DNA of 64,000 nt, taken from the NCBI RefSeq assembly GCF_900105735.1, contig NZ_LT629793.1, positions 1,054,001 through 1,118,000 of the forward strand, given 5' to 3'. Made by a program: the position numbers and the translations under genes. Each line of letters opens with the position of its first letter. Positions within the stretch are counted from its first letter, which is position 1. This stretch comes from Pseudomonas yamanorum. Its GTDB lineage: Bacteria > Pseudomonadota > Gammaproteobacteria > Pseudomonadales > Pseudomonadaceae. Under the pieces are notes generated by a model. That model saw only the letters and a list, made by a program, of their open reading frames with translations, was not told the DNA's origin and searched no databases. Below, in pieces: positions 1-64,000 of the stretch.

Positions 1-2
1 TC

Positions 3-707
3 GCCGCCGGTGCAGCCAAGGTTTCTTCCAGCCAGGCCACCCTCGGGCGCTCGCAGATCGACCTGAACCGCGCACAAACCCTGCGCAAGCCCGGCTACGT
101 CTCGGAAGAACGGGTCACCACCCTCGACGCCGACAACCACATCGCCCGCTCCCAAGTGACCATGGCCCAGGCCGACCTGCAGGGCCAGCGCCAGCAGGTC
201 AACGCCCTGAACGCCGAGATCAAGCGCCTCGACGCAATGATCGCCAACGCCAAGACCGACCTGGCCCAGGCCGAACTGAACCTGACCCGCAGCGAAATCC
301 ACGCGCCCATCAGCGGCCTGATCGGCCAGCGTGCCGCGCGCAACGGTCAATATGTGCAAGCCGGTGCCTACCTGCTGTCGATCGTCCCGGACCAGGACAT
401 CTGGGTGCAGGCCAACTTCAAGGAAACCCAGATCGGCCACATGCAGCCCGGGCAAAAGGCCGAACTGACGTTTGATGCCTACAGCGATACCCCGATCGAA
501 GGCCGCGTGGCCAACCTGTTCGGCGCCTCCGGCGCGCAGTTCAGCCTGCTGCCACCGGACAATGCCACGGGCAACTTCACCAAAGTCGTACAACGGATTC
601 CGGTCAAACTGACCTTCGCCGCCGACAACCCGCTGCAGGGCAAAATCCGCCCGGGCATGTCGGTGACGGTCAAAGTGAATATCCAAGACCCGCACGATGG
701 CCGGTGA
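3..707 (+). CDS. EmrA/HlyD-type membrane fusion protein, 5' end outside window
   Basis: Periplasmic adaptor of a tripartite drug efflux pump, linking an inner-membrane transporter to an outer-membrane channel. The reading frame is open from base 3, so the N-terminal membrane anchor and first lipoyl half lie upstream of the window. What is visible is the end of the alpha-helical hairpin (heptad-like stretch with ALNAEIKRLDAMIANAKTDL), the second lipoyl half with the family signature EIHAPISGLIGQRAARNGQY, then the beta-barrel and membrane-proximal part ending KIRPGMSVTVKVNIQ. It overlaps the next gene by 11 bases, so the two are co-translated. The EmrA-like subgroup is inferred from the DHA2 partner. 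Confidence 0.9.
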   Translation, partial: AAGAAKVSSSQATLGRSQIDLNRAQTLRKPGYVSEERVTTLDADNHIARSQVTMAQADLQGQRQQVNALNAEIKRLDAMIANAKTDLAQAELNLTRSEIHAPISGLIGQRAARNGQYVQAGAYLLSIVPDQDIWVQANFKETQIGHMQPGQKAELTFDAYSDTPIEGRVANLFGASGAQFSLLPPDNATGNFTKVVQRIPVKLTFAADNPLQGKIRPGMSVTVKVNIQDPHDGR

Positions 708-2247
708 TCAACTGCTGCCGCCGGTCGGCGAACCGACCCGGCGCGACTGGATCGCGGTCATGAGCGTGATGCTCGGCGCCTTCATGGCAGTGCTCGACAT
801 CCAGATCACCAACTCGTCCCTCAAGGACATTCAAGGCGCACTGTCGGCCACCCTGGAAGAAGGCTCGTGGATATCCACTTCCTACCTTGTGGCCGAAATC
901 ATCATGATCCCTCTCACCGCCTGGCTGGTGCAGCTGCTGTCGGCGCGTCGCCTGGCGGTGTGGGTGTCCGGCGGATTCCTGATCGCCTCGCTGATGTGTT
1001 CCATGGCCTGGAGCCTGGAAAGCATGATCGTGTTCCGCGCCTTGCAGGGTTTTACCGGCGGTGCGCTGATCCCGCTGGCGTTCACCCTCACCCTGATCAA
1101 GTTGCCCGAACATCACCGCGCCAAAGGCATGGCCATGTTCGCCATGACCGCCACCTTCGCCCCCTCCATCGGCCCGACCATCGGCGGCTGGCTCACGGAG
1201 AACTGGGGCTGGGAATACATCTTCTACATCAACATCCCGCCGGGCCTGATCATGATCGCCGGGCTGCTGTACGGCCTGGAGAAAAAGGATTCCAACTGGG
1301 ACCTGCTCAAAAGCACCGACTACCTCGGCATCGTCACCATGGCCGTGGGCCTCGGGTGTTTACAGGTATTTCTTGAGGAAGGCCATCGCAAGGACTGGCT
1401 GGAGTCGAACCTGATTGTCAGCCTGGGTACCGTCGCCCTGTTGAGTTTGATCACCTTCGTGATCGTGCAGATGTCCAAGCCAAACCCGCTGATCAACCTG
1501 CGGATCCTCGGCAATCGCAATTTCGGGCTGTCGAGCATCTCCAGCCTGGGGATGGGCGTGGGGTTGTATGGCTCGATTTATTTGTTGCCGCTGTACCTGG
1601 CGCAGATCCAGAACTACAACGCCCTGCAGATCGGCGAAGTGATCATGTGGATGGGGGTTCCGCAGCTGTTCCTGATTCCGCTGGTGCCCAAGCTGATGAA
1701 ATACGTATCGCCCAAATGGCTGTGTACGCTGGGGTTCGGGTTGTTTGGATTGGCGAGCTTTTCATCGGGAGTGCTGAACCCGGACTTTGCCGGCGACCAG
1801 TTCAACCGCATCCAGATCATCCGCGCGTTGGGGCAGCCGCTGATCATGGTGACGATTTCGCTGATTGCCACGGCATACATCATGCAGAAGGACGCGGGGT
1901 CGGCGTCGAGTCTGTTCAATATTTTGCGAAACCTGGGTGGGGCGATCGGGATTGCGCTGCTGGCAACGCTGCTGGATGCGCGCACCAAAACCTACTTTGA
2001 TTATCTGCGCGAGGCGATTGTGCCGACCAATCCGCAGGTGGCGGAGCGCATGGCCAGGCTGACGGAGACGTTTGGCAGTGAGACGGCGGCGTTGGGCAAG
2101 TTGAGTGAGATTGCCCATCAGCAGGCGCAGATCATGGCCTACAACGATGCGTTTCATTTTGTAGGGTTAGCGTTGGGGATCAGTATGGTGGCGATTTTGT
2201 TGACCAAGGCGTTGCCGGCGGGGCTCAAGGCTGGGGAATCTCATTAG
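697..2247 (+). CDS. DHA2 family drug:H+ antiporter (EmrB-like)
   Basis: Inner-membrane proton-driven multidrug exporter of 516 residues, the usual size for 14-helix DHA2 proteins. The first helix carries MLGAFMAVLDIQITNSSL, which holds the DHA1/DHA2 motif D1 (LDxTIVN-like), and ALQGFTGGALIPLAFTL follows. The loop with the motif GTFAPSIGPTIGGW-like sequence (here ATFAPSIGPTIGGWL) is antiporter motif C. The ATG lies within the end of the fusion-protein gene, so the pair forms one operon. An outer-membrane partner gene, if local, would lie left of the window. The substrate cannot be told from sequence. A REPIN follows the stop codon. Confidence 0.92.
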   Translation: MAGDQLLPPVGEPTRRDWIAVMSVMLGAFMAVLDIQITNSSLKDIQGALSATLEEGSWISTSYLVAEIIMIPLTAWLVQLLSARRLAVWVSGGFLIASLMCSMAWSLESMIVFRALQGFTGGALIPLAFTLTLIKLPEHHRAKGMAMFAMTATFAPSIGPTIGGWLTENWGWEYIFYINIPPGLIMIAGLLYGLEKKDSNWDLLKSTDYLGIVTMAVGLGCLQVFLEEGHRKDWLESNLIVSLGTVALLSLITFVIVQMSKPNPLINLRILGNRNFGLSSISSLGMGVGLYGSIYLLPLYLAQIQNYNALQIGEVIMWMGVPQLFLIPLVPKLMKYVSPKWLCTLGFGLFGLASFSSGVLNPDFAGDQFNRIQIIRALGQPLIMVTISLIATAYIMQKDAGSASSLFNILRNLGGAIGIALLATLLDARTKTYFDYLREAIVPTNPQVAERMARLTETFGSETAALGKLSEIAHQQAQIMAYNDAFHFVGLALGISMVAILLTKALPAGLKAGESH

Positions 2248-2262
2248 ACCGAGGCGCCGCCA

Positions 2263-2344
2263 TTCGCGAGCAAGCCCGCTCCCACACTTGACCGAGCTGT
2301 TCAGGCGAACGCGGTCAAAATGTGGGAGCGGGCTTGCTCGCGAA
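2263..2344. repeat. REPIN-type inverted repeat pair, outward-facing arms
   Basis: Two 24-base arms, TTCGCGAGCAAGCCCGCTCC... at 2263-2286 and its exact complement at 2321-2344, flank a 34-base spacer between the convergent ends of the transporter gene and uvrB. The same REP unit recurs at 25095 and 28128 with the arms in the opposite order. It probably also acts as a bidirectional terminator or mRNA stabiliser; that role is inferred. Confidence 0.85.
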
Positions 2345-2367
2345 GAGGCCTTGGCAGTCGCTACAAA

Positions 2368-4383
2368 TCACACAGCCAGCAACCGCTCCCGCAACTTGCC
2401 AATCTCATCCCGCATCTGCGCCGCCGCTTCAAACTCCAGATCCCGCGCCAACTGGTACATCTTCTCTTCCAACTGACGAATACGCTTGGTGATCTCGCTC
2501 GGGGAACGCAATTCCGCTTCGTACTTCGCGTTCTCCTCCGCCGCCTTGGCCATGCCCTTGCGCTTCTTGCTGCGCGAGCCCGGCACGGTGGCGCCTTCCA
2601 TGATGTCGGCCACATCCTTGAACACGCCCTTCGGCGTGATGCCATGTTCCAGGTTGTAGGCAATCTGCTTGTCGCGACGCCGCTCGGTCTCGCCAATCGC
2701 GCGCTCCATGGAACCGGTAATCCGGTCCGCATACAGAATCGCCCGGCCATTCAGGTTCCGCGCCGCCCGGCCAATGGTCTGGATCAAGGAGCGCTCGGAC
2801 CGCAGGAAGCCTTCCTTGTCGGCATCCAGAATCGCCACCAGGGACACTTCCGGCATATCCAGACCTTCACGCAGCAGGTTGATCCCCACCAGCACATCGA
2901 ACGCCCCCAAACGCAGGTCGCGGATGATTTCCACGCGCTCCACGGTGTCGATGTCCGAGTGCAAATAGCGCACGCGCACGCCGTGGTCGGCCAGGTAATC
3001 AGTCAAGTCTTCGGACATGCGCTTGGTCAGTGTGGTGACCAGCACCCGCTCTTCCAGGGCCACGCGCTTGGTGATTTCCGAGAGCAAGTCGTCCACCTGA
3101 GTCAGGGCCGGGCGTATTTCGATTTGCGGGTCCACCAGGCCCGTCGGGCGCACCAGTTGCTCAATCACACGCCCGGCGTGTTCGGCCTCGTAGTTACCCG
3201 GCGTGGCCGAGACAAAAATCGTCTGCGGGCTGATGCCTTCGAATTCGTCAAAACGCATCGGCCGGTTATCCAGCGCCGACGGCAGGCGGAAGCCGTATTC
3301 CACCAAGGTCTCTTTACGCGAGCGGTCACCTTTGTACATTGCGCCCACCTGCGGCACGCTGACGTGGGACTCGTCGATCACCAGCAAGGCATCGTCCGGC
3401 AGGTAATCGAACAAGGTAGGTGGCGCCTGCCCGGATTCACGGCCAGAGAGGTAGCGCGAGTAGTTTTCGATGCCGTTGCAGTAGCCCAGCTCGAGAATCA
3501 TCTCCAGATCGAAGCGGGTGCGTTGCTCCAGACGCTGGGCTTCCACCAGTTTGTTGTTGGAACGCAGGTATTCCAGGCGCTCCACCAGCTCAGCCTTGAT
3601 GCCCTCGATGGCGCCCATCAGGGTTTCGCGCGGGGTCACGTAGTGGCTTTTCGGGTAGAAGGTGAAGCGCGGCAGCTTGCGGATCACCTCGCCGGTCAAC
3701 GGGTCGAAGGCCGACAGGCTCTCGACTTCATCGTCGAACAGCTCGATGCGGATCGCTTCCAGGTCGGATTCCGCCGGGTAGATGTCGATCACATCGCCGC
3801 GCACGCGGAAGCTCGCCCGGGCGAAGTCTATGTCGTTGCGGGTGTATTGCAGGCTCGTCAGGCGACGCAGCAGTTCGCGCTGGTCGAGTTTGTCGCCGCG
3901 GTCGACGTGCAGCACCATCTTCAAATAGGTTTCCGGGCTGCCCAGGCCGTAGATGCACGACACCGTGGTGACGATGATCGCGTCTTTGCGTTCCAGCAGC
4001 GCCTTGGTCGCCGAGAGCCGCATCTGCTCGATGTGGTCGTTGATCGAGGCGTCTTTCTCGATAAAGGTGTCGGACGACGGTACGTAGGCTTCGGGCTGGT
4101 AGTAGTCGTAGTAGGAAACGAAGTACTCCACCGCGTTGTTCGGGAAGAACGCCTTGAACTCGCCATACAACTGCGCGGCCAGGGTCTTGTTCGGCGCCAG
4201 CACCAGGGTCGGGCGGTTCACCTGGGCGATCACGTTGGCGATGCTGAAGGTCTTGCCGGAGCCGGTCACGCCGAGCAAGGTCTGGTGTGCCAGGCCGGCT
4301 TCGATGCCTTCGACCATCAGGCGGATGGCTTCCGGTTGATCGCCGGCAGGCTCAAAGCGGGTGACTAGCTGGAAATCCGACAT
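2368..4383 (-). CDS. uvrB: UvrABC excision nuclease subunit B
   Basis: Damage-verification helicase-like subunit of nucleotide excision repair; it is loaded by UvrA and recruits UvrC. At 671 residues it has the standard length. Walker A GVTGSGKT is at residues 38-45. The DNA-clamping beta-hairpin region [20 protein letters not shown] follows at about 92-111, and the DEAD-box equivalent is DESH. Helicase motif VI is QTIGRAARN. The C-terminal UVR domain ([20 protein letters not shown]) binds UvrC. It is transcribed alone, convergent with the efflux operon and divergent from the aminotransferase gene. No LexA box of the CTG-N10-CAG type was found in the upstream 340 bases. Confidence 0.98.
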
Positions 4384-4726
4384 AACGTACCTCTTGAGTC
4401 ACCCCGAGGCCGGAAAAAGCAACGGGGACGAAAAAGACCGCGACCCGCGACTGTTCGGCGCAGGTTGCAGGAAAAAACCATGATAGCTGTAGAAGTGGAG
4501 GCAAATGTCACGGGTTTCAAGGCAATCGTGCTACATGCCATGACCGGACAACGTTGCAATAAGACTAACGGTCGGCAAATAAACCGAAAAACTTGGCCGA
4601 AAAGCCGTTTCGGCTGTCGCCGCGAGCCGTGATGGCCTCTATACTAGCTCCCCGTTTGTGCACCGCTCTAGTGCATTCGGCTGGAGCGCGACACGTCCCT
4701 CCACTCTCTATAGAGCTGCCGCAAAA
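4384..4726. other. Divergent intergenic region between uvrB and the aminotransferase gene
   Basis: These 343 bases should hold both promoters. A TATACT hexamer at 4640-4645 is a plausible -10 element for the rightward gene, but the -35 position is weak. The open frame beginning at 4658 simply extends the aminotransferase upstream and is not thought to be translated. No RNA gene or repeat is visible. Confidence 0.4.
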
Positions 4727-5923
4727 ATGAGCCTGTTCTCCGCTGTCGAAATGGCACCACGCGATCCAATCCTGGGCCTCAACGAAGCATTCAACGCCGA
4801 TACCCGAACCACCAAGGTGAACCTTGGCGTGGGCGTTTACTGCAACGAGGAGGGGAAGATTCCACTCTTGCGTGCCGTTGCCGAAGCGGAAGCCATTCGA
4901 GTGGCGCAACACGCCGCCCGTGGCTACTTGCCGATCGACGGTATTGTCGCCTACGACCAGGCCGTGCAAAAGCTGCTGTTCGGCGCCCAATCGCCACTGA
5001 TCAGCTCCGGCCGCGTCATCACCGCCCAAGCGGTCGGCGGCACCGGCGCCCTGAAAATCGGCGCAGACTTCCTCAAGCAACTGCTGCCCAACGCCGTCGT
5101 CGCCATCAGCGACCCGAGCTGGGAAAACCACCAGGCGCTGTTCGAAAAAGCCGGCTTCCCGGTACAGACCTATCGCTACTACGACGCCGCCACCCACGAC
5201 GTCAACCGCGCCGGCCTGCTGGAAGACCTCAACGCCCTGCCGCCACAGTCCATCGTCGTGCTGCACGCCTGCTGCCACAACCCGACCGGCGTCGACCTGA
5301 GCCCGGCCGACTGGCAACAAGTGTTGGACGTGGTCAAGGCGAAAAACCTCGTACCGTTCCTCGACATGGCCTACCAGGGCTTTGGCGACGGCATCGACGA
5401 AGACGCCGCTGCGGTGCGCCTGTTCGCCGAGTCGGGCCTGACCTTCTTTGTGTCCAGCTCGTTCTCCAAGTCGTTCTCGCTGTACGGCGAGCGCGTGGGC
5501 GCCCTGTCCATCGTTACCGACTCCAAGGAAGAAAGCGCGCGCATCCTGTCCCAGGTCAAGCGCGTGATCCGCACCAACTACTCCAACCCGCCAACCCACG
5601 GCGCGGCGATCGTTGCAGCGGTGCTGAACAACCCTGAGCTGCGCGCCCAGTGGGAAGCCGAACTGGCCGAAATGCGCCTGCGCATTCGCGGCATGCGCGA
5701 GCAGATGGTGGCTGACCTGGCCAAGGCTGCACCGGGCCACGACTTCAGCTTCGTCGGTCGCCAGCGCGGGATGTTCTCCTACTCCGGCCTGAGCGTTGAG
5801 CAAGTGACGCGCCTGCGCAGCGAGTTTGGTATCTATGCGCTGGACACTGGCCGCATCTGTGTGGCGGCGTTGAACCAGAAGAACATCGATGCTGTGACCA
5901 AGGCTATCGTTCAGGTGCTGTAA
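4727..5923 (+). CDS. Class I aspartate/aromatic-amino-acid aminotransferase
   Basis: PLP enzyme that exchanges amino groups between aspartate or aromatic amino acids and 2-oxo acids. Starting at ATG 4727 gives 398 residues beginning MSLFSAVEMAPRDPILGLNE, the classical AspC/TyrB start; the longer upstream frame has no family similarity. Visible family features are VNLGVGVYCNEEGKIPLL, the CHNPTGVD active-site strand, DMAYQGFGDG, and the PLP lysine near residue 248 in SSFSKSFSLYGERVG. It lies divergent from uvrB, an order I recall as typical of Pseudomonas. Whether it prefers aspartate or aromatic substrates cannot be decided, so no symbol is given. Confidence 0.95.
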   Translation: MSLFSAVEMAPRDPILGLNEAFNADTRTTKVNLGVGVYCNEEGKIPLLRAVAEAEAIRVAQHAARGYLPIDGIVAYDQAVQKLLFGAQSPLISSGRVITAQAVGGTGALKIGADFLKQLLPNAVVAISDPSWENHQALFEKAGFPVQTYRYYDAATHDVNRAGLLEDLNALPPQSIVVLHACCHNPTGVDLSPADWQQVLDVVKAKNLVPFLDMAYQGFGDGIDEDAAAVRLFAESGLTFFVSSSFSKSFSLYGERVGALSIVTDSKEESARILSQVKRVIRTNYSNPPTHGAAIVAAVLNNPELRAQWEAELAEMRLRIRGMREQMVADLAKAAPGHDFSFVGRQRGMFSYSGLSVEQVTRLRSEFGIYALDTGRICVAALNQKNIDAVTKAIVQVL

Positions 5924-5940
5924 GCCTGTTGTGATGCAAA

Positions 5941-5970
5941 AAAAGGGGAAGCCGGTGGCTTCCCCTTTTT
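5941..5970 (+). terminator. Rho-independent terminator of the aminotransferase gene
   Basis: A perfect stem GGGGAAGCC / GGCTTCCCC with a GGT loop is followed directly by five T residues, 17 bases after the stop codon. The A run on the 5' side would make it work in both directions. Confidence 0.92.
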
Positions 5971-5994
5971 CATTCTGCGAACGCGCCCAACGTG

Positions 5995-6116
5995 GCGAGG
6001 GAGCTTGCTCCCGCTGGGCTGCGCAGCGGCCCTGAAACCTGCCACCGTGAACTTTCTGAATGAATGCGCTGCCTGAATGGGGGCCGCTTCGCGCCCCAGC
6101 GGGAGCAAGCTCCCTC
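5995..6116. repeat. REPIN-like inverted repeat (GAGGGAGCTTGCTCCC type)
   Basis: The left arm GCGAGGGAGCTTGCTCCCGC and the right arm GCGGGAGCAAGCTCCCTC, each with its own small palindrome, are separated by about 85 bases with further imperfect pairing (GCAGCGGCC with GGCCGC). It belongs to a different REP subfamily from the elements at 2263, 25095 and 28128. Confidence 0.8.
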
Positions 6117-6231
6117 ACCACAGGGTGAGCAGATTGCTTCAATAGATGAGTGCATCCCCCCTAAAAATTCGCTGCTTTCAGTCCGCTACCCCTAGACTGA
6201 CAGCAAGACAGTCCCTTCCCTTGAGTAGCCT

Positions 6232-6441
6232 ATGAGAAACGACGACCTGGACCTGCGTGCCGACCGCGACGAACTGGACCACTTCACCCCGCGCCCGCCC
6301 CCCGTCAAGCGCCAGAAAAGCCTGGTACTGCAAATCGCCCTCGGGGTATTCCTCGGCGGTTTGGCCTTGTGGCTGGTGCAACTGGGCGCCGGCGCCCTGA
6401 TGGCCAAACTGGCCATGGGCACCTTCCAGTTCGGCGGCTGA
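6232..6441 (+). CDS. Small single-helix membrane protein
   Basis: A 69-residue protein with a charged N-terminus (MRNDDLDLRADRDELDHF), a proline-rich basic stretch (PRPPPVKRQK), one hydrophobic helix (LVLQIALGVFLGGLALWLV) and a short amphipathic tail ending GTFQFGG. The positive charges before the helix predict the N-terminus in the cytoplasm. A TTGAGTAGCCT leader precedes the ATG and gives only a poor ribosome site. No function is recognised. Its last 22 codons were the source of the gene-tail copies in the downstream repeat array, so the array arose after this gene was in place. Confidence 0.7.
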   Translation: MRNDDLDLRADRDELDHFTPRPPPVKRQKSLVLQIALGVFLGGLALWLVQLGAGALMAKLAMGTFQFGG

Positions 6442-6453
6442 CCAAGGCCAAAT

Positions 6454-6561
6454 GTGGGAGCCGTCGAGCTTTAGCGAGGCCGCGATAGCGGTGGGTCAGG
6501 CACCATCAATGTCGACGGTGCCGACGTCATCGCAGCCTCGCTAAAGCTCGACAGCTCCCAC
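6454..6561. repeat. REPIN-like palindrome, array copy 1
   Basis: A 108-base element with arms GTGGGAGCCGTCGAGCTTTA... and ...AAGCTCGACAGCTCCCAC (33 bases with two C/T differences) plus an inner GGCACC/GGTGCC hairpin. It lies directly behind the stop codon of the small membrane-protein gene. Confidence 0.9.
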
Positions 6562-6579
6562 AGGGGGCCTGTGTGACTG

Positions 6580-6645
6580 ATGCAACTGGGTACCGGCGCC
6601 CTGATCGCCAAATCGGCCATGGGCACCCTGCAGTTCGGCAGCTGA
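6580..6645 (+). pseudogene. Duplicated 3' tail of the small membrane-protein gene, copy 2
   Basis: Reads MQLGTGALIAKSAMGTLQFG-Ser then stop, against QLGAGALMAKLAMGTFQFGG in the parent gene. It starts with an ATG created at the duplication edge but has no ribosome-binding site, so it is most likely a remnant. Confidence 0.75.
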
Positions 6646-6656
6646 CCAAGACCAAT

Positions 6657-6764
6657 GTGGGAGCCGTCGAGCTTTAGCGAGGCCGCGATTGCGGTGGGTC
6701 AGGCACCCTCAATATCGACTGTGCCGACGCCTTCGCAGCCTCGCTAAAGCTCGACAGCTCCCAC
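6657..6764. repeat. REPIN-like palindrome, array copy 2
   Basis: Same 108-base length and arms as copy 1. The inner region differs (GCGATTGCGG, CCCTCAATATCGACTGTGCC), so the copies have diverged by point changes without length change. Confidence 0.9.
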
Positions 6765-6782
6765 ACGGGACCTGTGTGACTG

Positions 6783-6848
6783 ATGCAACTGGATACCGGC
6801 GCCCTGATCGCCAAATCGGCCATGGGCACCCTGCAATTTGGCGGCTGA
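6783..6848 (+). pseudogene. Duplicated 3' tail of the small membrane-protein gene, copy 3
   Basis: Reads MQLDTGALIAKSAMGTLQFG-Gly then stop. It shares the Ile-Ala-Lys-Ser changes with copy 2, so copies 2 and 3 derive from each other rather than independently from the parent gene. Confidence 0.75.
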
Positions 6849-6860
6849 CAAAGATCAAAT

Positions 6861-6968
6861 GTGGGAGCCGTCGAGCTTTAGCGAGGCCGCGATAGCGGTG
6901 GGTCAGGCACCATCGTTGTCGCCTGTGCCGACGTCATCGCAGCCTCGCTAAAGCTCGACAGCTCCCAC
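6861..6968. repeat. REPIN-like palindrome, array copy 3
   Basis: 108 bases, arms as in copy 1. The inner loop is CATCGTTGTCGCCTGTGCC, shared with copy 4. Confidence 0.9.
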
Positions 6969-7053
6969 AGGGGATCTACTGCGCCTTCAGTCTGCTCTCT
7001 TGTGGCCGGTGCGAGCAGACACCCAGCAATTTGGCGACCAACCAAGACCAAAT

Positions 7054-7161
7054 GTGGGAGCCGTCGAGCTTGAGCGAGGCCGCGATAGCGGTGGGTCAGG
7101 CAGCATCGTTGTCGCCTGTGCCGACGTCATCGCAGCCTCGCTGAAGCTCGACAGCTCCCAC
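7054..7161. repeat. REPIN-like palindrome, array copy 4
   Basis: 108 bases. The stem base change GAGCTTGAGCG is matched by CGCTGAAGCTC on the other arm, so the pairing is kept by a compensating change, either by selection on the hairpin or by gene conversion between arms. Confidence 0.9.
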
Positions 7162-7256
7162 AGAGAACCTATTCCGCCTTCAGTCCGCGCTCTTGTGGCC
7201 GGTGCAACTAGGTACAAGCAGACACCCTGCAATTTGGCAACTGACCAAAACCAAAT

Positions 7257-7364
7257 GTGGGAGCCGTCGAGCTTTAGCGAGGCCGCGATAGCGGTGGGTC
7301 AGGCACCATCAATGTCGACGGTGCCGACGTCATCGCAGCCTCGCTAAAGTTCGACAGCTCCCAC
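7257..7364. repeat. REPIN-like palindrome, array copy 5
   Basis: 108 bases. One uncompensated change in the right arm (AAAGTTCGACAG). It is followed by the last degraded unit tail. Confidence 0.9.
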
Positions 7365-7476
7365 CGGGGACCTATTCCGCCTTCAGTCCACTCTCTTCCG
7401 GCAACCATGGTTTGTGCAACTCGGTGCAAGCAAACACCCCGCAATCTGGCGGTTAACCCCCTGAGTTGAACTTCCC

Positions 7477-7589
7477 GTAGCAGCTGTCGAGCCCCAGCGA
7501 GGCTGCGTCAGGCGCGACTCGGTTTGAGTGTATGACTCGATAGCGGCAGCGCGGCCAACGCAGCCTCGCTGGGGCTCGACAGCTGCTAC
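7477..7589. repeat. Related REPIN of the GTAGCAGCTGTCGAG type
   Basis: The arms GTAGCAGCTGTCGAGCCCCA and TGGGGCTCGACAGCTGCTAC flank about 50 bases. The CTGTCGAG and AGCGAGGC blocks are shared with the array palindromes, so this is a sister subfamily next to the array. It ends three bases before the LysR gene's stop and may serve as its terminator. Confidence 0.85.
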
Positions 7590-7591
7590 GG

Positions 7592-8479
7592 CTACGATGC
7601 CAGGGCCAGGCCGCGCTCCTCCAGCAACCGCACAAAACTGTTCAAACTCTGTGACACCGTGCCCCGGCGCCAGATCAGCCAGGTATTCAAAATCCGGAAC
7701 GTATCCGTCAACGGCCACACACTCACCGTCCTGAACCCCGGCATGCTCTCCAGCATGCTCCTCGGCATCAGCGCCAATCCCGCACCGGCACTCACACACG
7801 CCAGCATCCCGTGATAAGACTCCATCTCGAAGATCTTCCCCGGCACCGCGCCATCCTGTGAAAACCAGCGCTCAAAGTGGTGCCGGTACGAACAGTTCGA
7901 GCGAAATGTGTAGATGCTCTCGCCACTCACATCCTGCCCCCGGGTGATCGGCGCGTGATGCAGCGGCGCAATCACCACCATCTCCTCTTCAAACACCGCC
8001 ACGCCTTCCAGGGTCGCGTGCAGCACCGGCCCATCGACAAACGCCGCCGCCAACCGCCCCGACAACACGCCTTCGATCATGGTCCCGGATGGCCCGGTGG
8101 TCAGGTCCAGCTCAACCTTGGCGTGCTTCTGGTTATACGCCGCCAACACCGCAGGGATGCGCACCGCCGCCGTGCTCTCCAGCGAACCCAAAGCAAACGC
8201 GCCCTGAGGCTCCTCCCCCGCCACCGTCGCCCGGGCTTCCTGCACCAGGTCAAGAATCCGCCGCGCATAACCGAGGAAATTCCACCCGGCCGGTGACAAC
8301 CGCAATCGGCTCTTTTCGCGAATAAACAAATCCACGCCCAAGTCCTGCTCCAACTGCTTGATCCGCGTGGTCAGGTTTGACGGCACGCGATGGATCAACT
8401 GCGCGGCGGCGCTGATGCTGCCTTGCTCGGCAACGGCTTTGAAAATTTCCAGCTGGACCAGATCCAAGTCATTCTCCAA
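7592..8479 (-). CDS. LysR-family regulator divergent from the Sad aldehyde dehydrogenase
   Basis: A 295-residue LTTR. The N-terminal winged helix-turn-helix (about residues 6-65) includes [20 protein letters not shown], followed by a linker helix and an effector domain with [20 protein letters not shown] and a periplasmic-binding-protein fold. The start codon lies 92 bases from the ATG of the divergent aldehyde dehydrogenase gene. In E. coli the LTTR PtrR (YneJ) sits next to the orthologous sad/yneI gene, so control of that gene is the likely role; this is by analogy. The effector is unknown. Confidence 0.9.
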
Positions 8480-8571
8480 ACGTGAACGTATTGCTTAATA
8501 TTATTCAGTTTCCGAAAAAGATACAGCCCCGTACGCTGGCCTCCATCCCATTCACTGCGCAGGACGGTGCC

Positions 8572-9963
8572 ATGAACCCCATTTCTTCCCAGACCCACGC
8601 CTTGTCGATCAACCCCGCCAACGGTGAAACGGTCGCCAGCTACCCGTACGAAACCGAGGCGCAGTTGGACGCCGCCCTCACCCGCTCGATCAACGCCTTC
8701 CGCAACGGCCGCACTACCCCCGTCGCCCAGCGCGCCGAGTTGCTGCTGGCCCTGGCGAGCACCCTGCGGGACCAGGCCGAAGAGATGGCTCAGATGATCA
8801 CCCTGGAAATGGGCAAACCCATCGCCCAGGCCCGTGGCGAAATCGAGAAATGCGCCCAGTTGGCCGAGTGGTACGCCGCCCACGGCCCGGCCATGCTCGC
8901 CCCGGAAGCCACCCTGGTGGACAACGGCACCGCGCAAATCGAATACCGCCCGCTGGGCCCGATCCTCGCCGTGATGCCGTGGAACTTCCCGGTGTGGCAA
9001 GTGCTGCGCGGCGCCGTGCCGACCATGCTCAGCGGCAACACCTACGTGCTCAAACACGCGCCTAACGTGATGGGCAGCGCTTACCTGATGAAGCAAGCCT
9101 TCCAGCGCGCCGGCTTCGCCGATGGCCTGTTCGAAGTGATCAACGTCACCCAGGACGGTGTGTCCAAAGCCATCGCCGACCCACGTATCGCCGCCGTCAC
9201 CCTCACCGGCAGCGTGCGTGCCGGCATGGCCATCGGTTCCCAGGCCGGTGCCGCGCTGAAGAAATGCGTACTGGAGCTGGGCGGCTCCGACCCGTTTATC
9301 GTACTCAACGACGCCAACCTCGACGAAGCGGTGCAAGCCGCCCTGATCGGCCGCTTCCAGAACTCCGGCCAGGTGTGCGCCGCTGCCAAGCGCCTGATCA
9401 TCGAGGCAGGCGTGGTGGAAGCCTTCACCGCCAAATTCCTCGAAGCCAGCCGCAACCTGGTGATGGGCGACCCGACCGCCAGCGAAACCTACATCGGCCC
9501 GATGGCTCGCTTCGACCTGCGGGACGAACTCGACGGCCAGGTCCAGGCCACTCTGGCCGAAGGCGCCACCTTGCTGCTGGGCGGCCATAAAGTCGAAGGC
9601 GCAGGCAACTTCTACGCACCCACCGTGCTGGCCAACGTCACCGACCAGATGACCTCGTTCAAACAGGAACTGTTCGGGCCGGTCGCCTCCATCATCACCG
9701 CACGCGATGCCGACCACGCCGTGGCCCTGGCCAACGACAGTGAATTCGGCCTGACCGCCAGCGTGTTCACCACCGACCCGGAAAAGGCGCGCCACATCGC
9801 CAACCAGCTGGAAACCGGCGGGATCTTTATCAACGCCTACAGCGTGTCCGACCCTCGGGTCTCGTTTGGGGGTGTGAAGAAGAGTGGATTCGGGCGGGAG
9901 TTGTCGCACTTTGGTGTGCGGGAATTCTGCAATGCGCAGACCGTTTGGCTGAACCGCCGCTAA
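8572..9963 (+). CDS. sad: NAD(P)-dependent succinate-semialdehyde dehydrogenase, Sad/YneI type
   Basis: Oxidises succinate semialdehyde (and related short aldehydes) to the acid, which joins GABA, putrescine or arginine breakdown to the TCA cycle. ATG 8572, behind CAGGACGG, gives 463 residues like E. coli Sad (462). Long stretches match the Sad family, for example ITLEMGKPIAQARGEI, IEYRPLGPILAVMPWNFPVW, TGSVRAG and GFGRELSHFGVREFCN. The catalytic cysteine is in NSGQVCAAAKR and the general-base glutamate in LELGGSDP. The frame extending upstream to 8482 overlaps the divergent promoter and is not used. It appears monocistronic. Confidence 0.94.
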   Translation: MNPISSQTHALSINPANGETVASYPYETEAQLDAALTRSINAFRNGRTTPVAQRAELLLALASTLRDQAEEMAQMITLEMGKPIAQARGEIEKCAQLAEWYAAHGPAMLAPEATLVDNGTAQIEYRPLGPILAVMPWNFPVWQVLRGAVPTMLSGNTYVLKHAPNVMGSAYLMKQAFQRAGFADGLFEVINVTQDGVSKAIADPRIAAVTLTGSVRAGMAIGSQAGAALKKCVLELGGSDPFIVLNDANLDEAVQAALIGRFQNSGQVCAAAKRLIIEAGVVEAFTAKFLEASRNLVMGDPTASETYIGPMARFDLRDELDGQVQATLAEGATLLLGGHKVEGAGNFYAPTVLANVTDQMTSFKQELFGPVASIITARDADHAVALANDSEFGLTASVFTTDPEKARHIANQLETGGIFINAYSVSDPRVSFGGVKKSGFGRELSHFGVREFCNAQTVWLNRR

Positions 9964-9997
9964 GGCAAGCACTGCAAACGATGGCCCGTACAGCGGG

Positions 9998-10636
9998 TCA
10001 TCGTGCTGTCTGGTTAAGCACCGTCACATACGCTCCGAACATATCCGCCATCGCGTCCGCGTAGGCAGTAATTTGCGCCTCGGTGCGCGGGCTTCCCGAG
10101 AATTCCTTGCCCACCGAACTGAAGGTGGTGACGATCAAGTCGCACGCCAGGTCGCGGGTCGTCTCAGGCACCTGCGGCAGCAGTTCCAGCATGAACGTCT
10201 GGAAGACCTGTTGCCCTCCCGCCCGAACCTCATGGGCTTCGGGCGCATCTCGATAAAGCGGTGCCGCGTCGCTCAAGGCGACCCGCATCTGCGCCTCCTC
10301 ACACTCCGAACGAATAAACGCATGCACCAACGCCCGCAGCCGCTCAAGGGGCGGCTGGCTTACGTCTTCCAGAATCCGGCTGAGCATTTGCGAGGTTTGC
10401 TGCCATTCATCGGTCTGCAACCGGAACAGGATCGCCGCCTTGTTAGGGAAGTATTGGTACACCGAGCCCACACTCACGCCCGCCTTCTCCGCAACCCGAG
10501 CGGTGGTGAAACGGCTGGCACCTTCCTTGGCCAAAACCTGAATAGCCGCTTCGAGAATGGCCGACACCAACTCGGTGGATCGCGCCTGTTTGGGCTCTTT
10601 GCGTGAGGAAATCTGCGAGGTCTGGCGGTCGGTCAT
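9998..10636 (-). CDS. TetR-family repressor
   Basis: A 212-residue TetR protein. The helix-turn-helix at about residues 42-63 reads TTARVAEKAGVSVGSVYQYF, the family signature. The remainder is an alpha-helical ligand domain with conserved FSSVGKEFSG near the end. It is divergent from an O-methyltransferase gene, and two direct copies of an 18-base near-palindrome lie between them, so it likely represses both. The ligand is unknown. Confidence 0.92.
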   Translation of the reverse strand: MTDRQTSQISSRKEPKQARSTELVSAILEAAIQVLAKEGASRFTTARVAEKAGVSVGSVYQYFPNKAAILFRLQTDEWQQTSQMLSRILEDVSQPPLERLRALVHAFIRSECEEAQMRVALSDAAPLYRDAPEAHEVRAGGQQVFQTFMLELLPQVPETTRDLACDLIVTTFSSVGKEFSGSPRTEAQITAYADAMADMFGAYVTVLNQTAR

Positions 10637-10673
10637 GGGGCGTGCCTGCTGCGGTTTGAATGCGAATAGCGAA

Positions 10674-10691
10674 TGTGACGAATTGTTCGCA
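10674..10691. promoter_or_regulatory. Putative TetR operator, site 1
   Basis: TGTGACGAATTGTTCGCA matches site 2 (TGCGACGAATCATTCGCA) at 15 of 18 positions. It lies 38 bases upstream of the TetR start codon. A further half-site, TGCGAATAGCGA, is nearby at 10661. Confidence 0.65.
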
Positions 10692-10700
10692 TACTTTAAA

Positions 10701-10718
10701 TGCGACGAATCATTCGCA
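10701..10718. promoter_or_regulatory. Putative TetR operator, site 2
   Basis: TGCGACGAATCATTCGCA has symmetrical outer halves TGCGA/TCGCA. It starts 27 bases after site 1, that is two to three helical turns, and 48 bases before the methyltransferase ATG. The open frame starting at 10700 runs through this site and is not taken as coding. Confidence 0.68.
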
Positions 10719-10765
10719 TACTAGCCCGGTGCCTCACGGCGCTCAACCTGCAACAGGACCTCCCC

Positions 10766-11422
10766 ATGAATACGCTTACCTCGGCCCCAATGGCGGCTCT
10801 GATTGAACGCTTGTACACACAAGCCGATGCCGTCACGAGCCCCGTCCTCAACAACGTGACGCCTGAAGAGCGTGATCGCCTGATGCGCAGCAAAACCGAC
10901 TACCTGGAACTCTACGGGATGCTGAAAGACCTGTGGCTACCGGTCTCCCGCGACACCGGCACCCTGCTCTACATGCTGGCCCGCAGCACCAAAGCCCGGG
11001 CCATTGTCGAGTTCGGCACCTCGTTCGGCCTGTCCACCCTGCACCTGGCGGCCGCCCTGCGGGACAACGGCGGCGGCGCGCTGATCAGCAGCGAGTTCGA
11101 GCCCACGAAGATCGCCCTGGCGCGGCAACACCTGGAACAAGGCGGCGTAAGCGACCTCGTGGAGATCCGCCAAGGTGATGCCCTGGTCACACTGGCCAGC
11201 GGCCTGCCCGACAGCGTCGACCTGCTGCTGCTCGACGGCGCCAAAGCCTTGTATGGCGATGTACTGAACCTGGTGGAAAGCCGTCTCAAGCCCGGCGCGT
11301 TGATCATCGCCGACAACACCAACTACTGCCCCGACTACCTGGCCCGGGTGCGCTCGCCGGCAAACGGCTACCTGTCGGTGCCGATCGGTGACGACGTCGA
11401 GCTGTCAGTTCGCCTCGGCTAA
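10766..11422 (+). CDS. SAM-dependent O-methyltransferase (class I, family 3-like)
   Basis: A 218-residue soluble methyltransferase. The SAM-binding glycine-rich loop is VEFGTSFGLSTLHLAAAL (about residues 75-92), the acidic ribose-binding segment is SSEFEPTKI, and the metal/substrate strand is LLLLDGAKALY followed by IADNTNY. The start at 10766 follows AGGACC and leaves the operator region untranslated. The divergent TetR gene suggests induction by a small molecule, so a role in modifying a toxic or secreted phenolic compound is possible but not shown. Confidence 0.88.
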   Translation: MNTLTSAPMAALIERLYTQADAVTSPVLNNVTPEERDRLMRSKTDYLELYGMLKDLWLPVSRDTGTLLYMLARSTKARAIVEFGTSFGLSTLHLAAALRDNGGGALISSEFEPTKIALARQHLEQGGVSDLVEIRQGDALVTLASGLPDSVDLLLLDGAKALYGDVLNLVESRLKPGALIIADNTNYCPDYLARVRSPANGYLSVPIGDDVELSVRLG

Positions 11423-11520
11423 TACCCCTCATTGGAGGATTCGAGACGCCAGTGGAAGGGTGCGCGGTTTATACTCGGCACCCTCGCCTTTAACCCACGG
11501 CCTACGAACCGAGATACCCG

Positions 11521-12732
11521 ATGAGCCTTTCCCTCTCTACAACCCCTGCGCGCAAGCCGCTCGCGCCCCTGCTGGCGTTTGTCATTCTGCTGTTCGGCGC
11601 CATCTTCCTGCAAAACAGCGTCGGCTCGCGCCAAGTGCTGTTGCTGGTGGTCGGCGCCGCACTGGGCCTGACGCTGTACCACGCCGCTTTCGGCTTCACC
11701 TCGGCCTGGCGGGTGTTCATCACCGACCGACGTGGCGCGGGCTTGCGTGCACAGATGGTGATGCTGGCGATTGCCGTGCTGCTGTTCTTCCCCGCGCTGG
11801 GAGCCGGCACCTTGTTCGGCCAACCCGTGGTCGGGCTGGTGGCGCCGGCCGGGGTGTCGGTGGTGTTCGGGGCATTCATCTTCGGCATCGGCATGCAGCT
11901 GGGCGGCGGCTGTGCGTCCGGCACCCTGTTCACCGTGGGCGGCGGTAATGCGCGCATGCTGGTGACCTTGTTCTTCTTTATCTGCGGTTCGTTGATCGCG
12001 ACTCACCACGTCGACTGGTGGTTCTCGCTGCCTTCGTTCCCGGCGGTTTCCATCGTCAAAAGCTTCGGCGTGGTGCCGGCCTTGCTGCTGAGCCTGGCGG
12101 TGTTCGGGATCATCGCGGCAGTCACCGTGCGCCTGGAAAAAGGCCGTCACGGGCAGCTCGAAGCCGGCGTCACCAGCGAACACCAGGGCCTGCGCCGCTT
12201 CCTGCGCGGGCCGTGGCCATTGGTGTGGGGCGCAATTGGCTTGGCCCTGCTCAACTACGCCACCCTGGCACTGGCCGGGCGGCCGTGGGGCATCACTTCC
12301 GCGTTCGCGCTGTGGGGCGCCAAGGTCGCCAGCGGGTTGGGCGTGGACGTGGGTAGCTGGGTGTTCTGGCAAATGCCGGGCAACGCCAAGGCCCTGGCAG
12401 CGCCGGTATGGGAAGACATTACCAGCGTGATGGACATCGGCATCATCCTTGGTGCGCTGTTGGCTGCGGGATTGGCCGGGCGCTTTGCCCCAAGCCTGAA
12501 GATTCCGGCACGCTCGCTGTTCGCCGCGGTGATCGGTGGGTTGCTGCTGGGTTACGGCTCGCGACTGGCGTACGGCTGCAATATCGGCGCGTACTTCAGC
12601 GGGATTGCGTCGGGTAGCCTGCATGGCTGGGTGTGGTTGGTGGCGGCGTTTATCGGCAACAGCGTGGGCGTGCGGTTGCGGCCGTTCTTCTTTGCAGGTG
12701 AGCGCCCGCAAGTGGCATTGAGCGGTTGCTGA
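11521..12732 (+). CDS. YeeE/YedE (TsuA-like) family sulfur-compound transporter
   Basis: A 403-residue membrane protein with about ten hydrophobic helices arranged as two similar halves. It carries the family's paired cysteine signatures: GGGCASGTLF near residues 126-135 and YGCNIGAYFSGIASGSLHGW near 350-370. In TsuA such cysteines relay thiosulfate through the membrane, so uptake of thiosulfate or a related sulfur species is the likely role. No sulfur-metabolism gene neighbours it (a TusA-like partner is absent). The ATG is preceded by CCGAGATACCCG, a modest ribosome site. Confidence 0.9.
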   Translation: MSLSLSTTPARKPLAPLLAFVILLFGAIFLQNSVGSRQVLLLVVGAALGLTLYHAAFGFTSAWRVFITDRRGAGLRAQMVMLAIAVLLFFPALGAGTLFGQPVVGLVAPAGVSVVFGAFIFGIGMQLGGGCASGTLFTVGGGNARMLVTLFFFICGSLIATHHVDWWFSLPSFPAVSIVKSFGVVPALLLSLAVFGIIAAVTVRLEKGRHGQLEAGVTSEHQGLRRFLRGPWPLVWGAIGLALLNYATLALAGRPWGITSAFALWGAKVASGLGVDVGSWVFWQMPGNAKALAAPVWEDITSVMDIGIILGALLAAGLAGRFAPSLKIPARSLFAAVIGGLLLGYGSRLAYGCNIGAYFSGIASGSLHGWVWLVAAFIGNSVGVRLRPFFFAGERPQVALSGC

Positions 12733-12736
12733 CTGA

Positions 12737-12841
12737 TCGTTCCCACGCTCCGCGTGGGAATGCCGCCGGGGACGCTCTGCGTCCCGCTGTTGGTGACGCG
12801 GAGCGTCACGGGATGCATTCCCACGCGGAGCGTGGGAACGA
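12737..12841. repeat. Inverted repeat of the TCGTTCCCACGC type
   Basis: The outer arms TCGTTCCCACGCTCCGCGTG and CACGCGGAGCGTGGGAACGA enclose GACGCTCTGCGTC and GTGACGCGGAGCGTCAC sub-hairpins. A related element is at 43444-43578. It separates the convergent transporter and cytochrome genes and could terminate both. Confidence 0.88.
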
Positions 12842-12847
12842 GCAGCA

Positions 12848-13231
12848 TCATCGGCTTTTTGAAATCACACCACTCATGTACTGATTCAAGTCGCGGAAGT
12901 CCTGAACTTTCCAGGTGAACGGCGACAGCTTCACACCGTTCTCCCGCAACGTTCTGGGAATCAGGTCGCCATTTGGACGAAGAATGACGGACGACACGAT
13001 AACGCCCGGATAATCACTCAAGCGTTTTTTGAAAGTAGTCGTTGTCAGGTCAGGCGTAGGCGGATTGCTTTTATTCGCCAAGGGCCCCGTGCCTTTGATA
13101 TCCGCACCGTGGCACATGGCGCATCGCTGCAGATAAATGTTTTTCCCGTTAACGTTGTCCGCAAAGGACAGTGACGTTTGAACCAGCGATAAAATCCCCA
13201 GCGACGCGATGAATGTTTTTCTTATGCTCAT
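12848..13231 (-). CDS. Small periplasmic c-type cytochrome
   Basis: A 127-residue protein with a Sec signal peptide (MSIRKTFIASLGILSLVQTS, cleavage probably after SFA) and one haem-binding CAMCH motif near residue 37. The downstream part is shorter than in classical class I cytochromes, with candidate sixth ligand methionine in LNQYMSG near the end. It follows the esterase gene on the same strand with a 33-base gap. The electron-transfer partner is unknown. Confidence 0.85.
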   Translation of the reverse strand: MSIRKTFIASLGILSLVQTSLSFADNVNGKNIYLQRCAMCHGADIKGTGPLANKSNPPTPDLTTTTFKKRLSDYPGVIVSSVILRPNGDLIPRTLRENGVKLSPFTWKVQDFRDLNQYMSGVISKSR

Positions 13232-13264
13232 CTTTCCATGTGGCCTTGTTGTAAAAATCCGATA

Positions 13265-14212
13265 TCAACTAACCGAGCGTAAACGACCCGTGATCCACTC
13301 ACGGCTGTAAGCCAGCACCCTGCCCGACATCGCCGTCGGAAAATGAATAAACCCATGAGCCGCCTGCGGTAACAGATACACCTCAGACCCCGCCCATCGC
13401 TCCGCCATCTGCAGCGTGTCGTCCAGCAGCGGGTCCAGATCCCCCACAAACATCAGTGCCGGCGGCAGCCCCGCAAGGTCGCCATACAACGGTGACAACG
13501 ACGGCTGCCGACGCTGCTCATCACTTAAGCCCGGCGTCAGCAAGCGCAGCGCTTCTACCATGCCCGGCCCGTCCAGCAACAGCGTTTCCCGCCCCGCCGT
13601 GCGCACACTCGGTGTGCCGGTCAAATCGTAGACGCCGTAATACAGCACCGTCCCGCTCACCCGCGCCAGCAACTCGGGCCATTGCTTCAGCGCCAGCAAC
13701 GTCGCCGCTGCCAGATGCCCACCGGCAGACTCGCCGACGACGATCACCGGCAGGCCAGCAAACTCCTCACAGTCCGCGAGCAACCAGCGCGCCGCAGCCA
13801 AGCAGTCTTCCAGAATCCCTTCCACCGGCGTGTTCACCGCCAGTCGATAATCCACCGACACCACCGCCACGTCGCACGCGTTGACCATGGCCACGTTGAG
13901 GTCGTCATTCATCTGTGCATTGCCGATCACCCAGCCGCCGCCATGGATATCCAGCACCACGCCCTTGGCCTTGCCCTTCGGCCGGATGATGCGCACCGGC
14001 ACAGAGCCCACCCGCCGGCTTTCTGCCTGAAGGCCATGCTTGAGCAACTTGTTGCCGGCCACCATCTGGCCGGAGCGCAACAGCGCCTGGATCACCCGGG
14101 GCGTCACGCGGTTGCGGATGCGAAAACGCGGTAACCACGCGAGCCTTTGGTTGAAGCGCTGCATTTGCGCCAGTTCATGTTCTTCAGCAGGCCACAGCGT
14201 ATGAGTTCCCAA
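13265..14212 (-). CDS. Alpha/beta hydrolase, hormone-sensitive-lipase (GDXG) family esterase
   Basis: A 315-residue esterase/lipase. The oxyanion-hole motif HGGG is at residues 90-93, the nucleophile serine is S162 in GESAGGHLAA, the acid is D260 in GDLDPLLDD, and the histidine is H286 in AAHGFIHFP. No signal peptide is seen, so it should be cytoplasmic. It probably hydrolyses short acyl esters. It sits upstream of the cytochrome gene with a 33-base gap, though no functional link is obvious. Confidence 0.92.
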   Translation of the reverse strand: MGTHTLWPAEEHELAQMQRFNQRLAWLPRFRIRNRVTPRVIQALLRSGQMVAGNKLLKHGLQAESRRVGSVPVRIIRPKGKAKGVVLDIHGGGWVIGNAQMNDDLNVAMVNACDVAVVSVDYRLAVNTPVEGILEDCLAAARWLLADCEEFAGLPVIVVGESAGGHLAAATLLALKQWPELLARVSGTVLYYGVYDLTGTPSVRTAGRETLLLDGPGMVEALRLLTPGLSDEQRRQPSLSPLYGDLAGLPPALMFVGDLDPLLDDTLQMAERWAGSEVYLLPQAAHGFIHFPTAMSGRVLAYSREWITGRLRSVS

Positions 14213-14310
14213 TCTGTATTTCCTCTATCTCTAAACGAGATGTTCACCTTGGCCAGTGTGCGTGGGCATCATGGCAATGATGTTTCCGCCCTCTGCCCAC
14301 GCCGCCAGGC

Positions 14311-14754
14311 TCAGCGGTTATTGCGCAGGATGGAGAAATTCAACGCAGCCGCAACGCTTAGCCACACCAGGTACGGGAACAGGATCAGCCCGGTGATCAA
14401 ATCCAGCCGCACCGTCAGCAACACCATGGCGGCGACCACCAGCCACAGCAGCGTGATGATCACCATCCCGGCGAAAATCCGGTGGGCGCCGAAGAACACC
14501 GGCGTCCACAGGGTGTTGAGTGCGATCTGCGCAGCCCATAGAGCCAGCACGATTTCGCTGCCGGGGATCAGGGCCAGGCGGTAGCCGGCCCAAGCCAGCA
14601 GCAGGTAGATGATGGTCCAGGCGACCGGGAACAGCCAGTTGGGAGGCGTGAAGCTGGGTTTGACCAGGGTGGCGTACCAGTCGCCCGGTTTGAAGATAAT
14701 GCCGGTGCTCGCCGCAGCACCGCAGGCCAGAAGAAAAATAAACAACGTCACCAT
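14311..14754 (-). CDS. TspO/MBR family tryptophan-rich sensory protein
   Basis: A 147-residue, five-helix membrane protein that binds porphyrins and related ligands. Family marks are the N-terminal PGDWYATLVKPSFTPPNWLF (the conserved KPSFxPPxWxFxxVW loop), WTIIYLLLAWAGYRL, the ALNTLWTPVFFGAHR helix and the C-terminal PYLVWLSVAAALNFSILRNN. Bacterial TspO proteins influence tetrapyrrole and oxidative-stress responses. It is transcribed alone, behind a 94-base gap. Confidence 0.93.
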   Translation of the reverse strand: MVTLFIFLLACGAAASTGIIFKPGDWYATLVKPSFTPPNWLFPVAWTIIYLLLAWAGYRLALIPGSEIVLALWAAQIALNTLWTPVFFGAHRIFAGMVIITLLWLVVAAMVLLTVRLDLITGLILFPYLVWLSVAAALNFSILRNNR

Positions 14755-14848
14755 AATCGGTCCTTAGCTGAGAGCAGCTGCCTGGAGATGAAAGCCTTGA
14801 CGGCGGTTTCAGGGTTGGACGCCAGGCAGCGGCAAAAGTCCGAAATTT

Positions 14849-15550
14849 TTACTGACTTAACCCCAAGCGCTTTTTCGCCTTGTAGCAATCATTGATCGCG
14901 ATCGCCCGCTGGTAATACTCCGCACGCTGCGCACGGTTACTGTCCCCCAGCAGCCGGTACATTTCAGCCTGATAATCCCGACTGCTGCCCCACTGCAACG
15001 CCATGCCCTGAGGCATCTCGGCCCTGCATTCAAGCTTCACCGCAGGCTGCGGAAAATATTGCTCATACGCGGGCGCGCCGGTCGCGATGGCCTTCAGCGT
15101 TGTCTGGAATTCAGGCGTGTCCGTAAATTCAAAGCAAAAGGATGAAAGCTGCAGTGCCGGTGGTGCAAAGCCTTGTAGGAAGCTGCTTTGGAACAACGGG
15201 CAGGCCTTTTCCTTGATCTCGTCGACCGGGTAGAACATCACGTAGATCATCGCGAGGCGATGCTGGGCCACCGGGTGGTCCAGCGCGGCAGCTTGTTCAA
15301 GTAGCTTGATCGCCGGCTTGAGCAACTCGCCTGCCTCCTCCACCAGCACTTGGGTACGCTTTTTCTCGTCTGCGCTGGCGGTGGGAAAGTTCGCAGGCAC
15401 CGCTTCCAGCTTGGCATCTGCTTGTTTTAGGTACGGCACAGCCTGCTGATAGAGGCTCTCGGCGTGGGGGTCGATGTGCGGGGTGTTGGCCGTGCACAGT
15501 TGCGGTAACAGGCAGCCCAGGAACAGGGCAATCCAGTGGGGGATTTTCAT
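14849..15550 (-). CDS. Secreted helical-repeat protein of unknown function
   Basis: A 233-residue protein with a Sec signal peptide (MKIPHWIALFLGCLLPQLCTA, cleavage after TA). The mature part is helical, with Sel1/TPR-like segments such as LLEQAAALDHPVAQHRLAMI and a closing stretch EMYRLLGDSNRAQRAEYYQR. Four cysteines in the mature part could form disulfides. No catalytic motif is seen. Related proteins often act in periplasmic scaffolding, but no function is claimed here. Confidence 0.75.
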   Translation of the reverse strand: MKIPHWIALFLGCLLPQLCTANTPHIDPHAESLYQQAVPYLKQADAKLEAVPANFPTASADEKKRTQVLVEEAGELLKPAIKLLEQAAALDHPVAQHRLAMIYVMFYPVDEIKEKACPLFQSSFLQGFAPPALQLSSFCFEFTDTPEFQTTLKAIATGAPAYEQYFPQPAVKLECRAEMPQGMALQWGSSRDYQAEMYRLLGDSNRAQRAEYYQRAIAINDCYKAKKRLGLSQ

Positions 15551-15681
15551 AAACAGGCTTCCGTGCGGTGGGGCGCGGCTTGCCAGGGGCTCATTCCTTT
15601 GAAAGCTGCGCAGGTTCTGTCACATTCTATGACAAGCATCTCACGGCGAAACACGCCTTTTCACCCTATCGATGATCCCTT

Positions 15682-15954
15682 ATGGAAATACAGATTTCGG
15701 AAACGTCTGACTGGCAATTGTTCGCGGCCATCGCCGAAGTGCTGGAGCACGGTTTGAAAGGCGAATGGACCGTAAAGGCCGACGGGCTGGATCAGCGCTA
15801 TTGGGATTTGTGCGTCGAAGGCCAGACCCTCACCCTGCACCTAGAGCATTATCTGGGGATCAGCCTGCTCATGCCTGGCCAGGGCGAGAGCCTGGAGGGG
15901 TTGAGTGATTTGGGGTTGAGGGCGTACCGGCTGGTGCTTCCATTTTCGGGATAA
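15682..15954 (+). CDS. Small conserved-looking hypothetical protein
   Basis: A 90-residue soluble acidic protein (MEIQISETSDWQLFAAIAEV...). The regular alternation of helix and strand (VKADGLDQRYWDLCVEGQTL TLHLEHYLGISLL split here) suggests a small alpha+beta domain such as those of immunity or DUF3630-like proteins, but the family is not certain. It starts 131 bases after the divergent secreted-protein gene. The ribosome site is weak. Confidence 0.6.
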   Translation: MEIQISETSDWQLFAAIAEVLEHGLKGEWTVKADGLDQRYWDLCVEGQTLTLHLEHYLGISLLMPGQGESLEGLSDLGLRAYRLVLPFSG

Positions 15955-16076
15955 AGGAGAATTTGCGTAGGCCGTAGCACCTTGCTCCTTTGCCTACGCT
16001 TGCGTCAGAATCCGCCGGCTTGTGCACCTGGGTGGCCATCTCTAAGGTTGCTCGGTCGCTGAAAACTCAGTGATCG

Positions 16077-16274
16077 GGTTTAGTAGCCCTGCTTTGAATA
16101 CTTACGTGCATGAACCTCATCTTCCAGACGTCCTGTCTGTGCTTGATGGTGGCTGTGCGTAGGGCGCCCTCGGGCGCGCCGGCTTTAAGTATTCACCGGT
16201 CTACTAACCTGCGCACAGCTGCCACCCTATCGTTTAGTAGCGACGAGGTGGCGGCCCGACTCAGGAATACTTAT
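16077..16274 (+). promoter_or_regulatory. Structured 5' leader of the DUF6124 gene
   Basis: Three nested pairings can be drawn: 16148-16163 (GGTGGCTGTGCGTAGG) with 16208-16226 (CCTGCGCACAGCTGCCACC), an inner GGGCGCCC/GGGCGCGCC hairpin at 16162-16180, and TAAGTATTC at 16186 plus GGTCTACTAACC at 16198 with GAATACTTA at 16096 and GGTTTAGTAGCC at 16077. The same TTTAGTAG...GAATACTTA pattern recurs at 16233-16273, overlapping the ribosome site. The middle strand could therefore pair with either copy. I remember similar leaders before other Pseudomonas DUF6124 genes, but cannot check this here. Confidence 0.6.
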
Positions 16275-16607
16275 ATGTTCAAGATAACGCCGAATCCGCC
16301 AAACAAGCCGGATCTAAAACTCCACCAGGCTGCCCAGCGCGCCATTGATCACTACCTCAATCCCGGCACCGATGCCGAGACAGTCCTAGAGACAACCGCC
16401 CTCTTCAGCGTCACCTCCGGCGTCAGCAGCGAGATCCTGATCGCCAACAGCTACGAAACCGTTTCCTCCGTCAGCGCCCTGCTGCTCGACCTGTCCGACG
16501 AACTGACCGGCAAAGACCGCGACGTGGCATTGGCCATACACCAACTGAGCGAATTGAGCGTACTGCTGATCGGCAAACTGATGGACCGCGAAACACCTCG
16601 GGCGTAG
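16275..16607 (+). CDS. DUF6124 family protein
   Basis: A 110-residue protein starting MFKITPNPPNKPD, the usual start of this Pseudomonas family. It is followed by a helical domain (HQAAQRAIDHYLNP, then LLLDLSDELTGKDRDVALAI and HQLSELSVLLIGKLMD). Function is unknown. The frame is also open upstream to an ATG at 16110, which adds 55 residues (...SDEVAARLRNTY before MFKI). I chose 16275 because AGGAATACTT lies just before it and the upstream DNA is better explained as a folded leader, but translation of the longer form cannot be excluded. Confidence 0.82.
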   Translation: MFKITPNPPNKPDLKLHQAAQRAIDHYLNPGTDAETVLETTALFSVTSGVSSEILIANSYETVSSVSALLLDLSDELTGKDRDVALAIHQLSELSVLLIGKLMDRETPRA

Positions 16608-16629
16608 AACCCAACGCGGTCCTGCAGGA

Positions 16630-16863
16630 CTAGCCCTTCAACTCACCCAACCGATTACTCGCCGCGTCGTCGTATGCCACATACAGCGACTCGGCGATTT
16701 GGCTTTTGATGGCTTTGGCGCTTTCCAGACCCAATACAAAACCTTCGGCCTTGCCGCCTGCGCGGTTCAGGTCTTCTTTGGTGTCAGCACCGGTGATGGC
16801 GTCGAGGAGCTTGATGGCCTGAGGACCTACGCCTTTTGGGAGGCTGATTTGGTCGATACTCAT
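16630..16863 (-). CDS. Small hypothetical protein, 77 aa
   Basis: Starts MSIDQISLPKGVGPQAIKLL behind GAGGCATCCCA (good spacing); the longer frame to 17022 is arginine/proline-rich and not credible. The sequence is hydrophilic and mostly helical (LNRAGGKAEGFVLGLESAKA, then IKSQIAESLYVAYDDAASNR) with no signal or membrane segment. The function is not recognised. It is convergent with the DUF6124 gene, 22 bases apart. Confidence 0.65.
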   Translation of the reverse strand: MSIDQISLPKGVGPQAIKLLDAITGADTKEDLNRAGGKAEGFVLGLESAKAIKSQIAESLYVAYDDAASNRLGELKG

Positions 16864-17076
16864 TGGGATGCCTCGGATGAGATGCGGGATGGGGTGGTGC
16901 GGGTGAACGAGGTCATGGGCGATACCTTGAGATTGAGGTCGGTAGCGCGTGGAACCACTGCCGGGGGGCCATGGTAGACCGGTATGGGAATTAAAGGGCC
17001 GGTTTCGGCCATATGCGGTCATTCACTACAACGCCCATGATCGATACTGGAGGCAACAACCTCTCGCGCCAAAGCT

Positions 17077-17679
17077 CTATTTGAGAGGATTCCCTACGCA
17101 GAAAAGGGCGATCGGAAAAAGGGCCCGTTCAAGACCCAAGGCTTGCTTCATCTTAATGTCGTCAAAACCCATCACGACTACACCGCCAAGACCCGCTGCG
17201 GTGACCGCCAAATACATATTTTGAGCGGATGCTCCAGCTTCGAAATCAACGTAGCGCCCGCCCCTTAGACCGTCTGCCTGTTGAGCCGAAAAATGATCTA
17301 TTGCGAGCCCTCGTTTAGCGACGATCGCGATGACGGCAGGTGCGTCTTCCAACCACTTTTCATCGCCCAAAGCCGCTGAGTTCAACGATCCATTTGCGAT
17401 CGGACCTGCAACACGTGAGAGCTTTCCTGCCTGGCAATCGTATGTGTATACCCCAGGGGCGAGGCCTTCCACTTGACGCACAACCACCCTCAATACAAGT
17501 GGGTGCAAAGCGTGTGCCGATGGCGCGGTTCGCCTTCCGTCCCCAGAAGTACACCCCTGTCCCGCATAAAGGAACGTCTCCAGAACGGGCAGGCTCAGCG
17601 GCTCTTCACTGAAGGATCTGACACTTCGCCTGGTGGACAGAAGGTCTTTGAGCAGCGCCGAGTTTTGGGTATCCATCAA
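17077..17679 (-). CDS. Stand-alone SagB-type nitroreductase-fold dehydrogenase
   Basis: A 200-residue FMN-dependent oxidoreductase. N-terminal RRSVRSFSEEPLSL binds FMN phosphate. The segment GRRTAPSAHALHPL followed by VEGLAPGVYTYD is the SagB/ThcOx hallmark, and GASAQNMYLAVTAAGLG and CVGNP complete the fold. SagB enzymes oxidise azolines to azoles in thiazole/oxazole peptide biosynthesis, but no cyclodehydratase or precursor peptide is visible nearby, so this may be a general nitroreductase. The composition is lower in GC than the core genes. Likely start at 17679, or one codon later. Confidence 0.85.
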   Translation of the reverse strand: MMDTQNSALLKDLLSTRRSVRSFSEEPLSLPVLETFLYAGQGCTSGDGRRTAPSAHALHPLVLRVVVRQVEGLAPGVYTYDCQAGKLSRVAGPIANGSLNSAALGDEKWLEDAPAVIAIVAKRGLAIDHFSAQQADGLRGGRYVDFEAGASAQNMYLAVTAAGLGGVVVMGFDDIKMKQALGLERALFPIALFCVGNPLK

Positions 17680-18009
17680 CGTTCATCCATGCGAGTTTGC
17701 GCTGACAGTAGCAGAGGCACGAACGCCAACCTGGGAAAAATTTCCCTGGTTGAATCTTCTCCACCAGTAAGCATGGCGTCTGCAAGGTTGCTTCGCCCGC
17801 CCAATCATGATCGTGAAGGGTGCAGCCCAAATGGGCGATAGGCAGCATTCGGCCATAAGCAGCCAGTAGGAAATGTCCACGAAACCATGGGCGATTCAGT
17901 AGTCGACCCAAGCGGCCTGTAGTATGCAACACCTACAGTGAGCACTCTCACATGCCTTGGACTATTTGACCGAGGCAAAGCCATGAACCTAGCCTGTGGG
18001 CTGGTGTTG
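17680..18009. other. No supported gene between nitroreductase and HEPN genes
   Basis: These 330 bases contain minus-strand frames of 108 and 65 codons, in different frames, with odd composition (many Trp, Cys, His) and no recognised domain. They are treated as chance frames or decayed coding DNA. The upstream signals for the nitroreductase should lie here. Confidence 0.4.
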
Positions 18010-18525
18010 TCAGCCCCTTCCGTACCGCTCCAGTATTTTCATAAGTACAGCATTGGCGTGCGTGAAGTTTTCTAGCTGACCACGAATTTGGTATGCCCAC
18101 TTTGATCCGTGGAAAAGGTTATTTCTAAGCCGCCAGACGATCATCAGGATGCATAACATGCTTTCGCCGGGGTCGTCACTTTTGCCATTGATGACGCGGC
18201 TTACCAACTCGGGGTAGTCCGTTCTACGAAGGTTTAGGTAATCATAGTGATCAGTTGTTTCACCATTCAGGGAGTAACGGTTCCTGAAGTAGGCTAGTGC
18301 TTCTTCATACACCTCAGGGTAAATCCTGTTTTCAGCGACCCAGCCGTTGACCCGATCTGAGATGGTTCGTGCCTGGGCAAAGTTGTCCATGACCTGCGCT
18401 TCGAAAAGGCTCCAGAGAAAGGAGAAGTCGAAAATGGCCCGGCGATCTTGATCAGGTAGCTCCCTAAACCCCGGTGCATTCGCATATAGCCACCGTTCAC
18501 TTGCACTTTTTTCAAAATCATCCAT
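18010..18525 (-). CDS. HEPN-domain-like protein, putative RNase/defence effector
   Basis: A 171-residue helical protein. Residues 131-140 read WRLRNNLFHG, with R134-x4-H139 fitting the HEPN catalytic motif (R-x4-6-H, polar residue after the arginine) found in RNases of toxin, abortive-infection and CRISPR systems. N-terminal helices include FDFSFLWSLFEAQVMDNFAQ. The start codon is 224 bases from a divergent PD-(D/E)XK nuclease gene, so both may be controlled together. No antitoxin-like gene (for example MNT nucleotidyltransferase) is adjacent. Function is inferred only from the motif. Confidence 0.72.
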   Translation of the reverse strand: MDDFEKSASERWLYANAPGFRELPDQDRRAIFDFSFLWSLFEAQVMDNFAQARTISDRVNGWVAENRIYPEVYEEALAYFRNRYSLNGETTDHYDYLNLRRTDYPELVSRVINGKSDDPGESMLCILMIVWRLRNNLFHGSKWAYQIRGQLENFTHANAVLMKILERYGRG

Positions 18526-18749
18526 GGTTCAATTTCCTGTCGTGTGCGGGCCGTGGATTCGAACTAGCACACTTAAGTCAGACGTTGTGAGCATACTATG
18601 TCATAGGCTTGTTCCGAGCGCGGTAGTGGTAGGGTGGTTATCTGCATTAACTGCTATAACGAACCGCGTTCAGCTACGCATGGTAGATGCATCACACGGG
18701 CTACCGCCGCCGTGGGAGGCGCATATGACCCACATATCTGGTGAATTAC
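18526..18749. other. Shared divergent upstream region of HEPN and nuclease genes
   Basis: It should contain both promoters. A segment at 18545-18575 read on the minus strand (CTAGTTCGAATCCACGGCCC) resembles the T-arm end of a tRNA but its stem does not pair, so no tRNA is called. The nuclease ribosome site is GGTGA at 18738. Confidence 0.4.
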
Positions 18750-19679
18750 ATGGCCAAGCAGCTTTCCCCCGCAGGAGTCATGGCGCTCAAAGAAGCCCTG
18801 TGCTCGGTGTACTGGTATAAATCTGAGCTGCGCGGTTTTCTACAGCTTTGTCTCTCCACTCCAGCCATCCTCCCCCGTTTTAACTGGGAAAATTACAAAC
18901 GCCAAATCGCCTCCGACGTTGTCGATTTTTTGTGTGCGAATCCCGACACCCATCTCGGTGATTTGACAAAAATTTGTTACGAACTTTGCAAATTGACTGA
19001 CTTTTCACACCTCCAGCGCTTGGAAGATGGTGCCCAAAAGGTGGTGAAAGCCAAAAGTGCCGTCAACCAGCTCAAATCGTTAGTTGAGCCGCACCAAGAC
19101 GTCAAAAAAGAGCAAGATGAAATCAGGCGCAGGCAGGAAGACGCCGCGAAGAAGCTTCGCGAAAACGCTGCCGTACGGCAGAAGCTCCAAGCGATCAACA
19201 CCCGTTATCTGGCTCTGATTGGCTCTGATAGTGCACAGGCCCGTGGCTTCGAACTGGAGCGCGTCATGTATGAGGTGTTCGAACTTTTCGACCTTGACCC
19301 TAAAGCTTCGTTTAAGAATCTCGGTGAACAGATCGACGGGGCCTTTTCCTTGGAGGGAACCGAGTATCTGTTCGAAGCCAAGTGGCAAAAGGAACCAGTC
19401 AACAAGGCTGACCTGGCCATCTTCACCGATAAGGTGAGAACCAAGCTGGAAAACACCTTGGGGATCTTCCTCTCCATCAACGGCTTCTCTTCAGAAGGCG
19501 TTGCCGCACATCAGGCCGGAGGAGCCTCGATATTGCTGGTTGATGGGGGTGACTTGATGGCCATCTTGGAAGAGCGGATCGACTTCGTAAGCTTGCTGCT
19601 CCGGAAAAAAAGACATGCTGCGCAGACCGGGCAAATTTACCTTAGCTACTACCAGATGGTTGCCACTGGGGCTAGTTAA
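18750..19679 (+). CDS. PD-(D/E)XK restriction-endonuclease-like protein with coiled coil
   Basis: A 309-residue protein (three more from the alternative ATG 18741). It has a helical N-terminal domain (residues 1-85, with LKEALCSVYWYKSELRGFL) and a charged coiled coil (95-150, DEIRRRQEDAAKKLRENAAV). The C-terminal nuclease fold has E168/E170 in GFELERV, D196 in GEQIDGAF and E209-x-K211 in YLFEAKW, the Mrr-like PD-(D/E)XK order. No methyltransferase is nearby, so a type IV or stand-alone defence nuclease is more likely than type II. I believe similar proteins are widespread in bacteria as annotated restriction endonucleases. Confidence 0.83.
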   Translation: MAKQLSPAGVMALKEALCSVYWYKSELRGFLQLCLSTPAILPRFNWENYKRQIASDVVDFLCANPDTHLGDLTKICYELCKLTDFSHLQRLEDGAQKVVKAKSAVNQLKSLVEPHQDVKKEQDEIRRRQEDAAKKLRENAAVRQKLQAINTRYLALIGSDSAQARGFELERVMYEVFELFDLDPKASFKNLGEQIDGAFSLEGTEYLFEAKWQKEPVNKADLAIFTDKVRTKLENTLGIFLSINGFSSEGVAAHQAGGASILLVDGGDLMAILEERIDFVSLLLRKKRHAAQTGQIYLSYYQMVATGAS

Positions 19680-20025
19680 CCAGACCACAGTTACGAGGTT
19701 ACCTCGTGCGCAAAATTCAACCCAAGGTCTCAGAACCTATGTGCGGCGTGAATACAGGCGGGGCTGGCGTTTTCAGGCAGCAATTGGCGCTGCAATTCTT
19801 GCGGGCAGTGGGTGTTTGACTTGCTCCTTAAATGCGACGCGCCAAATCGCTATTTGGCGGAGCATTGAGACTGTGGTTTGGGTAGTAACCGCTTCTGGCC
19901 GGTTGCTGTCCGACGCGGCAGGCAGCTACCAGCCAGAAGCTCCCGCTCGAAGGTATAGACGAAAATTGGGGCGACTCAGCTTTTATTGATTAACGCGCTG
20001 TCTTAGATAAGGCCGCATGCAACAA
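19680..20025. other. Non-coding stretch after the nuclease gene
   Basis: No frame here has gene-like character on either strand. Nothing else was recognised apart from the terminator at its right end. Confidence 0.4.
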
Positions 20026-20056
20026 GCCCTGGCGTACACCAGGGCTTTTGCGTTTT
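20026..20056 (+). terminator. Hairpin terminator, GCCCTGG/CCAGGGC
   Basis: The 7-bp stem GCCCTGG / CCAGGGC with a CGTACA loop is followed by TTTTGCGTTTT. It lies 346 bases past the nuclease stop and 20 bases before the end of the convergent NADAR gene. Confidence 0.75.
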
Positions 20057-20076
20057 CCTTGAGTAAGCTCAGGGCA

Positions 20077-20640
20077 CTACCTTGGGGCTGGCAGACTTGT
20101 CCCGTCCCGCACCTGCATCAGCGCAAACCCCAGCAAATTCAACCCCTTCCACAGATTCGGATTGTTCACATCCGCATTGTCCTGTGCGAGCCCTATACCC
20201 CAGATGCTATCAACCGGGCTGGCTTCGACAATAACCCGCGAACCGGTTTGTAGAAGGTATTCGTTCAACGGTGGATTCTGAGAGAACTTGGCCTGGTTCG
20301 CTCGAACGACGATGTCGTATCGGTGTTGCAGCCAAACCTTGTCATTGAATCCGCGCACGTTGCGGCCAAGTGCTTTGGCGGCATTAGGTGTAGGGGCGCG
20401 GAGCACCTGCGCACGGATTTCCTGATCGTCGAACAAGGCCGCTTTCTCGGCCATCATGAAGTGTTCGGCTGTAGGGTAATGTTCCCCCTCGACAATGAAC
20501 CCAGCCTCGAACCATTGGCTGAAGCACGAAGCGGTGACGGCCGTTTTGCTGCGTTGGTGCCCCCAGAAAAACGTATAACTCAGCTGTTCTCCAGCGTTAA
20601 AACGGGCGCAAAGTTCTTTCAGATGTTCAGAGTCGTTCAA
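20077..20640 (-). CDS. NADAR (YbiA/DUF1768) domain protein
   Basis: A 187-residue protein from a TTG start at 20640, which is preceded by AGGA at ideal spacing (AGGATATTTCATTG); the frame runs on to an ATG at 20724 with no family similarity. Family motifs are FFWGH near residue 25, CFSQWF (39-44), the YPTAEHFMMAEKA helix, the WGIGLAQDN strand near 147, and NPNLWKGLNLLG. NADAR proteins are N-glycosidases acting on ADP-ribose-type or riboflavin-pathway intermediates, and they occur in defence and toxin-antitoxin settings. It lies next to the HEPN/nuclease pair. Confidence 0.87.
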   Translation of the reverse strand: MNDSEHLKELCARFNAGEQLSYTFFWGHQRSKTAVTASCFSQWFEAGFIVEGEHYPTAEHFMMAEKAALFDDQEIRAQVLRAPTPNAAKALGRNVRGFNDKVWLQHRYDIVVRANQAKFSQNPPLNEYLLQTGSRVIVEASPVDSIWGIGLAQDNADVNNPNLWKGLNLLGFALMQVRDGTSLPAPR

Positions 20641-20979
20641 TGAAATATCCTCGCTAACTAGGACGAAGTTACAGCTACTGTGCTGACCAGAGCAACCACG
20701 AAGCTTGGTAGATCGAACGTCCACCGATTGACGCTTACGCGCATATGCCCGCCTCCCCTATCGCAATCCTGTCGAATACTTGCCTAATCCTCCGACCTTT
20801 CATTCCCCGCATAGCGCCCCCCTGACCTACGGTCTAGAGTCAATCCAAACGCCCGCTAAACTACTCAAACCACGCGCGCGTGAACCTAACGGGCCAACGA
20901 TGCCCTGCGGCGAAGCCCCACTTCACCGCCCAAAAATACTAAAAAAATGCAACACCAACCGATGATCAGCGGGTGAGCC
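20641..20979. other. Divergent upstream region of NADAR and isoquinoline-type dehydrogenase genes
   Basis: 339 bases. Apart from the ribosome sites (GGTGAGCC before 20980) nothing distinct is seen. Composition shifts from AT-richer on the left to proline-codon-like noise on the right. Confidence 0.4.
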
Positions 20980-21432
20980 ATGGAATTACGAATTAACCAG
21001 CAGACCCACCAAGTCGATGCAGAACCCGACACGCCTCTGCTTTGGGTCATCCGCGACAACCTGGGCATGACCGGCACCAAATATGGCTGCGGTCTGGCGC
21101 AGTGTGGTGCGTGCTCTGTGCTTGTGGACGGCAATGTGGTCCGTTCCTGCGTCACGCCGGTCTCCGGTGTGGTCGGTCGGGAGATCACGACCATTGAGGC
21201 GATCGAGTCCGATGATGTCGGCAAGCGGGTGGTCGCGACCTGGGTCGAGTATCAGGTCGCTCAGTGCGGTTACTGCCAGTCCGGCCAGGTGATGGCGGCG
21301 ACGGCGCTGCTCAAGCAAACGCCCAAGCCGACCGATGCGCAGATCGACGCGGCGATGGTCAATCTCTGCCGCTGTGGCACCTATAACGCGATTCATGCGG
21401 CGGTGCATGACCTTGCGAAGGGAGAGGCCTGA
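20980..21432 (+). CDS. [2Fe-2S] subunit of molybdenum aldehyde/isoquinoline-type dehydrogenase
   Basis: A 150-residue electron-transfer subunit of the xanthine oxidase family. The plant-type cluster cysteines are C37, C42, C45 and C57 (CGLAQCGAC...C); the second cluster uses C96, C99, C130 and C132 (CGYC...CRC). It passes electrons from the molybdopterin subunit towards the cytochrome encoded downstream. It overlaps the next gene by one base (TGATG), so translation is coupled. It is called IorA-like in many genomes, but the true substrate is unknown. Confidence 0.94.
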   Translation: MELRINQQTHQVDAEPDTPLLWVIRDNLGMTGTKYGCGLAQCGACSVLVDGNVVRSCVTPVSGVVGREITTIEAIESDDVGKRVVATWVEYQVAQCGYCQSGQVMAATALLKQTPKPTDAQIDAAMVNLCRCGTYNAIHAAVHDLAKGEA

Positions 21433-23684
21433 TGAACGTTCGCATTGATCCCGCTGCCCTGCCTTTGGTCGCGGCGTTGAATGACCCGGTGAACCTGTCT
21501 CGCCGTCGTTTCCTGGCCAGTACGGCCGTGGGTGCGTTGGTGATTGGCTTTGGTCTGCCGTTGGGTTCTGGCCGGGTGCAGGCGGCCACTGCGGCGGCGG
21601 CTGGTGAGCGCGGTACGCAGGTGCCGGCGTTCCTGGAGATTCGTCCTGATAACACGATTCGTTTGCTCAGCCCCTTTATTGAAGGCGGCCAGGGTACGTT
21701 CACGGCGATGGCGCAGATTGTCGGCGAGGAGTTGGACGCCGACCCGGCCACGTTCCTGGTGGAGTGCGCCCCGCCCGGCGAAGCCTTTGTGGTGATGGAA
21801 AATGGCATGCGGATCACCGGCGGCAGTATGTCGGTGCGCATGAGTTACCCGACGATGCGCCGGCTGGGCGCGCTGGCCCGGGCGATGTTGTTGGAGGCCG
21901 GGGCACAGGCGTTGAAGGTGCCGGTGGATGAGTTGTCGACCGAGCCGGGCAAAGTGGTACACGCGGCGTCCGGGCGTTCCCTTACCTATGGCGAGTTGGC
22001 CGGGCGGGCGATGGACCTGCCGGTGCCGGACGTGGCCAGCGTGAAGCTGCGGGATCCGAGCCAGTTCCGTTGGATCGGCAAGCCGGTGAAGCGTCTGGAT
22101 GCGTATGACAAGTCCACCGGCAAGGCGCTGTACAGCATTGATATGAAGGTCGACGGCATGCTCCACGCGGCGGTGCAGCATGCGCCCCGGTTGGGCATGA
22201 TGGTGGGTAGCCTGCGCAATGAGGACCAGGTCAAGGCCATGCCGGGGGTCCATTCGGTGCATCGCCTGCCGGGTGCGGTGGCGGTGGTGGCTGAGCGTTG
22301 GTGGCATGCCAAGCGCGCGGTGGAGTCGATTCAGGTGGACTGGCTGGAGCCGACGGCGGATTCGAAAGTGCGCGGGATGCCGAAGGACTTTTCCAGCGAC
22401 GAGCATTTCAAGCGCCTGGCCGCTGAAACCGGCCCGGCCCGGGATGATGAGAACGAGGGTGATGTGGCCGGTACGCTGGCCAATGCCAAGACCAAGATCG
22501 AGGCCACTTACCACAACCAGTATCTGCACCATGCGCAGCTGGAGCCGCCTTCGGCGCTGGCGCGTTTCAATCCTGATGGTTCGCTGGAGATCTGGTTGCC
22601 GAATCAGGCGCAGGACATGTTCCTGGCCGATATCGCCAAGCGCACCGGTCTCGACCCGTCGCGGATTACCCTGCATTCGCCGCTCTTGGGCGGGTTTTTC
22701 GGCCGGCATTTTCTGTATGACTCCGCCAGCCCTTACCCGCAGGCCATTGAGTTGGCCAAGGCGGTCGGACGCCCGGTGAAGTTGATCTGGAGCCGTGAAG
22801 AAGAGTTTCTGCGGGATGTGCTGCGTCCCGTGGCGGCGGTGAATTTCCGTGGGGCGCTGGACAGTGACGGCTGGCCGGTAGCGATTGAAGCGGTGAGTGC
22901 CACAGAGGGGCCGACCGAGGCTCTGGCCGGTAAACAGGGCGAGAAGCTCGACCCGACGGCGCTGGAGGGGTTGTCCGGTAAGTCGTATGCGATTCCCAAC
23001 AAGCGCATCGCGCAGATTTATGTGAAGGGCCCGGTGATGCTGGGTTACTGGCGGTCGGTGGGTAACTCGCTGAATGACTTTTTCTATGAAGCCTTTCTGG
23101 ATGAGTTGGCTGACAAGGGCGGCAAAGACCCGTTCGAGTTGCGCCTGCATCTGTTGCGGGATAACCCGCGGCTGACCACGCTGCTGAAGGCGGTGGGCGA
23201 GTTGTCGGGAGGCTGGAAACGTGGCCCGTTTGTCGCCGAAGACGGCAGCAAGCGCGCCCGTGGGGTGGCGATGGCGTCGCCGTTCGGCACGCAGACGGCG
23301 GTGATTGCCGAGGTGTCGATCGAGAACGGGCAGGTCAAGGTGCATGACATCTGGCAGGCAATCGACCCGGGCAGCATCGTCAACCCGGCGATTGTCGAGG
23401 CGCAGGTGAATGGGGCGGTGTCCTTGGGCTTGTCCCAGGTGCTGTTGGAAGAGGCGGTGTATGTGGACGGCTTGCCTCGGGCGCGTAACTACGATTTGTA
23501 TCCAGTGCTGCCGCCTTCGCGGATGGCGCGGGTGCATGTGCGCGTGATCGAGAGCGGGGAAAAAATGGGTGGCATTGGCGAACCGCCGCTGCCAGCCGTG
23601 GCACCCGCCGTGGCCAACGCCGTGGCGACCTTGACGGGGCAGCGCATTCGCAGCATGCCGTTAAGCCGCTACTCCTTCACCTGA
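21432..23684 (+). CDS. Molybdopterin-binding subunit (IorB-like), Tat-exported
   Basis: A 750-residue catalytic subunit. The N-terminus has a twin-arginine signal preceded by a long n-region (NLSRRRFLASTAVGALVIGF, about residues 23-42), so the folded complex is exported to the periplasm and carries the 2Fe-2S subunit with it. Inside are the two xanthine-oxidase-type halves with GGFFGRHFLYD (substrate/Mo site) and EKMGGIGEPPLPAVAPAVAN near the C-terminus, which holds the conserved active-site glutamate. Its neighbours give it a 2Fe-2S partner and a cytochrome acceptor, as in periplasmic aldehyde oxidoreductases. Confidence 0.93.
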   Translation: MNVRIDPAALPLVAALNDPVNLSRRRFLASTAVGALVIGFGLPLGSGRVQAATAAAAGERGTQVPAFLEIRPDNTIRLLSPFIEGGQGTFTAMAQIVGEELDADPATFLVECAPPGEAFVVMENGMRITGGSMSVRMSYPTMRRLGALARAMLLEAGAQALKVPVDELSTEPGKVVHAASGRSLTYGELAGRAMDLPVPDVASVKLRDPSQFRWIGKPVKRLDAYDKSTGKALYSIDMKVDGMLHAAVQHAPRLGMMVGSLRNEDQVKAMPGVHSVHRLPGAVAVVAERWWHAKRAVESIQVDWLEPTADSKVRGMPKDFSSDEHFKRLAAETGPARDDENEGDVAGTLANAKTKIEATYHNQYLHHAQLEPPSALARFNPDGSLEIWLPNQAQDMFLADIAKRTGLDPSRITLHSPLLGGFFGRHFLYDSASPYPQAIELAKAVGRPVKLIWSREEEFLRDVLRPVAAVNFRGALDSDGWPVAIEAVSATEGPTEALAGKQGEKLDPTALEGLSGKSYAIPNKRIAQIYVKGPVMLGYWRSVGNSLNDFFYEAFLDELADKGGKDPFELRLHLLRDNPRLTTLLKAVGELSGGWKRGPFVAEDGSKRARGVAMASPFGTQTAVIAEVSIENGQVKVHDIWQAIDPGSIVNPAIVEAQVNGAVSLGLSQVLLEEAVYVDGLPRARNYDLYPVLPPSRMARVHVRVIESGEKMGGIGEPPLPAVAPAVANAVATLTGQRIRSMPLSRYSFT

Positions 23685-23701
23685 CCGGGGCCTTAGCACT
23701 T

Positions 23702-25045
23702 ATGAACAACCGTCGATTCGCAAGAACCGTTGGCTGGCTGGCGCTGCCGTGCCTGGTCGCGGCAGGCCTGCTGGCCTGGTATGTCACCCGTGAGCCGGTT
23801 TCGCCGCTGGGCGCCGAGCCTGTCGCCGCAGACCCGGCGCTGATCGCCCGAGGCGAGTATGTCGCCCGGCTCAGCGACTGTGTGGCGTGCCACAGCGTGC
23901 CCAACGGCGCGCCTTTTGCCGGTGGGCTGGAAATGGCCACGCCGCTGGGGGCGATCCATGCCACTAACGTCACGCCGGACCCGGAAACGGGTATCGGCCA
24001 CTACAGCCTCGCCGACTTCGACCGCGCGGTGCGCCAGGGTGTCGCGCCGGGTGGGCGGCGGCTGTATCCGGCGATGCCGTATCCGTCCTACGCCAAGCTC
24101 AGTGACGATGATGTGCGTGCCTTGTATGCGTTCTTCATGAAGGGCGTGGCGCCGGTGCGGCAGGCGAATATCGAGAGTTCGATCCCTTGGCCATTGAATA
24201 TGCGTTGGCCCATCGCGCTGTGGAATGGCGTGTTTACCGACAGCAAGCCGTACGTAGCGAAGGCCGGGAAGGATGAACTGTGGAACCGCGGCGCCTACAT
24301 CGTGCAGGGGCCGGGGCATTGCGGCAGTTGCCACACGCCACGGGGCCTGGCCTTTAACGAGAAGGCGCTGGATGAAAGCGGCAAGCCGTACCTGGCCGGT
24401 GGTTTGCTGGATGGCTGGTACGCACCGAGCCTGCGGGACGATCACAACACGGGCCTGGGGCACTGGAGCGAGCCGGAGGTGGTGCAGTTCCTGAAGACCG
24501 GTCGCAATAAGCATGCGGTGGTTTATGGGTCGATGACCGAGGCGTTCAACAACTCCACTCAGTTCATGACCGACGATGACCTGGCGGCGATTGCGCGCTA
24601 TCTCAGGTCGTTGCCGGGTGACGAGCAGCGTGATGGTAAGGCCTGGCAGTATCAGGCAGTGTCGGCTGCGGAACGCCTGGATGCGCCGGGCGCCCATACC
24701 TATGTGACCCGTTGTGCTTCGTGCCATGGGTTGGAAGGCAAAGGGCAGCCGGACTGGATGCCGCCGCTGGCGGGTGCGACTTCGGCGTTGGCCAAGGAGA
24801 ATGCCTCGGCGATCAACATCACCCTGAATGGCTCACAGCGGGTGGTAGCGGCGAATGTGGCGGATGCTTATCGCATGCCGGCGTTCAGGGAGCAGTTGTC
24901 GGATCAGGAGATTGCTGAAGTGCTGACGTTTGTGCGCGGTACTTGGGGCAATCAGGGCGGTGCGGTGGATGCGAAGGCGGTGGGCAAGTTGCGTGAGCAC
25001 ACGGGCCCGGCGAGCAGTAGCCCGATCATTCTGCAGATGCGCTGA
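23702..25045 (+). CDS. Triheme c-type cytochrome subunit
   Basis: A 447-residue membrane-anchored cytochrome with an N-terminal helix (TVGWLALPCLVAAGLLAWYV) and three CXXCH sites: CVACH (60-64), CGSCH near 202 and CASCH near 339. It resembles the cytochrome subunit of alcohol/aldehyde dehydrogenases, feeding electrons to the quinone pool or an oxidase. It starts 17 bases after the molybdopterin subunit and completes the three-gene operon. Confidence 0.94.
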   Translation: MNNRRFARTVGWLALPCLVAAGLLAWYVTREPVSPLGAEPVAADPALIARGEYVARLSDCVACHSVPNGAPFAGGLEMATPLGAIHATNVTPDPETGIGHYSLADFDRAVRQGVAPGGRRLYPAMPYPSYAKLSDDDVRALYAFFMKGVAPVRQANIESSIPWPLNMRWPIALWNGVFTDSKPYVAKAGKDELWNRGAYIVQGPGHCGSCHTPRGLAFNEKALDESGKPYLAGGLLDGWYAPSLRDDHNTGLGHWSEPEVVQFLKTGRNKHAVVYGSMTEAFNNSTQFMTDDDLAAIARYLRSLPGDEQRDGKAWQYQAVSAAERLDAPGAHTYVTRCASCHGLEGKGQPDWMPPLAGATSALAKENASAINITLNGSQRVVAANVADAYRMPAFREQLSDQEIAEVLTFVRGTWGNQGGAVDAKAVGKLREHTGPASSSPIILQMR

Positions 25046-25094
25046 GGGGAAAGGCGCCTTGTGAGAGAGGCGCTTTATGCAGGAGCTGCTTTAT

Positions 25095-25181
25095 GTGGGA
25101 GCGGGCTTGCTCGCGAATGCGGTGTGTCAGTCAGCAAATTCTTCACTGACCCACCGCATTCGCGAGCAAGCCCGCTCCCAC
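25095..25181. repeat. REPIN (GTGGGAGCGGGCTTGCTC type)
   Basis: The arms GTGGGAGCGGGCTTGCTCGC and GCGAGCAAGCCCGCTCCCAC, extended inward by GAATGCGGTG/CACCGCATTC, sit between the convergent cytochrome and msrA genes. Nearly the same element is at 28128. Confidence 0.92.
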
Positions 25182-25185
25182 ATTT

Positions 25186-25692
25186 TTAACCGCGTTTCGG
25201 CAGTTTCCAGTTGGGGCGGATGAAGTGGCAGGTGTAGCCGTTGGGGATACGCTCCAGGTAATCCTGATGCTCCGGCTCCGCTTCCCAGAACGGCCCCGCC
25301 GGTTCGATTTCCGTCACGACACGGCCTGGCCATAACCCCGAGGCATCCACATCCGCGGCGGTGTCTTCCGCCACGTCGCGTTGCTGTTCGCTGAGGTAGT
25401 AAATCGCCGAACGATAGCTGGGGCCAAGGTCATTGCCCTGGCGGTTAGGCGTACTCGGGTCGTGAATCTGGAAAAAGAACTCGAGGATCTGCCGGTAGGT
25501 GATCACCGCCGGGTCGAAAACAATCTCGATGGCTTCAGCATGGTTACCGTGGTTGCGGTAGGTGGCGTTCGGCACATCGCCGCCGGTGTAGCCGACGCGC
25601 GTTTGCAGCACGCCGGGGTAGCGTCGCAACAGGTCTTGCATACCCCAGAAGCAGCCGCCGGCGAGGATGGCGGTTTCAGTTTGGTTGCTCAT
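25186..25692 (-). CDS. msrA: Peptide-methionine (S)-S-oxide reductase
   Basis: Repairs methionine-S-sulfoxide in oxidised proteins. At 168 residues it is the short form with the catalytic cysteine in GGCFWG (residues 12-17), then [20 protein letters not shown] and the EFFFQIHDP segment. Unlike long E. coli-type MsrA it lacks the C-terminal resolving-cysteine region; Cys155 in GYTCHF may act instead. It is a single gene ending just inside a REPIN. Confidence 0.96.
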
Positions 25693-25793
25693 GGCGTGTT
25701 CTTCCCCTGGATGGATACAGCCCTAGTTATGGGGCCGGGTTGAGTAATACCAAGGTTGAACAGGCGCCAATCAGCGGAAATGCCTGCCTCTCG

Positions 25794-26036
25794 TCAGCCA
25801 ATCGGCTCGAACCGTCGCCGCCTCTTGAACAAACCTAAACCCAGCGGAACGGCAAAGATCGACATCAGCCCCAGATCAAACCCTGATAAGTGGATCTGAC
25901 TTGCAGCAACGCAGCCCACCGCACCACCCGCTACCAGCAACATCCCCAGCCACTTGCGAAGCAGATACGGCTTTAAAAAACGATCCAACAGAAAGTAAAG
26001 CACCAGGGCAATGACCAACTGGATAATTTCGGACAT
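25794..26036 (-). CDS. Small membrane protein, two to three helices
   Basis: 80 residues with hydrophobic segments IIQLVIALVLYFLLDRF, MLLVAGGAVGCVAASQI and LGLMSIFAVPLGLGLF, ending in a basic tail (KRRRRFEPIG). The positive-inside rule places the C-terminus in the cytoplasm. No family is recognised. It lies 12 bases from the end of the following minus-strand gene at 26049, so the two are probably co-transcribed. Confidence 0.65.
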   Translation of the reverse strand: MSEIIQLVIALVLYFLLDRFLKPYLLRKWLGMLLVAGGAVGCVAASQIHLSGFDLGLMSIFAVPLGLGLFKRRRRFEPIG

Positions 26037-26048
26037 GTGTTTCTCCAG

Positions 26049-26537
26049 TCAGGTCTTGATGATCAGTGTCGAAACGGTGCGCTGCGGACCGATACCGCCG
26101 TTGACCTGCGCCTCGATGCTGACCAATACGTCGCCTGCATGATAGGTGGGCAAGATTTCATTCACGTACATCCGCACACCGCCCCCTACAGGAGCAACCG
26201 CGTAGGGGGAGGCCACAGTGGCGGCAGAGCCGAAGGCGGTGGCGGCAAGGTTAGCGATCTTGGTGCGCTGGGCATTGAGGGTATCGCCCTGTTGCCGGGT
26301 CAGCGGCTTGGAGATGCCGATCATCATCTGGCACGGCAGGTTCTTGGCCAACATCTTGTCGTACACCTCGACGACCTTACGGTTGACCTCATAGTGGGCG
26401 CTTTTCGCTTCGCCAAAATGCAGCTCGCTCAGGCGTCCGCGGTCGCTGTCGGTGAGGGTGATCTGCGAGACGTTGAAAACGATCCCGTGATTGCCCAGGT
26501 ATTGGAAAGTCCCATCGAACTTCATCGCACGCATCAT
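26049..26537 (-). CDS. Hypothetical protein, 162 aa
   Basis: The likely start is MKFDGTFQYL, a few residues into the frame (MMRAMKFDG...), with no signal peptide. The N-terminal half is strand-rich (GIVFNVSQITLTDSDRGRLS) and the second half is alanine/glycine-rich with AATAFGSAATVASPYAVAPV, which could cross or associate with a membrane. No family is recognised. It precedes the small membrane-protein gene. Confidence 0.55.
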   Translation of the reverse strand: MMRAMKFDGTFQYLGNHGIVFNVSQITLTDSDRGRLSELHFGEAKSAHYEVNRKVVEVYDKMLAKNLPCQMMIGISKPLTRQQGDTLNAQRTKIANLAATAFGSAATVASPYAVAPVGGGVRMYVNEILPTYHAGDVLVSIEAQVNGGIGPQRTVSTLIIKT

Positions 26538-26744
26538 TTCGAGCCAAAGGCGGGGATTCTCTACAAGGCGCGCGCTGGATTCAAATCATTTCACCCTGCG
26601 GGCCACATGTATTGGCCCAATTCCTGCCTCTGCCCTACCCCATCAAGTCGCTACTGACTACGCGGACGACTCTTTTGAGCCCCGCCGCCCAACGGCCGCC
26701 CCCGATAATCAAGCATCCCCCTACCACCGCCGAGGCCTTCCCCC

Positions 26745-28082
26745 ATGACGAGCCCCTCCACCGAACAGGTCAGCCCGCAAACCCTGCGAAGAGTGATCAT
26801 CGCCGCCGGCATCGGTAACTTCGTCGAGTGGTTCGACTTCGCCGTCTACGGCTTCCTCGCCACCACCATCGCCCAACAATTCTTCCCCAGCGGCGACGCC
26901 AGCGCGGCGCTGCTCAAGACCTTCGCGGTGTTCGCGGTGGCCTTCGCGTTTCGGCCTCTGGGCGGGATTTTCTTCGGCATGCTCGGCGACCGGATCGGCC
27001 GCAAACGCACGCTGGCCATGACGATTTTGCTGATGGCCGGCGCCACCACGCTGATCGGCCTGCTGCCCACCTACGCCGCCATTGGTGTAGCGGCGCCGAT
27101 TCTGTTGTCGCTGATCCGCTGCGCCCAGGGCTTCTCCGCTGGGGGTGAATACGCCGGCGCCTGTGCCTATCTGATGGAGCACGCGCCGAGCGACAAGCGC
27201 GCTTGGTATGGCAGCTTTGTGCCGGTGTCGACCTTTTCCGCGTTCGCCGCTGCAGCGGTGGTGGCTTATGCACTTGAAGCGTCGTTGTCCGCCGAGGCGA
27301 TGGGCAGTTGGGGTTGGCGCCTGCCGTTCCTGATTGCCGCGCCGCTGGGTCTGGTGGGGCTTTACCTGCGCTGGAAGCTGGATGAGACGCCGGCGTTCCA
27401 GGCGGTGAAGCAGGAACACGCGGTCGCCCACTCCCCGCTCAAGGAAACCCTGCGCAACCATGGTGCGGCAATCTGCTGCCTGGGCGCTTTTGTGTCGCTC
27501 ACGGCGCTGTCGTTTTATATGTTCACCACCTACTTCGCGACGTATCTGCAGGTGGCGGGTGGGCTGAGCCGTGCAATGGCGTTGCTGGTGTCGCTGATTG
27601 CACTGATCTTCGCGGCAGCGATTTGCCCGCTGGCGGGGTTGTATTCGGATCGGGTGGGACGTCGGGTCACGGTGATGACGGCGTGTGTGTTGTTGATGGT
27701 GGTGGTGTATCCGTCGTTCCTGATGGCCAGTTCCGGCTCGTTCGCGGCGTCGGTCGTCGGAGTGATGTTGCTGGCGGTGGGCGCGGTGTTGTGTGGGGTG
27801 GTGACGGCGGCGCTGCTGTCGGAGACCTTTCCGACCCGCACGCGGTATACCGCTTCGGCGATTACTTACAACATGGCTTATACGATCTTTGGGGGTACGG
27901 CGCCGTTGATGGCGACGTGGTTGATCAGCACCACGGGCAGCAATCTGTCGCCGACGTTTTATCTGATTGCGGTGGCGTTGCTGGCGCTGGCGGGTGGGTT
28001 GGCGTTGCCGGAGACCTCGCGGATTTCGCTGCATGAGGTGGGCGCGGAGGAAAAAGGCGCGGCGCCGGTGTTGTCGCGTTAG
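26745..28082 (+). CDS. MHS-family MFS transporter (metabolite:H+ symporter)
   Basis: A 445-residue, 12-helix importer. The MHS signature IGNFVEWFDFAVYGFLATTI is at the first helix, LGDRIGRKRTL is motif A, and RCAQGFSAGGEYAGACAYLM is the conserved helix 4. The family takes up proline/betaine, shikimate, citrate or 2-oxoglutarate; the substrate here is not evident. Similar in outline to the proP gene at 48667 but clearly divergent. A REPIN follows. Confidence 0.92.
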   Translation: MTSPSTEQVSPQTLRRVIIAAGIGNFVEWFDFAVYGFLATTIAQQFFPSGDASAALLKTFAVFAVAFAFRPLGGIFFGMLGDRIGRKRTLAMTILLMAGATTLIGLLPTYAAIGVAAPILLSLIRCAQGFSAGGEYAGACAYLMEHAPSDKRAWYGSFVPVSTFSAFAAAAVVAYALEASLSAEAMGSWGWRLPFLIAAPLGLVGLYLRWKLDETPAFQAVKQEHAVAHSPLKETLRNHGAAICCLGAFVSLTALSFYMFTTYFATYLQVAGGLSRAMALLVSLIALIFAAAICPLAGLYSDRVGRRVTVMTACVLLMVVVYPSFLMASSGSFAASVVGVMLLAVGAVLCGVVTAALLSETFPTRTRYTASAITYNMAYTIFGGTAPLMATWLISTTGSNLSPTFYLIAVALLALAGGLALPETSRISLHEVGAEEKGAAPVLSR

Positions 28083-28127
28083 GTTCGACTGTTGTGAACA
28101 CAATGCCCAATCCAACAAAGATCAACT

Positions 28128-28214
28128 GTGGGAGCGGGCTTGCTCGCGAATGCGGTCTGTCAGTGAAAAATGTGCTGACTGACCCACTGCATTCGCGAGC
28201 AAGCCCGCTCCCAC
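28128..28214. repeat. REPIN (GTGGGAGCGGGCTTGCTC type)
   Basis: The arms GTGGGAGCGGGCTTGCTCGC / GCGAGCAAGCCCGCTCCCAC have the same order as the copy at 25095. The loop differs (GTCTGTCAGTGAAAAATGTG). It lies after the MHS transporter gene. Confidence 0.92.
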
Positions 28215-28314
28215 ACTGGATTTTCTTTTCCTATTAGATCTCCACTTTCGGACTGAACAGGTGGGTGAACGCGGGTATGATCCAGGCTAAACCGGCCCGA
28301 CTGGACCCACACAC

Positions 28315-28767
28315 ATGCCCGCCTCCCACACCCGCCCTACTCCCGCACCACTCCTCAAGCCCGGCGAAACCGTGGTGCTGTTCGACGGCGTGTGCAAGCT
28401 GTGCAACGGCTGGGCAAGGTTCCTGATTCGCCACGACCACGACCGGCGTGTGCGGTTGGCGGCCGTTCAGTCGCCCGAAGGTCAGGCGCTATTGGCCTGG
28501 GCCGGGTTACCTTTGGATCAGTTCGACACCATCGCAGTGATCCGCGACAGGCATTACTGGGAGCGTTCGGAGGCGGTGTTCGAAATCATTGCGCAACTGC
28601 CTGCCCGCTGGCGCCCATTGCTGCTCCTGCGCGCCATCCCGCGCTTTCTTCGGGATTGGGCTTACGACCGCATCGCGCGTAATCGCTATCGGCTCTTCGG
28701 GAAATACGACACCTGCCTGTTGCCCGATCCGGATCATGAGCAGCGCTTTTTGAAGGAACAGCCATGA
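28315..28767 (+). CDS. DCC-family thiol-disulfide oxidoreductase (DUF393)
   Basis: A 150-residue thioredoxin-like protein. The family's DxxCxxC signature is FDGVCKLCNGW (about residues 23-33), followed by LAAVQSPEGQALLAWAGLPL and the C-terminal YRLFGKYDTCLLPD. Redox targets are unknown. It overlaps the DoxX-like gene by four bases (ATGA); this DCC-DoxX pairing suggests membrane-linked thiol chemistry. Confidence 0.92.
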   Translation: MPASHTRPTPAPLLKPGETVVLFDGVCKLCNGWARFLIRHDHDRRVRLAAVQSPEGQALLAWAGLPLDQFDTIAVIRDRHYWERSEAVFEIIAQLPARWRPLLLLRAIPRFLRDWAYDRIARNRYRLFGKYDTCLLPDPDHEQRFLKEQP

Positions 28768-29133
28768 ATACCTTGGTGCGCATTAACTGGATCGCCCGAG
28801 GCGGTCTGGCGTTCATGTTTGCCTACCATGGGCTGGTACCGAAGCTGCTGTGGTTGAGCCAGGGCGAGCGGACGATGATCCAGTCTCACGGGATCGAGCA
28901 AGTGCAGGTGTTCGCCACGCTGGCGGGGGTTGGGGAAATTGTCCTGGCGGTATGGATACTGCTTTCACCACGCAGCGCCTGGCCGATTGCAGTGGCTGCG
29001 CTGGCGCTGGCGGGGCTGCTGGTGGATGTGGCGGTGTTCAGCCCGGCTGATGCTCAGGGAGGCGTTTAATCCGGTGTCGCTGAATGTGGCGGGGTTGGCG
29101 TTGTGTGCAGTGGCTTGGAATACCAAGCCCTGA
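28764..29133 (+). pseudogene. DoxX-like membrane protein, frameshifted near its end
   Basis: The first frame gives MNTLVRINWIARGGLAFMFA ... AVFSPADAQGGV and stops at 29069 (101 residues). In the next frame MLREAFNPVSLNVAGLALCA... continues from 29050 to a stop at 29133, which supplies the fourth helix expected of DoxX-like proteins of about 122 residues. Removing one base at 29046-29049 (GCTG before ATG) joins the two frames as SPA-MLREAFNP. It is either a real frameshift or a sequencing error. It is translationally coupled to the DCC gene. Confidence 0.75.
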
Positions 29134-29141
29134 ACGGGTGT

Positions 29142-29489
29142 TTATTTCAGCTCAATGGCATCAAGCGCAGCTTCCAGCACTGATAACTCAACCACGCTGC
29201 CATCGCCCAAGCGTGCAACAAGCCCCGCACAATCAATCACCACACACACGCCCTGCCCCGTTTTATCTCCCGGGAACTTGCGCAACTTGAGCTCCACTGT
29301 GGTCGGGTTTAACCACACCGACTGATCCGCCGACCAACGAGCGTCCTCAAACTGAAAAACACAGCTCCCCTGCCACGTATCCACAATCCTCGGTGAACAC
29401 ACCCACTGCGTATTCCGCGCCTCCCAGGGCGCCACCTCGACCCGGTAGTGATCATCCGGTGAGGTGGATTGGACTTCGGTTTCACTCAT
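29142..29489 (-). CDS. Hypothetical soluble protein, 115 aa
   Basis: A strand-rich acidic protein (YRVEVAPWEARNTQWVCSPR, later DARWSADQSVWLNPTTVELK and GDGSVVELSVLEAALDAIEL). No signal peptide, membrane helix or known motif. It is the last of three minus-strand genes with short gaps (15 bases from the DUF2269 gene), so it is probably in one operon with the DUF2269 and saccharopine-dehydrogenase-like genes. Confidence 0.65.
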   Translation of the reverse strand: MSETEVQSTSPDDHYRVEVAPWEARNTQWVCSPRIVDTWQGSCVFQFEDARWSADQSVWLNPTTVELKLRKFPGDKTGQGVCVVIDCAGLVARLGDGSVVELSVLEAALDAIELK

Positions 29490-29504
29490 TGGCAGTTCCT
29501 CTTA

Positions 29505-29996
29505 TCAGCAACACAGCCCGATCAACTGCCACGGCGTCATCTTCGTCACCATGATCAGCACGATCACAAACATCCCCGAAAACCCGAAAACGCCCATCCA
29601 GAACCATTTTCGGTAAACGCCGCAGTATCCATCATCCAGCGCCCTGCCCGCCTCGACCGCACTGAGCGCCATCTGCTGCAACCGCTTCTGCAGCACCAGC
29701 ACCGGTAGCCAAAGCGCGCCCACGCACAGGAAGATGATCAGCGACGTCAGCACCCATTCAGTGGTCAACGGCAGCCCGGCTAGCTTGATCAGCAGGAAGC
29801 CGGTGATGATCTGGATAAAACCCGCCGGCGTGGTAATCCAGGTATCGAACTGCACCACCATCCGCGCCACCTGGGCGATCACTTGCGGGTTGGCCGTGCG
29901 GCTTGCGGCGATCAGGTACAGGTAGGAGCCCATGCCGAAGCCGAACAGGAAAATCGCCGCGATGATGTGAATGTACTTCAGGCCCAGGTAGAGCAT
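29505..29996 (-). CDS. DUF2269 family membrane protein
   Basis: A 163-residue protein with four helices: LKYIHIIAAIFLFGFGMGSY, a second at AGFIQIITGFLLIKL, a third at TSLIIFLCVGALWLPVLVL, and a C-terminal one at WMGVFGFSGMFVIVLIMV. Histidines in the first helix and conserved FDTWITTPAG fit DUF2269. Its start codon is three bases after the stop codon of the upstream dehydrogenase gene, a tightly coupled arrangement. Confidence 0.88.
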   Translation of the reverse strand: MLYLGLKYIHIIAAIFLFGFGMGSYLYLIAASRTANPQVIAQVARMVVQFDTWITTPAGFIQIITGFLLIKLAGLPLTTEWVLTSLIIFLCVGALWLPVLVLQKRLQQMALSAVEAGRALDDGYCGVYRKWFWMGVFGFSGMFVIVLIMVTKMTPWQLIGLCC

Positions 29997-29999
29997 GGG

Positions 30000-31127
30000 T
30001 CAGCCCTGCCCGTCAGAGAATTGGACGGCCAGGCTGAGGTTCGCCGGGTCGTTGATGGCAGCCATGTATTCGTCGACGGTGATTTCGCCAACGCACGGCC
30101 GCGCACCGGGTTCAGGCACGTAGCCTTGGGCGATTTTGAGGGCCAGGGCAACGGCGGCGCAGCTGGGGATTTCCGGGCCTTTGTCATTCAGGGCCGTCAG
30201 TTGCACCGCCAGGGACAGCGGTTGCCCTTCAGTGCCGAGGCCCTTCACGTCGATGTACATCGCGCTTTTGCCATCGCCAAAGCGCTCGAACCAGGTGCCC
30301 AGCCGATGCAGGCGCGCGGCCCAGGCGACATGGTCTCGCACGATTCCCGTGCGCAGCGCCTGGGCCAGCAGGTAGTTGGCGACACCACCCAGCTTGAGCC
30401 CCGCGCCAGCCTTGAAGCTCAAAGTGTGGGCGCCATAGCGACTGGCGAAGATGTCCATGTCGGGCACGTCCACATTCGCCAACACCCGCATGCCAAGCTC
30501 GGGCATCTTGCGCAGCGTCAGGTCCTGCCAGCCCAGCACTTCATGCACCTGGCCATGCCGGAGTTGCTTGATCGGTTTGCCTGCGTAAGCCAGCACGCCT
30601 TCGACGGTGGACAGGCCCGGCATCTTGGCCGAGGAGGAAATGCCGTGTTCGATCGCGTCGATGCGGGTGAAGCGGTAGCGGTACTGATCGATGATGGCGG
30701 ACGACAGCGTCGGCACGGAGCTGCAACCACTGAGGATCGCCACGCCTGCCTGCCGGGCTTGTGCATCCAGCACGCTCACGCCGTTGACGAAGGTGCGGCA
30801 GTCGGAAAGGTCGCAGTAGTTCACGCCCGCGTCGATGCAGCTCTGGGCGACCGCATAGGATTGCCCCTGGAACGGCCCGCCGGTGTGGATCACCCACTGG
30901 ATGTTCATCGACCGCAACACGGACGCGAACCCGGCGCCCATGGCATCGCCACACCAGCCTTCGCACCCAGTGCCCGACTGGCTTTTCAGCTCATCCACTT
31001 TGCGCTGCAACTTGTGTGGGTCGCGGCCCGAGATCACCAGTTCAATGCCCGGCGCTACCGCCAAATGCCGGCAAACGATGCTGCCGAAATTGCCGTAGCC
31101 ACCGACCACCATCACCCTGAGTGTCAT
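30000..31127 (-). CDS. Saccharopine-dehydrogenase-like NAD(P)-binding protein
   Basis: 375 residues starting MTLRVMVVGGYGNFGS with the Rossmann glycine motif GGYGNFG at residues 9-15; AGGGAAAAATGGA precedes this ATG. The rest follows the saccharopine dehydrogenase NADP-binding family: VIHTGGPFQGQSYAVAQSCI, DAGVNYCDLSDCRTF and SGCSSVPTLSSAII. The reaction is unknown; relatives act in lysine or homospermidine metabolism, or as trans-acting enoyl reductase-like proteins. The downstream membrane protein gene is translationally close, suggesting membrane-associated work. Confidence 0.85.
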   Translation of the reverse strand: MTLRVMVVGGYGNFGSIVCRHLAVAPGIELVISGRDPHKLQRKVDELKSQSGTGCEGWCGDAMGAGFASVLRSMNIQWVIHTGGPFQGQSYAVAQSCIDAGVNYCDLSDCRTFVNGVSVLDAQARQAGVAILSGCSSVPTLSSAIIDQYRYRFTRIDAIEHGISSSAKMPGLSTVEGVLAYAGKPIKQLRHGQVHEVLGWQDLTLRKMPELGMRVLANVDVPDMDIFASRYGAHTLSFKAGAGLKLGGVANYLLAQALRTGIVRDHVAWAARLHRLGTWFERFGDGKSAMYIDVKGLGTEGQPLSLAVQLTALNDKGPEIPSCAAVALALKIAQGYVPEPGARPCVGEITVDEYMAAINDPANLSLAVQFSDGQG

Positions 31128-31247
31128 TCCATTTTTCCCTAAACTATCGATCATGCGCTGAGCCTGAGGCAGACTGGCGGCTGAGGCGGCTAAAGATACC
31201 CGATTTGTTTAACCGCTTGAGCCAGGATCAACAGGGGGCGTCAAATC

Positions 31248-31802
31248 ATGGAGCTATACACCGAGCGGCTTTACCTGCGGCAACTGGAAGCCGGCGACTG
31301 GGATTTATTCCTCACGTTGCACACCGACCCGACGGTGATCCAGTACGTCTGCGACGCCCCGTCCGAAGCCGAAACCCGCGAGAGATTTGAATCCCGGTTA
31401 CCGCACTGGTTGCCTGGCTCCAGGCACTGGTTGTGCCTGGTCGTGTTCGACCGGCAAAGTGGTTGTGCCGTTGGGGTCACGGGATTGAAGCTGGAGCCGG
31501 ATGAAGAAGCGACGGCAGAAGTCGGCTACTTGTTCCTCAGCGGGCAACACGGGAAGGGATACGGCGTTGAATCGCTGCAACGGGTTATGGATTACGCCCA
31601 CGACATACTTGGGTTGAAGGTGCTGAAGGCTGTTGTGACAGAGGGTAATGCGGCTTCTTGCCGGCTGCTGGAGAAGTGCGGTTTCGTGTTTGAGCAACGT
31701 GAGGGCGATGCTTATCAAATTAATGGGCAGGTGTTTGATGACCTGATCTACCGGCATCGGATGGCTGGGGCTCTGAGTAATGAGGCGGTGGCGACTCTTT
31801 AG
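31248..31802 (+). CDS. GNAT acetyltransferase, RimJ/RimL type
   Basis: A 184-residue N-acetyltransferase. It has the N-terminal TERLYLRQLEAGDWDLFLTL, a middle strand TAEVGYLFLSGQHGKGYG (acetyl-CoA pyrophosphate loop Q/R-x-x-G-x-G/A equivalent, GQHGKGYG) and ending AVVTEGNAASCRLLEKCGFV. The family acetylates ribosomal protein N-termini, amino sugars or amino acids. The target is unknown. It is monocistronic. Confidence 0.93.
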   Translation: MELYTERLYLRQLEAGDWDLFLTLHTDPTVIQYVCDAPSEAETRERFESRLPHWLPGSRHWLCLVVFDRQSGCAVGVTGLKLEPDEEATAEVGYLFLSGQHGKGYGVESLQRVMDYAHDILGLKVLKAVVTEGNAASCRLLEKCGFVFEQREGDAYQINGQVFDDLIYRHRMAGALSNEAVATL

Positions 31803-31921
31803 GATAGGCAGCGATCGGCCAAATCAGGCGCTCCCACGCTGACACACCTCAACTACCCACCAAGCGATACAGCGCTTGAGCGTGAGATGCCCCTAGCCCT
31901 GCACGCTGCAAATCAGGTACA

Positions 31922-32167
31922 TCAACGCTCCTGAAACCACCTGTCCATCAGCTTTAAGGACATCGGACTGGGCGATGCCTTCACTTGAAAGCAGGGAAAC
32001 GCTTCGTTGAAAAACACACGAGCACCAAAAGGGTTTCCACTTATCCGAGACAAACTCTCAACGCGGGAACACAGATACTCGCTTTCTGCGGTCTCGATCG
32101 CATGAGCCATTCCAACATCCATGTGCGTCGTCCTTATTACGCGATTTCGAGGGAAGGTAACGGTCAA
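31922..32167 (-). pseudogene. Possible N-terminal fragment of a GNAT-like acetyltransferase
   Basis: The frame gives HAIETAESEYLCSRVESLSR, then ISGNPFGARVFFNEAFPCFQ, which resembles the start of a GNAT-type protein as I recall it. It stops at 81 residues, and no acetyl-CoA motif follows. The upstream codons (MTVTFPRNRVIRTTHMDVGM) are probably not original; the real start may be MDVGMAHAIE. Identification rests on general resemblance only. Confidence 0.4.
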
Positions 32168-32230
32168 TCAAACACTACGCACCTGCAAGATAGCCAGCTT
32201 CAGCGTGCGCTTTTTCCTTCTCTATTTTTC

Positions 32231-33445
32231 TCATTGGCCGCGATCGTCGCCTGCAGTGTCGTGACGCTTGGAATACGAGGCGCCCATCAGATAGAAGCAC
32301 CCGCCCGCCACGATAAACGCCGCGAGCATGTAGAACATGAAATGCGCCGACTGCGTTGCCAGGGCAAACCCGCATAACACCGGCCCCAGCGCGCCGCCGA
32401 GGCTGGACAGGTTTTGCGCGCCGTAATACATGCCGCGCAAGTGGTCCGGCGCGATGCGGTCGATGAACATGTACTCGGCCGGGAAGACGATGATTTCGCC
32501 CACGGTGAAGATCGCCACGGCCAACGCCCAATGCAGCACGGTGGTGGACAACGCAAAACCGACGACGCCCAGCAGAAACAGGCTGAAGCCCGCCGTCAGC
32601 CATTGATTCAAATACTCATTGGTAATGCGCTTGCCCACGATGTACTGCAGGCAGATCACCACCGTCGCATTAACGGCCACCACCGAGCTGATGACCCGGT
32701 AGGTAAATTCCGGTGTGCTTGTGGTCACCAGGTATTGAGAGATGTAGCCGGTGAACTGGCCGAACGCCACGGCGCTCAACGCGCCGCCAACCGTGAAGCA
32801 GACCAGGCGATAGTCCTTGAGTAGGATGCGCCCCACCGCGACAAACGACACTGGGGCATTGGCCGGGTCGGCGGAGCTGAGGCTCCTGTCGCCCCACACC
32901 ATATAGGTCAGGAAGAAGCCCATGCCCAGGATCGCAGACACCAGGAACGGCAGTTTCATGTCCATGTGCGCGAGCCCGGCGCCAATGAACGGGCCCACCG
33001 CGTAGCCAACGTTGATCAGGGTGTAGCGCACCGAAAACACTTTGCCGCGTTCGGCTTCCGGCAGCAGTTTGCCAAACGCGGCTTTGACCACGATATCGAT
33101 TACCGAATAGGCAAAATTGAACGACACCAGAAACAGGAAAAACAGCCACAGGTGGGACGTGACGCACATGCCGATGAAGCCAACGGTGAAAAAACCCGTG
33201 AAGCTGAGGATCAATCGGTAGCTGGAGATTTTGTCAGTCAGGTAGCCGCCGTAGAGGCTTAGCAACGAGCCGACCAGCATTGCACCGCCCACGACCAGGC
33301 CGATTTCGCTGATGCCCAACGTGAAGTTGGATGACAGATAAATCACCATATACGGCAGGGTAATGGCGCGCCCCAGTGTCAGGAACAACGCAGACGACAG
33401 CAGCAGATTGACCGAAAACGGGTAGTGTCTGAAGGCAGCGAGCAT
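32231..33445 (-). CDS. MFS exporter resembling E. coli YdeE (dipeptide exporter type)
   Basis: A 404-residue, 12-helix transporter. It follows YdeE in many places: the start LLLSSALFLTLGRAITLPYM, NFAYSVIDIVVKAAFG, FSVRYTLINVGYAVGPFIGA, and AIFTVGEIIVFPAEYMFIDR with IAPDHLRGMYYGAQNL. YdeE in E. coli exports dipeptides such as Ala-Gln and some peptide-like inhibitors. Placed beside a MocR regulator and a reductase/M24 fusion gene, it may export an amino-acid or peptide-derived product; that is inference. The start codon is ATG at 33445. Confidence 0.85.
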   Translation of the reverse strand: MLAAFRHYPFSVNLLLSSALFLTLGRAITLPYMVIYLSSNFTLGISEIGLVVGGAMLVGSLLSLYGGYLTDKISSYRLILSFTGFFTVGFIGMCVTSHLWLFFLFLVSFNFAYSVIDIVVKAAFGKLLPEAERGKVFSVRYTLINVGYAVGPFIGAGLAHMDMKLPFLVSAILGMGFFLTYMVWGDRSLSSADPANAPVSFVAVGRILLKDYRLVCFTVGGALSAVAFGQFTGYISQYLVTTSTPEFTYRVISSVVAVNATVVICLQYIVGKRITNEYLNQWLTAGFSLFLLGVVGFALSTTVLHWALAVAIFTVGEIIVFPAEYMFIDRIAPDHLRGMYYGAQNLSSLGGALGPVLCGFALATQSAHFMFYMLAAFIVAGGCFYLMGASYSKRHDTAGDDRGQ

Positions 33446-33522
33446 CAGAGTCGGTTCCTGTAATGGGCAGTATCAAAAGCTAAGTAACATATCCTTACAC
33501 ATTCACCTTTCAGCCGGCATCA

Positions 33523-35022
33523 TTATTTAGCCGCTTCCCCAATCGCCCGCGCCGCCTGAGCCAAGCGCTGCGTGGCGGCGCGGATTTCCTCCGGGTTGAG
33601 CGAGGCGAAGCCCAGGCGCAAGGCATTCTCGGGATGATCAAAGGGTGAAAACAGGCGACCGCTGCGCACCACCAGGTCCAGCTCCAGGGCTTTTTCAGCC
33701 AGTTGATTGACGTCGATTGAGTCGCAGAACCTGACCCACAACGCCAGCCCGCCTTCCGGCTCCTGCACGGCTATCTGCTCGCCAAACGCCTCCAGCAAAC
33801 AACTCAGCAGTGTCTCCCGCCGCCGACGGTATTCCTTGGATACCCGACGCAGATGCTTCTTCAACTCGCCATCGTTGATCAGGTCCGCGAGCATCCGCTG
33901 CATGACGGCATCGCCCTGGCCCAGGCTCACCGCCGCCGTGCGCTCGAGCACTTCGATGAGGTTCGACGGGGCAACGATATAGCTGCAACGGAACGTGCTG
34001 CCCAGGGACTTGGACAGTGAGCCGATGTAGATCACATGACGCTGCGCGCTGTCGCTGGCCAGGGGCAAATAGGGCCGCCCGGCAAAGTGGTACTCGTGGT
34101 CGTAATCTTCCTCGATGATGCAGAAATCATGCAGTCGGGCCAATTCCAGGAGTTGCTGGCGACGCCCGGCACGCAGGCTGACGGTGGTAGGAAACTGGTG
34201 ATGGGGGGTGACATACATCATCCGCACGTTGTGCCGGCGGCATAGTTCGTCGAGCTGGTCGACCCGGCAACCTTCGTCGTCCAGGTCCACGGTCACCAGT
34301 TGCGCGCCCAACTGGCGGAAAATCTCCCAGGCCGGTGGGTAACTCAGGCGTTCGACCACCACCACATCACCGGGTTTGAGCAGCGCGCTGGCGGTCAGGT
34401 ACAGCGACATCTGCACGCCTTGGGTCAGGCAGATCTGCTGCGCATCGACATTCAGGCCGCGATTGTGGCGCAACATTTCGGCCAGGGCGTTGCGCAGGTA
34501 CTGGCCGCTGCCTTCGGTGCCATGGCGCACGGTGTTGGTGGTAAAGCTGTTGCGCAAGGCGTTGCGGTAATAGCGATGCAGGACGGCTTGGGGCAGCAGA
34601 CGATGGTCACAGGCGCCATTATCGAAAAACAGCGCGCCCGGCCGGTGTTGCAGTTTTGTCACCTGCTCGCCCGGGGTGAAATAGGCAGCCGCAGGCACGC
34701 CCCGCAACGCCGGGGCAAACGACTTCGGCGCGCCGGCGACAGTCACCGCGCCTGTCGCCAGTTGCGTACTGACGAAAGTGCCGCGACGTTGAATGCTGAC
34801 CAGCCAGCCTTTGGTCACCGCTTCTTCGTAGGCAAGGATTACCGTCTTGCGGTTGACGTCCAGCAGTTGCGCCATTTCCCGCGTGCCGGGCAACAGCGTT
34901 CCGGGGCGCAGGCGGCCCTCGGCAATCGCGCTTACCAATCCTTCGATGATCTTTCTGTACGACGCCTGCGGCTGCGCGCCATCGAGCTTGAGCAGCGGGC
35001 GCCATTTGCGGAGCTGGACCAT
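33523..35022 (-). CDS. MocR-type regulator (GntR helix-turn-helix plus aminotransferase-like domain)
   Basis: A 499-residue protein. The N-terminal GntR winged helix (residues about 20-90) contains LLPGTREMAQLLDVNRKTVI. The class-I aminotransferase-like domain includes YVTPHHQFPTTVSL, EEDYDHEYHF and the PLP lysine in YIGSLSKSLGSTF. Such regulators sense PLP together with an amine or amino acid. It lies between the YdeE-like exporter (same strand, 77 bases on) and the divergent fusion gene, with three CTGG direct repeats in the divergent region. Confidence 0.93.
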   Translation of the reverse strand: MVQLRKWRPLLKLDGAQPQASYRKIIEGLVSAIAEGRLRPGTLLPGTREMAQLLDVNRKTVILAYEEAVTKGWLVSIQRRGTFVSTQLATGAVTVAGAPKSFAPALRGVPAAAYFTPGEQVTKLQHRPGALFFDNGACDHRLLPQAVLHRYYRNALRNSFTTNTVRHGTEGSGQYLRNALAEMLRHNRGLNVDAQQICLTQGVQMSLYLTASALLKPGDVVVVERLSYPPAWEIFRQLGAQLVTVDLDDEGCRVDQLDELCRRHNVRMMYVTPHHQFPTTVSLRAGRRQQLLELARLHDFCIIEEDYDHEYHFAGRPYLPLASDSAQRHVIYIGSLSKSLGSTFRCSYIVAPSNLIEVLERTAAVSLGQGDAVMQRMLADLINDGELKKHLRRVSKEYRRRRETLLSCLLEAFGEQIAVQEPEGGLALWVRFCDSIDVNQLAEKALELDLVVRSGRLFSPFDHPENALRLGFASLNPEEIRAATQRLAQAARAIGEAAK

Positions 35023-35053
35023 GTGAATTATCCAAAACTGGAGGTTCTTCTGG
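35014..35053. promoter_or_regulatory. CTGG direct repeats, candidate MocR operator
   Basis: CTGGACCATG (35014), CTGGAGGTTC (35038) and CTGGTCCTAG (35050) lie in the same orientation, 24 and 12 bases apart, that is on nearly the same DNA face. TauR-type MocR proteins are known to bind direct repeats beginning CTGGAC, so these are plausible contacts. The first overlaps the start of the MocR coding region. Confidence 0.45.
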
Positions 35054-35099
35054 TCCTAGTCTAACGCAACAATCGAACCTCAATTGCCCCGAGGTGTTT

Positions 35100-36773
35100 A
35101 TGCACAACCGCCATGTCGTTGAATTATTGCCCTCGGGCAAATCCTTCGAAGCCGCCGACCAATTGCTGCTCGACGCCATGCTGGCCAGCGGTCTTGCCGT
35201 CCCCTTCTCCTGCCGGCGCGGCGCCTGCGGGTCGTGCAAGGTCAAGGTGGTGTCGGGCGAGTTCCGCGAAAAGGTGCTCACACCCGACACCCCGGCGCCC
35301 TCCTACCCACTCGCGGCTGACGAGATGTTGCTGTGTCAGAGCCATGCCTGCAGCGATATGCGCCTGGAAATTCCCGGCTGGTCACTGGACACGCCAACGT
35401 TGGAAGTCAGCGCACAGGTGATCAGCAAGCACGCATTGAGCGCCGACATCGTCGAGCTGGTGTTGCTGACCGCCCAGCCACTCGACGTGCGAGCCGGCCA
35501 ATACCTCAGGTTTCGCCTCGACGATGGCGACAGCCGCTGTTTCTCCGTGGCCAATCTGCCCGCGCAGGACCAAGGCCGGTTGGTGTTTCATATTCGCCAG
35601 GTCCCCGGCGGGCTATTTTCCGAACGCATCCTGCCGACCCTGCAAGTGGGCGATGCGGTGAAACTCGAAGGCCCCGTAGGCGCCTGCACCTGGCAACACG
35701 ACGATGAGCGCCCTGTTGTGCTGTTCGCCACCGGGACCGGTTATGCCGGCATCAAGCCCTTGTTGCTGACGGCCCTGGCCCGCCAGGCCGAAGTCACCCT
35801 GTATTGGGGGAACTCGTCGCCGGCGGACTTCTACGACGCTGAGTTTCTCGAGCGCGTCAGCCAGGCACATCCACGCTTTCACTGGCATCGAGTGCAGTCG
35901 GTAGACGCCCGCGTGCAACAGGTCGCGCTGACACAGCCCCACCACTGGGCGGAGAGCCAGATCTATGCCTGCGGCAACAGCAAGATGATCAGCCAAGTCC
36001 GCGAAACCTGTCTGGCAACGGGCGCCCAGGCTCATCGTTTTGTTGCCGAAGCCTTCGTCCCCAGCGGCGCATTGACCCAGGCGGAGTCGCTCAACACGCG
36101 CCACCCGGTGCTGGAAAAAGTCGGCCCGCGCTACTCGCTGGACGGCATGCTTGCTGCCCGCGAGCAGACGGTAAGAGCCCTGGCCGCCATCGCCGACCAA
36201 TTGAAAGTCGGCATGACCACCGCGCAAGCCCTCGACATGGCCAGTCAAACCTTGCAGGCCATGGGCGCGTCCCACACCTGGCACCCCACCTATATCCGCT
36301 TTGGCGACGACACCATCCGCACACCGCGCCAAGGCATCGACCCGCAACGCAAGCTGCGCGCCACCGACATCGCCGTGGTCGACCTTGGCCCGGTTTGGGA
36401 TGGCTATGAAGGCGATTATGGCGACACCTTCGTCTTCGGCGAGCACCGGTTGCACGACGCCTGCGTGAAGGCACTGCATGAAGTGTTCGACGAAACCCGC
36501 GACGCCTGGCACCACGGGCTGACCGGACGCGAGCTGTATGACTTCGCTGAGGGTAGCGCCCTCTCCAAGGGCTGGCGCCTTGAGCGCAACCTGGCAGGAC
36601 ACCGCATCGCCGACTTCCCGCATGCCCTGTTCGGGCAGGACAAGCTGGCTGAGGTCGAGATCGTACCGAGCGAGATGGTCTGGGTTTTGGAGATTCAGCT
36701 GTGCCATCCCACACAACCGATCGGGGCGTTCTTCGAGGATATTTTGATTGGCGAGGCCAGCGGAGGCGTGTAG
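35100..36773 (+). CDS. Fusion of [2Fe-2S]/FAD/NAD(P) reductase with M24 peptidase-like domain
   Basis: 557 residues from ATG 35100 (GAGG six bases upstream). Residues 1-85 are a plant-type ferredoxin with C38, C43, C46 and C79 (CRRGACGSC...C). About 95-325 are an oxygenase-type reductase: RCFSVANLP for FAD, FATGTGYAGIKPLL for NAD(P), YACGNSKMISQV. From about 335 an M24 'pita-bread' domain follows with all five metal ligands: D428 (VVDLGP), D439 (EGDYGDTF), H501 (AGHRIADFPH), E531 (VLEIQL) and E546 (FFEDIL); the 11-residue D-D spacing equals that of methionine aminopeptidase. There is no frame break. The reaction is unknown, and I know of no described enzyme with this layout. Confidence 0.9.
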   Translation: MHNRHVVELLPSGKSFEAADQLLLDAMLASGLAVPFSCRRGACGSCKVKVVSGEFREKVLTPDTPAPSYPLAADEMLLCQSHACSDMRLEIPGWSLDTPTLEVSAQVISKHALSADIVELVLLTAQPLDVRAGQYLRFRLDDGDSRCFSVANLPAQDQGRLVFHIRQVPGGLFSERILPTLQVGDAVKLEGPVGACTWQHDDERPVVLFATGTGYAGIKPLLLTALARQAEVTLYWGNSSPADFYDAEFLERVSQAHPRFHWHRVQSVDARVQQVALTQPHHWAESQIYACGNSKMISQVRETCLATGAQAHRFVAEAFVPSGALTQAESLNTRHPVLEKVGPRYSLDGMLAAREQTVRALAAIADQLKVGMTTAQALDMASQTLQAMGASHTWHPTYIRFGDDTIRTPRQGIDPQRKLRATDIAVVDLGPVWDGYEGDYGDTFVFGEHRLHDACVKALHEVFDETRDAWHHGLTGRELYDFAEGSALSKGWRLERNLAGHRIADFPHALFGQDKLAEVEIVPSEMVWVLEIQLCHPTQPIGAFFEDILIGEASGGV

Positions 36774-36858
36774 TGACGGGCCGTACGGTGGACCCGGTGA
36801 GTCCAGAGCGGTAACGTTATCCGGGCATTATCACCTCAGCAAAAAGGGAGTTTGCATC

Positions 36859-37077
36859 ATGACCGACGATACAAAAACAAAAGGGCCAGCGTCGTACTTC
36901 CCCTCCATCGAAAAAAACTATGGGCAGCCCATTAGCCACTGGCTGGATCTGCTCAAGGCCGCCAGTTCCAGGAAGCATATGGAGCTTGTGGCCTTGCTCA
37001 AGACTGAACACGGCATGGGCCATGGTCACGCCAATGCGTTGGTTGCGTACTTTTTGGCGGCTGAAAAAGGCAATTGA
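36859..37077 (+). CDS. DUF4287-like small protein
   Basis: 72 residues from ATG 36859, which is preceded by AAAGGGAG. The sequence FPSIEKNYGQPISHWLDLLK followed by HMELVALLKTEHGMGHGHAN and ALVAYFLA is the DUF4287 pattern (YPxIEKxxGxPxxxWxxll, then LK.xHg.GHg.AnaLV). Function unknown. It stands alone, 85 bases after the fusion gene. Confidence 0.85.
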   Translation: MTDDTKTKGPASYFPSIEKNYGQPISHWLDLLKAASSRKHMELVALLKTEHGMGHGHANALVAYFLAAEKGN

Positions 37078-37105
37078 TCCACCTCCCGGCGGGCGGTGAA
37101 CGCGC

Positions 37106-37609
37106 CTACCCGCCGGGCGTTGCGGCTGTCTCTTGCAGCGTTCGTTTAAGTCGTCGTAGGTGAGCATTCACGATGAGTTTGTGCGCTGGCCCCACCAGCA
37201 GCATGTAGAGGCGCCCATAGGTGTTATGGGTGACAACCGACGAGGTGATCGTGAGTACACGGTCAGCGATTGAAAGGCAGATCATCACATCCAGATGCCG
37301 GTCACGCTCGGTCAGCACCAGCATGTCGGGCGCGCTGCGTTCCACCAGGAAGAAGTCCAGCCGGTCGCCGACCTGCACAGCCTCGCGCAAGGTGCCGGAG
37401 AACCCACCGATACGCTTCACATCAAACAGCGAGGAAATGGCATCCCTGATTCGGAAAGCCACCTGCATCAACGGCCCCGGTTCGCCGGTCATGATGTTCC
37501 AGGCATCCAGCGCGGTGATTTCAGTAGGCAGCGGGGCTGACCGGGTGTCGTAGTAATCAAGCTCTGACGGTGCACGCAGCGTGTGAACAACATCGGTAGT
37601 CGTCAACAT
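37106..37609 (-). CDS. DUF2867 family protein
   Basis: A 167-residue soluble protein with the DUF2867 blocks DYYDTRSAPLPTEITALDAW, a middle VAFRIRDAISSLFDVKRIGG and the C-terminal HNTYGRLYMLLVGPAHKLIV. The family often occurs with nucleoside-diphosphate-sugar epimerase-like proteins; function is not known. It begins 20 bases after the end of the VOC protein gene on the same strand, so the two are probably one transcript. Confidence 0.85.
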   Translation of the reverse strand: MLTTTDVVHTLRAPSELDYYDTRSAPLPTEITALDAWNIMTGEPGPLMQVAFRIRDAISSLFDVKRIGGFSGTLREAVQVGDRLDFFLVERSAPDMLVLTERDRHLDVMICLSIADRVLTITSSVVTHNTYGRLYMLLVGPAHKLIVNAHLRRLKRTLQETAATPGG

Positions 37610-37629
37610 TATCTTCCCTGAATGCTCGG

Positions 37630-38007
37630 TTAGAGCGGCTGACCTACATCAATACGATTCCCGTCCGGGTCTTCGAACACAAACGCCCGCAACCCGTAAT
37701 CCTGGTCTTTGAGGCGCTTGATGATCCTCACTCCATGCTGCACGCAAGCGGCGTGCAGCCTGTCGACATCCGCCACCATCAGATGGGCAATCGCGAAAGC
37801 GGCGGCTGGGTGGTTGGGTTGCAAGGTCAAATGCAGCTCACCCTGGTCGCGTTTCAGAATCATGAAGCCGACCGGGTTTCCGTTTTCGAAGGTTTTCGTA
37901 AACCCCAGGACCCTGGTGTAAAAATTATGGGCCCTGCCCATGTCCTTTACGGGAAGCGTTACTGCAATTCGTCCGAAACGGACGCCATGATCAACGACTG
38001 CGCTCAT
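37630..38007 (-). CDS. VOC (glyoxalase/bleomycin-resistance) superfamily protein
   Basis: A 125-residue single-module VOC protein with the two beta-alpha-beta-beta-beta halves. It begins RFGRIAVTLPVKDMGRAHNF with YTRVLGFTKTFENG, and ends DYGLRAFVFEDPDGNRIDVG, where the glutamate/aspartate region supplies metal ligands. It could be an isomerase, dioxygenase or drug-binding protein. The DUF2867 gene follows. Confidence 0.88.
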   Translation of the reverse strand: MSAVVDHGVRFGRIAVTLPVKDMGRAHNFYTRVLGFTKTFENGNPVGFMILKRDQGELHLTLQPNHPAAAFAIAHLMVADVDRLHAACVQHGVRIIKRLKDQDYGLRAFVFEDPDGNRIDVGQPL

Positions 38008-38252
38008 CGCAGAACCTCAACGTGCAAGCACCATGACACCTGCCAGGCGGTGCTGGTGAGTGTGAGGCGCCTTGCCAAACCTGAAGGGGCAGGACGGTGC
38101 CTGCGAGGCAGAGGTTATTTTGCGCAGCTACTGAAGTAAAGAGAGATACGAGGGTCGCTGCAGGACAATGATCAGCAGGCGGTTGTTCAGCTACGATTGC
38201 TCGGAGCTGGACCTGAGCCCAAAACCAGCAAGATTGATCAAGCGAACTGAAA

Positions 38253-38285
38253 GGGGGCGAAGCGCATGCGTTTATTCTCGCCCCC
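38253..38285 (-). terminator. Hairpin terminator of the 38302-39543 transporter gene
   Basis: GGGGGCGA (38253) pairs with TCGCCCCC (38278). On the minus strand it is followed by TTTCAG, 16 bases after the stop codon of the transporter gene. Confidence 0.65.
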
Positions 38286-38301
38286 TGCCTCTAACACGGT
38301 T

Positions 38302-39543
38302 TCAGAGATGAAACACCGGCCCCGCCTCTGCACCTTGTGGAGGCGCTTCTACCTTCACCCTCAACGCAATCAACACTGCCGCCAGCAGCATCAAGATACC
38401 TGCCGCGACAAACACACCGTCGATACCACTGAAGCTGAACATCGCACCGCCCGCCGCCGCACCCGCTGCAATCGCAGACTGCACCGAAGCCACCACCATG
38501 CCGCCGGCACTTTCGGCCTGATCAGGCACTGCCCGTGCAACCCAGTTTGACCAGGCCACCGGCACGCCGCCAAACGCCAGGCCCCAGAGCATCAACAACC
38601 ACACCTGGCCCGTCACCGTCGCCGGCAACAGCGCCAGGGCGAGTGCTGCCACACCGACCAGGGCCGGCATCAACACCAAGGTGCCGCGCGGCAGACGCAC
38701 CAGCAGCCACCCGGCCAGCAGCGTGCCGGCGAAGTTTGCAACGCCGAAACCCAGCAACATCAACGCCAGCCCTTCGGCGCCGACGCCGGTGGTGCTTTCC
38801 AGGAATGGCCGGATGTAGGTGAACAACGCAAAGTGTCCGGTATGCACCAGCACACATCCCGACATGCCCACGGCAATGCCTGGACGCAGCAGCACCTCAA
38901 GCACTGTTTTCAAGCGTGCCGTCCGGCGGGGTGCAAGTGGCGGCAGGGTGAATAGCTGGAACACCAGGGTCACGCCGCCCACTGCGGCAGCCGCCAAGAA
39001 AGCGCTGCGCCATCCGTACAGCCCACCTAAAAAGCTGCCCAGCGGCACCGCCACCACCGTGCCCACCGCGATGCCGCTGAAGATGATCGACAGGGCACGC
39101 GGCAGCAACGCCGCCGGTACAAGCCGCATCGCCACCGCCGCCGCCATGCTCCAGAAGCCACCCAGTGCGATGCCCAACAGGATACGCATCAGCAGCAACA
39201 CCGTGAGGCTCGACGAGACCGCCACCAGCAGGTTGGAACAGATCATCAATGCGCTGAAGCACAGCAACACCACGCGGCGGTCGATCCCGCGGGTCAGGCC
39301 CGGCACCAGCAACCCGGCGAACAAGGCGACCACCGCCGTGACGGTCACCGCCTGCCCTGCCAAGGCTTCCGAAACACCCAGCTCGGCTGCCATCGGCGTC
39401 AACAGGCTGGCCGGCAGGTACTCCGCGGTCAGCAATCCGAACACGCCCATCGCCAACGAAAACACCGCCATCCAGGCCGGCGTCGCGGGCGCTACATCTG
39501 CACCGGTTACGGCGTCACACACACAACTGCTCATCACGGTCAT
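38302..39543 (-). CDS. MFS transporter, DHA1 type (AraJ/NepI-like)
   Basis: A 413-residue, 12-helix exporter. It has AVFSLAMGVFGLLTAEYLPA at the start (the GLTTTEFxP-like helix typical of AraJ/NepI relatives), LLVPGLTRGIDRRVVLLC as motif A region, and LSIIFSGIAVGTVVAVPLGS as antiporter motif C region. It lies divergent from an AraC regulator gene, 52 bases apart, so it is probably induced by that regulator's ligand. The substrate is unknown. Confidence 0.9.
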   Translation of the reverse strand: MTVMSSCVCDAVTGADVAPATPAWMAVFSLAMGVFGLLTAEYLPASLLTPMAAELGVSEALAGQAVTVTAVVALFAGLLVPGLTRGIDRRVVLLCFSALMICSNLLVAVSSSLTVLLLMRILLGIALGGFWSMAAAVAMRLVPAALLPRALSIIFSGIAVGTVVAVPLGSFLGGLYGWRSAFLAAAAVGGVTLVFQLFTLPPLAPRRTARLKTVLEVLLRPGIAVGMSGCVLVHTGHFALFTYIRPFLESTTGVGAEGLALMLLGFGVANFAGTLLAGWLLVRLPRGTLVLMPALVGVAALALALLPATVTGQVWLLMLWGLAFGGVPVAWSNWVARAVPDQAESAGGMVVASVQSAIAAGAAAGGAMFSFSGIDGVFVAAGILMLLAAVLIALRVKVEAPPQGAEAGPVFHL

Positions 39544-39595
39544 CCTTCAAAAGTTATTGCGACCGGCAGTCTAGGTGCGACGATCGGGATGATCT

Positions 39596-40594
39596 ATGAT
39601 GCAAAATCTCGAATCCTTTACCGAAACCCCGGAAATGATGCCCACCGATCCGTTCGACCAGTCCTCTGACCTCATCAACGAACTGCTGCGCGGCATGCGC
39701 CTGCGGGGTGTCGAGTACCGGCGTATCCAGACTGGACCGGCGTTTGGCCTGGGCTTCCCGGCCAAGCCCGGGCACGCCTATTTCCACCTTATCGCTGCCG
39801 GTTGCGTCACCCTGCGTACCGAGGACGGCACCCTGTATGAACTGACGCCAGGCAATGCCGTGTTCATCTCCCATGGCGGTGCCCATGAGTTGCTCTCCAG
39901 CCCGGACGTGCCGGTACAGGACATCGACAGCTTCAACGCGGCAGCCCTCGGTGATGCGGTGTGTGCCGTGGATGCCCGGGCCGATGTGGCCGTGACGCAA
40001 AGCGCCCTGCTCTTCAGCGGCTGCATGGAGTTTGAACTGGGGAGTTTGCACGGCCTTGGCCGCCTGATGCCGGACCTGATGCTGATCGACGCCAAGGGCC
40101 AGCGTTATCCGGGGCTGATGCCGATCCTGGCGGCCATGGAGCGTGAAGTCAGCAGCGCCCGCATTGGCTTCGCCGGCATCCTGGCGCGCCTCGCTGAGGT
40201 GGTGGCGGCCATGGTAGTTCGGGGTTGGGTTGAATGTGCGTGCGGGAATGCGTCCGGCCTGGTGGCGGCGTTGCGCGACCCACGCCTCGCCAAGGCCCTG
40301 CTGGCGTTGCATCAGCAACCCGGGCGCGATTGGACGGTGGAGGAGCTGGCAGCGCAATGTCATACCTCACGCTCGGTGTTCGCCCAGCACTTTCAAACCA
40401 CCATCGGCACGCCACCGCTGCGCTACGCCACCGAACTGCGGATGCGCCTGGCCAGCCAGTGGCTGACGCTGGAACGGCTGCCGATCGAAACCGTGGCGCA
40501 GCGCCTTGGCTATAACTCCCAGGCGGCGTTCAGCCGAGCGTTCAAGCGCGTTACCGGGCAGCCGCCGGGGGCCAGCCGGCGACAGGCGATCTAA
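39596..40594 (+). CDS. AraC-family regulator with cupin sensor domain
   Basis: 332 residues. The N-terminal cupin half has GHAYFHLIAAGCVTLRTEDG and LTPGNAVFISHGGAHELLSS. The C-terminal double helix-turn-helix has VEELAAQCHTSRSVFAQHFQ and ETVAQRLGYNSQAAFSRAFK with RVTGQPPG. Two adjacent ATG codons begin the gene. Divergent from the MFS exporter gene, which it probably controls. Confidence 0.92.
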   Translation: MMQNLESFTETPEMMPTDPFDQSSDLINELLRGMRLRGVEYRRIQTGPAFGLGFPAKPGHAYFHLIAAGCVTLRTEDGTLYELTPGNAVFISHGGAHELLSSPDVPVQDIDSFNAAALGDAVCAVDARADVAVTQSALLFSGCMEFELGSLHGLGRLMPDLMLIDAKGQRYPGLMPILAAMEREVSSARIGFAGILARLAEVVAAMVVRGWVECACGNASGLVAALRDPRLAKALLALHQQPGRDWTVEELAAQCHTSRSVFAQHFQTTIGTPPLRYATELRMRLASQWLTLERLPIETVAQRLGYNSQAAFSRAFKRVTGQPPGASRRQAI

Positions 40595-40757
40595 GGGAGG
40601 CGGTGGTGTCAGGATCTGGAAGGCCAGGCTGGCCACCGTAAAGGCCGAAATTCGCAAGCTCACGGGCGAGACACCCGATGAATACCGTAAGGCAAACCTG
40701 GGGTAGCCATTTTGTCGGAGCTTTGCGGTTAGAGCCGAATTTATGACAAAAAATTCA

Positions 40758-40775
40758 TACAGCTAAACTGTACAG
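40758..40775. promoter_or_regulatory. Inverted repeat upstream of the MarR gene, candidate operator
   Basis: TACAGCTAAACTGTACAG holds ACAG/CTGT half-sites and overlaps a likely promoter about 35-50 bases before the MarR start. Assignment to MarR is inference from position only. Confidence 0.4.
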
Positions 40776-40804
40776 TTTTTCTGCACGCATGCTAACGTCC
40801 GAGC

Positions 40805-41254
40805 ATGAACAAACCCTCCATCACCTCCGAAACCCAATCCGCCGCCCTGGCCGCCGAGCTGCGCATCTCCCTGGGCAAGCTGATACGCCGGCTGCGGGAA
40901 CAGACCCATCCCAATGATTTCACCTCGGCCCAGAAGTCGGTGCTGCTGCGCCTGGACCGTGACGGGCCCAGCACTGTATCGGCCCTGGCCCGGGCGGAGA
41001 GCGTGCGGCCGCAGTCCATGCGCATCACCGTGGCCGGGCTTGAGACCATGAAAGCGATCAGGGGCAAACCCGATCCCAGCGATGGGCGGCAAACCCTGAT
41101 CGAGCTGACTCCCGGCTTTCGTAAGCACCTGATCGCCAGCCGGGCAGCCAAGGACGATTGGCTGCTGCGGGCGCTGCAGGAGCAACTGTCTGCCGAAGAA
41201 CAAGCTGAACTCGCGGCAGCGGTAAAGCTGCTGGAGCGCCTCGCCGATTTCTGA
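40805..41254 (+). CDS. MarR-family regulator
   Basis: A 149-residue winged-helix protein. The DNA-binding core is SAQKSVLLRLDRDGPSTVSA then LARAESVRPQSMRITVAGLE, with the wing PSDGRQTLIELTPGF. It heads a probable four-gene operon (gaps of 27, 2 and -4 bases) with an isochorismatase-family enzyme, a small membrane protein and an MFS exporter. TACAGCTAAACTGTACAG lies just upstream at 40758-40775 and could be its own operator. Confidence 0.92.
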   Translation: MNKPSITSETQSAALAAELRISLGKLIRRLREQTHPNDFTSAQKSVLLRLDRDGPSTVSALARAESVRPQSMRITVAGLETMKAIRGKPDPSDGRQTLIELTPGFRKHLIASRAAKDDWLLRALQEQLSAEEQAELAAAVKLLERLADF

Positions 41255-41281
41255 ACCTCTCCACCCGTTCGAGGACATCCC

Positions 41282-41845
41282 ATGGCCGTCACCTTGCTGG
41301 ATCCCAACACCGCGCTGATCATCGTGGACTTGCAAAAAGGCATCGCCGAATACCCGTTCATTCACCCCATCGACGGCGTGGTGGAACGCTCCCGTGCGCT
41401 GCTCAACGCGTTCCGTGAGCGCGGGATGCCGGTGGTGCTGGTCAACGTCACAGGCTTCGCCCCCGGGCGCACCGAGCGGCCACGGCGCAGCGATGTATTT
41501 CCACCGGGATGGGCCGACCTGCTGCCCGAACTCGATCAGCAACCCGGCGACATTGGGGTGACCAAACGCACCTGGGGCGCCTTCGCCAGCACCGATCTTG
41601 AGGCGCAACTCAAAGCACTCGGCGTGACCCAAGTGGTGATCACCGGCGTTGCTACCGGAACCGGCGTGGAGTCCACCGCGCGCCAGGCTTACGAGGCCGG
41701 CTTCAACGTGACCCTGGCCGTCGACGCCATGACCGACGCGAACGCCGAGGCCCATCACTACAGCCTGAACCAGGTATTCCCGAAGCTGGGGGAAACCGGC
41801 ACGGCGCAAGACATCATCGGTTTGCTTGAAACAAGGGGTGCGTGA
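41282..41845 (+). CDS. Isochorismatase-family hydrolase lacking the usual cysteine
   Basis: 187 residues with the family aspartate in IIVDLQKGIAEYP (residue about 16) and lysine in VTKRTWGAF. Where amidohydrolases have the nucleophilic cysteine (G-x-A-T-x-x-C-V-E-S-T-A), this protein reads GVATGTGVESTARQAYE, with glycine instead. That fits ether-hydrolase-type or cysteine-less relatives rather than nicotinamidases. It is second in the MarR operon, and a role in processing the compound that induces MarR is possible. Confidence 0.9.
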   Translation: MAVTLLDPNTALIIVDLQKGIAEYPFIHPIDGVVERSRALLNAFRERGMPVVLVNVTGFAPGRTERPRRSDVFPPGWADLLPELDQQPGDIGVTKRTWGAFASTDLEAQLKALGVTQVVITGVATGTGVESTARQAYEAGFNVTLAVDAMTDANAEAHHYSLNQVFPKLGETGTAQDIIGLLETRGA

Positions 41846-41847
41846 CG

Positions 41848-42177
41848 ATGCAATGGCATGAGCTGGTGTCTTACTTCTTCGGCGGCGTATTGCTCGCCAA
41901 CGCGCTGCCCCATTGCGTCAGTGGTTTGATGGGGCAGTCTTTCCAGACGCCGTTTGCCAAGCCGCGCGGCGAAGGGCGGTCTTCCTCGACGCTGAATGTG
42001 CTCTGGGGTTTTCTCAACCTGGTGATCGGCTACGTGCTGGTCTGCCGGGTCGGGGATTTCGACCTCAAAAGCACCGCTGATGTGCTCGCCCTCGGGCTTG
42101 GGGCCTTGGCGCTGAGTGTTTTCCTGGCGCAGCATTTCGGGCGCTTCAATGGTGGTCATCCCTCAAGGCCGGTGTGA
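41848..42177 (+). CDS. Small membrane protein in the MarR operon
   Basis: 109 residues from ATG 41848 (AAGGGG eleven bases before); a GTG at 41842 overlapping the previous stop is an alternative start. Hydrophobic segments are LVSYFFGGVLLANALPHCVS, TLNVLWGFLNLVIGYVLVC and VLALGLGALALSVFLAQHF. The family is not recognised by name, but the HWLPH-like start (NALPHCVSGLMG) is reminiscent of small conserved membrane proteins beside transporters. The next gene overlaps its stop codon. Confidence 0.75.
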   Translation: MQWHELVSYFFGGVLLANALPHCVSGLMGQSFQTPFAKPRGEGRSSSTLNVLWGFLNLVIGYVLVCRVGDFDLKSTADVLALGLGALALSVFLAQHFGRFNGGHPSRPV

Positions 42178-43397
42178 GTTCGATGGGCATTTTCCGCTCG
42201 CTGCGCAGCGTCAACTACCGCATCTGGGCCGCCGGCGCCCTGGTGTCGAATATCGGCACCTGGATGCAACGCACGGCCCAGGACTGGCTGGTGCTGACCC
42301 AGCTCACCCCGCATAACGCCTCGGCCGTCGGCATCGTCATGGCGTTGCAGTTCGGGCCGCAATTGCTGTTGCTGCCCTGGACCGGCTTCGCCGCCGACCA
42401 CTACGACAAGCGCAAGCTGCTGATCGTTACCCAGGGCGTGATGGGTGTGCTGGCGCTGATGCTGGGGGTGTTTACCCTGACCGGCATCGTGCAGCTGTGG
42501 CACGTGTATGTGTTCGCGTTGTTGTCCGGCTGCGCCTCGGCGTTCGATGCGCCGGTGCGGCAGATTTTCGTGGCGGATCTGGTGGGCGAGGCAGACTTGT
42601 CCAACGCCATCGCGCTCAACTCCACCTCGTTCAACATGGCACGCATGATTGGCCCGGCGGTGGCCGGTGTGACCATCGCGTCGGTGGGCACCGGTTGGGC
42701 CTTCCTGCTCAATGGTGCGAGCTTTTTCGCGGTGCTGGCGTCGCTGTTTCTGCTGCGGGTTTCCGGGCTGCACACCCGCCTGCGGGCGCTGCGCACCAAG
42801 GGCAGCCTGACTGAAGGCCTGCGCTATGTGTGGGCGCGGCCGGACCTGATGGCGATCCTGATCATGCTGTTCTTGATCGGCACCTTCGGCATGAATTTTC
42901 CGATCTTTATCTCGACCATGGCCGTCACCGTGTTCCACGCCGATGCCCGTGGCTATGGCCTGCTGACGTCGACCCTGGCCATCGGCACCATCGCCGGGGC
43001 CCTGATCGCCGCCGGTCGCGAGCGGCCGCACTTCAAGTCGCTGCTTTACGGCGCGCTGGTGTTCGGGGTGGGTTGTACCCTGGCGGCGATTGCCCCGAAT
43101 TACTGGCTGTTCGCCGGGGCGCTGGTGATCATCGGCGTGGGCGCCCTGACCTTCAGCAACACCACCAACAGCCTGATGCAACTCACCACCGAGCCCGCCA
43201 TGCGCGGCCGGGTGATCGCCCTGCGGGTGGGCGTGGCGCTTGGCGGCACACCGATTGGAGCACCGATAGTGGGTTGGGTGGCCGACCACCTGGGCCCACG
43301 CTGGGCACTGGCGGTCGGCGCCGCCTCCGGCATCCTGGCCGCCGGAGTGGCGGTGTACACCATGACGCGCAAGCTGGATCGGCCCAAAAATAGCTGA
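42174..43397 (+). CDS. MFS exporter, EntS-like (DHA3/MFS_3 group)
   Basis: A 407-residue transporter starting at GTG 42174, which overlaps the preceding stop (GTGA); ATG 42183 is an alternative. Family marks are SLRSVNYRIWAAGALVSNIG, TWMQRTAQDWLVLTQL, DHYDKRKLLIVTQGVMG (motif A) and AFDAPVRQIFVADLVGEADL with SNAIALNSTSFNMARMIGPA. This group exports siderophores and drugs. As last gene of the MarR operon it probably exports the compound sensed by MarR. Confidence 0.9.
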   Translation: MSSMGIFRSLRSVNYRIWAAGALVSNIGTWMQRTAQDWLVLTQLTPHNASAVGIVMALQFGPQLLLLPWTGFAADHYDKRKLLIVTQGVMGVLALMLGVFTLTGIVQLWHVYVFALLSGCASAFDAPVRQIFVADLVGEADLSNAIALNSTSFNMARMIGPAVAGVTIASVGTGWAFLLNGASFFAVLASLFLLRVSGLHTRLRALRTKGSLTEGLRYVWARPDLMAILIMLFLIGTFGMNFPIFISTMAVTVFHADARGYGLLTSTLAIGTIAGALIAAGRERPHFKSLLYGALVFGVGCTLAAIAPNYWLFAGALVIIGVGALTFSNTTNSLMQLTTEPAMRGRVIALRVGVALGGTPIGAPIVGWVADHLGPRWALAVGAASGILAAGVAVYTMTRKLDRPKNS

Positions 43398-43443
43398 TGG
43401 GCAACACAGCTCCCACAGTTGATCTTCGCAGGCTCGCACAGTT

Positions 43444-43578
43444 GATCGTTCCCACGCTCTGCGTGGGAATACATCCTGTGACGCTCCGCGTCACCATTGC
43501 GCAGGACTTGAACCTTGCATCGTCAGCTGGACGCAGAGCGTCCGAGACGGCGTTCCCACGCAGAGCGTGGGAACGATC
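43444..43578. repeat. Inverted repeat of the GATCGTTCCCACGC type
   Basis: The outer arms GATCGTTCCCACGCTCTGCG and CGCAGAGCGTGGGAACGATC are perfect complements. The inner hairpins GTGACGCTCCGCGTCAC and GGACGCAGAGCGTCC are separated by a longer loop than in the relative at 12737. It follows the MFS exporter gene. Confidence 0.88.
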
Positions 43579-43644
43579 ACCTCGACAGCTCCCTCAGTTG
43601 ATCTCTCGCGTATCATCACCCTCCTCGCTCCTCAAGGAATCCCC

Positions 43645-44028
43645 ATGTCTTCAACCAAACGCGACAGCGCACGCATCGAGCGTCGCCTGGTCGCGACCCT
43701 GACCGAAGCCTGTGAAATCGCCAAGGCGGAAATCACCGGCTTCGACTGGCTGACCCACGAAGTCGACTACCAGGCCTTTGCGCAAAGCCTGGTGGTCATC
43801 TGGGTCTTCGATACCCGGGCAAACAGGGAACTGGCCCTTTCAACCGGGCTGGACCTGCGGATGCGCGAGCTGACAGCCACCGCGCTGGAGGATGCCAGGG
43901 TGGATCTCCCCTCTTCAGACCGCTACGTGCGCTTCGACTCCGAAGAAGAATGTCACCTCCAGCATGGCGGCAATTGGCGTCTGCGCCTGGCCAAACTGTA
44001 TGCGGTAAAGGGGCGAAGCCTTGGCTAA
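43645..44028 (+). CDS. Conserved hypothetical protein, 127 aa
   Basis: Starts MSSTKRDSARIERRLVATLT behind CAAGGAAT; the upstream extension runs through the repeat and is rejected. A soluble alpha/beta protein with AKAEITGFDWLTHEVDYQAF and QSLVVIWVFDTRANRELA. No catalytic motif is recognised. The last eight bases overlap the DUF1289 gene, so the two are translationally coupled. Confidence 0.78.
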   Translation: MSSTKRDSARIERRLVATLTEACEIAKAEITGFDWLTHEVDYQAFAQSLVVIWVFDTRANRELALSTGLDLRMRELTATALEDARVDLPSSDRYVRFDSEEECHLQHGGNWRLRLAKLYAVKGRSLG

Positions 44029-44200
44029 GGATATCGAGAATCCATGTGTCTCAATCTGCCAGCTCAGTGGTGAGCTGTGCGTCAGCTGTGGACGCACCAA
44101 GGACGATATTCGCAAATGGAAAAAGATGAAGCGGCCAGAGAAGATGGCCGCTGTGCAGCGCGCAACGTTGCGGTTGAAGGCGTTGAAAAAGGGCAAGTGA
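44021..44200 (+). CDS. DUF1289 family small cysteine-rich protein
   Basis: 59 residues from a TTG start at 44021, with AAAGGGG nine bases upstream; there is no ATG in a suitable place. It has the DUF1289 pattern of four cysteines: NPCVSICQLSGELCVSCGRT, then DDIRKWKKMKRPEKMAAVQR. The cysteines probably bind zinc or an Fe-S cluster. It overlaps the end of the preceding gene by eight bases. Short length and the TTG start make it easy to miss in automated calls. Confidence 0.9.
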   Translation: MAKDIENPCVSICQLSGELCVSCGRTKDDIRKWKKMKRPEKMAAVQRATLRLKALKKGK

Positions 44201-44218
44201 CACCAACACGTCAAGCCA

Positions 44219-45091
44219 TCAAGTACGGCCCACCGAACCGGTAACCGGCAAATTCCCCAGCAGCTTGAGACCGGTAGTCTTCACAAACGTTTCGTAATCC
44301 ATCGGCTTCTGGATACGGGTTTCAGCGTTGGGCAGTACATACGCCCAAGCCCGCTTGGACGACACGTCATACACCAGCTTGAACAGGCGAGTCGGCACCC
44401 AGACCTTGTTGTCGCCGATGGTGCTGTAGCCAGGGTCAAACAACGGGCCGGTGAACACGAACACGTTGCCGTCGGCGCGCTTGGCAAACTTGCGCACGTC
44501 CGCCTCGACCTTGCTCCAGATCTTGCGATTGTTGGTCGGGTCCTGGGGCACCATGTTCGACAGTGCGAAGGATTGGGCCATGGCGTTGGTGCTCGGCGCA
44601 TCGGCGGCCGGGGATTGATGGCCACGGTCCACCGCCGGGTGTTGGCCACGGTAGTCGCTCAACTCGGCGCGCGCGCCCTTGGGAATGCGCGGGTCGGGGT
44701 AGAACTGGTTGGTGCGTTCTTCGCCTTTGGCGTCCTGCAACTGGCGGGCATTCAGGCGTTCGACCACTACCAACGGGGTCTTGCTGGTTTGCGAGTACAG
44801 CACCGCAAAATTATCCGAGCACAGCGCCAGGGGTTTCAGGGTGGCCGGCACCGTGGCCGTGTTGATCGGTTGCGCGGACGGGAACAGATCGGCGCAGCCA
44901 TCGAAGGAAGCCCGTTGCTGTTTGTTTGAATAGAGATTTAGAGCGGCACTCTGGCTGATGGAACCCGAGCGGGAGGTGTGTTGCTGATGCTCGGCAGGCA
45001 GCTTGATGAGGTCCAGCAGGCCACGGGCTTCTGCCCCGGTGGAGAGCAAAACAAGGGCTGACAGCCCAACTGCAATTTTGCGTAGGTGCAT
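44219..45091 (-). CDS. Secreted DNA/RNA non-specific endonuclease
   Basis: 290 residues with a Sec signal peptide (MHLRKIAVGLSALVLLSTGA, cleavage after AEA or ARG). The NUC1-type active site is VDRGHQSPAADA (catalytic histidine in DRGH), with the metal-binding asparagine in SNMVPQDPTNNRKIWSKVE. It degrades extracellular nucleic acid, perhaps for phosphate or carbon supply or in the periplasm. It is transcribed alone, convergent with the DUF1289 gene. Confidence 0.93.
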   Translation of the reverse strand: MHLRKIAVGLSALVLLSTGAEARGLLDLIKLPAEHQQHTSRSGSISQSAALNLYSNKQQRASFDGCADLFPSAQPINTATVPATLKPLALCSDNFAVLYSQTSKTPLVVVERLNARQLQDAKGEERTNQFYPDPRIPKGARAELSDYRGQHPAVDRGHQSPAADAPSTNAMAQSFALSNMVPQDPTNNRKIWSKVEADVRKFAKRADGNVFVFTGPLFDPGYSTIGDNKVWVPTRLFKLVYDVSSKRAWAYVLPNAETRIQKPMDYETFVKTTGLKLLGNLPVTGSVGRT

Positions 45092-45221
45092 GGGTTAAAT
45101 CTTCAAATGGTAGGAAGGAAAAACGTAAGGCGAGGCCCGATTTACAGGGTCAGATGGGGGCAGTGGCTGATCACTTTGCGGCGAGCATTCTGTCATTGTC
45201 CTTGATCAAAAATACCAATGC

Positions 45222-45237
45222 GGAGCCGGCCGGCTCC
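45222..45237 (-). terminator. Perfect palindrome GGAGCCGGCCGGCTCC after trmK
   Basis: A 16-base perfect palindrome lies ten bases after the trmK stop codon. On the minus strand a T-rich stretch (GGTATTTTTGATC) follows about ten bases later, so it may be a terminator, though the T run is displaced. Confidence 0.5.
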
Positions 45238-45246
45238 GTGCGGGGC

Positions 45247-45966
45247 TTATTGACCATCACTATTCACATTAGTGCTGAGCAGCTCGGTAATCCACCGCGC
45301 CTGCTGGGCAACCTCTCGCACCTTGTCCTCGGGCACCGCCTGCCGCGCCTGGGCAAAGTCGCTGAGGGTCTGCTGTTTGTGGCGCAGGATGTGCTGCCAC
45401 TTGAGCAGGAATTCCGGGCGGCGCGCCTGCATTTGCAGCGGGCCGAAGTACAGCTCCTCGGCGGTATAACTCACCGGCCCGGCGCGCTCGGCAACGATGA
45501 TTTCGTAGAAGAAGCGATTCTCCCGCAGCAGCTCTTCGCACACGATGCGGTAGCCGTTTTCCATCAGCCATTGGCGCAACGGTTGCTCACCGCCGTTGGG
45601 TTGCAACACCAGGCGCTCCTTGCCGTTGAGGCGTGCCTTGTCACTGTCGAGGATGTCGCGGATCGTCTCGCCGCCCATGCCGCAGATGCTGATCGCGGTG
45701 ATCCCGTCTGCCGACTCGATCGCCGCCAGGCCACTGGCCAGGCGCACGGTGATGTGCTGCTCCAGCTCGTTCTCGCGCACCGTGCGCTCGGCTGCGCGGA
45801 ATGGCGTCAAGGCCACCTCGCCCGCCACCGCCGCCGTGATGGCGCCACGACGCATCAACGCCACCGGCAGGTAGCCGTGATCAGAGCCGATATCCGCCAG
45901 GCGCGCCTCGGCGGGTATATGGGCCGCCACACGCTCCAGGCGCATGGACAATGTGTGTTCGTTCAA
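45247..45966 (-). CDS. trmK: tRNA (adenine22-N1)-methyltransferase, TrmK family
   Basis: Methylates N1 of A22 in tRNA using SAM. 239 residues from a TTG start at 45966, chosen because AAGGA lies seven bases upstream and the family begins with LSMRLERVAAHIP; the longer frame is unsupported. The SAM loop ADIGSDHGYLP begins at residue 24, and AISICGMGGETIRDIL and LVLQPNGGEQPLRQWL are family blocks. TrmK is best known from Gram-positive bacteria, but related proteins occur in Pseudomonas. Confidence 0.9.
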   Translation of the reverse strand: MNEHTLSMRLERVAAHIPAEARLADIGSDHGYLPVALMRRGAITAAVAGEVALTPFRAAERTVRENELEQHITVRLASGLAAIESADGITAISICGMGGETIRDILDSDKARLNGKERLVLQPNGGEQPLRQWLMENGYRIVCEELLRENRFFYEIIVAERAGPVSYTAEELYFGPLQMQARRPEFLLKWQHILRHKQQTLSDFAQARQAVPEDKVREVAQQARWITELLSTNVNSDGQ

Positions 45967-46044
45967 CTGCCGTTCCTTTTCGGTAATACCCTGGCCATTG
46001 TATTGCGGGTTGACCAAAGAGGAACGTCACTTTGGTGAGCGCCG

Positions 46045-46953
46045 TCAATCAGTGGCCGCCAGCCTTACCAGTTCCTTGCGCAACAGCGAACGCTCCAGCA
46101 CCGCCATCCCGGCCTGCCAGTCAATGGCAAGCAACTGGCTCACTTTTTCCTGGCTGACCTTGGGCTCAGCCAGGAAATAGCTTTTGCACTCACGGATGCT
46201 GATGATATTCACCAGCCAGTCCTCACCCTGGGCCGCCAACCAATGAACCATGGTCGAGTGATGCTTTCGGATCAGCGCACCGGCATCCCACACCGTCATC
46301 TGCGCGAAAACCTGCGGCAGTTTGCTGTCGGCTTTCAGCCACTTCATGTCACCCGCCAACGCGCCTGTCAGGTCTGACTCGATAGTGGCCTGGCACTCAT
46401 GGAAATATCGCTCAGGCCAGTCCACCGCGAGTTTCGCCCGCAGCGCCAGGTTTTCATAAGCCCGAACATCCGCCAGGGTGGTCAACTGCCCACTAAAGTT
46501 CAGGGTATTGTCCAGGATTGCCGTGGCCAGCAACGCGGCACTGTGTTCACTGATCAGTGGCAGCAAACCGGCCGCCTCCCAACGCAGGAACACCTGCGTC
46601 GCCGCCGCGCCAATGGATCGGATATCGGCGTGAGGTCCGAGTTTCTGCGCCCAATAGGTTTCAAACCCCGGGTGATGGTCAATCACCTCCACCACCTGAT
46701 CGAGCACGACCACCGGGTCGAAGTGGTGGAAGTCAGAGATATCCACCAACACAAACTCATCACCGGGCTCGGGCCGGTAGTCATCCAGTGACGATGGCCA
46801 GCCGAGCACGGTCCTGGAGATGCTGGCATTCAGCGGAGCACTGCTGACGGCACGCGCCTCGACACCCTGGCGATTCAACAACTCGGCGTACGCAATGCAA
46901 CAAGCGTACGCATCGATGTCCAAATACGCCGAACCGGAGGTGACTACCCTCAT
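46045..46953 (-). CDS. DHH-family phosphoesterase
   Basis: 302 residues. The metal ligands are in YLDIDAYACC (D12, D14), LVDISDF (D71, D74) and the name-giving IDHHPGFETY (D92, H93, H94). The order is like the N-terminal domain of manganese pyrophosphatases and nanoRNases; the C-terminal domain is less typical, so the substrate (pyrophosphate, nucleotide or other phosphoester) is open. It is divergent from the GNAT gene at 47055. Cytoplasmic. Confidence 0.88.
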   Translation of the reverse strand: MRVVTSGSAYLDIDAYACCIAYAELLNRQGVEARAVSSAPLNASISRTVLGWPSSLDDYRPEPGDEFVLVDISDFHHFDPVVVLDQVVEVIDHHPGFETYWAQKLGPHADIRSIGAAATQVFLRWEAAGLLPLISEHSAALLATAILDNTLNFSGQLTTLADVRAYENLALRAKLAVDWPERYFHECQATIESDLTGALAGDMKWLKADSKLPQVFAQMTVWDAGALIRKHHSTMVHWLAAQGEDWLVNIISIRECKSYFLAEPKVSQEKVSQLLAIDWQAGMAVLERSLLRKELVRLAATD

Positions 46954-47054
46954 CGGAAGAACTCCATGATTTCATATTTTTGGCAGGCAAATTTCACACG
47001 CCTTTATGACGAAAACATGACTAAATGCACAGAACAACCCGGGAGATTTGAGCA

Positions 47055-47561
47055 ATGACGTCATTTCGCGTTCGCGAGCTGAGCAGTACGGACACTGAAG
47101 CATTGCTGACCTTCGAAACCCGTAACCGTGAGTGGTTCGAGTCGCATATCGAGGCGCGCGACCCATCGTTTTACTCGATGCAGGGCGTCGCCGAGCATAT
47201 TGAAGGCTATCTATCTGGCCTTGCCACCGGTGCCTGGCACCCGTTCGTGATCGAGGACGCCAGCGGCGAAATCGTCGGTCGCGCCAATCTGAAAAGCATC
47301 GACTCACCGAAGGGCTCTGCCGAAGTCGGTTACCGCGTGGGCGAGCGCTCGTGCGGGCAAGGGCTGGCAACCCTGGCGCTGAAGCATCTGATCCACGAGG
47401 CACAGGCGCGTTGGGCACTCAAGCAATTGGTGGCGTACGTGTACCCGGAGAATGTCGGCTCACAAAAAGTCCTGAGCCGCTGCGGTTTCGTGCCTGAACA
47501 GCCCGCACCAGACGGCATGCCCCACAGCGAAAAACGCTTCGTCCTGTCGCTTCAAGCCTGA
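47055..47561 (+). CDS. GNAT acetyltransferase, RimJ/RimL-like
   Basis: A 168-residue acetyltransferase: FRVRELSSTDTEALLTFETR at the start, then HPFVIEDASGEIVGRANLKS, the acetyl-CoA loop VGERSCGQGLATLALKHL, and NVGSQKVLSRCGFV near the end. The target is unknown. It starts with ATG behind GGGAGATTTGAGCA, divergent from the DHH gene. Confidence 0.92.
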   Translation: MTSFRVRELSSTDTEALLTFETRNREWFESHIEARDPSFYSMQGVAEHIEGYLSGLATGAWHPFVIEDASGEIVGRANLKSIDSPKGSAEVGYRVGERSCGQGLATLALKHLIHEAQARWALKQLVAYVYPENVGSQKVLSRCGFVPEQPAPDGMPHSEKRFVLSLQA

Positions 47562-47647
47562 ACACGCAGCACCCCGGCGAACCTTTACCCGGTAAACACC
47601 GTCCGAGCTAGGGCATTGATGTTTACCGCTCGCCGCGAGGTTTCCGT

Positions 47648-48538
47648 TTGAAAGCTGCCATCATCAAAAAATACCGCCTGATCATCAAGACCATGGGCTA
47701 TGTAGGCTGGGCGCTGTTCTGGCTGTTGCTCTGGGATATCGCTGTCACCGTGGACTTCATGCTGTTCCTCAACAGCAAGATCAACCTGCCGCTGATGCCA
47801 CTCACCCTGCTCGGCTCGGCGCTGGTGGTGCTGATCAGTTTCCGCAACAGCAGCGCCTATAACCGCTGGTGGGAAGCACGCACGTTATGGGGCGCGATGG
47901 TCAACAATTCCCGCAGCTTTGCGCGGCAAGTACTGACGCTGCTGGATGACCCGGACAATGAGGTCAACCCGATAAAGTCGACCTTGCTGCGCCGTCACGT
48001 GGCGTATGTGAACTGCCTGGCGGCGCACTTGCGAGGCCAGCCTTGCCCGGAGGAAATCCGCGCCTTCCTGCCGGCCGACGAGTTCGCCCGCAGCACCAGT
48101 ACCAATAACTTTTCCAACGACATCCTCAACGGCTCCGCCGCCCTGTTGGCCCAGGAATACAAGGCCGGGCGCCTGGACAGCATTCGCCTGGCGCGGCTGG
48201 AATCGACCCTGGTGGATTTGTCCAACAGCCAGGGCGGCATGGAGCGCATCGCCAACACGCCGCTGCCCTACCCTTACGTGTATTTCCCACGGCTGTTCAT
48301 TTCGCTGTTCTGCCTGATCGTGCCGGTGGGCCTGGTGGAATCCCTGGGCTGGTTCACCCCGCTGGCGTCCACGGTAGTGGGTTTCATGCTGCTGGCCATT
48401 GAGCGCATCGGCACCGATTTGCAAAGCCCGTTCCGTGACAGCGAGCACCAGATCCAGATGGAAGCCCTTTGCGAAACCATCGAGAAAAACCTGCAGTCGA
48501 TGCAGCGTGATTCCCTGGGGGGCGAGCGGATCCGTTAA
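47648..48538 (+). CDS. Bestrophin-like (UPF0187) channel protein
   Basis: 296 residues from a TTG start with GAGG upstream. Membrane segments are TMGYVGWALFWLLLWDIAVT near residues 14-33, PLTLLGSALVVLISFRNSSA and the paired helices FPRLFISLFCLIVPVGLVES and TPLASTVVGFMLLAIERIGT. RNSSAYNRWWEARTLWG is the bestrophin signature, and the C-terminal ENLQSM... region (IEKNLQSMQRDSL) is cytoplasmic. Bacterial relatives form pentameric ion channels. Confidence 0.9.
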   Translation: MKAAIIKKYRLIIKTMGYVGWALFWLLLWDIAVTVDFMLFLNSKINLPLMPLTLLGSALVVLISFRNSSAYNRWWEARTLWGAMVNNSRSFARQVLTLLDDPDNEVNPIKSTLLRRHVAYVNCLAAHLRGQPCPEEIRAFLPADEFARSTSTNNFSNDILNGSAALLAQEYKAGRLDSIRLARLESTLVDLSNSQGGMERIANTPLPYPYVYFPRLFISLFCLIVPVGLVESLGWFTPLASTVVGFMLLAIERIGTDLQSPFRDSEHQIQMEALCETIEKNLQSMQRDSLGGERIR

Positions 48539-48666
48539 TCCTTGCCGGGCCGTTAACAAAAAAATCCAGCCAACGGTGAATTATTCAGTGTCCGCATGTA
48601 TCTGACCCATTAAGCGCATGCCACCAAAACAGTGGCATCGAAATGGACCTGCGGCTGAGTATTCCC

Positions 48667-50169
48667 ATGAAATCACGCAAGAAAACCGTCAATCCGATTG
48701 GATTGGATGACATCACCATCGTCGACGACGCCAAGATGCGCAAGGCGATCACCGCCGCTGCGCTGGGCAACGCCATGGAATGGTTCGACTTCGGCGTATA
48801 CGGCTTTGTCGCCTATGTACTCGGCAAGGTGTTCTTCCCCGAGGCATCCCCCAGCGTACAGATGATCGCCGCCCTGGCGACCTTCTCGGTGCCGTTCCTG
48901 ATTCGCCCGTTGGGCGGCCTGTTCTTCGGCCGGCTAGGGGACAAATACGGCAGGCAAAAAGTCCTGGCAGCGACGATCGTGATCATGTCCCTGAGCACCT
49001 TCGCCATCGGGCTGATCCCCTCCTATGACTCGATCGGCATCTGGGCGCCGATCCTGTTGCTGCTGGCCAAGATGGCCCAGGGCTTCTCGGTGGGCGGTGA
49101 GTACACCGGCGCCTCGATCTTCGTCGCCGAATACGCCCCGGACCGCAAGCGCGGCTTCCTCGGCAGCTGGCTGGACTTTGGCTCCATCGCCGGCTTTGTC
49201 CTCGGCGCCGGTGTAGTGGTGTTGATTTCGGCGGTGATCGGCGAAGAGGCGTTCCAGTCCTGGGGCTGGCGCCTGCCGTTCTTCCTCGCGCTGCCGCTGG
49301 GCATGATCGGGCTGTACTTGCGTCACGCCCTGGAAGAGACACCCGCCTTCCAACAGCATGTGGAACAACTCGAACAAGGCGATCGCGAAGGCCTGGCCGG
49401 TGGCCCGAAAGTGTCGTTCAAGGAAGTCGCCACCAAGCACTGGCGCAGCCTGATGACCTGCGTCGGCGTGGTGGTGGTGACCAACGTCACGTATTACATG
49501 CTGCTCACCTACATGCCGAGCTACCTGTCCCACAACCTGCACTACAGCGAAAACCATGGCGTGTTGATCATCATCGCGATCATGGTCGGCATGTTGTTCG
49601 TGCAGCCGATGATTGGCTTTGTCAGCGACAAGATCGGGCGCAAACCCTTCATTCTGTTCGGCAGCATCGCGCTGTTCTTCCTCGCCATTCCGGCGTTCAT
49701 GCTGATCAACAGCGGCAAGCTCGGGCTGATTTTCTCGGGGCTGCTGATCATTGCGGTGGTGCTCAACTTCTTTATCGGCGTGATGGCGTCCACCCTGCCG
49801 GCGATGTTCCCTACCCACATCCGCTACAGCGCGCTGGCCAGCGCCTTCAATATCTCGATCCTGATTGCCGGCCTCACGCCAACTGCCATGGCCTGGCTGG
49901 TAGAGACCACCAACAACCTGTACATGCCGGCCTACTACCTGATGGTGTTCGCGGTGCTGGGGCTTTTCACCGCCCTGACCATGAAGGAAACCGCCAACAG
50001 ACCCCTGCGCGGTGCGGCACCGGCGGCGTCGGATATCGAGGAAGCCAAGGAGCTGCTGCAGGAGCACGAAGACAATATCGAGCAGAAGATCGAAGACATC
50101 GACGCGCAAATCGCCGAACTGGAAGCCAAGCGCGAAAACCTGGTGCAGCAGCATCCCCGCATCAACTGA
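48667..50169 (+). CDS. proP: Proline/glycine betaine:H+ symporter ProP
   Basis: 500 residues from ATG 48667, the same length as E. coli ProP. The N-terminus (VNPIGLDDITIVDDAKMRKA then LGNAMEWFDFGVYGFVAYVL) and many later blocks match E. coli ProP closely. The last 45 residues (EAKELLQEHEDNIEQKIEDI then DAQIAELEAKRENLVQQHPR) form the coiled coil that in ProP sets the osmotic activation threshold. It imports osmoprotectants under high osmolality. A 13-bp stem hairpin follows at 50244. Confidence 0.96.
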   Translation: MKSRKKTVNPIGLDDITIVDDAKMRKAITAAALGNAMEWFDFGVYGFVAYVLGKVFFPEASPSVQMIAALATFSVPFLIRPLGGLFFGRLGDKYGRQKVLAATIVIMSLSTFAIGLIPSYDSIGIWAPILLLLAKMAQGFSVGGEYTGASIFVAEYAPDRKRGFLGSWLDFGSIAGFVLGAGVVVLISAVIGEEAFQSWGWRLPFFLALPLGMIGLYLRHALEETPAFQQHVEQLEQGDREGLAGGPKVSFKEVATKHWRSLMTCVGVVVVTNVTYYMLLTYMPSYLSHNLHYSENHGVLIIIAIMVGMLFVQPMIGFVSDKIGRKPFILFGSIALFFLAIPAFMLINSGKLGLIFSGLLIIAVVLNFFIGVMASTLPAMFPTHIRYSALASAFNISILIAGLTPTAMAWLVETTNNLYMPAYYLMVFAVLGLFTALTMKETANRPLRGAAPAASDIEEAKELLQEHEDNIEQKIEDIDAQIAELEAKRENLVQQHPRIN

Positions 50170-50243
50170 CGCAAAATATTTAGAAACGAATAGACGGTGA
50201 ACTAACGCGCAAGCAGCACGCTCCTTCCTTAAGCGCAGTCAGC

Positions 50244-50272
50244 GCGGCCCTGATGAGCCTCATCAGGGCCGC
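50244..50272 (+). terminator. Strong hairpin after proP
   Basis: GCGGCCCTGATGA / TCATCAGGGCCGC is a perfect 13-bp stem with a GCC loop, 74 bases after the proP stop and 20 bases before the next start. There is no T run, so it may be a leaky terminator or an mRNA-stabilising stem. Confidence 0.6.
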
Positions 50273-50292
50273 TCAACGATAAGGAGCCGCCC

Positions 50293-50721
50293 GTGACCGT
50301 CACCACCACCCTCACCTACCGCTGCACGCCTGGCCCGCTTCACGCGACCTTGCTTGCCGGTACCGTCCCGCTGTTTCTCGGCGCTCTGCTGAGTGACATT
50401 GCCTACTACCAGACCTACCAGATCCAATGGAGCAACTTCGCCGCCTGGCTGATTGCCGGCGCCCTGCTGTTCTGCGGGCTGGCGGGGTTGTTTGCACTGG
50501 TCAACCTGCTGCGTGCCGACCGCAAGGCCGGGCGCCCCACGGTGTACTTCCTGCTGTTGCTGGTGACCTGGGCGCTGGGCCTGGTGAATGCCTTTGAGCA
50601 TGCGAAGGATGCCTGGGCCGTAATGCCTTCGGGCCTGGTGCTGTCTTCCGTCGTGACCCTGCTGGCCTGCGTGACCACGTGGGTCGGGCTGACCAACCTG
50701 CGCTCGGGAGGTGCCCAATGA
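50293..50721 (+). CDS. DUF2231 family membrane protein
   Basis: 142 residues from GTG 50293 with AAGGAG nine bases upstream. The four helices include LHATLLAGTVPLFLGALLSD, a second FAAWLIAGALLFCGLAGLFA, a third VYFLLLLVTWALGLVNAFEH and a fourth LSSVVTLLACVTTWVGLTN. The conserved PLHA and HAKDAW motifs fit DUF2231, whose members often accompany haem or PQQ enzymes. It overlaps the next gene (ATGA). Confidence 0.88.
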   Translation: MTVTTTLTYRCTPGPLHATLLAGTVPLFLGALLSDIAYYQTYQIQWSNFAAWLIAGALLFCGLAGLFALVNLLRADRKAGRPTVYFLLLLVTWALGLVNAFEHAKDAWAVMPSGLVLSSVVTLLACVTTWVGLTNLRSGGAQ

Positions 50722-52010
50722 AGCCTTCCAGCACGCTGACCGTTTTAAGCATGGCGATGTTGTTGAGCGCCTGTGGTGGCGAAGCCGACAGCACCCAGGC
50801 TCGCGGCCCCGACCCCAAGCTGCCGGAACCTCAACGCGGCCTGTTGCCCAGCATGAAGATCGCCGAACCGGTGGCCTGGGGCGAGCAGAAACCCACCGTG
50901 CCCGAGGGTTTCAGCGTCACCGCCATCGCCACCGACCTGCGGATCCCGCGCCAGACCCTGGTGCTGCCCAACGGCGACATTCTCGTCGCCGAAGGCCGGG
51001 GCGGCAGCGCAGCGAAACTCAAGCCCAAGGATGTGATCGCCAGCGTGATCAAGGCCGAAGGCAACACCAAGGTCAAGGGCGGCAATCGCCTGACCCTGCT
51101 GCGCGATGCCGACGGTGACGGCACCTACGAGTTGAAAACCGTGTTCGCCGAAAACCTCAACGCGCCCTACGGCCTGGCCTTTGCCGACGGCAAGCTGTAC
51201 GTGGCGAACCAGGATGCGCTGGTGCGCTTCGACTACGAAGACGGCCAGACCAAGGCCGGTGGCCCGCCCACCACCGTCACCGAGCTGCCCGCCGCGATCA
51301 ATCACCACTGGACCAAATCCCTGGCGATCAGCCCCGACGGCCGCTCGCTGTATGTGGGCATTGGGTCCAACAGCAACATCACCGAACGCGGCATGGAGGT
51401 CGAGATCGACCGGGCGATGGTCTGGCAGATCGACGCCGCCACCGGTGCCCACAAGCCTTATGCAACCGGTTTGCGCAACCCGACGGCATTGACCATTCAA
51501 CCGGGCTCCGGGCAGGTGTGGGCGGTGGTCAACGAGCGGGATGAACTGGGGCCGGACCTGGTGCCGGATTACCTGACCTCGGTGCGCGAAGGCGAGTTCT
51601 ACGGCTGGCCCTACAGCTATTGGGGCCAGAACGTCGACACCCGCGCCCAACCGCAGAACCCGGCCAAGGTCGCCGCCGCGATCAAGCCGGATTACAGCCT
51701 GGGTTCCCACGTCGCCGCGCTGGGCGTCGATTTTTCCATCCCGGCCATGGGCGAGAAATATGCCGACGGCGTCTTCGTCGGCGAGCACGGCAGCTGGAAC
51801 CGGGACAATCCGGTGGGCTACAAGGTGATCTTCGTGCCGTTCAGCAATGGCCGGCCTGCCGGTGAGCCGCTGGACTTCGCCACGGGTTTCCGCGGGGACG
51901 ATGGCAAGACTCGCGGGCGGCCGGTGGGGGTCACGGTTGATCCGAAGGGTGCGCTGATCATTGCCGATGACCTGGCCAACACGGTGTGGAGGGTGACGCG
52001 CAATAAATAA
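50718..52010 (+). CDS. PQQ-type sugar (sorbosone) dehydrogenase, lipoprotein
   Basis: 430 residues. The lipobox LLSAC (cysteine about residue 18) predicts a lipid-anchored periplasmic protein. The beta-propeller has FSVTAIATDLRIPRQTLVLP, the GDILVAEGRG segment, TGLRNPTALTIQPGSGQVWA with VVNERDELGPDLVPDY, VAALGVDFSIPAM and FVGEHGSWNRDNPVGYKVIF. These are conserved in soluble glucose/sorbosone dehydrogenases, which bind PQQ and oxidise aldose sugars. It is co-transcribed with the DUF2231 membrane protein, which may pass electrons to the membrane; that is inference. Confidence 0.9.
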   Translation: MKPSSTLTVLSMAMLLSACGGEADSTQARGPDPKLPEPQRGLLPSMKIAEPVAWGEQKPTVPEGFSVTAIATDLRIPRQTLVLPNGDILVAEGRGGSAAKLKPKDVIASVIKAEGNTKVKGGNRLTLLRDADGDGTYELKTVFAENLNAPYGLAFADGKLYVANQDALVRFDYEDGQTKAGGPPTTVTELPAAINHHWTKSLAISPDGRSLYVGIGSNSNITERGMEVEIDRAMVWQIDAATGAHKPYATGLRNPTALTIQPGSGQVWAVVNERDELGPDLVPDYLTSVREGEFYGWPYSYWGQNVDTRAQPQNPAKVAAAIKPDYSLGSHVAALGVDFSIPAMGEKYADGVFVGEHGSWNRDNPVGYKVIFVPFSNGRPAGEPLDFATGFRGDDGKTRGRPVGVTVDPKGALIIADDLANTVWRVTRNK

Positions 52011-52092
52011 GGCCTGAAACGGCCGACGTGGTTGCCTTCCTGTGGAGCGCGGCGGTACCTTCGCCGCACTCACGAACAGGAAGGTAACCGCA

Positions 52093-52389
52093 ATGCCAGA
52101 CACCACCGACAACGGCTTCTATGATCGCGCGGACGCGCACATCGAGCTGTCCAACGAGCAGTTCAGGGCGTTCGCCGACCTGGGCAAAGTCAGCGCCTCG
52201 ATGATGTTCGGCACCACACGCTTCAATGCCTGGGTCAGCGCACGCAGCTTTAAATCCGGCGAAGAAATGGCCCAGGCGCGTGAGGCGATGCTGAAGTATT
52301 TCTGTGATCAGTACCGGATGATGCTTGAGGATAATCTTGATGATCACATCAACAATTTCAACAAGTACATGCTCGTTAAGGGCAGTTGA
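52093..52389 (+). CDS. DUF3144 family protein
   Basis: 98 residues from ATG 52093 with AGGAAGG upstream. The whole protein is helical: YDRADAHIELSNEQFRAFAD, then SASMMFGTTRFNAWVSARSF and the closing YFCDQYRMMLEDNLDDHINN, as in DUF3144. Function unknown. It is convergent with the pseudo-receiver gene, 3 bases apart. Confidence 0.88.
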   Translation: MPDTTDNGFYDRADAHIELSNEQFRAFADLGKVSASMMFGTTRFNAWVSARSFKSGEEMAQAREAMLKYFCDQYRMMLEDNLDDHINNFNKYMLVKGS

Positions 52390-52392
52390 GAC

Positions 52393-52893
52393 TCACCGAC
52401 GCGACCGCAAGCTCGCGATGTTTGACGGAAGCCGCCGCTGCTGAGTATCAGCCACCATCAACGGCGTCACCGTCGCCGGCCCCCCGGTGCGCTCCACGGT
52501 TGGCATGCAGCGCGCTGCGTCAACCACGTCGAGGCAGCGGCGCAGCGAGTCGAAGTCGGGGGATTGGGACAGGGACAGGTGGATCGCCACACTGACGGAC
52601 ACCGACACCACCGAGCTTTGTGCGCATTGGCCGTCGTAGATCAGGGCGTGGCGGATCTGCGGATTCTCATGGCAGAACTTCAGCAAGTTCACTTCCATCG
52701 ACCGCACCAGTGCCGCGTTGATAATCAACAGGTCAATCGCCACCCCCTGAATCCGGGCGATCGACTGGACTTCATTGAATGAGCTCATGGGCGCAATTCG
52801 AAAGTAGCCCAGCTGGTTGAGCATTTTCTCGATCTTGATCCGCTGGAACAGCTCTCCATCAGCAATCAATATGCGTAGCGCTTTATTTGACAT
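52393..52893 (-). CDS. Receiver-like regulator without the phospho-acceptor aspartate
   Basis: 166 residues. The N-terminal 110 residues fold like a CheY receiver: ALRILIADGELFQRIKIEKM keeps the acidic pocket position D12, but where the phosphorylated aspartate is expected the sequence is DLLIINAALV (Asn), and the usual C-terminal Lys-Pro pair is missing. It ends with a short tail of no known domain. It is next to the fimbrial genes, so it may act there through protein contacts without phosphorylation. The start at 52893 is preceded by GGTTTTCCCTATG-type sequence on the minus strand. Confidence 0.75.
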   Translation of the reverse strand: MSNKALRILIADGELFQRIKIEKMLNQLGYFRIAPMSSFNEVQSIARIQGVAIDLLIINAALVRSMEVNLLKFCHENPQIRHALIYDGQCAQSSVVSVSVSVAIHLSLSQSPDFDSLRRCLDVVDAARCMPTVERTGGPATVTPLMVADTQQRRLPSNIASLRSRR

Positions 52894-53005
52894 AGGGAAA
52901 ACCTGACAGCTGGGCCCATGAATGTTCAGTAATCATTCACCAGCCGCCAAGTTAACCCTGCGCCACGCACCTGACTCTAAGGCGATTCTGAAACCACCGC
53001 CCTCT

Positions 53006-53386
53006 TCAAGGCGAAGTCAGTGTGACCAGGTACTTTCCTGAGTTCACGGGTTTCCCCTGGCTATCCACCAGCGAGTATTGCTGCTGGTAATAAGAGTTCT
53101 CGCGGCCGCTATCGGACACTAGCTTCACACTCACGGCACTGTGATCAAGGGCACTGACCGAACTCACCGGCTCCACGCTGCGCACGCTGATGGCGCTGCC
53201 GCGGGCCAATGCCGGGCAGTCGTTGAGCTTCAATCCATTGGCCACGGCGAGCGGCGTGCAAGACGGCTCGACAATGCTGCCGTGGAAGTAAATGACACCT
53301 TGGCCCGCCGAGCTGGCAGCCATGCAGACACCGGATACGCCGAACAACAGGCCCGCACAGATTGCAGGCATTCCCTTGATGCTCAT
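53006..53386 (-). CDS. Secreted pilin-like fimbrial protein
   Basis: 126 residues with a signal peptide (MSIKGMPAICAGLLFGVSGV then CMAA|SS). The mature part begins GQGVIYFHGSIVEPSCTPLA, the type-1 pilin pattern with a disulfide (the CTPLA... and NDCPALARGS cysteines). It is shorter than classical pilins (about 150-170) and ends VNSGKYLVTLTSP, similar to a donor-complemented pilin C-terminus. It is divergent from the chaperone gene, so it may be a minor subunit. An RcsB-box-like site lies 61 bases upstream. Confidence 0.75.
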   Translation of the reverse strand: MSIKGMPAICAGLLFGVSGVCMAASSAGQGVIYFHGSIVEPSCTPLAVANGLKLNDCPALARGSAISVRSVEPVSSVSALDHSAVSVKLVSDSGRENSYYQQQYSLVDSQGKPVNSGKYLVTLTSP

Positions 53387-53446
53387 ACCGATACTCCCGA
53401 GGTGAACAGATCTTAGTCAGGCTATCGGCCGGTCGGCGGGTTCTTT

Positions 53447-53460
53447 TAAGATTTGTCTGA
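53447..53460. promoter_or_regulatory. RcsB-box-like site 1 (pilin side)
   Basis: TAAGATTTGTCTGA resembles the enterobacterial RcsB box consensus TAAGAATATTCCTA (TAAG, six bases, then C/T-C/T-T/G-A). It lies between the divergent pilin-like and chaperone genes. Identification is by pattern only. Confidence 0.45.
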
Positions 53461-53517
53461 TGTTAAGCCGTGTTTTTTCAACGCCTTTGGAAATAACCAC
53501 GCACCCGGGCCGGTTTT

Positions 53518-53531
53518 TAAGAATCGCCTGA
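53518..53531. promoter_or_regulatory. RcsB-box-like site 2 (chaperone side)
   Basis: TAAGAATCGCCTGA, 68 bases before the chaperone ATG and 71 bases from site 1, in the same orientation. It shares TAAGA and the CCTGA/TCTGA end with site 1. Confidence 0.45.
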
Positions 53532-53598
53532 GAGAAACCCTCCTCGCCTGCCCCTTAACATGCGCCCCGAAGTCACTCCCGGGACGCAGCACACCCAC

Positions 53599-54333
53599 AT
53601 GTCATCGCTCAATCATTCGTCCACTTTTCGGGCCTGCCGGGCCCTGCTGTTCGCCGCTGCGCTGATCGCCTCACTGCTGGCCGTGGCGCCCTGCGCGCAG
53701 TCGGCGGTGAAGATTGAAGGCACGCGCCTGATCTACTTTGGCCAGGATAAAGAAGCCAGCCTCAACGTGGTCAATCAGCAGCCGCGCCAGGTGGTGGTGC
53801 AAAGCTGGATCACCCGCGAAGACGAAGATGCAACCCGGGCGGTACCCTTCGCCGTGGTGCAGCCGCTGGTGCAACTGGATGCCGGGCAACATCACGTGCT
53901 GCGGGTCCTGTATGCCGGTGAAGGGTTGCCCGGTGATAGGGAGTCGCTGTTCTGGCTCAACGTCATGGAAATCCCGCTGAAGCCGGAAAGCCCCAACAGC
54001 GTGCAGTTTGCGGTGCGCCAGCGCCTCAAGCTGTTCTATCGCCCGCCCGGGCTCGCGGGCGGCTCGGCACAAGCCGTGCGGCAACTGGCGTGGAGCAGCT
54101 CTGACGGGCACTCCATTGCCGTGACCAACCAGAGTGCCTTTCACCTGTCCCTGGTGAATCTCCAGACCGATACCGCCGGCAAGACTCACGCGCTGGACGA
54201 CTACCTGCTGCTCAAGCCCGGGGAGCGCAAGGTCCTCGACACCCAAGCGCCTATCAATGCCGGGACCCAAATCCACTTTACCGAAATCACCGATATCGGC
54301 TTGCAGGCGCGCCATAGCGCAGCCCTCAAGTGA
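53599..54333 (+). CDS. PapD-like periplasmic fimbrial chaperone
   Basis: 244 residues from ATG 53599, with a signal peptide (ALLFAAALIASLLAVAPCAQ, cleaved near QSA). The two immunoglobulin-like domains show VKIEGTRLIYFGQDKEASLN, the subunit-binding strand VLRVLYAGEGLPGDRESLFW with LNVMEIPLKP, and RQRLKLFYRPPGL. Conserved arginine and lysine equivalents of PapD R8/K112 are in TRLIYFG and LKLFYRP. It would hold fimbrial subunits in the periplasm. The adhesin-like gene follows after 23 bases, but no usher gene is present in the window. Confidence 0.9.
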   Translation: MSSLNHSSTFRACRALLFAAALIASLLAVAPCAQSAVKIEGTRLIYFGQDKEASLNVVNQQPRQVVVQSWITREDEDATRAVPFAVVQPLVQLDAGQHHVLRVLYAGEGLPGDRESLFWLNVMEIPLKPESPNSVQFAVRQRLKLFYRPPGLAGGSAQAVRQLAWSSSDGHSIAVTNQSAFHLSLVNLQTDTAGKTHALDDYLLLKPGERKVLDTQAPINAGTQIHFTEITDIGLQARHSAALK

Positions 54334-54356
54334 TAGATCGCGGGGAACACCGACCC

Positions 54357-55340
54357 ATGCCACACGTTAAACACCTGCTACTGGCCGCCCTGTGCACTTG
54401 CGCCGCCCTCCCCGCCACCAGTTATGCGCTGGCCTGCCGGGAAGACGGCAGCGGATCGACCGTCGACATCGCGCCCCTCGGCACGGCATTGGCGGTGAGC
54501 GCCGATGCGCCGGACGGCACAATTATCTGGGAGTCGGGCCCACGCTCCACCAACGTGATCTGCAAGGACGACTTTAACCACGGGCGCGAGGAAGTTTACT
54601 TCTACCTGAACCCGGCGAACGTCAGCATCGGCCAGGGCATACGCGCCGGGATTCGCTACAAATCGGTGCCCATCACCCAAAGCACCGGCAAGTACGGCAC
54701 CGGTTTCTTCTCCGATCGGGGCTGCACCTGGGCCAATTGCACAGGCTGGGACCAAGCTCGGTTCACCCTCAACTTCAGCGTGTTTATCGAAAAGTTTGGC
54801 ACCACCCCACAAAACGGCCAGGCCAGTAACCTCACTCAATATCGAGTGTTTCAACTCGACGGTATCCAGGGCCTCAACAACAAACCCAACAGCAACCTCA
54901 ACTACATCGTCACCGGGGTCAACGACATCCGCTTCGTGCCCTGCGCGCCCGAACTGACCATCACCCCCAGCGTGGTCAACTTCCCCACACCGTCGCGCAA
55001 GGCACAGATCGGCGAAGTGGCCAGTACCGCCACGTTCAACTTGAGCCTGCGCAAAGCCTGCGACACTCCGTACACGGTGGACGCACGGTTCGCCACCACA
55101 CCGGGAGGCGGCAGCTTGATCAATGGTTTGCTGGTGCCGGACAACAACAGCTCCGTGGGCATCTCACTGTCCCGCGAAGACACCAGCCAAACCCTGGCCT
55201 TCAATCAGTGGTTCGCCCTGGCCAAATTGAATGCTTCCGGCCAGACCCGGCATGACTTCAGGGCCGACTTGAAGTGGCGTACGTTACCGATCCCTGGAGC
55301 CTTCGACGCAGCGGTGATTGTCGACATGTTTTACAAGTAA
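54357..55340 (+). CDS. Fimbrial tip adhesin-like protein
   Basis: 327 residues. The signal peptide is HLLLAALCTCAALPATSYAL. Cysteines are in YALACRE, NVICKDD, RGCTWANCTG, FVPCAPE and RKACDTP, suggesting disulfides in both halves. The C-terminal half looks like a pilin domain (ELTITPSVVNFPTPSRKAQI and, at the end, DAAVIVDMFYK), while the N-terminal half may bind a receptor. This two-domain layout and position fit a CU-pathway tip adhesin. It follows the chaperone gene in one operon. Confidence 0.8.
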   Translation: MPHVKHLLLAALCTCAALPATSYALACREDGSGSTVDIAPLGTALAVSADAPDGTIIWESGPRSTNVICKDDFNHGREEVYFYLNPANVSIGQGIRAGIRYKSVPITQSTGKYGTGFFSDRGCTWANCTGWDQARFTLNFSVFIEKFGTTPQNGQASNLTQYRVFQLDGIQGLNNKPNSNLNYIVTGVNDIRFVPCAPELTITPSVVNFPTPSRKAQIGEVASTATFNLSLRKACDTPYTVDARFATTPGGGSLINGLLVPDNNSSVGISLSREDTSQTLAFNQWFALAKLNASGQTRHDFRADLKWRTLPIPGAFDAAVIVDMFYK

Positions 55341-55355
55341 CCGCGCGGCAGCTTT

Positions 55356-55369
55356 TAAGGATCGTCTTA
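55356..55369. promoter_or_regulatory. RcsB-box-like site 3 (before the hybrid kinase gene)
   Basis: TAAGGATCGTCTTA shows the same pattern as the two sites upstream of the fimbrial genes and is 36 bases before the kinase ATG. It matches the RcsB box consensus at most positions. Confidence 0.45.
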
Positions 55370-55404
55370 TGCCCACGCCGTAGGCGGACCTTTAAAATCC
55401 GCCG

Positions 55405-58215
55405 ATGCGATTTAAAAGTTACCTGCTCCAACTCAATCCCGTCCTCTCCCGACCCGAAGCAGCCAGAAGGCTGCTTCGTACGTTTGCGACCGTGCTATTG
55501 GTGGGGATCCTGAGCGGTGTCTACACGTTCCTGCTGTCCACCTTCAACAATGACATCTCCCAGCGACGCGGCTACATGAGCAGCGCGATTGCCGAAGCCC
55601 ATACGTTTTTCACCAACCGTGAAGCGCTGCTGGAGAGCTTGAGCCTGTCGGCGGTACGCAAATCCAGGCAGGCCAAGTCGCAGATTTACCCGGCCTCCAG
55701 CGAAGAACAGCGCCTGCTGCTGGGGGACACGCCGGGCAATCAATGGAGCATCTGGCTGACCTCACGCATGCGTGATTACCTGCAGGCCAAGCAGGTCAAC
55801 CTGCTCTACGTGAACGCCGGCCCAAACCCACAAGTGACGCGCCTCTACAATTCCACGACGCAGGTGTTGCCGTTTTCCATGTGCATGCTCGACCGGCTCA
55901 AAGCGCTGCGGGTCAGCGACCTGTCGGACGTTGGCGAACTGTGGCTGAGCGACCAGACCGAAGAGCACGCGCACCTGTACCTGTTCATTCGCCTGGATGA
56001 ACGCGACCCCGAGTCCGGCTGGCTGGGCCTGGAAATGGAAAGCCGGGAAGTCTCCAGCACCCTGAATGACCAGAGTGCGGGCGAGTTCATGATGCTCAAC
56101 TCCCAGGGCATGCTGGTGTTTACCAACAGCCACGACGCCAGGCTGAGCGAGATACTGCTCAAGCCCAAGGGCGATAATTTTTTCGGCTTTGTGGGCAGCG
56201 GCCTGGTGCCTGATCACCTGGTGATTCGCAAACACCTGAAGTCGTCGGACTGGCAGTTGGTGTACTCGATCAACCTGCGGGACGTAGTGCGCGGGCTGTG
56301 GCGGGAACTGCTGGGGTCGTTGGTATTTTGCCTGTTCAGTGTGACCCTGATCTGGCTGGTGATGCGCCGGGTTGATCAGCGTTTCATCATCCCCTCGATC
56401 AATCGCATCCAGGCGCTGATTGAAAGCGAGGCATTCGGCCGTGACGTGATCCAGACCGCGCCGGTCGCGCTGTGTGTGCTGCGCCGCACCGATGGCCAGG
56501 TGGTGCTGGAAAACACCCTGGCCCAGCAGTGGCTGGGGGACGGCCCGGAGCGCGAGGCGTTGTGCGCCGGCTGGATTCGCCAGGCGTTCCACAGCATTGC
56601 GTCCGAGCACAGCGATTATTTCGAAACCATCGACGGCCGCCACCTTTACCTCAGCAGCGCGCCCACCCGTTACCGGGGTGAGGACGTGCTGTTTTGTGCG
56701 TTCAGCGACATCAGCGCACGCAAACAAGTGGAGGCCGCACTGGAAGAAGCCCGGCAATCGGCGGACGCGGCGAATGCTGCAAAAACCTTGTTCCTGGCAA
56801 CCATGAGCCACGAAATTCGCACGCCGCTGTATGGCGTGCTGGGCACCCTGGAACTACTGGCCCGTACCCGACTCGACGCCCAGCAGAAAGACTATCTGCA
56901 TGCCATCGAAGGCTCATCGGCAACCCTGCTGCAATTGATCTGCGACGTGCTGGATGTATCGAAGATCGAGGCCGGGCAACTGGCCCTGGAACTGAGCGAG
57001 TTCTCGCCGCTGGAGCTGGTCAATGAAATCATCCAGGGCTATGCCGCTGCCGCGCTCGGCAAGGGTTTGCAGTTGTATGCCTGCTTCGACCCCAAGCTGC
57101 CTGAGCGGTTGATTGGCGATGTCACGCGCATCCGCCAGATCCTCAACAACCTGCTGAACAACGCGGTGAAATTCACCGATTACGGGCGTGTGGTGTTGCG
57201 GGTCAAATTGCTCGACCGCGATGACGAACGCTCCAGCGTGTTGTGGCAAGTCTCCGACACCGGCAAAGGTATCGCCCAGGAAGATCAGTCGATGATTTTC
57301 GAGCCTTTCTATCAAACCGAAGGCAACACCAATGTGGTGGCCGGTACCGGGCTTGGGTTACCGATCTGTCAGCGCCTGACGCAATTGATGAACGGGCATA
57401 TTCGCATGGTCAGCGAGCTGGGCCTGGGCAGCAGTTTCAGCCTGACGTTGCCCCTCGAAGAAGCGCCCAGCCCACCGATGAGCAGCTTGCTGGCAGAGAC
57501 CATTTACGTGGTCTCGCCGATTCCCGAACTCGCACAATCCATCAGCGGCTGGCTGCGGCGCTGGGGCGCCCGTGCACAGACCGGCCAACCCACCCAGCCG
57601 GACGGCCAACTGCTGCTGGAGCTGCATCCCGGCACCGTCGAACAACCGCTGGTGCCTGACTGGCCGGGCCCGGTAATCCTGGTGAGCAGCAGCAGTTGCA
57701 ACACCCAGCAGACCGAGGCCGGCGCGTGGCACGTCAACCTCAACCAATTGAGCGCGATTCACCAGGCGGTCAGCCAGGTACAAGGGTTGTGGGTCGCGCG
57801 GGTCGATGAGCAGTCAAAAAAGCGTGAACTGCAAAAGCTCAACCTGCACGTGCTGGTGGCCGAGGACAACGTCATCAATCAATTGATTTTGCGCGACCAA
57901 CTCGAAGAGCTCGGCTGCACCGTTGAGCTGGCCGGCGATGGTCATGAAGCGTTGCTGCTGTGCAAAGCCTCACGTTTCGACGTGGTGCTGACGGATGTGA
58001 ATATGCCCCGGGTCAACGGTTACGAGTTAGCCAGGGAACTGCGCCGTCAAGGCTGTTCGCTGCCCATCATCGGGGCCACCGCCAACGCCATGCGAGGCGA
58101 GGCCGACCTGTGCCTGGCCGCCGGGATGAACCATTGCCTGGTCAAACCCTTTGCGTTGCGGGCCCTCTTCAATTCCCTGGCGCCTTACGCACGGATCCCC
58201 CATGAAGCCTTATAG
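55405..58215 (+). CDS. Hybrid sensor histidine kinase (PvrS/RocS-like layout)
   Basis: 936 residues. TM1 is at about 27-47, a periplasmic sensing region of about 240 residues follows, and TM2 is near 293-315 (LLGSLVFCLFSVTLIWLVMR). A PAS-like region comes next, then the dimerisation domain with H469 in LATMSHEIRTPLYGVLG, the ATP-binding domain (ILNNLLNNAVKFT, DTGKGIAQ, GTGLGLPIC), and a receiver with phospho-acceptor D864 (VVLTDVNMPRVNG). No HPt domain. Its stop overlaps the EAL regulator gene by 14 bases, so they are co-translated. The same arrangement controls Cup fimbriae in P. aeruginosa (PvrS-PvrR, RocS1-RocR). Confidence 0.92.
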   Translation: MRFKSYLLQLNPVLSRPEAARRLLRTFATVLLVGILSGVYTFLLSTFNNDISQRRGYMSSAIAEAHTFFTNREALLESLSLSAVRKSRQAKSQIYPASSEEQRLLLGDTPGNQWSIWLTSRMRDYLQAKQVNLLYVNAGPNPQVTRLYNSTTQVLPFSMCMLDRLKALRVSDLSDVGELWLSDQTEEHAHLYLFIRLDERDPESGWLGLEMESREVSSTLNDQSAGEFMMLNSQGMLVFTNSHDARLSEILLKPKGDNFFGFVGSGLVPDHLVIRKHLKSSDWQLVYSINLRDVVRGLWRELLGSLVFCLFSVTLIWLVMRRVDQRFIIPSINRIQALIESEAFGRDVIQTAPVALCVLRRTDGQVVLENTLAQQWLGDGPEREALCAGWIRQAFHSIASEHSDYFETIDGRHLYLSSAPTRYRGEDVLFCAFSDISARKQVEAALEEARQSADAANAAKTLFLATMSHEIRTPLYGVLGTLELLARTRLDAQQKDYLHAIEGSSATLLQLICDVLDVSKIEAGQLALELSEFSPLELVNEIIQGYAAAALGKGLQLYACFDPKLPERLIGDVTRIRQILNNLLNNAVKFTDYGRVVLRVKLLDRDDERSSVLWQVSDTGKGIAQEDQSMIFEPFYQTEGNTNVVAGTGLGLPICQRLTQLMNGHIRMVSELGLGSSFSLTLPLEEAPSPPMSSLLAETIYVVSPIPELAQSISGWLRRWGARAQTGQPTQPDGQLLLELHPGTVEQPLVPDWPGPVILVSSSSCNTQQTEAGAWHVNLNQLSAIHQAVSQVQGLWVARVDEQSKKRELQKLNLHVLVAEDNVINQLILRDQLEELGCTVELAGDGHEALLLCKASRFDVVLTDVNMPRVNGYELARELRRQGCSLPIIGATANAMRGEADLCLAAGMNHCLVKPFALRALFNSLAPYARIPHEAL

Positions 58216-59398
58216 TATTTTGATCGTCGAGGACCATCCCCTGCAGCACATCTACCTGCAGAACCTGCTCAGTGAGCTGGGGGATTTCCTCCTTGAAGCG
58301 GCCCAAGATGGCAAGGAAGCGCTGGAGCGGTTGCGCCAGCGCGATTTCGACCTTGTGCTGACGGATCTGCTGATGCCGGGCATGGATGGCGTGCAGTTTA
58401 TCCAGAGCCTGGCGAGCCTGCGGTGCAAGCCCGCCCTGGCGATCATGAGTGCCGCGTCCCGGCGCATGTTGATGGCGGCCAGCCTGGTGGCGAAAAACCT
58501 CGACGTGGAAGTGATAGGGCTGATTTCAAAACCGGTGGCGGCCGAAGCCCTGCGCAACCTGGTGAATCAACTCAACGACAAGGACCGCAGCCCTTCGCCG
58601 CCGATGCTCCCCGCCCACCTGGAAATAGACCGGCAGACGATCATCCAGGCGATGGGCGACGGCCAATTCCAGGCCTGGTTCCAACCGAAAAAATCCTTGG
58701 CCAACGGCCGCATCGTCGCCGCCGAAGCGCTGGTGCGCTGGATGCATCCCGAGCAAGGCGTGATGCTGCCGGCCTCGTTTTTACCGGCCATCAAAGCTTT
58801 CGAGCTGGAAGAGCGCCTGCTGTGGATCGTGCTGAAACAGGCCATCCATGCCCAGGAACGCTGGCGCCAGCGCGGTTACGAGATTCCGGTGTCGATCAAC
58901 TTGCCGACCCATTTGCTCAACAGCCACGACCTGGCAGACCGCCTGCTGGAGTTTGTGCTGCACCACCAGGGCATCCCGGGGATGATTTGCTTTGAGCTGA
59001 TGGAGTGTTCGGTGCCCCAGGACATCAGCAACTTCTACGCTGGCGCATGCCGCTTGCGCATCAAGGGGTTCGGCCTGTCCCAGGACGATTTCGGCAAGGG
59101 CTACAGTTCTTACCTGAACCTGGTCTCGACCCCGTTTACCGAGCTCAAGATCGACCAGGCGCTGGTGCAGGGTTGCCACGACAACGAAGGCATGGCGTCG
59201 GCCCTGGCCAGCATCATCGCACTGGGCCGCAAGCTGGGACTGACGGTGGTTGCCGAAGGTGTCGAAACGCCCCAGCAACTGGCCCTTTTGCGCAAAATCG
59301 ACTGCACCCAGGTGCAGGGTTTCCTGATCTCCCACGCGGTCTCTTCAGACCAATTCCAGCAACTATTGAACAATGATGGCCCCGCGACATCTCACTAG
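58202..59398 (+). CDS. Response regulator with EAL c-di-GMP phosphodiesterase domain (PvrR/RocR-like)
   Basis: 398 residues from ATG 58202. The receiver has D55 in VLTDLLMPGMDG and lysine in LISKPVAAEAL. The EAL domain keeps its catalytic set: E175 in AAEALVRW, asparagine in SINLPTHLLNS, glutamate in CFELMECS, DDFGKGYSSY, the lysine in ELKIDQAL and glutamate in VVAEGVETPQQ. It should therefore hydrolyse c-di-GMP when phosphorylated, lowering fimbrial expression or adhesion as PvrR and RocR do. Translated with the upstream kinase. Confidence 0.93.
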   Translation: MKPYSILIVEDHPLQHIYLQNLLSELGDFLLEAAQDGKEALERLRQRDFDLVLTDLLMPGMDGVQFIQSLASLRCKPALAIMSAASRRMLMAASLVAKNLDVEVIGLISKPVAAEALRNLVNQLNDKDRSPSPPMLPAHLEIDRQTIIQAMGDGQFQAWFQPKKSLANGRIVAAEALVRWMHPEQGVMLPASFLPAIKAFELEERLLWIVLKQAIHAQERWRQRGYEIPVSINLPTHLLNSHDLADRLLEFVLHHQGIPGMICFELMECSVPQDISNFYAGACRLRIKGFGLSQDDFGKGYSSYLNLVSTPFTELKIDQALVQGCHDNEGMASALASIIALGRKLGLTVVAEGVETPQQLALLRKIDCTQVQGFLISHAVSSDQFQQLLNNDGPATSH

Positions 59399-59479
59399 TC
59401 CGCGGCCTGGCTTTGTTTAATCTATAAAGGAGTAAGCTCCATCCAGCGCCGATTTCTCATCCGTCTGCGGAAATCATCA

Positions 59480-62335
59480 ATGAAGCACAACAACGCGATC
59501 CTGGAAGCATTCACCCGCAGTTCGCTGCGCCTGAACAAAGGGCTGATGGTGGTGCTTGGACTCGCGTTGTTGCTGGCGGGCACCAGCTACTGGGCATTGC
59601 ATCGGGTGATCGACGAGCAGCACGCGGCCGTGCGTTTTCACTTCGCACGGCTGATGGAAAACATCCATGAACAGGAGGCCTTCCTGAGGATCCTGGCGCA
59701 GCCCGCTACCCAGCGCGAACTGATGAGTGACAAGAACGTCCAGTTCACCCTTGAAAACCAGCGCATCGACGCCCGCGGTACGCTGTATGAAGGCCGCGAG
59801 TTTGGCTTTTCGGTGCCGTTCAGCGCCCAGTTCGATGCACAACACGTCACGGCCAGCGAGCAGCAGAAGATCTTTGCCCTGGGGGCCCACCTGGCCAACT
59901 ACTACAGTGCGTTCTGGTCATCGTCGCCCTATCAGTCGCCACAGGCCTTTATCACCAACCGTCTCGTTCACTACCGCCTGGCGGTGCCGGCAATCGGGTT
60001 CCGGAGCTGGGACAAAATCGCCGCCGGTGCCCCGGCCGACGCAAACGTTGAAGCCGCGCTTGATCAGCTCAGCGAGCTCTCTCAACCCTTGGCCGAGGAT
60101 CAGTTGTACTGGGAAACCTACCGGCCAGCCGAGAGCGCCCTAGCGCCGCCCCGGCTGCTGGCGTACATCGGCATCCCGCTGACCCCGCAGGTGCTACGTG
60201 CAGGCGAAGGCAACCACCAGGTGGTGGTTGCCACCCTGCTGGACATGGCCCAAGTCAACGATATGGAACGCACCATGGAGTGGTCGACCTATGACCGTTT
60301 CACCTTGATCTCACCCGCCGGCCAGACCCTGACCGGGCCGCCGGCTGACCAAGCGTCACTGGGTGAGGGCCTCAACTTCCGCCCTGACGGCCTGGCGTTC
60401 AAGATCACCAGCAGCGCCGGGCCGCAGTGGACGGCGATCTACGGGATCAGTTTCAGGCATTTTTTCCGTTCTGCATTGTGGCCACTGAGCAGCCTGGCGC
60501 TGGTGCTGTGCAGTGTGCTCGCGATGGGCTGGGCCGGCAGCCGCTGGTACAGGAAGCAAGTGATTCGCCCGGCGCGCCAGGCCCATGAACGCATCGCCGA
60601 AGCCGTTGCATTCAGCCGGGTGATCATCGATACCGCCCCCACCGGGCTGTGTGTGGTGCGCCGTGAAGATAAACAGGTGTTGATCGAGAACCAGCGCGCC
60701 CAGCAATGGCCGGGCACCACCAAATTGGTGGCCTCGCTCAACCGTTATAACGACAGCGCCGACACCGGCGAGACCCATCTGGAAATCGACGGCCGCCACC
60801 TGCAAATCGGCTTCGTCTCGACCCGCTATCAGGGCCAGGATGTGCGGCTGTATGCGTTCAATGACGTCACCCGGCATATCGAGGACGCGCAGGCCCTGGA
60901 AGAGGCCAGGAGCGCCGCCGACGCGGCCAACGAGGCCAAGACATTGTTCCTGGCAACCATGAGCCATGAAATTCGCACGCCTTTGTACGGTGTGCTCGGC
61001 ACCCTTGAGTTGCTGGGCCTGACGCCGCTGGACCCGCGCCAGAAAACCTACCTGAACACCATCCAGCGTTCGTCTGCCACCTTGTTCCAGTTGATCAGCG
61101 ATGTGCTGGACGTGTCGAAAATCGAGTCCGGGCAGATGGCAATCGAAGCCGTCGAATTTTGCCCGCTGGACATGCTCGAAGACACCCTGCATACCTACGC
61201 CGCGTTCGCCCAGCGCAAGGGCCTGCAATTCTATGCCTGCATTGATGCGCAACTGCCGGACTGCGTACTGGGCGACCCGATGCGGATTCGCCAGATCCTG
61301 AACAACCTGGTGAGCAACGCCCTCAAGTTCACCGACATCGGCCGCGTGGTGATTCGTGCCAGGGCGACCCGGCGCGGTACGGACCAGGTCGACCTAGAGT
61401 GGCAAATCACCGACTCCGGCGTTGGGATCAGCGAAGCCCAGCAGATCAAGCTGTTCGACCTGTTTTACCAGGCCCCAGACACCGCAGGCCAAGGCGGCGC
61501 CGGGCTGGGCCTGCCGATTTGCCGTTGGCTGGCAGAGATGATGGACGGCGAGATCAAGGTGGTCAGTGAACCCGGCCTCGGCAGCAGTTTCACCCTGAAG
61601 ATGAGCTTGCTGGTGTGCGCCAGCGAGGTGCCGGGGCTGCCGCCGATTGAGCCAGGCGCAGCACCGGTGTATGTGCAGGCGCCGGTGCGTGAGTTGGCAG
61701 AGTCGATGTGCGACTGGCTCAACCGCCTGGGCATTCAAGCGGCACTGGCCGCGTTGCCCCTGGAACAACAATCGCCCCAGGCGGTGCTGGTGGATGTGCT
61801 ACCCACCGGCCCGCTGCAACCCTGGGCCGGCCAGCGCGTGCTGTGCGTGCCCGGGGCCCATAGCCCGCCGCTGTACACCGCACAGGGCTGGGAAGTGGAC
61901 ATGCACGATGTGCGCGCCGTTGCGGCCACCGTTTCATTGGCGCAACAAGGCAAGCACGAACCACCTCTGCAGCCCGAACAACAGAGCGCCGGGCCACTGG
62001 GGCTGCGCATATTGGTCGCCGAGGATAACCCGGTGAACCAGGCCATTATCCAGGAACAACTGGAAGCACTCGGCTGCACGGTGACCTTGGCATCCAATGG
62101 CGAGCAGGCGATGCACCTGTGGCAACCCAACGCCTTCGACCTGGTGTTGACGGACGTGAATATGCCGTTGATGAACGGCTACGACCTGGCGCGTACACTC
62201 AGGGAGCATGACCCTCAGTTGCCGATCATAGGGGTCACCGCGAACGCCATGCGCGAGGAAGGCATTCGTTGCCTGGCGGTAGGGATGAACGCCTGGCTCG
62301 TCAAGCCCTTGACGGTCATTTTCAAGATAAATTAA
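59480..62335 (+). CDS. Second hybrid sensor kinase, C-terminally cut short (RcsC-like position)
   Basis: 951 residues. TM1 is near 24-45 and TM2 near 335-355, with a 290-residue periplasmic sensor between. H496 is in LATMSHEIRTPLYGVLG; ATP-binding motifs are ILNNLVSNALKFT, DSGVGISE and GGAGLGLPIC. The receiver has D892 (LVLTDVNMPLMNG) and the lysine of WLVKP, but then reads LTVIFKIN and stops, where the sister kinase runs on for a further helix. The DNA becomes AT-rich exactly there. An HPt domain, found in RcsC/RocS1-type proteins, is absent. It closely resembles the first kinase and probably arose by duplication. Confidence 0.88.
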   Translation: MKHNNAILEAFTRSSLRLNKGLMVVLGLALLLAGTSYWALHRVIDEQHAAVRFHFARLMENIHEQEAFLRILAQPATQRELMSDKNVQFTLENQRIDARGTLYEGREFGFSVPFSAQFDAQHVTASEQQKIFALGAHLANYYSAFWSSSPYQSPQAFITNRLVHYRLAVPAIGFRSWDKIAAGAPADANVEAALDQLSELSQPLAEDQLYWETYRPAESALAPPRLLAYIGIPLTPQVLRAGEGNHQVVVATLLDMAQVNDMERTMEWSTYDRFTLISPAGQTLTGPPADQASLGEGLNFRPDGLAFKITSSAGPQWTAIYGISFRHFFRSALWPLSSLALVLCSVLAMGWAGSRWYRKQVIRPARQAHERIAEAVAFSRVIIDTAPTGLCVVRREDKQVLIENQRAQQWPGTTKLVASLNRYNDSADTGETHLEIDGRHLQIGFVSTRYQGQDVRLYAFNDVTRHIEDAQALEEARSAADAANEAKTLFLATMSHEIRTPLYGVLGTLELLGLTPLDPRQKTYLNTIQRSSATLFQLISDVLDVSKIESGQMAIEAVEFCPLDMLEDTLHTYAAFAQRKGLQFYACIDAQLPDCVLGDPMRIRQILNNLVSNALKFTDIGRVVIRARATRRGTDQVDLEWQITDSGVGISEAQQIKLFDLFYQAPDTAGQGGAGLGLPICRWLAEMMDGEIKVVSEPGLGSSFTLKMSLLVCASEVPGLPPIEPGAAPVYVQAPVRELAESMCDWLNRLGIQAALAALPLEQQSPQAVLVDVLPTGPLQPWAGQRVLCVPGAHSPPLYTAQGWEVDMHDVRAVAATVSLAQQGKHEPPLQPEQQSAGPLGLRILVAEDNPVNQAIIQEQLEALGCTVTLASNGEQAMHLWQPNAFDLVLTDVNMPLMNGYDLARTLREHDPQLPIIGVTANAMREEGIRCLAVGMNAWLVKPLTVIFKIN

Positions 62336-62482
62336 AATTTTTCACGATTATTGAAATATAAAACCGGCGGCACACAGCCATCCATAGCTCTGGCGATATG
62401 CGTATACCGTTTCGCTAGGGGTGGCTCGCTACATTGCTGCATTCGCTCAGATGTCAGAATTGCCCAATTAAGGAAACTAGCG

Positions 62483-63316
62483 TCAATGCTCTTTTACTTT
62501 TTTGATACGAAGTAAGATTAACGCAAGAATTGCGATCGCGATGGGCGTCATGGCAAGCATAGCTTCCCGTGGTTCAACCTTAGCGCCGAGCATGTGCAAC
62601 CCCGAGTAGACAAGCTTGAGCAGGTTCAGCAGATAGTAGGTAATGGCGATAATCGACAGGCCTTCCACGGCACGCTGAATCTTTATCTGAGCATCGGCAC
62701 GAGCATTCAGGCTTTTGAGAATTTCCGAGTTCTGCTCCTCCATTTCCACCTGGATCCTGGCTTGCAAAAGATCGCCGAGATTGGCCACGCTTTTTGCCAG
62801 GTGCTCCAACCGCTGTTCCGTAGCGGTGCAGTATCGGAGGGTAGGTTTGAAACGTCGCTCAATGAATACTCCAAGGCGCTGGCAATCTCCCACGTGACTT
62901 TCCCGTAACTCGCCCATGCGCTCGAATACCAGTTGAGCATATGCGTGCGTAGCGCTAAAACGATGACGGCTTTTCGCAGTACTGCTGACCACTTGAGCTG
63001 AAAGACTGGAGATATCCGCTAGCAGAGCTTTTGCGTTATCACTGTCAGCGTCGGCATTACGTTCGGAGAGAGTGACTAAGGTCTTGTCAAAAACATCGAG
63101 TTGCGAGCTCAAAGTCTTCGCCATGGTCAAGGACAAAGAGGCCATCATCCGGTAGGTTTCGATCTCCAACAGACGACGGATCATCCGCCCTTGGCGATAA
63201 GCGTTGAGACGCTCGCCAGCTGTGATCAACTTCGACATTACAAAATTGATGCCGCCGAAACCAAAGCATATCCACGGGTCGCAACGACTACTCCATAATG
63301 GGCGTGTCGGTGTCAT
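62483..63316 (-). pseudogene. DUF3422 family protein, N-terminal part missing
   Basis: The frame of 277 residues corresponds to the C-terminal part of DUF3422 proteins (usually about 420-430): LITAGERLNAYRQGRMIRRL then LLEIETYRMMASLSL, AQLVFERMGELRESHVGDCQ, LEEQNSEILKSLNARADAQI-like (here MEEQNSEILKSLNARADAQI) and QRAVEGLSIIAITYYLLNLL, followed by two C-terminal membrane helices. The N-terminal region, rich in HPLR and W motifs, is lacking, and residues 1-26 look random. The reading frame is intact, so a shortened membrane protein could still be made from MSKLITAGER. Confidence 0.75.
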
Positions 63317-63398
63317 TTCCTCGCGCTTCTATGGTGGCCAGGTGGACTGCGCAAGAATCAAAAATCCATAATAATCACTCATTTTATCGGAGACGATC

Positions 63399-63767
63399 AT
63401 GTCTAAACTTGCAGAGTTTCGCCAACTGGAACAGCAGCTTGCAGCTCAGCTTGCGGAGCTGGAATCATTAAAAAACGATTCGGGGCTAAAGCGAGAGATT
63501 GAATTTGAAACCAAGCTCCGTGGTCTCTTGGCGGAATATAGTTTCAGTTTGAAAAACATCATTAGCATTCTCGATCCGCAGACCTCTCATGGCCGCACCG
63601 CATCGGGAACAGCAGAAAAATCGACTCGCAAGCCACGGCAGGTCAAGGTCTACAAAAACCCGCATTCAGGAGAAATTGTCGAAACCAAAGGAGGCAATCA
63701 TCGCACCCTTAAAGGCTGGAAAGCCGAGTATGGTTCTGCCGAAGTCGAAAGCTGGCTGGCCCAGTAA
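63399..63767 (+). CDS. MvaT/MvaU-type H-NS family DNA-binding protein
   Basis: 122 residues. The N-terminal coiled-coil oligomerisation domain is FRQLEQQLAAQLAELESLKN (8-27). A linker with lysine/arginine is followed by the MvaT-type DNA-binding domain, RQVKVYKNPHSGEIVETKGG then NHRTLKGWKAEYGSAEVESW, containing the AT-hook-like KGGNHRTLK loop. It silences AT-rich, horizontally acquired DNA. It lies in AT-richer DNA itself, so it is probably an accessory paralogue rather than the core MvaT. A good terminator follows at 63781. Confidence 0.93.
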   Translation: MSKLAEFRQLEQQLAAQLAELESLKNDSGLKREIEFETKLRGLLAEYSFSLKNIISILDPQTSHGRTASGTAEKSTRKPRQVKVYKNPHSGEIVETKGGNHRTLKGWKAEYGSAEVESWLAQ

Positions 63768-63780
63768 AAAACGCTGGCAT

Positions 63781-63803
63781 AGGCTTCTGAACGAAGCCTT
63801 TTT
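63781..63803 (+). terminator. Rho-independent terminator of the MvaT-like gene
   Basis: AGGCTTC TGAAC GAAGCCT stem followed by TTTTT, 14 bases after the stop codon. Confidence 0.93.
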
Positions 63804-63876
63804 ATCAAATGCCAAGTCGACCTGTACCAGGCCATGTTGTTAGCGCCACAAACGTGCATCACGCAAGGAAATCACT

Positions 63877-63954
63877 ATGTCCGAAGATCACAAGTCTTCC
63901 TTTCCTGAGGCACGTCCACCCATCTGTACGCAGGCAGTACGCGCTAACCGCTAA
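63877..63954 (+). CDS. Possible 25-codon ORF near the window end
   Basis: ATG 63877, with AAGGAAATC at a good distance, reads MSEDHKSSFPEARPPICTQA then VRANR and stops. It may be a remnant of a longer gene cut by a rearrangement; the good ribosome site is the only support. No homologue is recognised. Confidence 0.35.
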   Translation: MSEDHKSSFPEARPPICTQAVRANR

Positions 63955-64000
63955 CTGAATCACCCATTCTTAGTTGCGAAATGACTGCGCCAAAAACGCG

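Follow-up and report, generated by a model that had tools for sequence, protein, structure and literature searches.

What does a protein do when a single gene joins a ferredoxin/flavin reductase to a domain of the M24 metallopeptidase superfamily? Such a gene lies in the 64,000-nucleotide stretch of Pseudomonas yamanorum DNA analysed here (the window). M24 enzymes are best known for hydrolysis, the lyase DddP being an exception. Our analysis points to a self-contained NAD(P)H-driven metalloenzyme with an electron-fed M24 site, which would most likely perform O2 chemistry on an amine-like molecule, and we put the probability of this reading at roughly 45%.

The fused gene occupies positions 35100–36773 of the forward strand. 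Translation gives a single stop-free frame of 557 residues in the order [2Fe-2S], FAD, NAD(P), linker and M24. An in-frame GTG is found 6 nt 5' of the ATG at 35100, but the ribosome-binding GAGG at 35091–35094 fits this ATG. Four Pfam domains are detected above their gathering scores, namely Fer2 (PF00111, residues 10–83, 7.2e-14), FAD_binding_6 (PF00970, residues 105–197, 1.2e-10), NAD_binding_1 (PF00175, residues 209–301, 3.4e-09) and Peptidase_M24 (residues 349–549, 1.9e-21). The original prediction, made from the letters of this DNA, of an unbroken frame through [2Fe-2S], FAD/NAD(P) and M24 domains is confirmed. On the forward strand, the plant-type [2Fe-2S] ferredoxin domain (residues 10–83) is encoded at 35127–35348, the FAD- and NAD(P)-binding reductase domains (residues 105–320) at 35412–36059, the linker (residues 321–338) at 36060–36113, and the M24 pita-bread domain (residues 339–557) at 36114–36770. 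The linker is variable and poorly modelled, with a mean identity of 0.43 across the 21 fused loci compared.

The cluster motif of the ferredoxin domain reads C38-x4-C43-x2-C46-x32-C79. The M24 domain contains five ligands, D428 (36381), D439 (36414), H501 (36600), E531 (36690) and E546 (36735), together with two conserved histidines, H395 (36282) and H508 (36621). All these cysteines, ligands and histidines are invariant in an alignment of 38 sequences, which consists of the window protein and 37 homologues picked from 120 listed ones, 70–95% identical; the five ligands had been named correctly from the start. The predicted structure of the full-length fusion is a poor model (pLDDT 64.8, falling below 50 across residues 317–346), so that domain docking, the metal and the electron path cannot be read from it.

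The reductase part has the make-up of Fer2-FAD-NAD oxygenase reductases, with the three domains and the four cluster cysteines. Its nearest NCBIfam models are BenC, an NAD(P)H-flavin reductase, AntC and MmoC, and all of them are far below cut-off; against the curated thresholds, the fusion scores 122.3 versus 430 for BenC, 114.4 versus 402 for AntC and 111.1 versus 500 for MmoC. The best solved relatives are mostly oxygenase reductases. BenC, AntC, MmoC and PDB 5ogx, the best NCBIfam and PDB matches, resemble the fusion in domain order and cluster motif. PDB 5ogx is labelled a cytochrome P450 reductase, and we take it to be GcoB. Reductases of the BenC, AntC and MmoC type serve separate oxygenase proteins and have no M24 domain, whereas the fusion carries one in the same protein.

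The other half belongs to the Peptidase M24 superfamily, as indicated by the Pfam match, the pita-bread fold and the ligands D, D, H, E and E. Methionine aminopeptidase, prolidase and Xaa-Pro aminopeptidase share this fold and ligand set, and the closest folds listed for the domain are all hydrolases. Identity to the 50 best M24 metallopeptidase structures is 14–23%, and the model of type I methionine aminopeptidase, TIGR00500, gives 28.4 bits versus a cut-off of 171.35. Unlike known M24 metallopeptidases, the domain is minimal and either shares its polypeptide with a reductase or is encoded alongside one. Self-sufficient P450s also have fused reductases and hold an electron chain and a terminal metal domain in one polypeptide; they end in a haem P450 domain, whereas the fusion ends in an M24 fold. 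Non-peptidase chemistry on the M24 fold is found in the DMSP lyase DddP, which has a modelled binuclear iron centre and an N-terminal domain ahead of the pita-bread domain, with no reductase mentioned in the available part of that source (PMC4108388). Each half comes from a known family; for the pairing itself, no description was found in an open-access library, which misses most subscription journals.

A first protein search returned 245 homologues of the fused protein. Among the 120 listed, identity ranges from 70 to 96% and 118 have all four Pfam domains, while P0012 (a partial record) and P0079 have three each. At 96% stands P0003, which is labelled P. yamanorum. Listed records that bear an organism are from Pseudomonas, save one from Pantoea, and the record names include ‘M24 family metallopeptidase’ and ‘CDP-4-dehydro-6-deoxyglucose reductase’. 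The original prediction had proposed a search for the fusion in related strains, and it was found there at full length, in 28 of 199 Pseudomonas genomes with the window's own counted. Twenty-six of these copies are uninterrupted, and the two others (G119 and G158) have one TGA in the matched stretch. No full fusion occurs in the 273 other Gammaproteobacteria genomes sampled (274 including the window's own). One genome (G095) carries, besides a full fusion, a partial second copy of the M24 part (G095:C19:25854-26336, residues 383–543, 88% identity).

Selection was compared over 21 fused loci, the window and 20 of the other 27, which give 210 pairs (estimable: 210 for M24, 204 for Fer2 and 187 for the linker). 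Median dN/dS is 0.111 for Fer2, 0.208 for FAD, 0.187 for NAD and 0.106 for M24, compared with 0.591 for the linker. Low values on both sides and a high value in the linker indicate that selection keeps both halves and leaves the linker loose; judged by these ratios, purifying selection on the M24 half is strong. A search with the M24 region gave 230 matches, and the 120 listed are the same fusion and a few shorter or domain-poor relatives, such as P0122–P0127 (332–551 residues), which may be fragments. Other fusion partners of M24 are absent among these 120.

Divergent from the fusion lies a gene for a MocR-type PLP-dependent regulator of 499 aa (33523–35022, reverse strand), with GntR and Aminotran_1_2 domains. 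A regulator of this type adjoins the fusion divergently in 21 of 21 loci, and at L202 and L203 the beginning of a comparable divergent gene is visible. By our own gene calling, every other gene family is present in at most five of the 21 fused loci; one found in five is LysE-like (C2, named by eye). The absence of an oxygenase partner, pointed out in the original prediction, is borne out in that gene calling finds only the MocR gene common to all 21 loci. The window regulator passes the cut-off of NCBIfam PdxR NF052282 (338.1 versus 320). PdxR regulators control genes of pyridoxal phosphate synthesis; at the 21 regulator loci, compared by gene families and not by the names pdxS and pdxT, only the fused gene is common to all.

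Between the two genes is a divergent promoter region of 77 bp (35023–35099), of which the block 35030–35073 is conserved in the 21 loci. GGACCA (35016–35021) and TGGTCC (35051–35056) form an inverted repeat, and we regard the repeat and the conserved block as a putative operator. From this recurrent arrangement, the MocR gene and the fusion are read as a two-gene module. Just downstream of the fusion is a small DUF4287 gene (36862–37077), whose cluster is absent from the families common to at least three of the 21 fused loci. The module has a parallel in ectoine degradation, where EutD/DoeA is an M24-like hydrolase; to our knowledge, that system has no reductase. It belongs to a large ectoine gene cluster, whereas the fusion loci share only MocR and the fusion. 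The available part of the EnuR source describes this MocR-type regulator as paired with the ectoine hydrolase EutD/DoeA, and as a case of MocR regulators that can sense amines via PLP (PMC5924519).

Elsewhere in the window, translations read by eye show the large subunit of a molybdopterin-type oxidoreductase and, after it, a gene for a c-type cytochrome (21432–25045). Positions 53560–62335 hold, again by eye, fimbrial chaperone-like and adhesin-like genes, then genes for two large hybrid sensor kinases that flank one for an EAL-type response regulator. The arrangement is presumably similar to the way in which signalling genes of Cup fimbriae are laid out in Pseudomonas.

The reductase and the M24 domain also exist as separate genes. 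Pseudomonas batumici (G079) carries the fusion plus a second MocR gene that is divergent from a reductase gene, and an M24 gene follows 32 bases behind this split reductase gene. With the G079 M24 protein as query and one genome per species, we obtained 69 loci. These, with L154 and L155 from a 300-genome scan, provide 14 genomes in which the M24 gene stands behind a gene for a [2Fe-2S] protein, including Beta- and Alphaproteobacteria. The hosts are Pseudomonas batumici, P. sp. JUb42, P. salomonii, four Chromobacterium, two Caballeronia, one Hydrogenophilales, one Rhodospirillales, a Xanthobacteraceae MAG and two further genomes. Among 398 genomes sampled from the phylum to which the window belongs, 11 had an M24 match and none a new split locus.

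In 13 of the 14 split genomes, the match covers most of the reductase, at only 27% identity in L087 and in two frames in L082; the locus L085 has only a 120-residue ferredoxin-type protein with the ferredoxin domain alone. The reductases of L078 and L087 were found by tblastn, and all 143 M24 rows (the M24 matches tabulated) were rechecked likewise. A candidate second fusion in L082 (Chromobacterium haemolyticum) was not counted, as its upstream reductase match spans two different frames. The domain order of the split reductases is FAD-NAD-Fer2 in all seven run against Pfam, the reverse of that in the fusion (the Fer2 of L079 scores 20.7 bits versus a cut-off of 21). Their cluster cysteines are spaced C-x5-C-x2-C in each of the 13 examined, whereas the spacing in the fusion is C-x4-C-x2-C.

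A related MocR gene is present in 12 of the 14 split genomes (in L081, L154 and L155 as partial sequence only). It lies divergently beside the reductase gene in 10, is separated from it by a permease gene in L085, and is convergent behind the M24 gene in L086; no MocR gene was seen at the split loci L079 and L087. The window MocR has 41% identity over 492 residues with the split-locus MocR, versus at most 32% at comparable length with its own-genome paralogues, one of which matches at 35% over 220 residues. On these identities, the regulators of fused and split loci are specifically related. Split loci L085 and L086 both have an amino-acid permease, with Pfam applied to L085 alone. A class-I glutamine amidotransferase, for which Pfam was applied to L086 alone, is seen in L077, L078 and L086. 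Neighbours that recur at fused or split loci are too few for naming a pathway. The original prediction would have been doubted if the two halves were always separate and unrelated in close homologues. The separate parts of the split clade are still neighbours, but standalone M24 genes without such a neighbour outnumber them.

In the M24 tree, the fused clade is separate (100/100), the split clade with L087 (99/97) is located beside the standalone forms from Burkholderiales, and those from Pseudomonas are placed elsewhere. A single origin of fused and split M24 domains is not rejected by the AU test (p 0.159), so the two forms are not surely independent and, as far as the tree goes, may have one origin. 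The reductase tree leaves the sisterhood of fused and split reductases unsettled because its references were chosen as relatives of one family. With either origin, a differently laid-out reductase has been kept or recruited.

Another kind of electron-transfer gene accompanies M24 at three Burkholderiales loci among the 69. At L110 (Pseudoduganella umbonata), a rubredoxin gene is directly behind the M24 gene (Pfam PF00301, 69 bits versus a cut-off of 23; NCBIfam NF045768, 69 bits, under the cut-off of 90). After it comes a short, truncated rubredoxin-reductase-like frame (5680–6170 for the two), which suggests decay of an older operon. At L094 and L106, the gene that follows M24 encodes a reductase carrying PF18113, the rubredoxin-binding domain (2.9e-18 and 1.6e-15, respectively). 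Of 30 loci examined in a family sample, two showed the rubredoxin link, and both come from genomes already among these three; the rubredoxin motif occurs twice in 1.77 Mb of sequence, once per copy of the same locus. Scans that found M24 in 13 of 300 and 2 of 74 genomes added no new rubredoxin-linked M24. Since three loci are few, we use these neighbourhoods as supporting evidence only. A DJ-1/AraC-type regulator is matched near 29 of the 30 Burkholderiales-side loci of the family sample, one of them at a mere 30% identity.

The sequences themselves show how the domains are arranged and conserved, how selection acts on them, that the regulator is paired with the fusion, and that M24 is repeatedly linked to electron-transfer genes. 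The conserved fusion, the split operons with a similar regulator and the three rubredoxin neighbourhoods together suggest that the M24 site is probably fed electrons. To this extent the original prediction of NAD(P)H-driven transfer to the M24 metal site gains support; for its proposed coupling to hydrolysis or a peptide substrate, nothing was found beyond the family name and the fold.

From these data we infer the passage of electrons to the M24 site, the iron, the role of O2 and the kind of substrate, and a possible mechanism is as follows. NAD(P)H would reduce FAD, and FAD would pass electrons singly to the [2Fe-2S] domain. Through the flexible linker, this domain could reach and dock onto the M24 domain, whose two-metal site, with DDHEE ligands and probably iron, it would reduce. 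Once reduced, the site would catalyse a reaction that needs electrons and most likely involves O2; its target would be a small amine or a molecule resembling an amino acid. The adjoining MocR would turn the gene on once an amine-bearing signal reacts with its PLP. We favour O2 chemistry on an amine-like molecule because of the oxygenase-type reductase and the MocR regulator. Iron is proposed on the grounds of the carboxylate-rich ligand set and of DddP, modelled with two irons in the part of the source available (PMC4108388). In a more specific form, the M24 fold would have turned into an O2-activating diiron oxygenase; in Pseudomonas its own NAD(P)H reductase would feed it in cis, and in other Proteobacteria [2Fe-2S] reductases, a ferredoxin or rubredoxin systems would do so in trans. 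We hold this tentative extension to be somewhat unlikely. We know of no described member of such a class, and the literature searches listed none.

The wider M24 subfamily bears on a different explanation, in which M24 is an ordinary Fe(II) hydrolase or lyase and the reductase merely keeps or restores ferrous iron as a built-in repair. The 143 M24 rows represent 118 distinct sequences, some loci being counted twice. No homologue of the split reductases, ferredoxin or rubredoxin reductase lies within 1.6 kb in 101 of them, which comprise 92 standalone and nine Pseudomonas standalone rows and keep the same metal site. Redox homologues within this distance are found, by construction of the classes, in 14 of 14 split and 6 of 6 rubredoxin rows; L087 was the sole redox match among 93 rows first classed as standalone; none of the nine Pseudomonas standalone rows has one; and 21 fused rows carry their own reductase. 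The five ligands are kept across the 143 rows, one of which stops before E546, and W394, R400, R502, D505 and W528 are conserved in all. Electrons are thus not obviously required by the whole subfamily, and the electron link marks certain clades.

Two standalone cases deserve mention. The window's own genome has a 220-aa M24 relative (C1:5273111-5273749, 38% identity) with no adjoining reductase homologue. In Pseudomonas gingeri, a gene downstream of the standalone M24 (L028, 8490–9137; L101, 5865–6512) is presumably a relative of HD-domain cyanamide hydratase.

The 101 rows fit a ferrous-repair role, as do the canonical ligands with two conserved histidines, the hydrolases among the listed closest folds, and DddP, an M24-fold enzyme with iron and lyase chemistry according to the available part of its source (PMC4108388). 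However, a one-to-one fusion kept in 28 genomes would be costly if repair were needed only occasionally. In addition, iron-tolerant M24 enzymes such as MetAP are not known to have a reductive repair device, and we consider this role unlikely.

On the other hand, the protein might be bifunctional and catabolic, its reductase serving a distant oxygenase or free flavin and its M24 domain hydrolysing a later intermediate of the same pathway. The reductase half does resemble reductases of separate oxygenases, and, as the wider neighbourhood of the fusion varies, the gene of a partner could lie elsewhere. Yet our gene calling finds no gene beyond MocR common to all 21 fused loci, and the split-locus M24 gene is directly behind the reductase or ferredoxin gene, a place often held by the gene of the electron acceptor. 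We rate a bifunctional protein as distinctly improbable. A join of two genes by sequencing error, which the original prediction had itself raised, or a recent functionless fusion, deserves practically no credence: some copies do have an in-frame TGA (2 of 28) and some shorter relatives lack domains, but the frame is stop-free and intact, the fusion is kept in many genomes from many sources (28 of 199 in Pseudomonas), and dN/dS is low in all four domains.

Our preferred reading remains an M24 site fed with electrons by its own reductase. If the site does receive electrons, a common metalloenzyme fold would have a wider repertoire, and the fusion would be a compact self-sufficient redox biocatalyst. 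It would also explain genes labelled ‘M24 family metallopeptidase’ or ‘CDP-4-dehydro-6-deoxyglucose reductase’ in many genomes. Because the two halves are fused, the question can be tested directly on a single purified protein.
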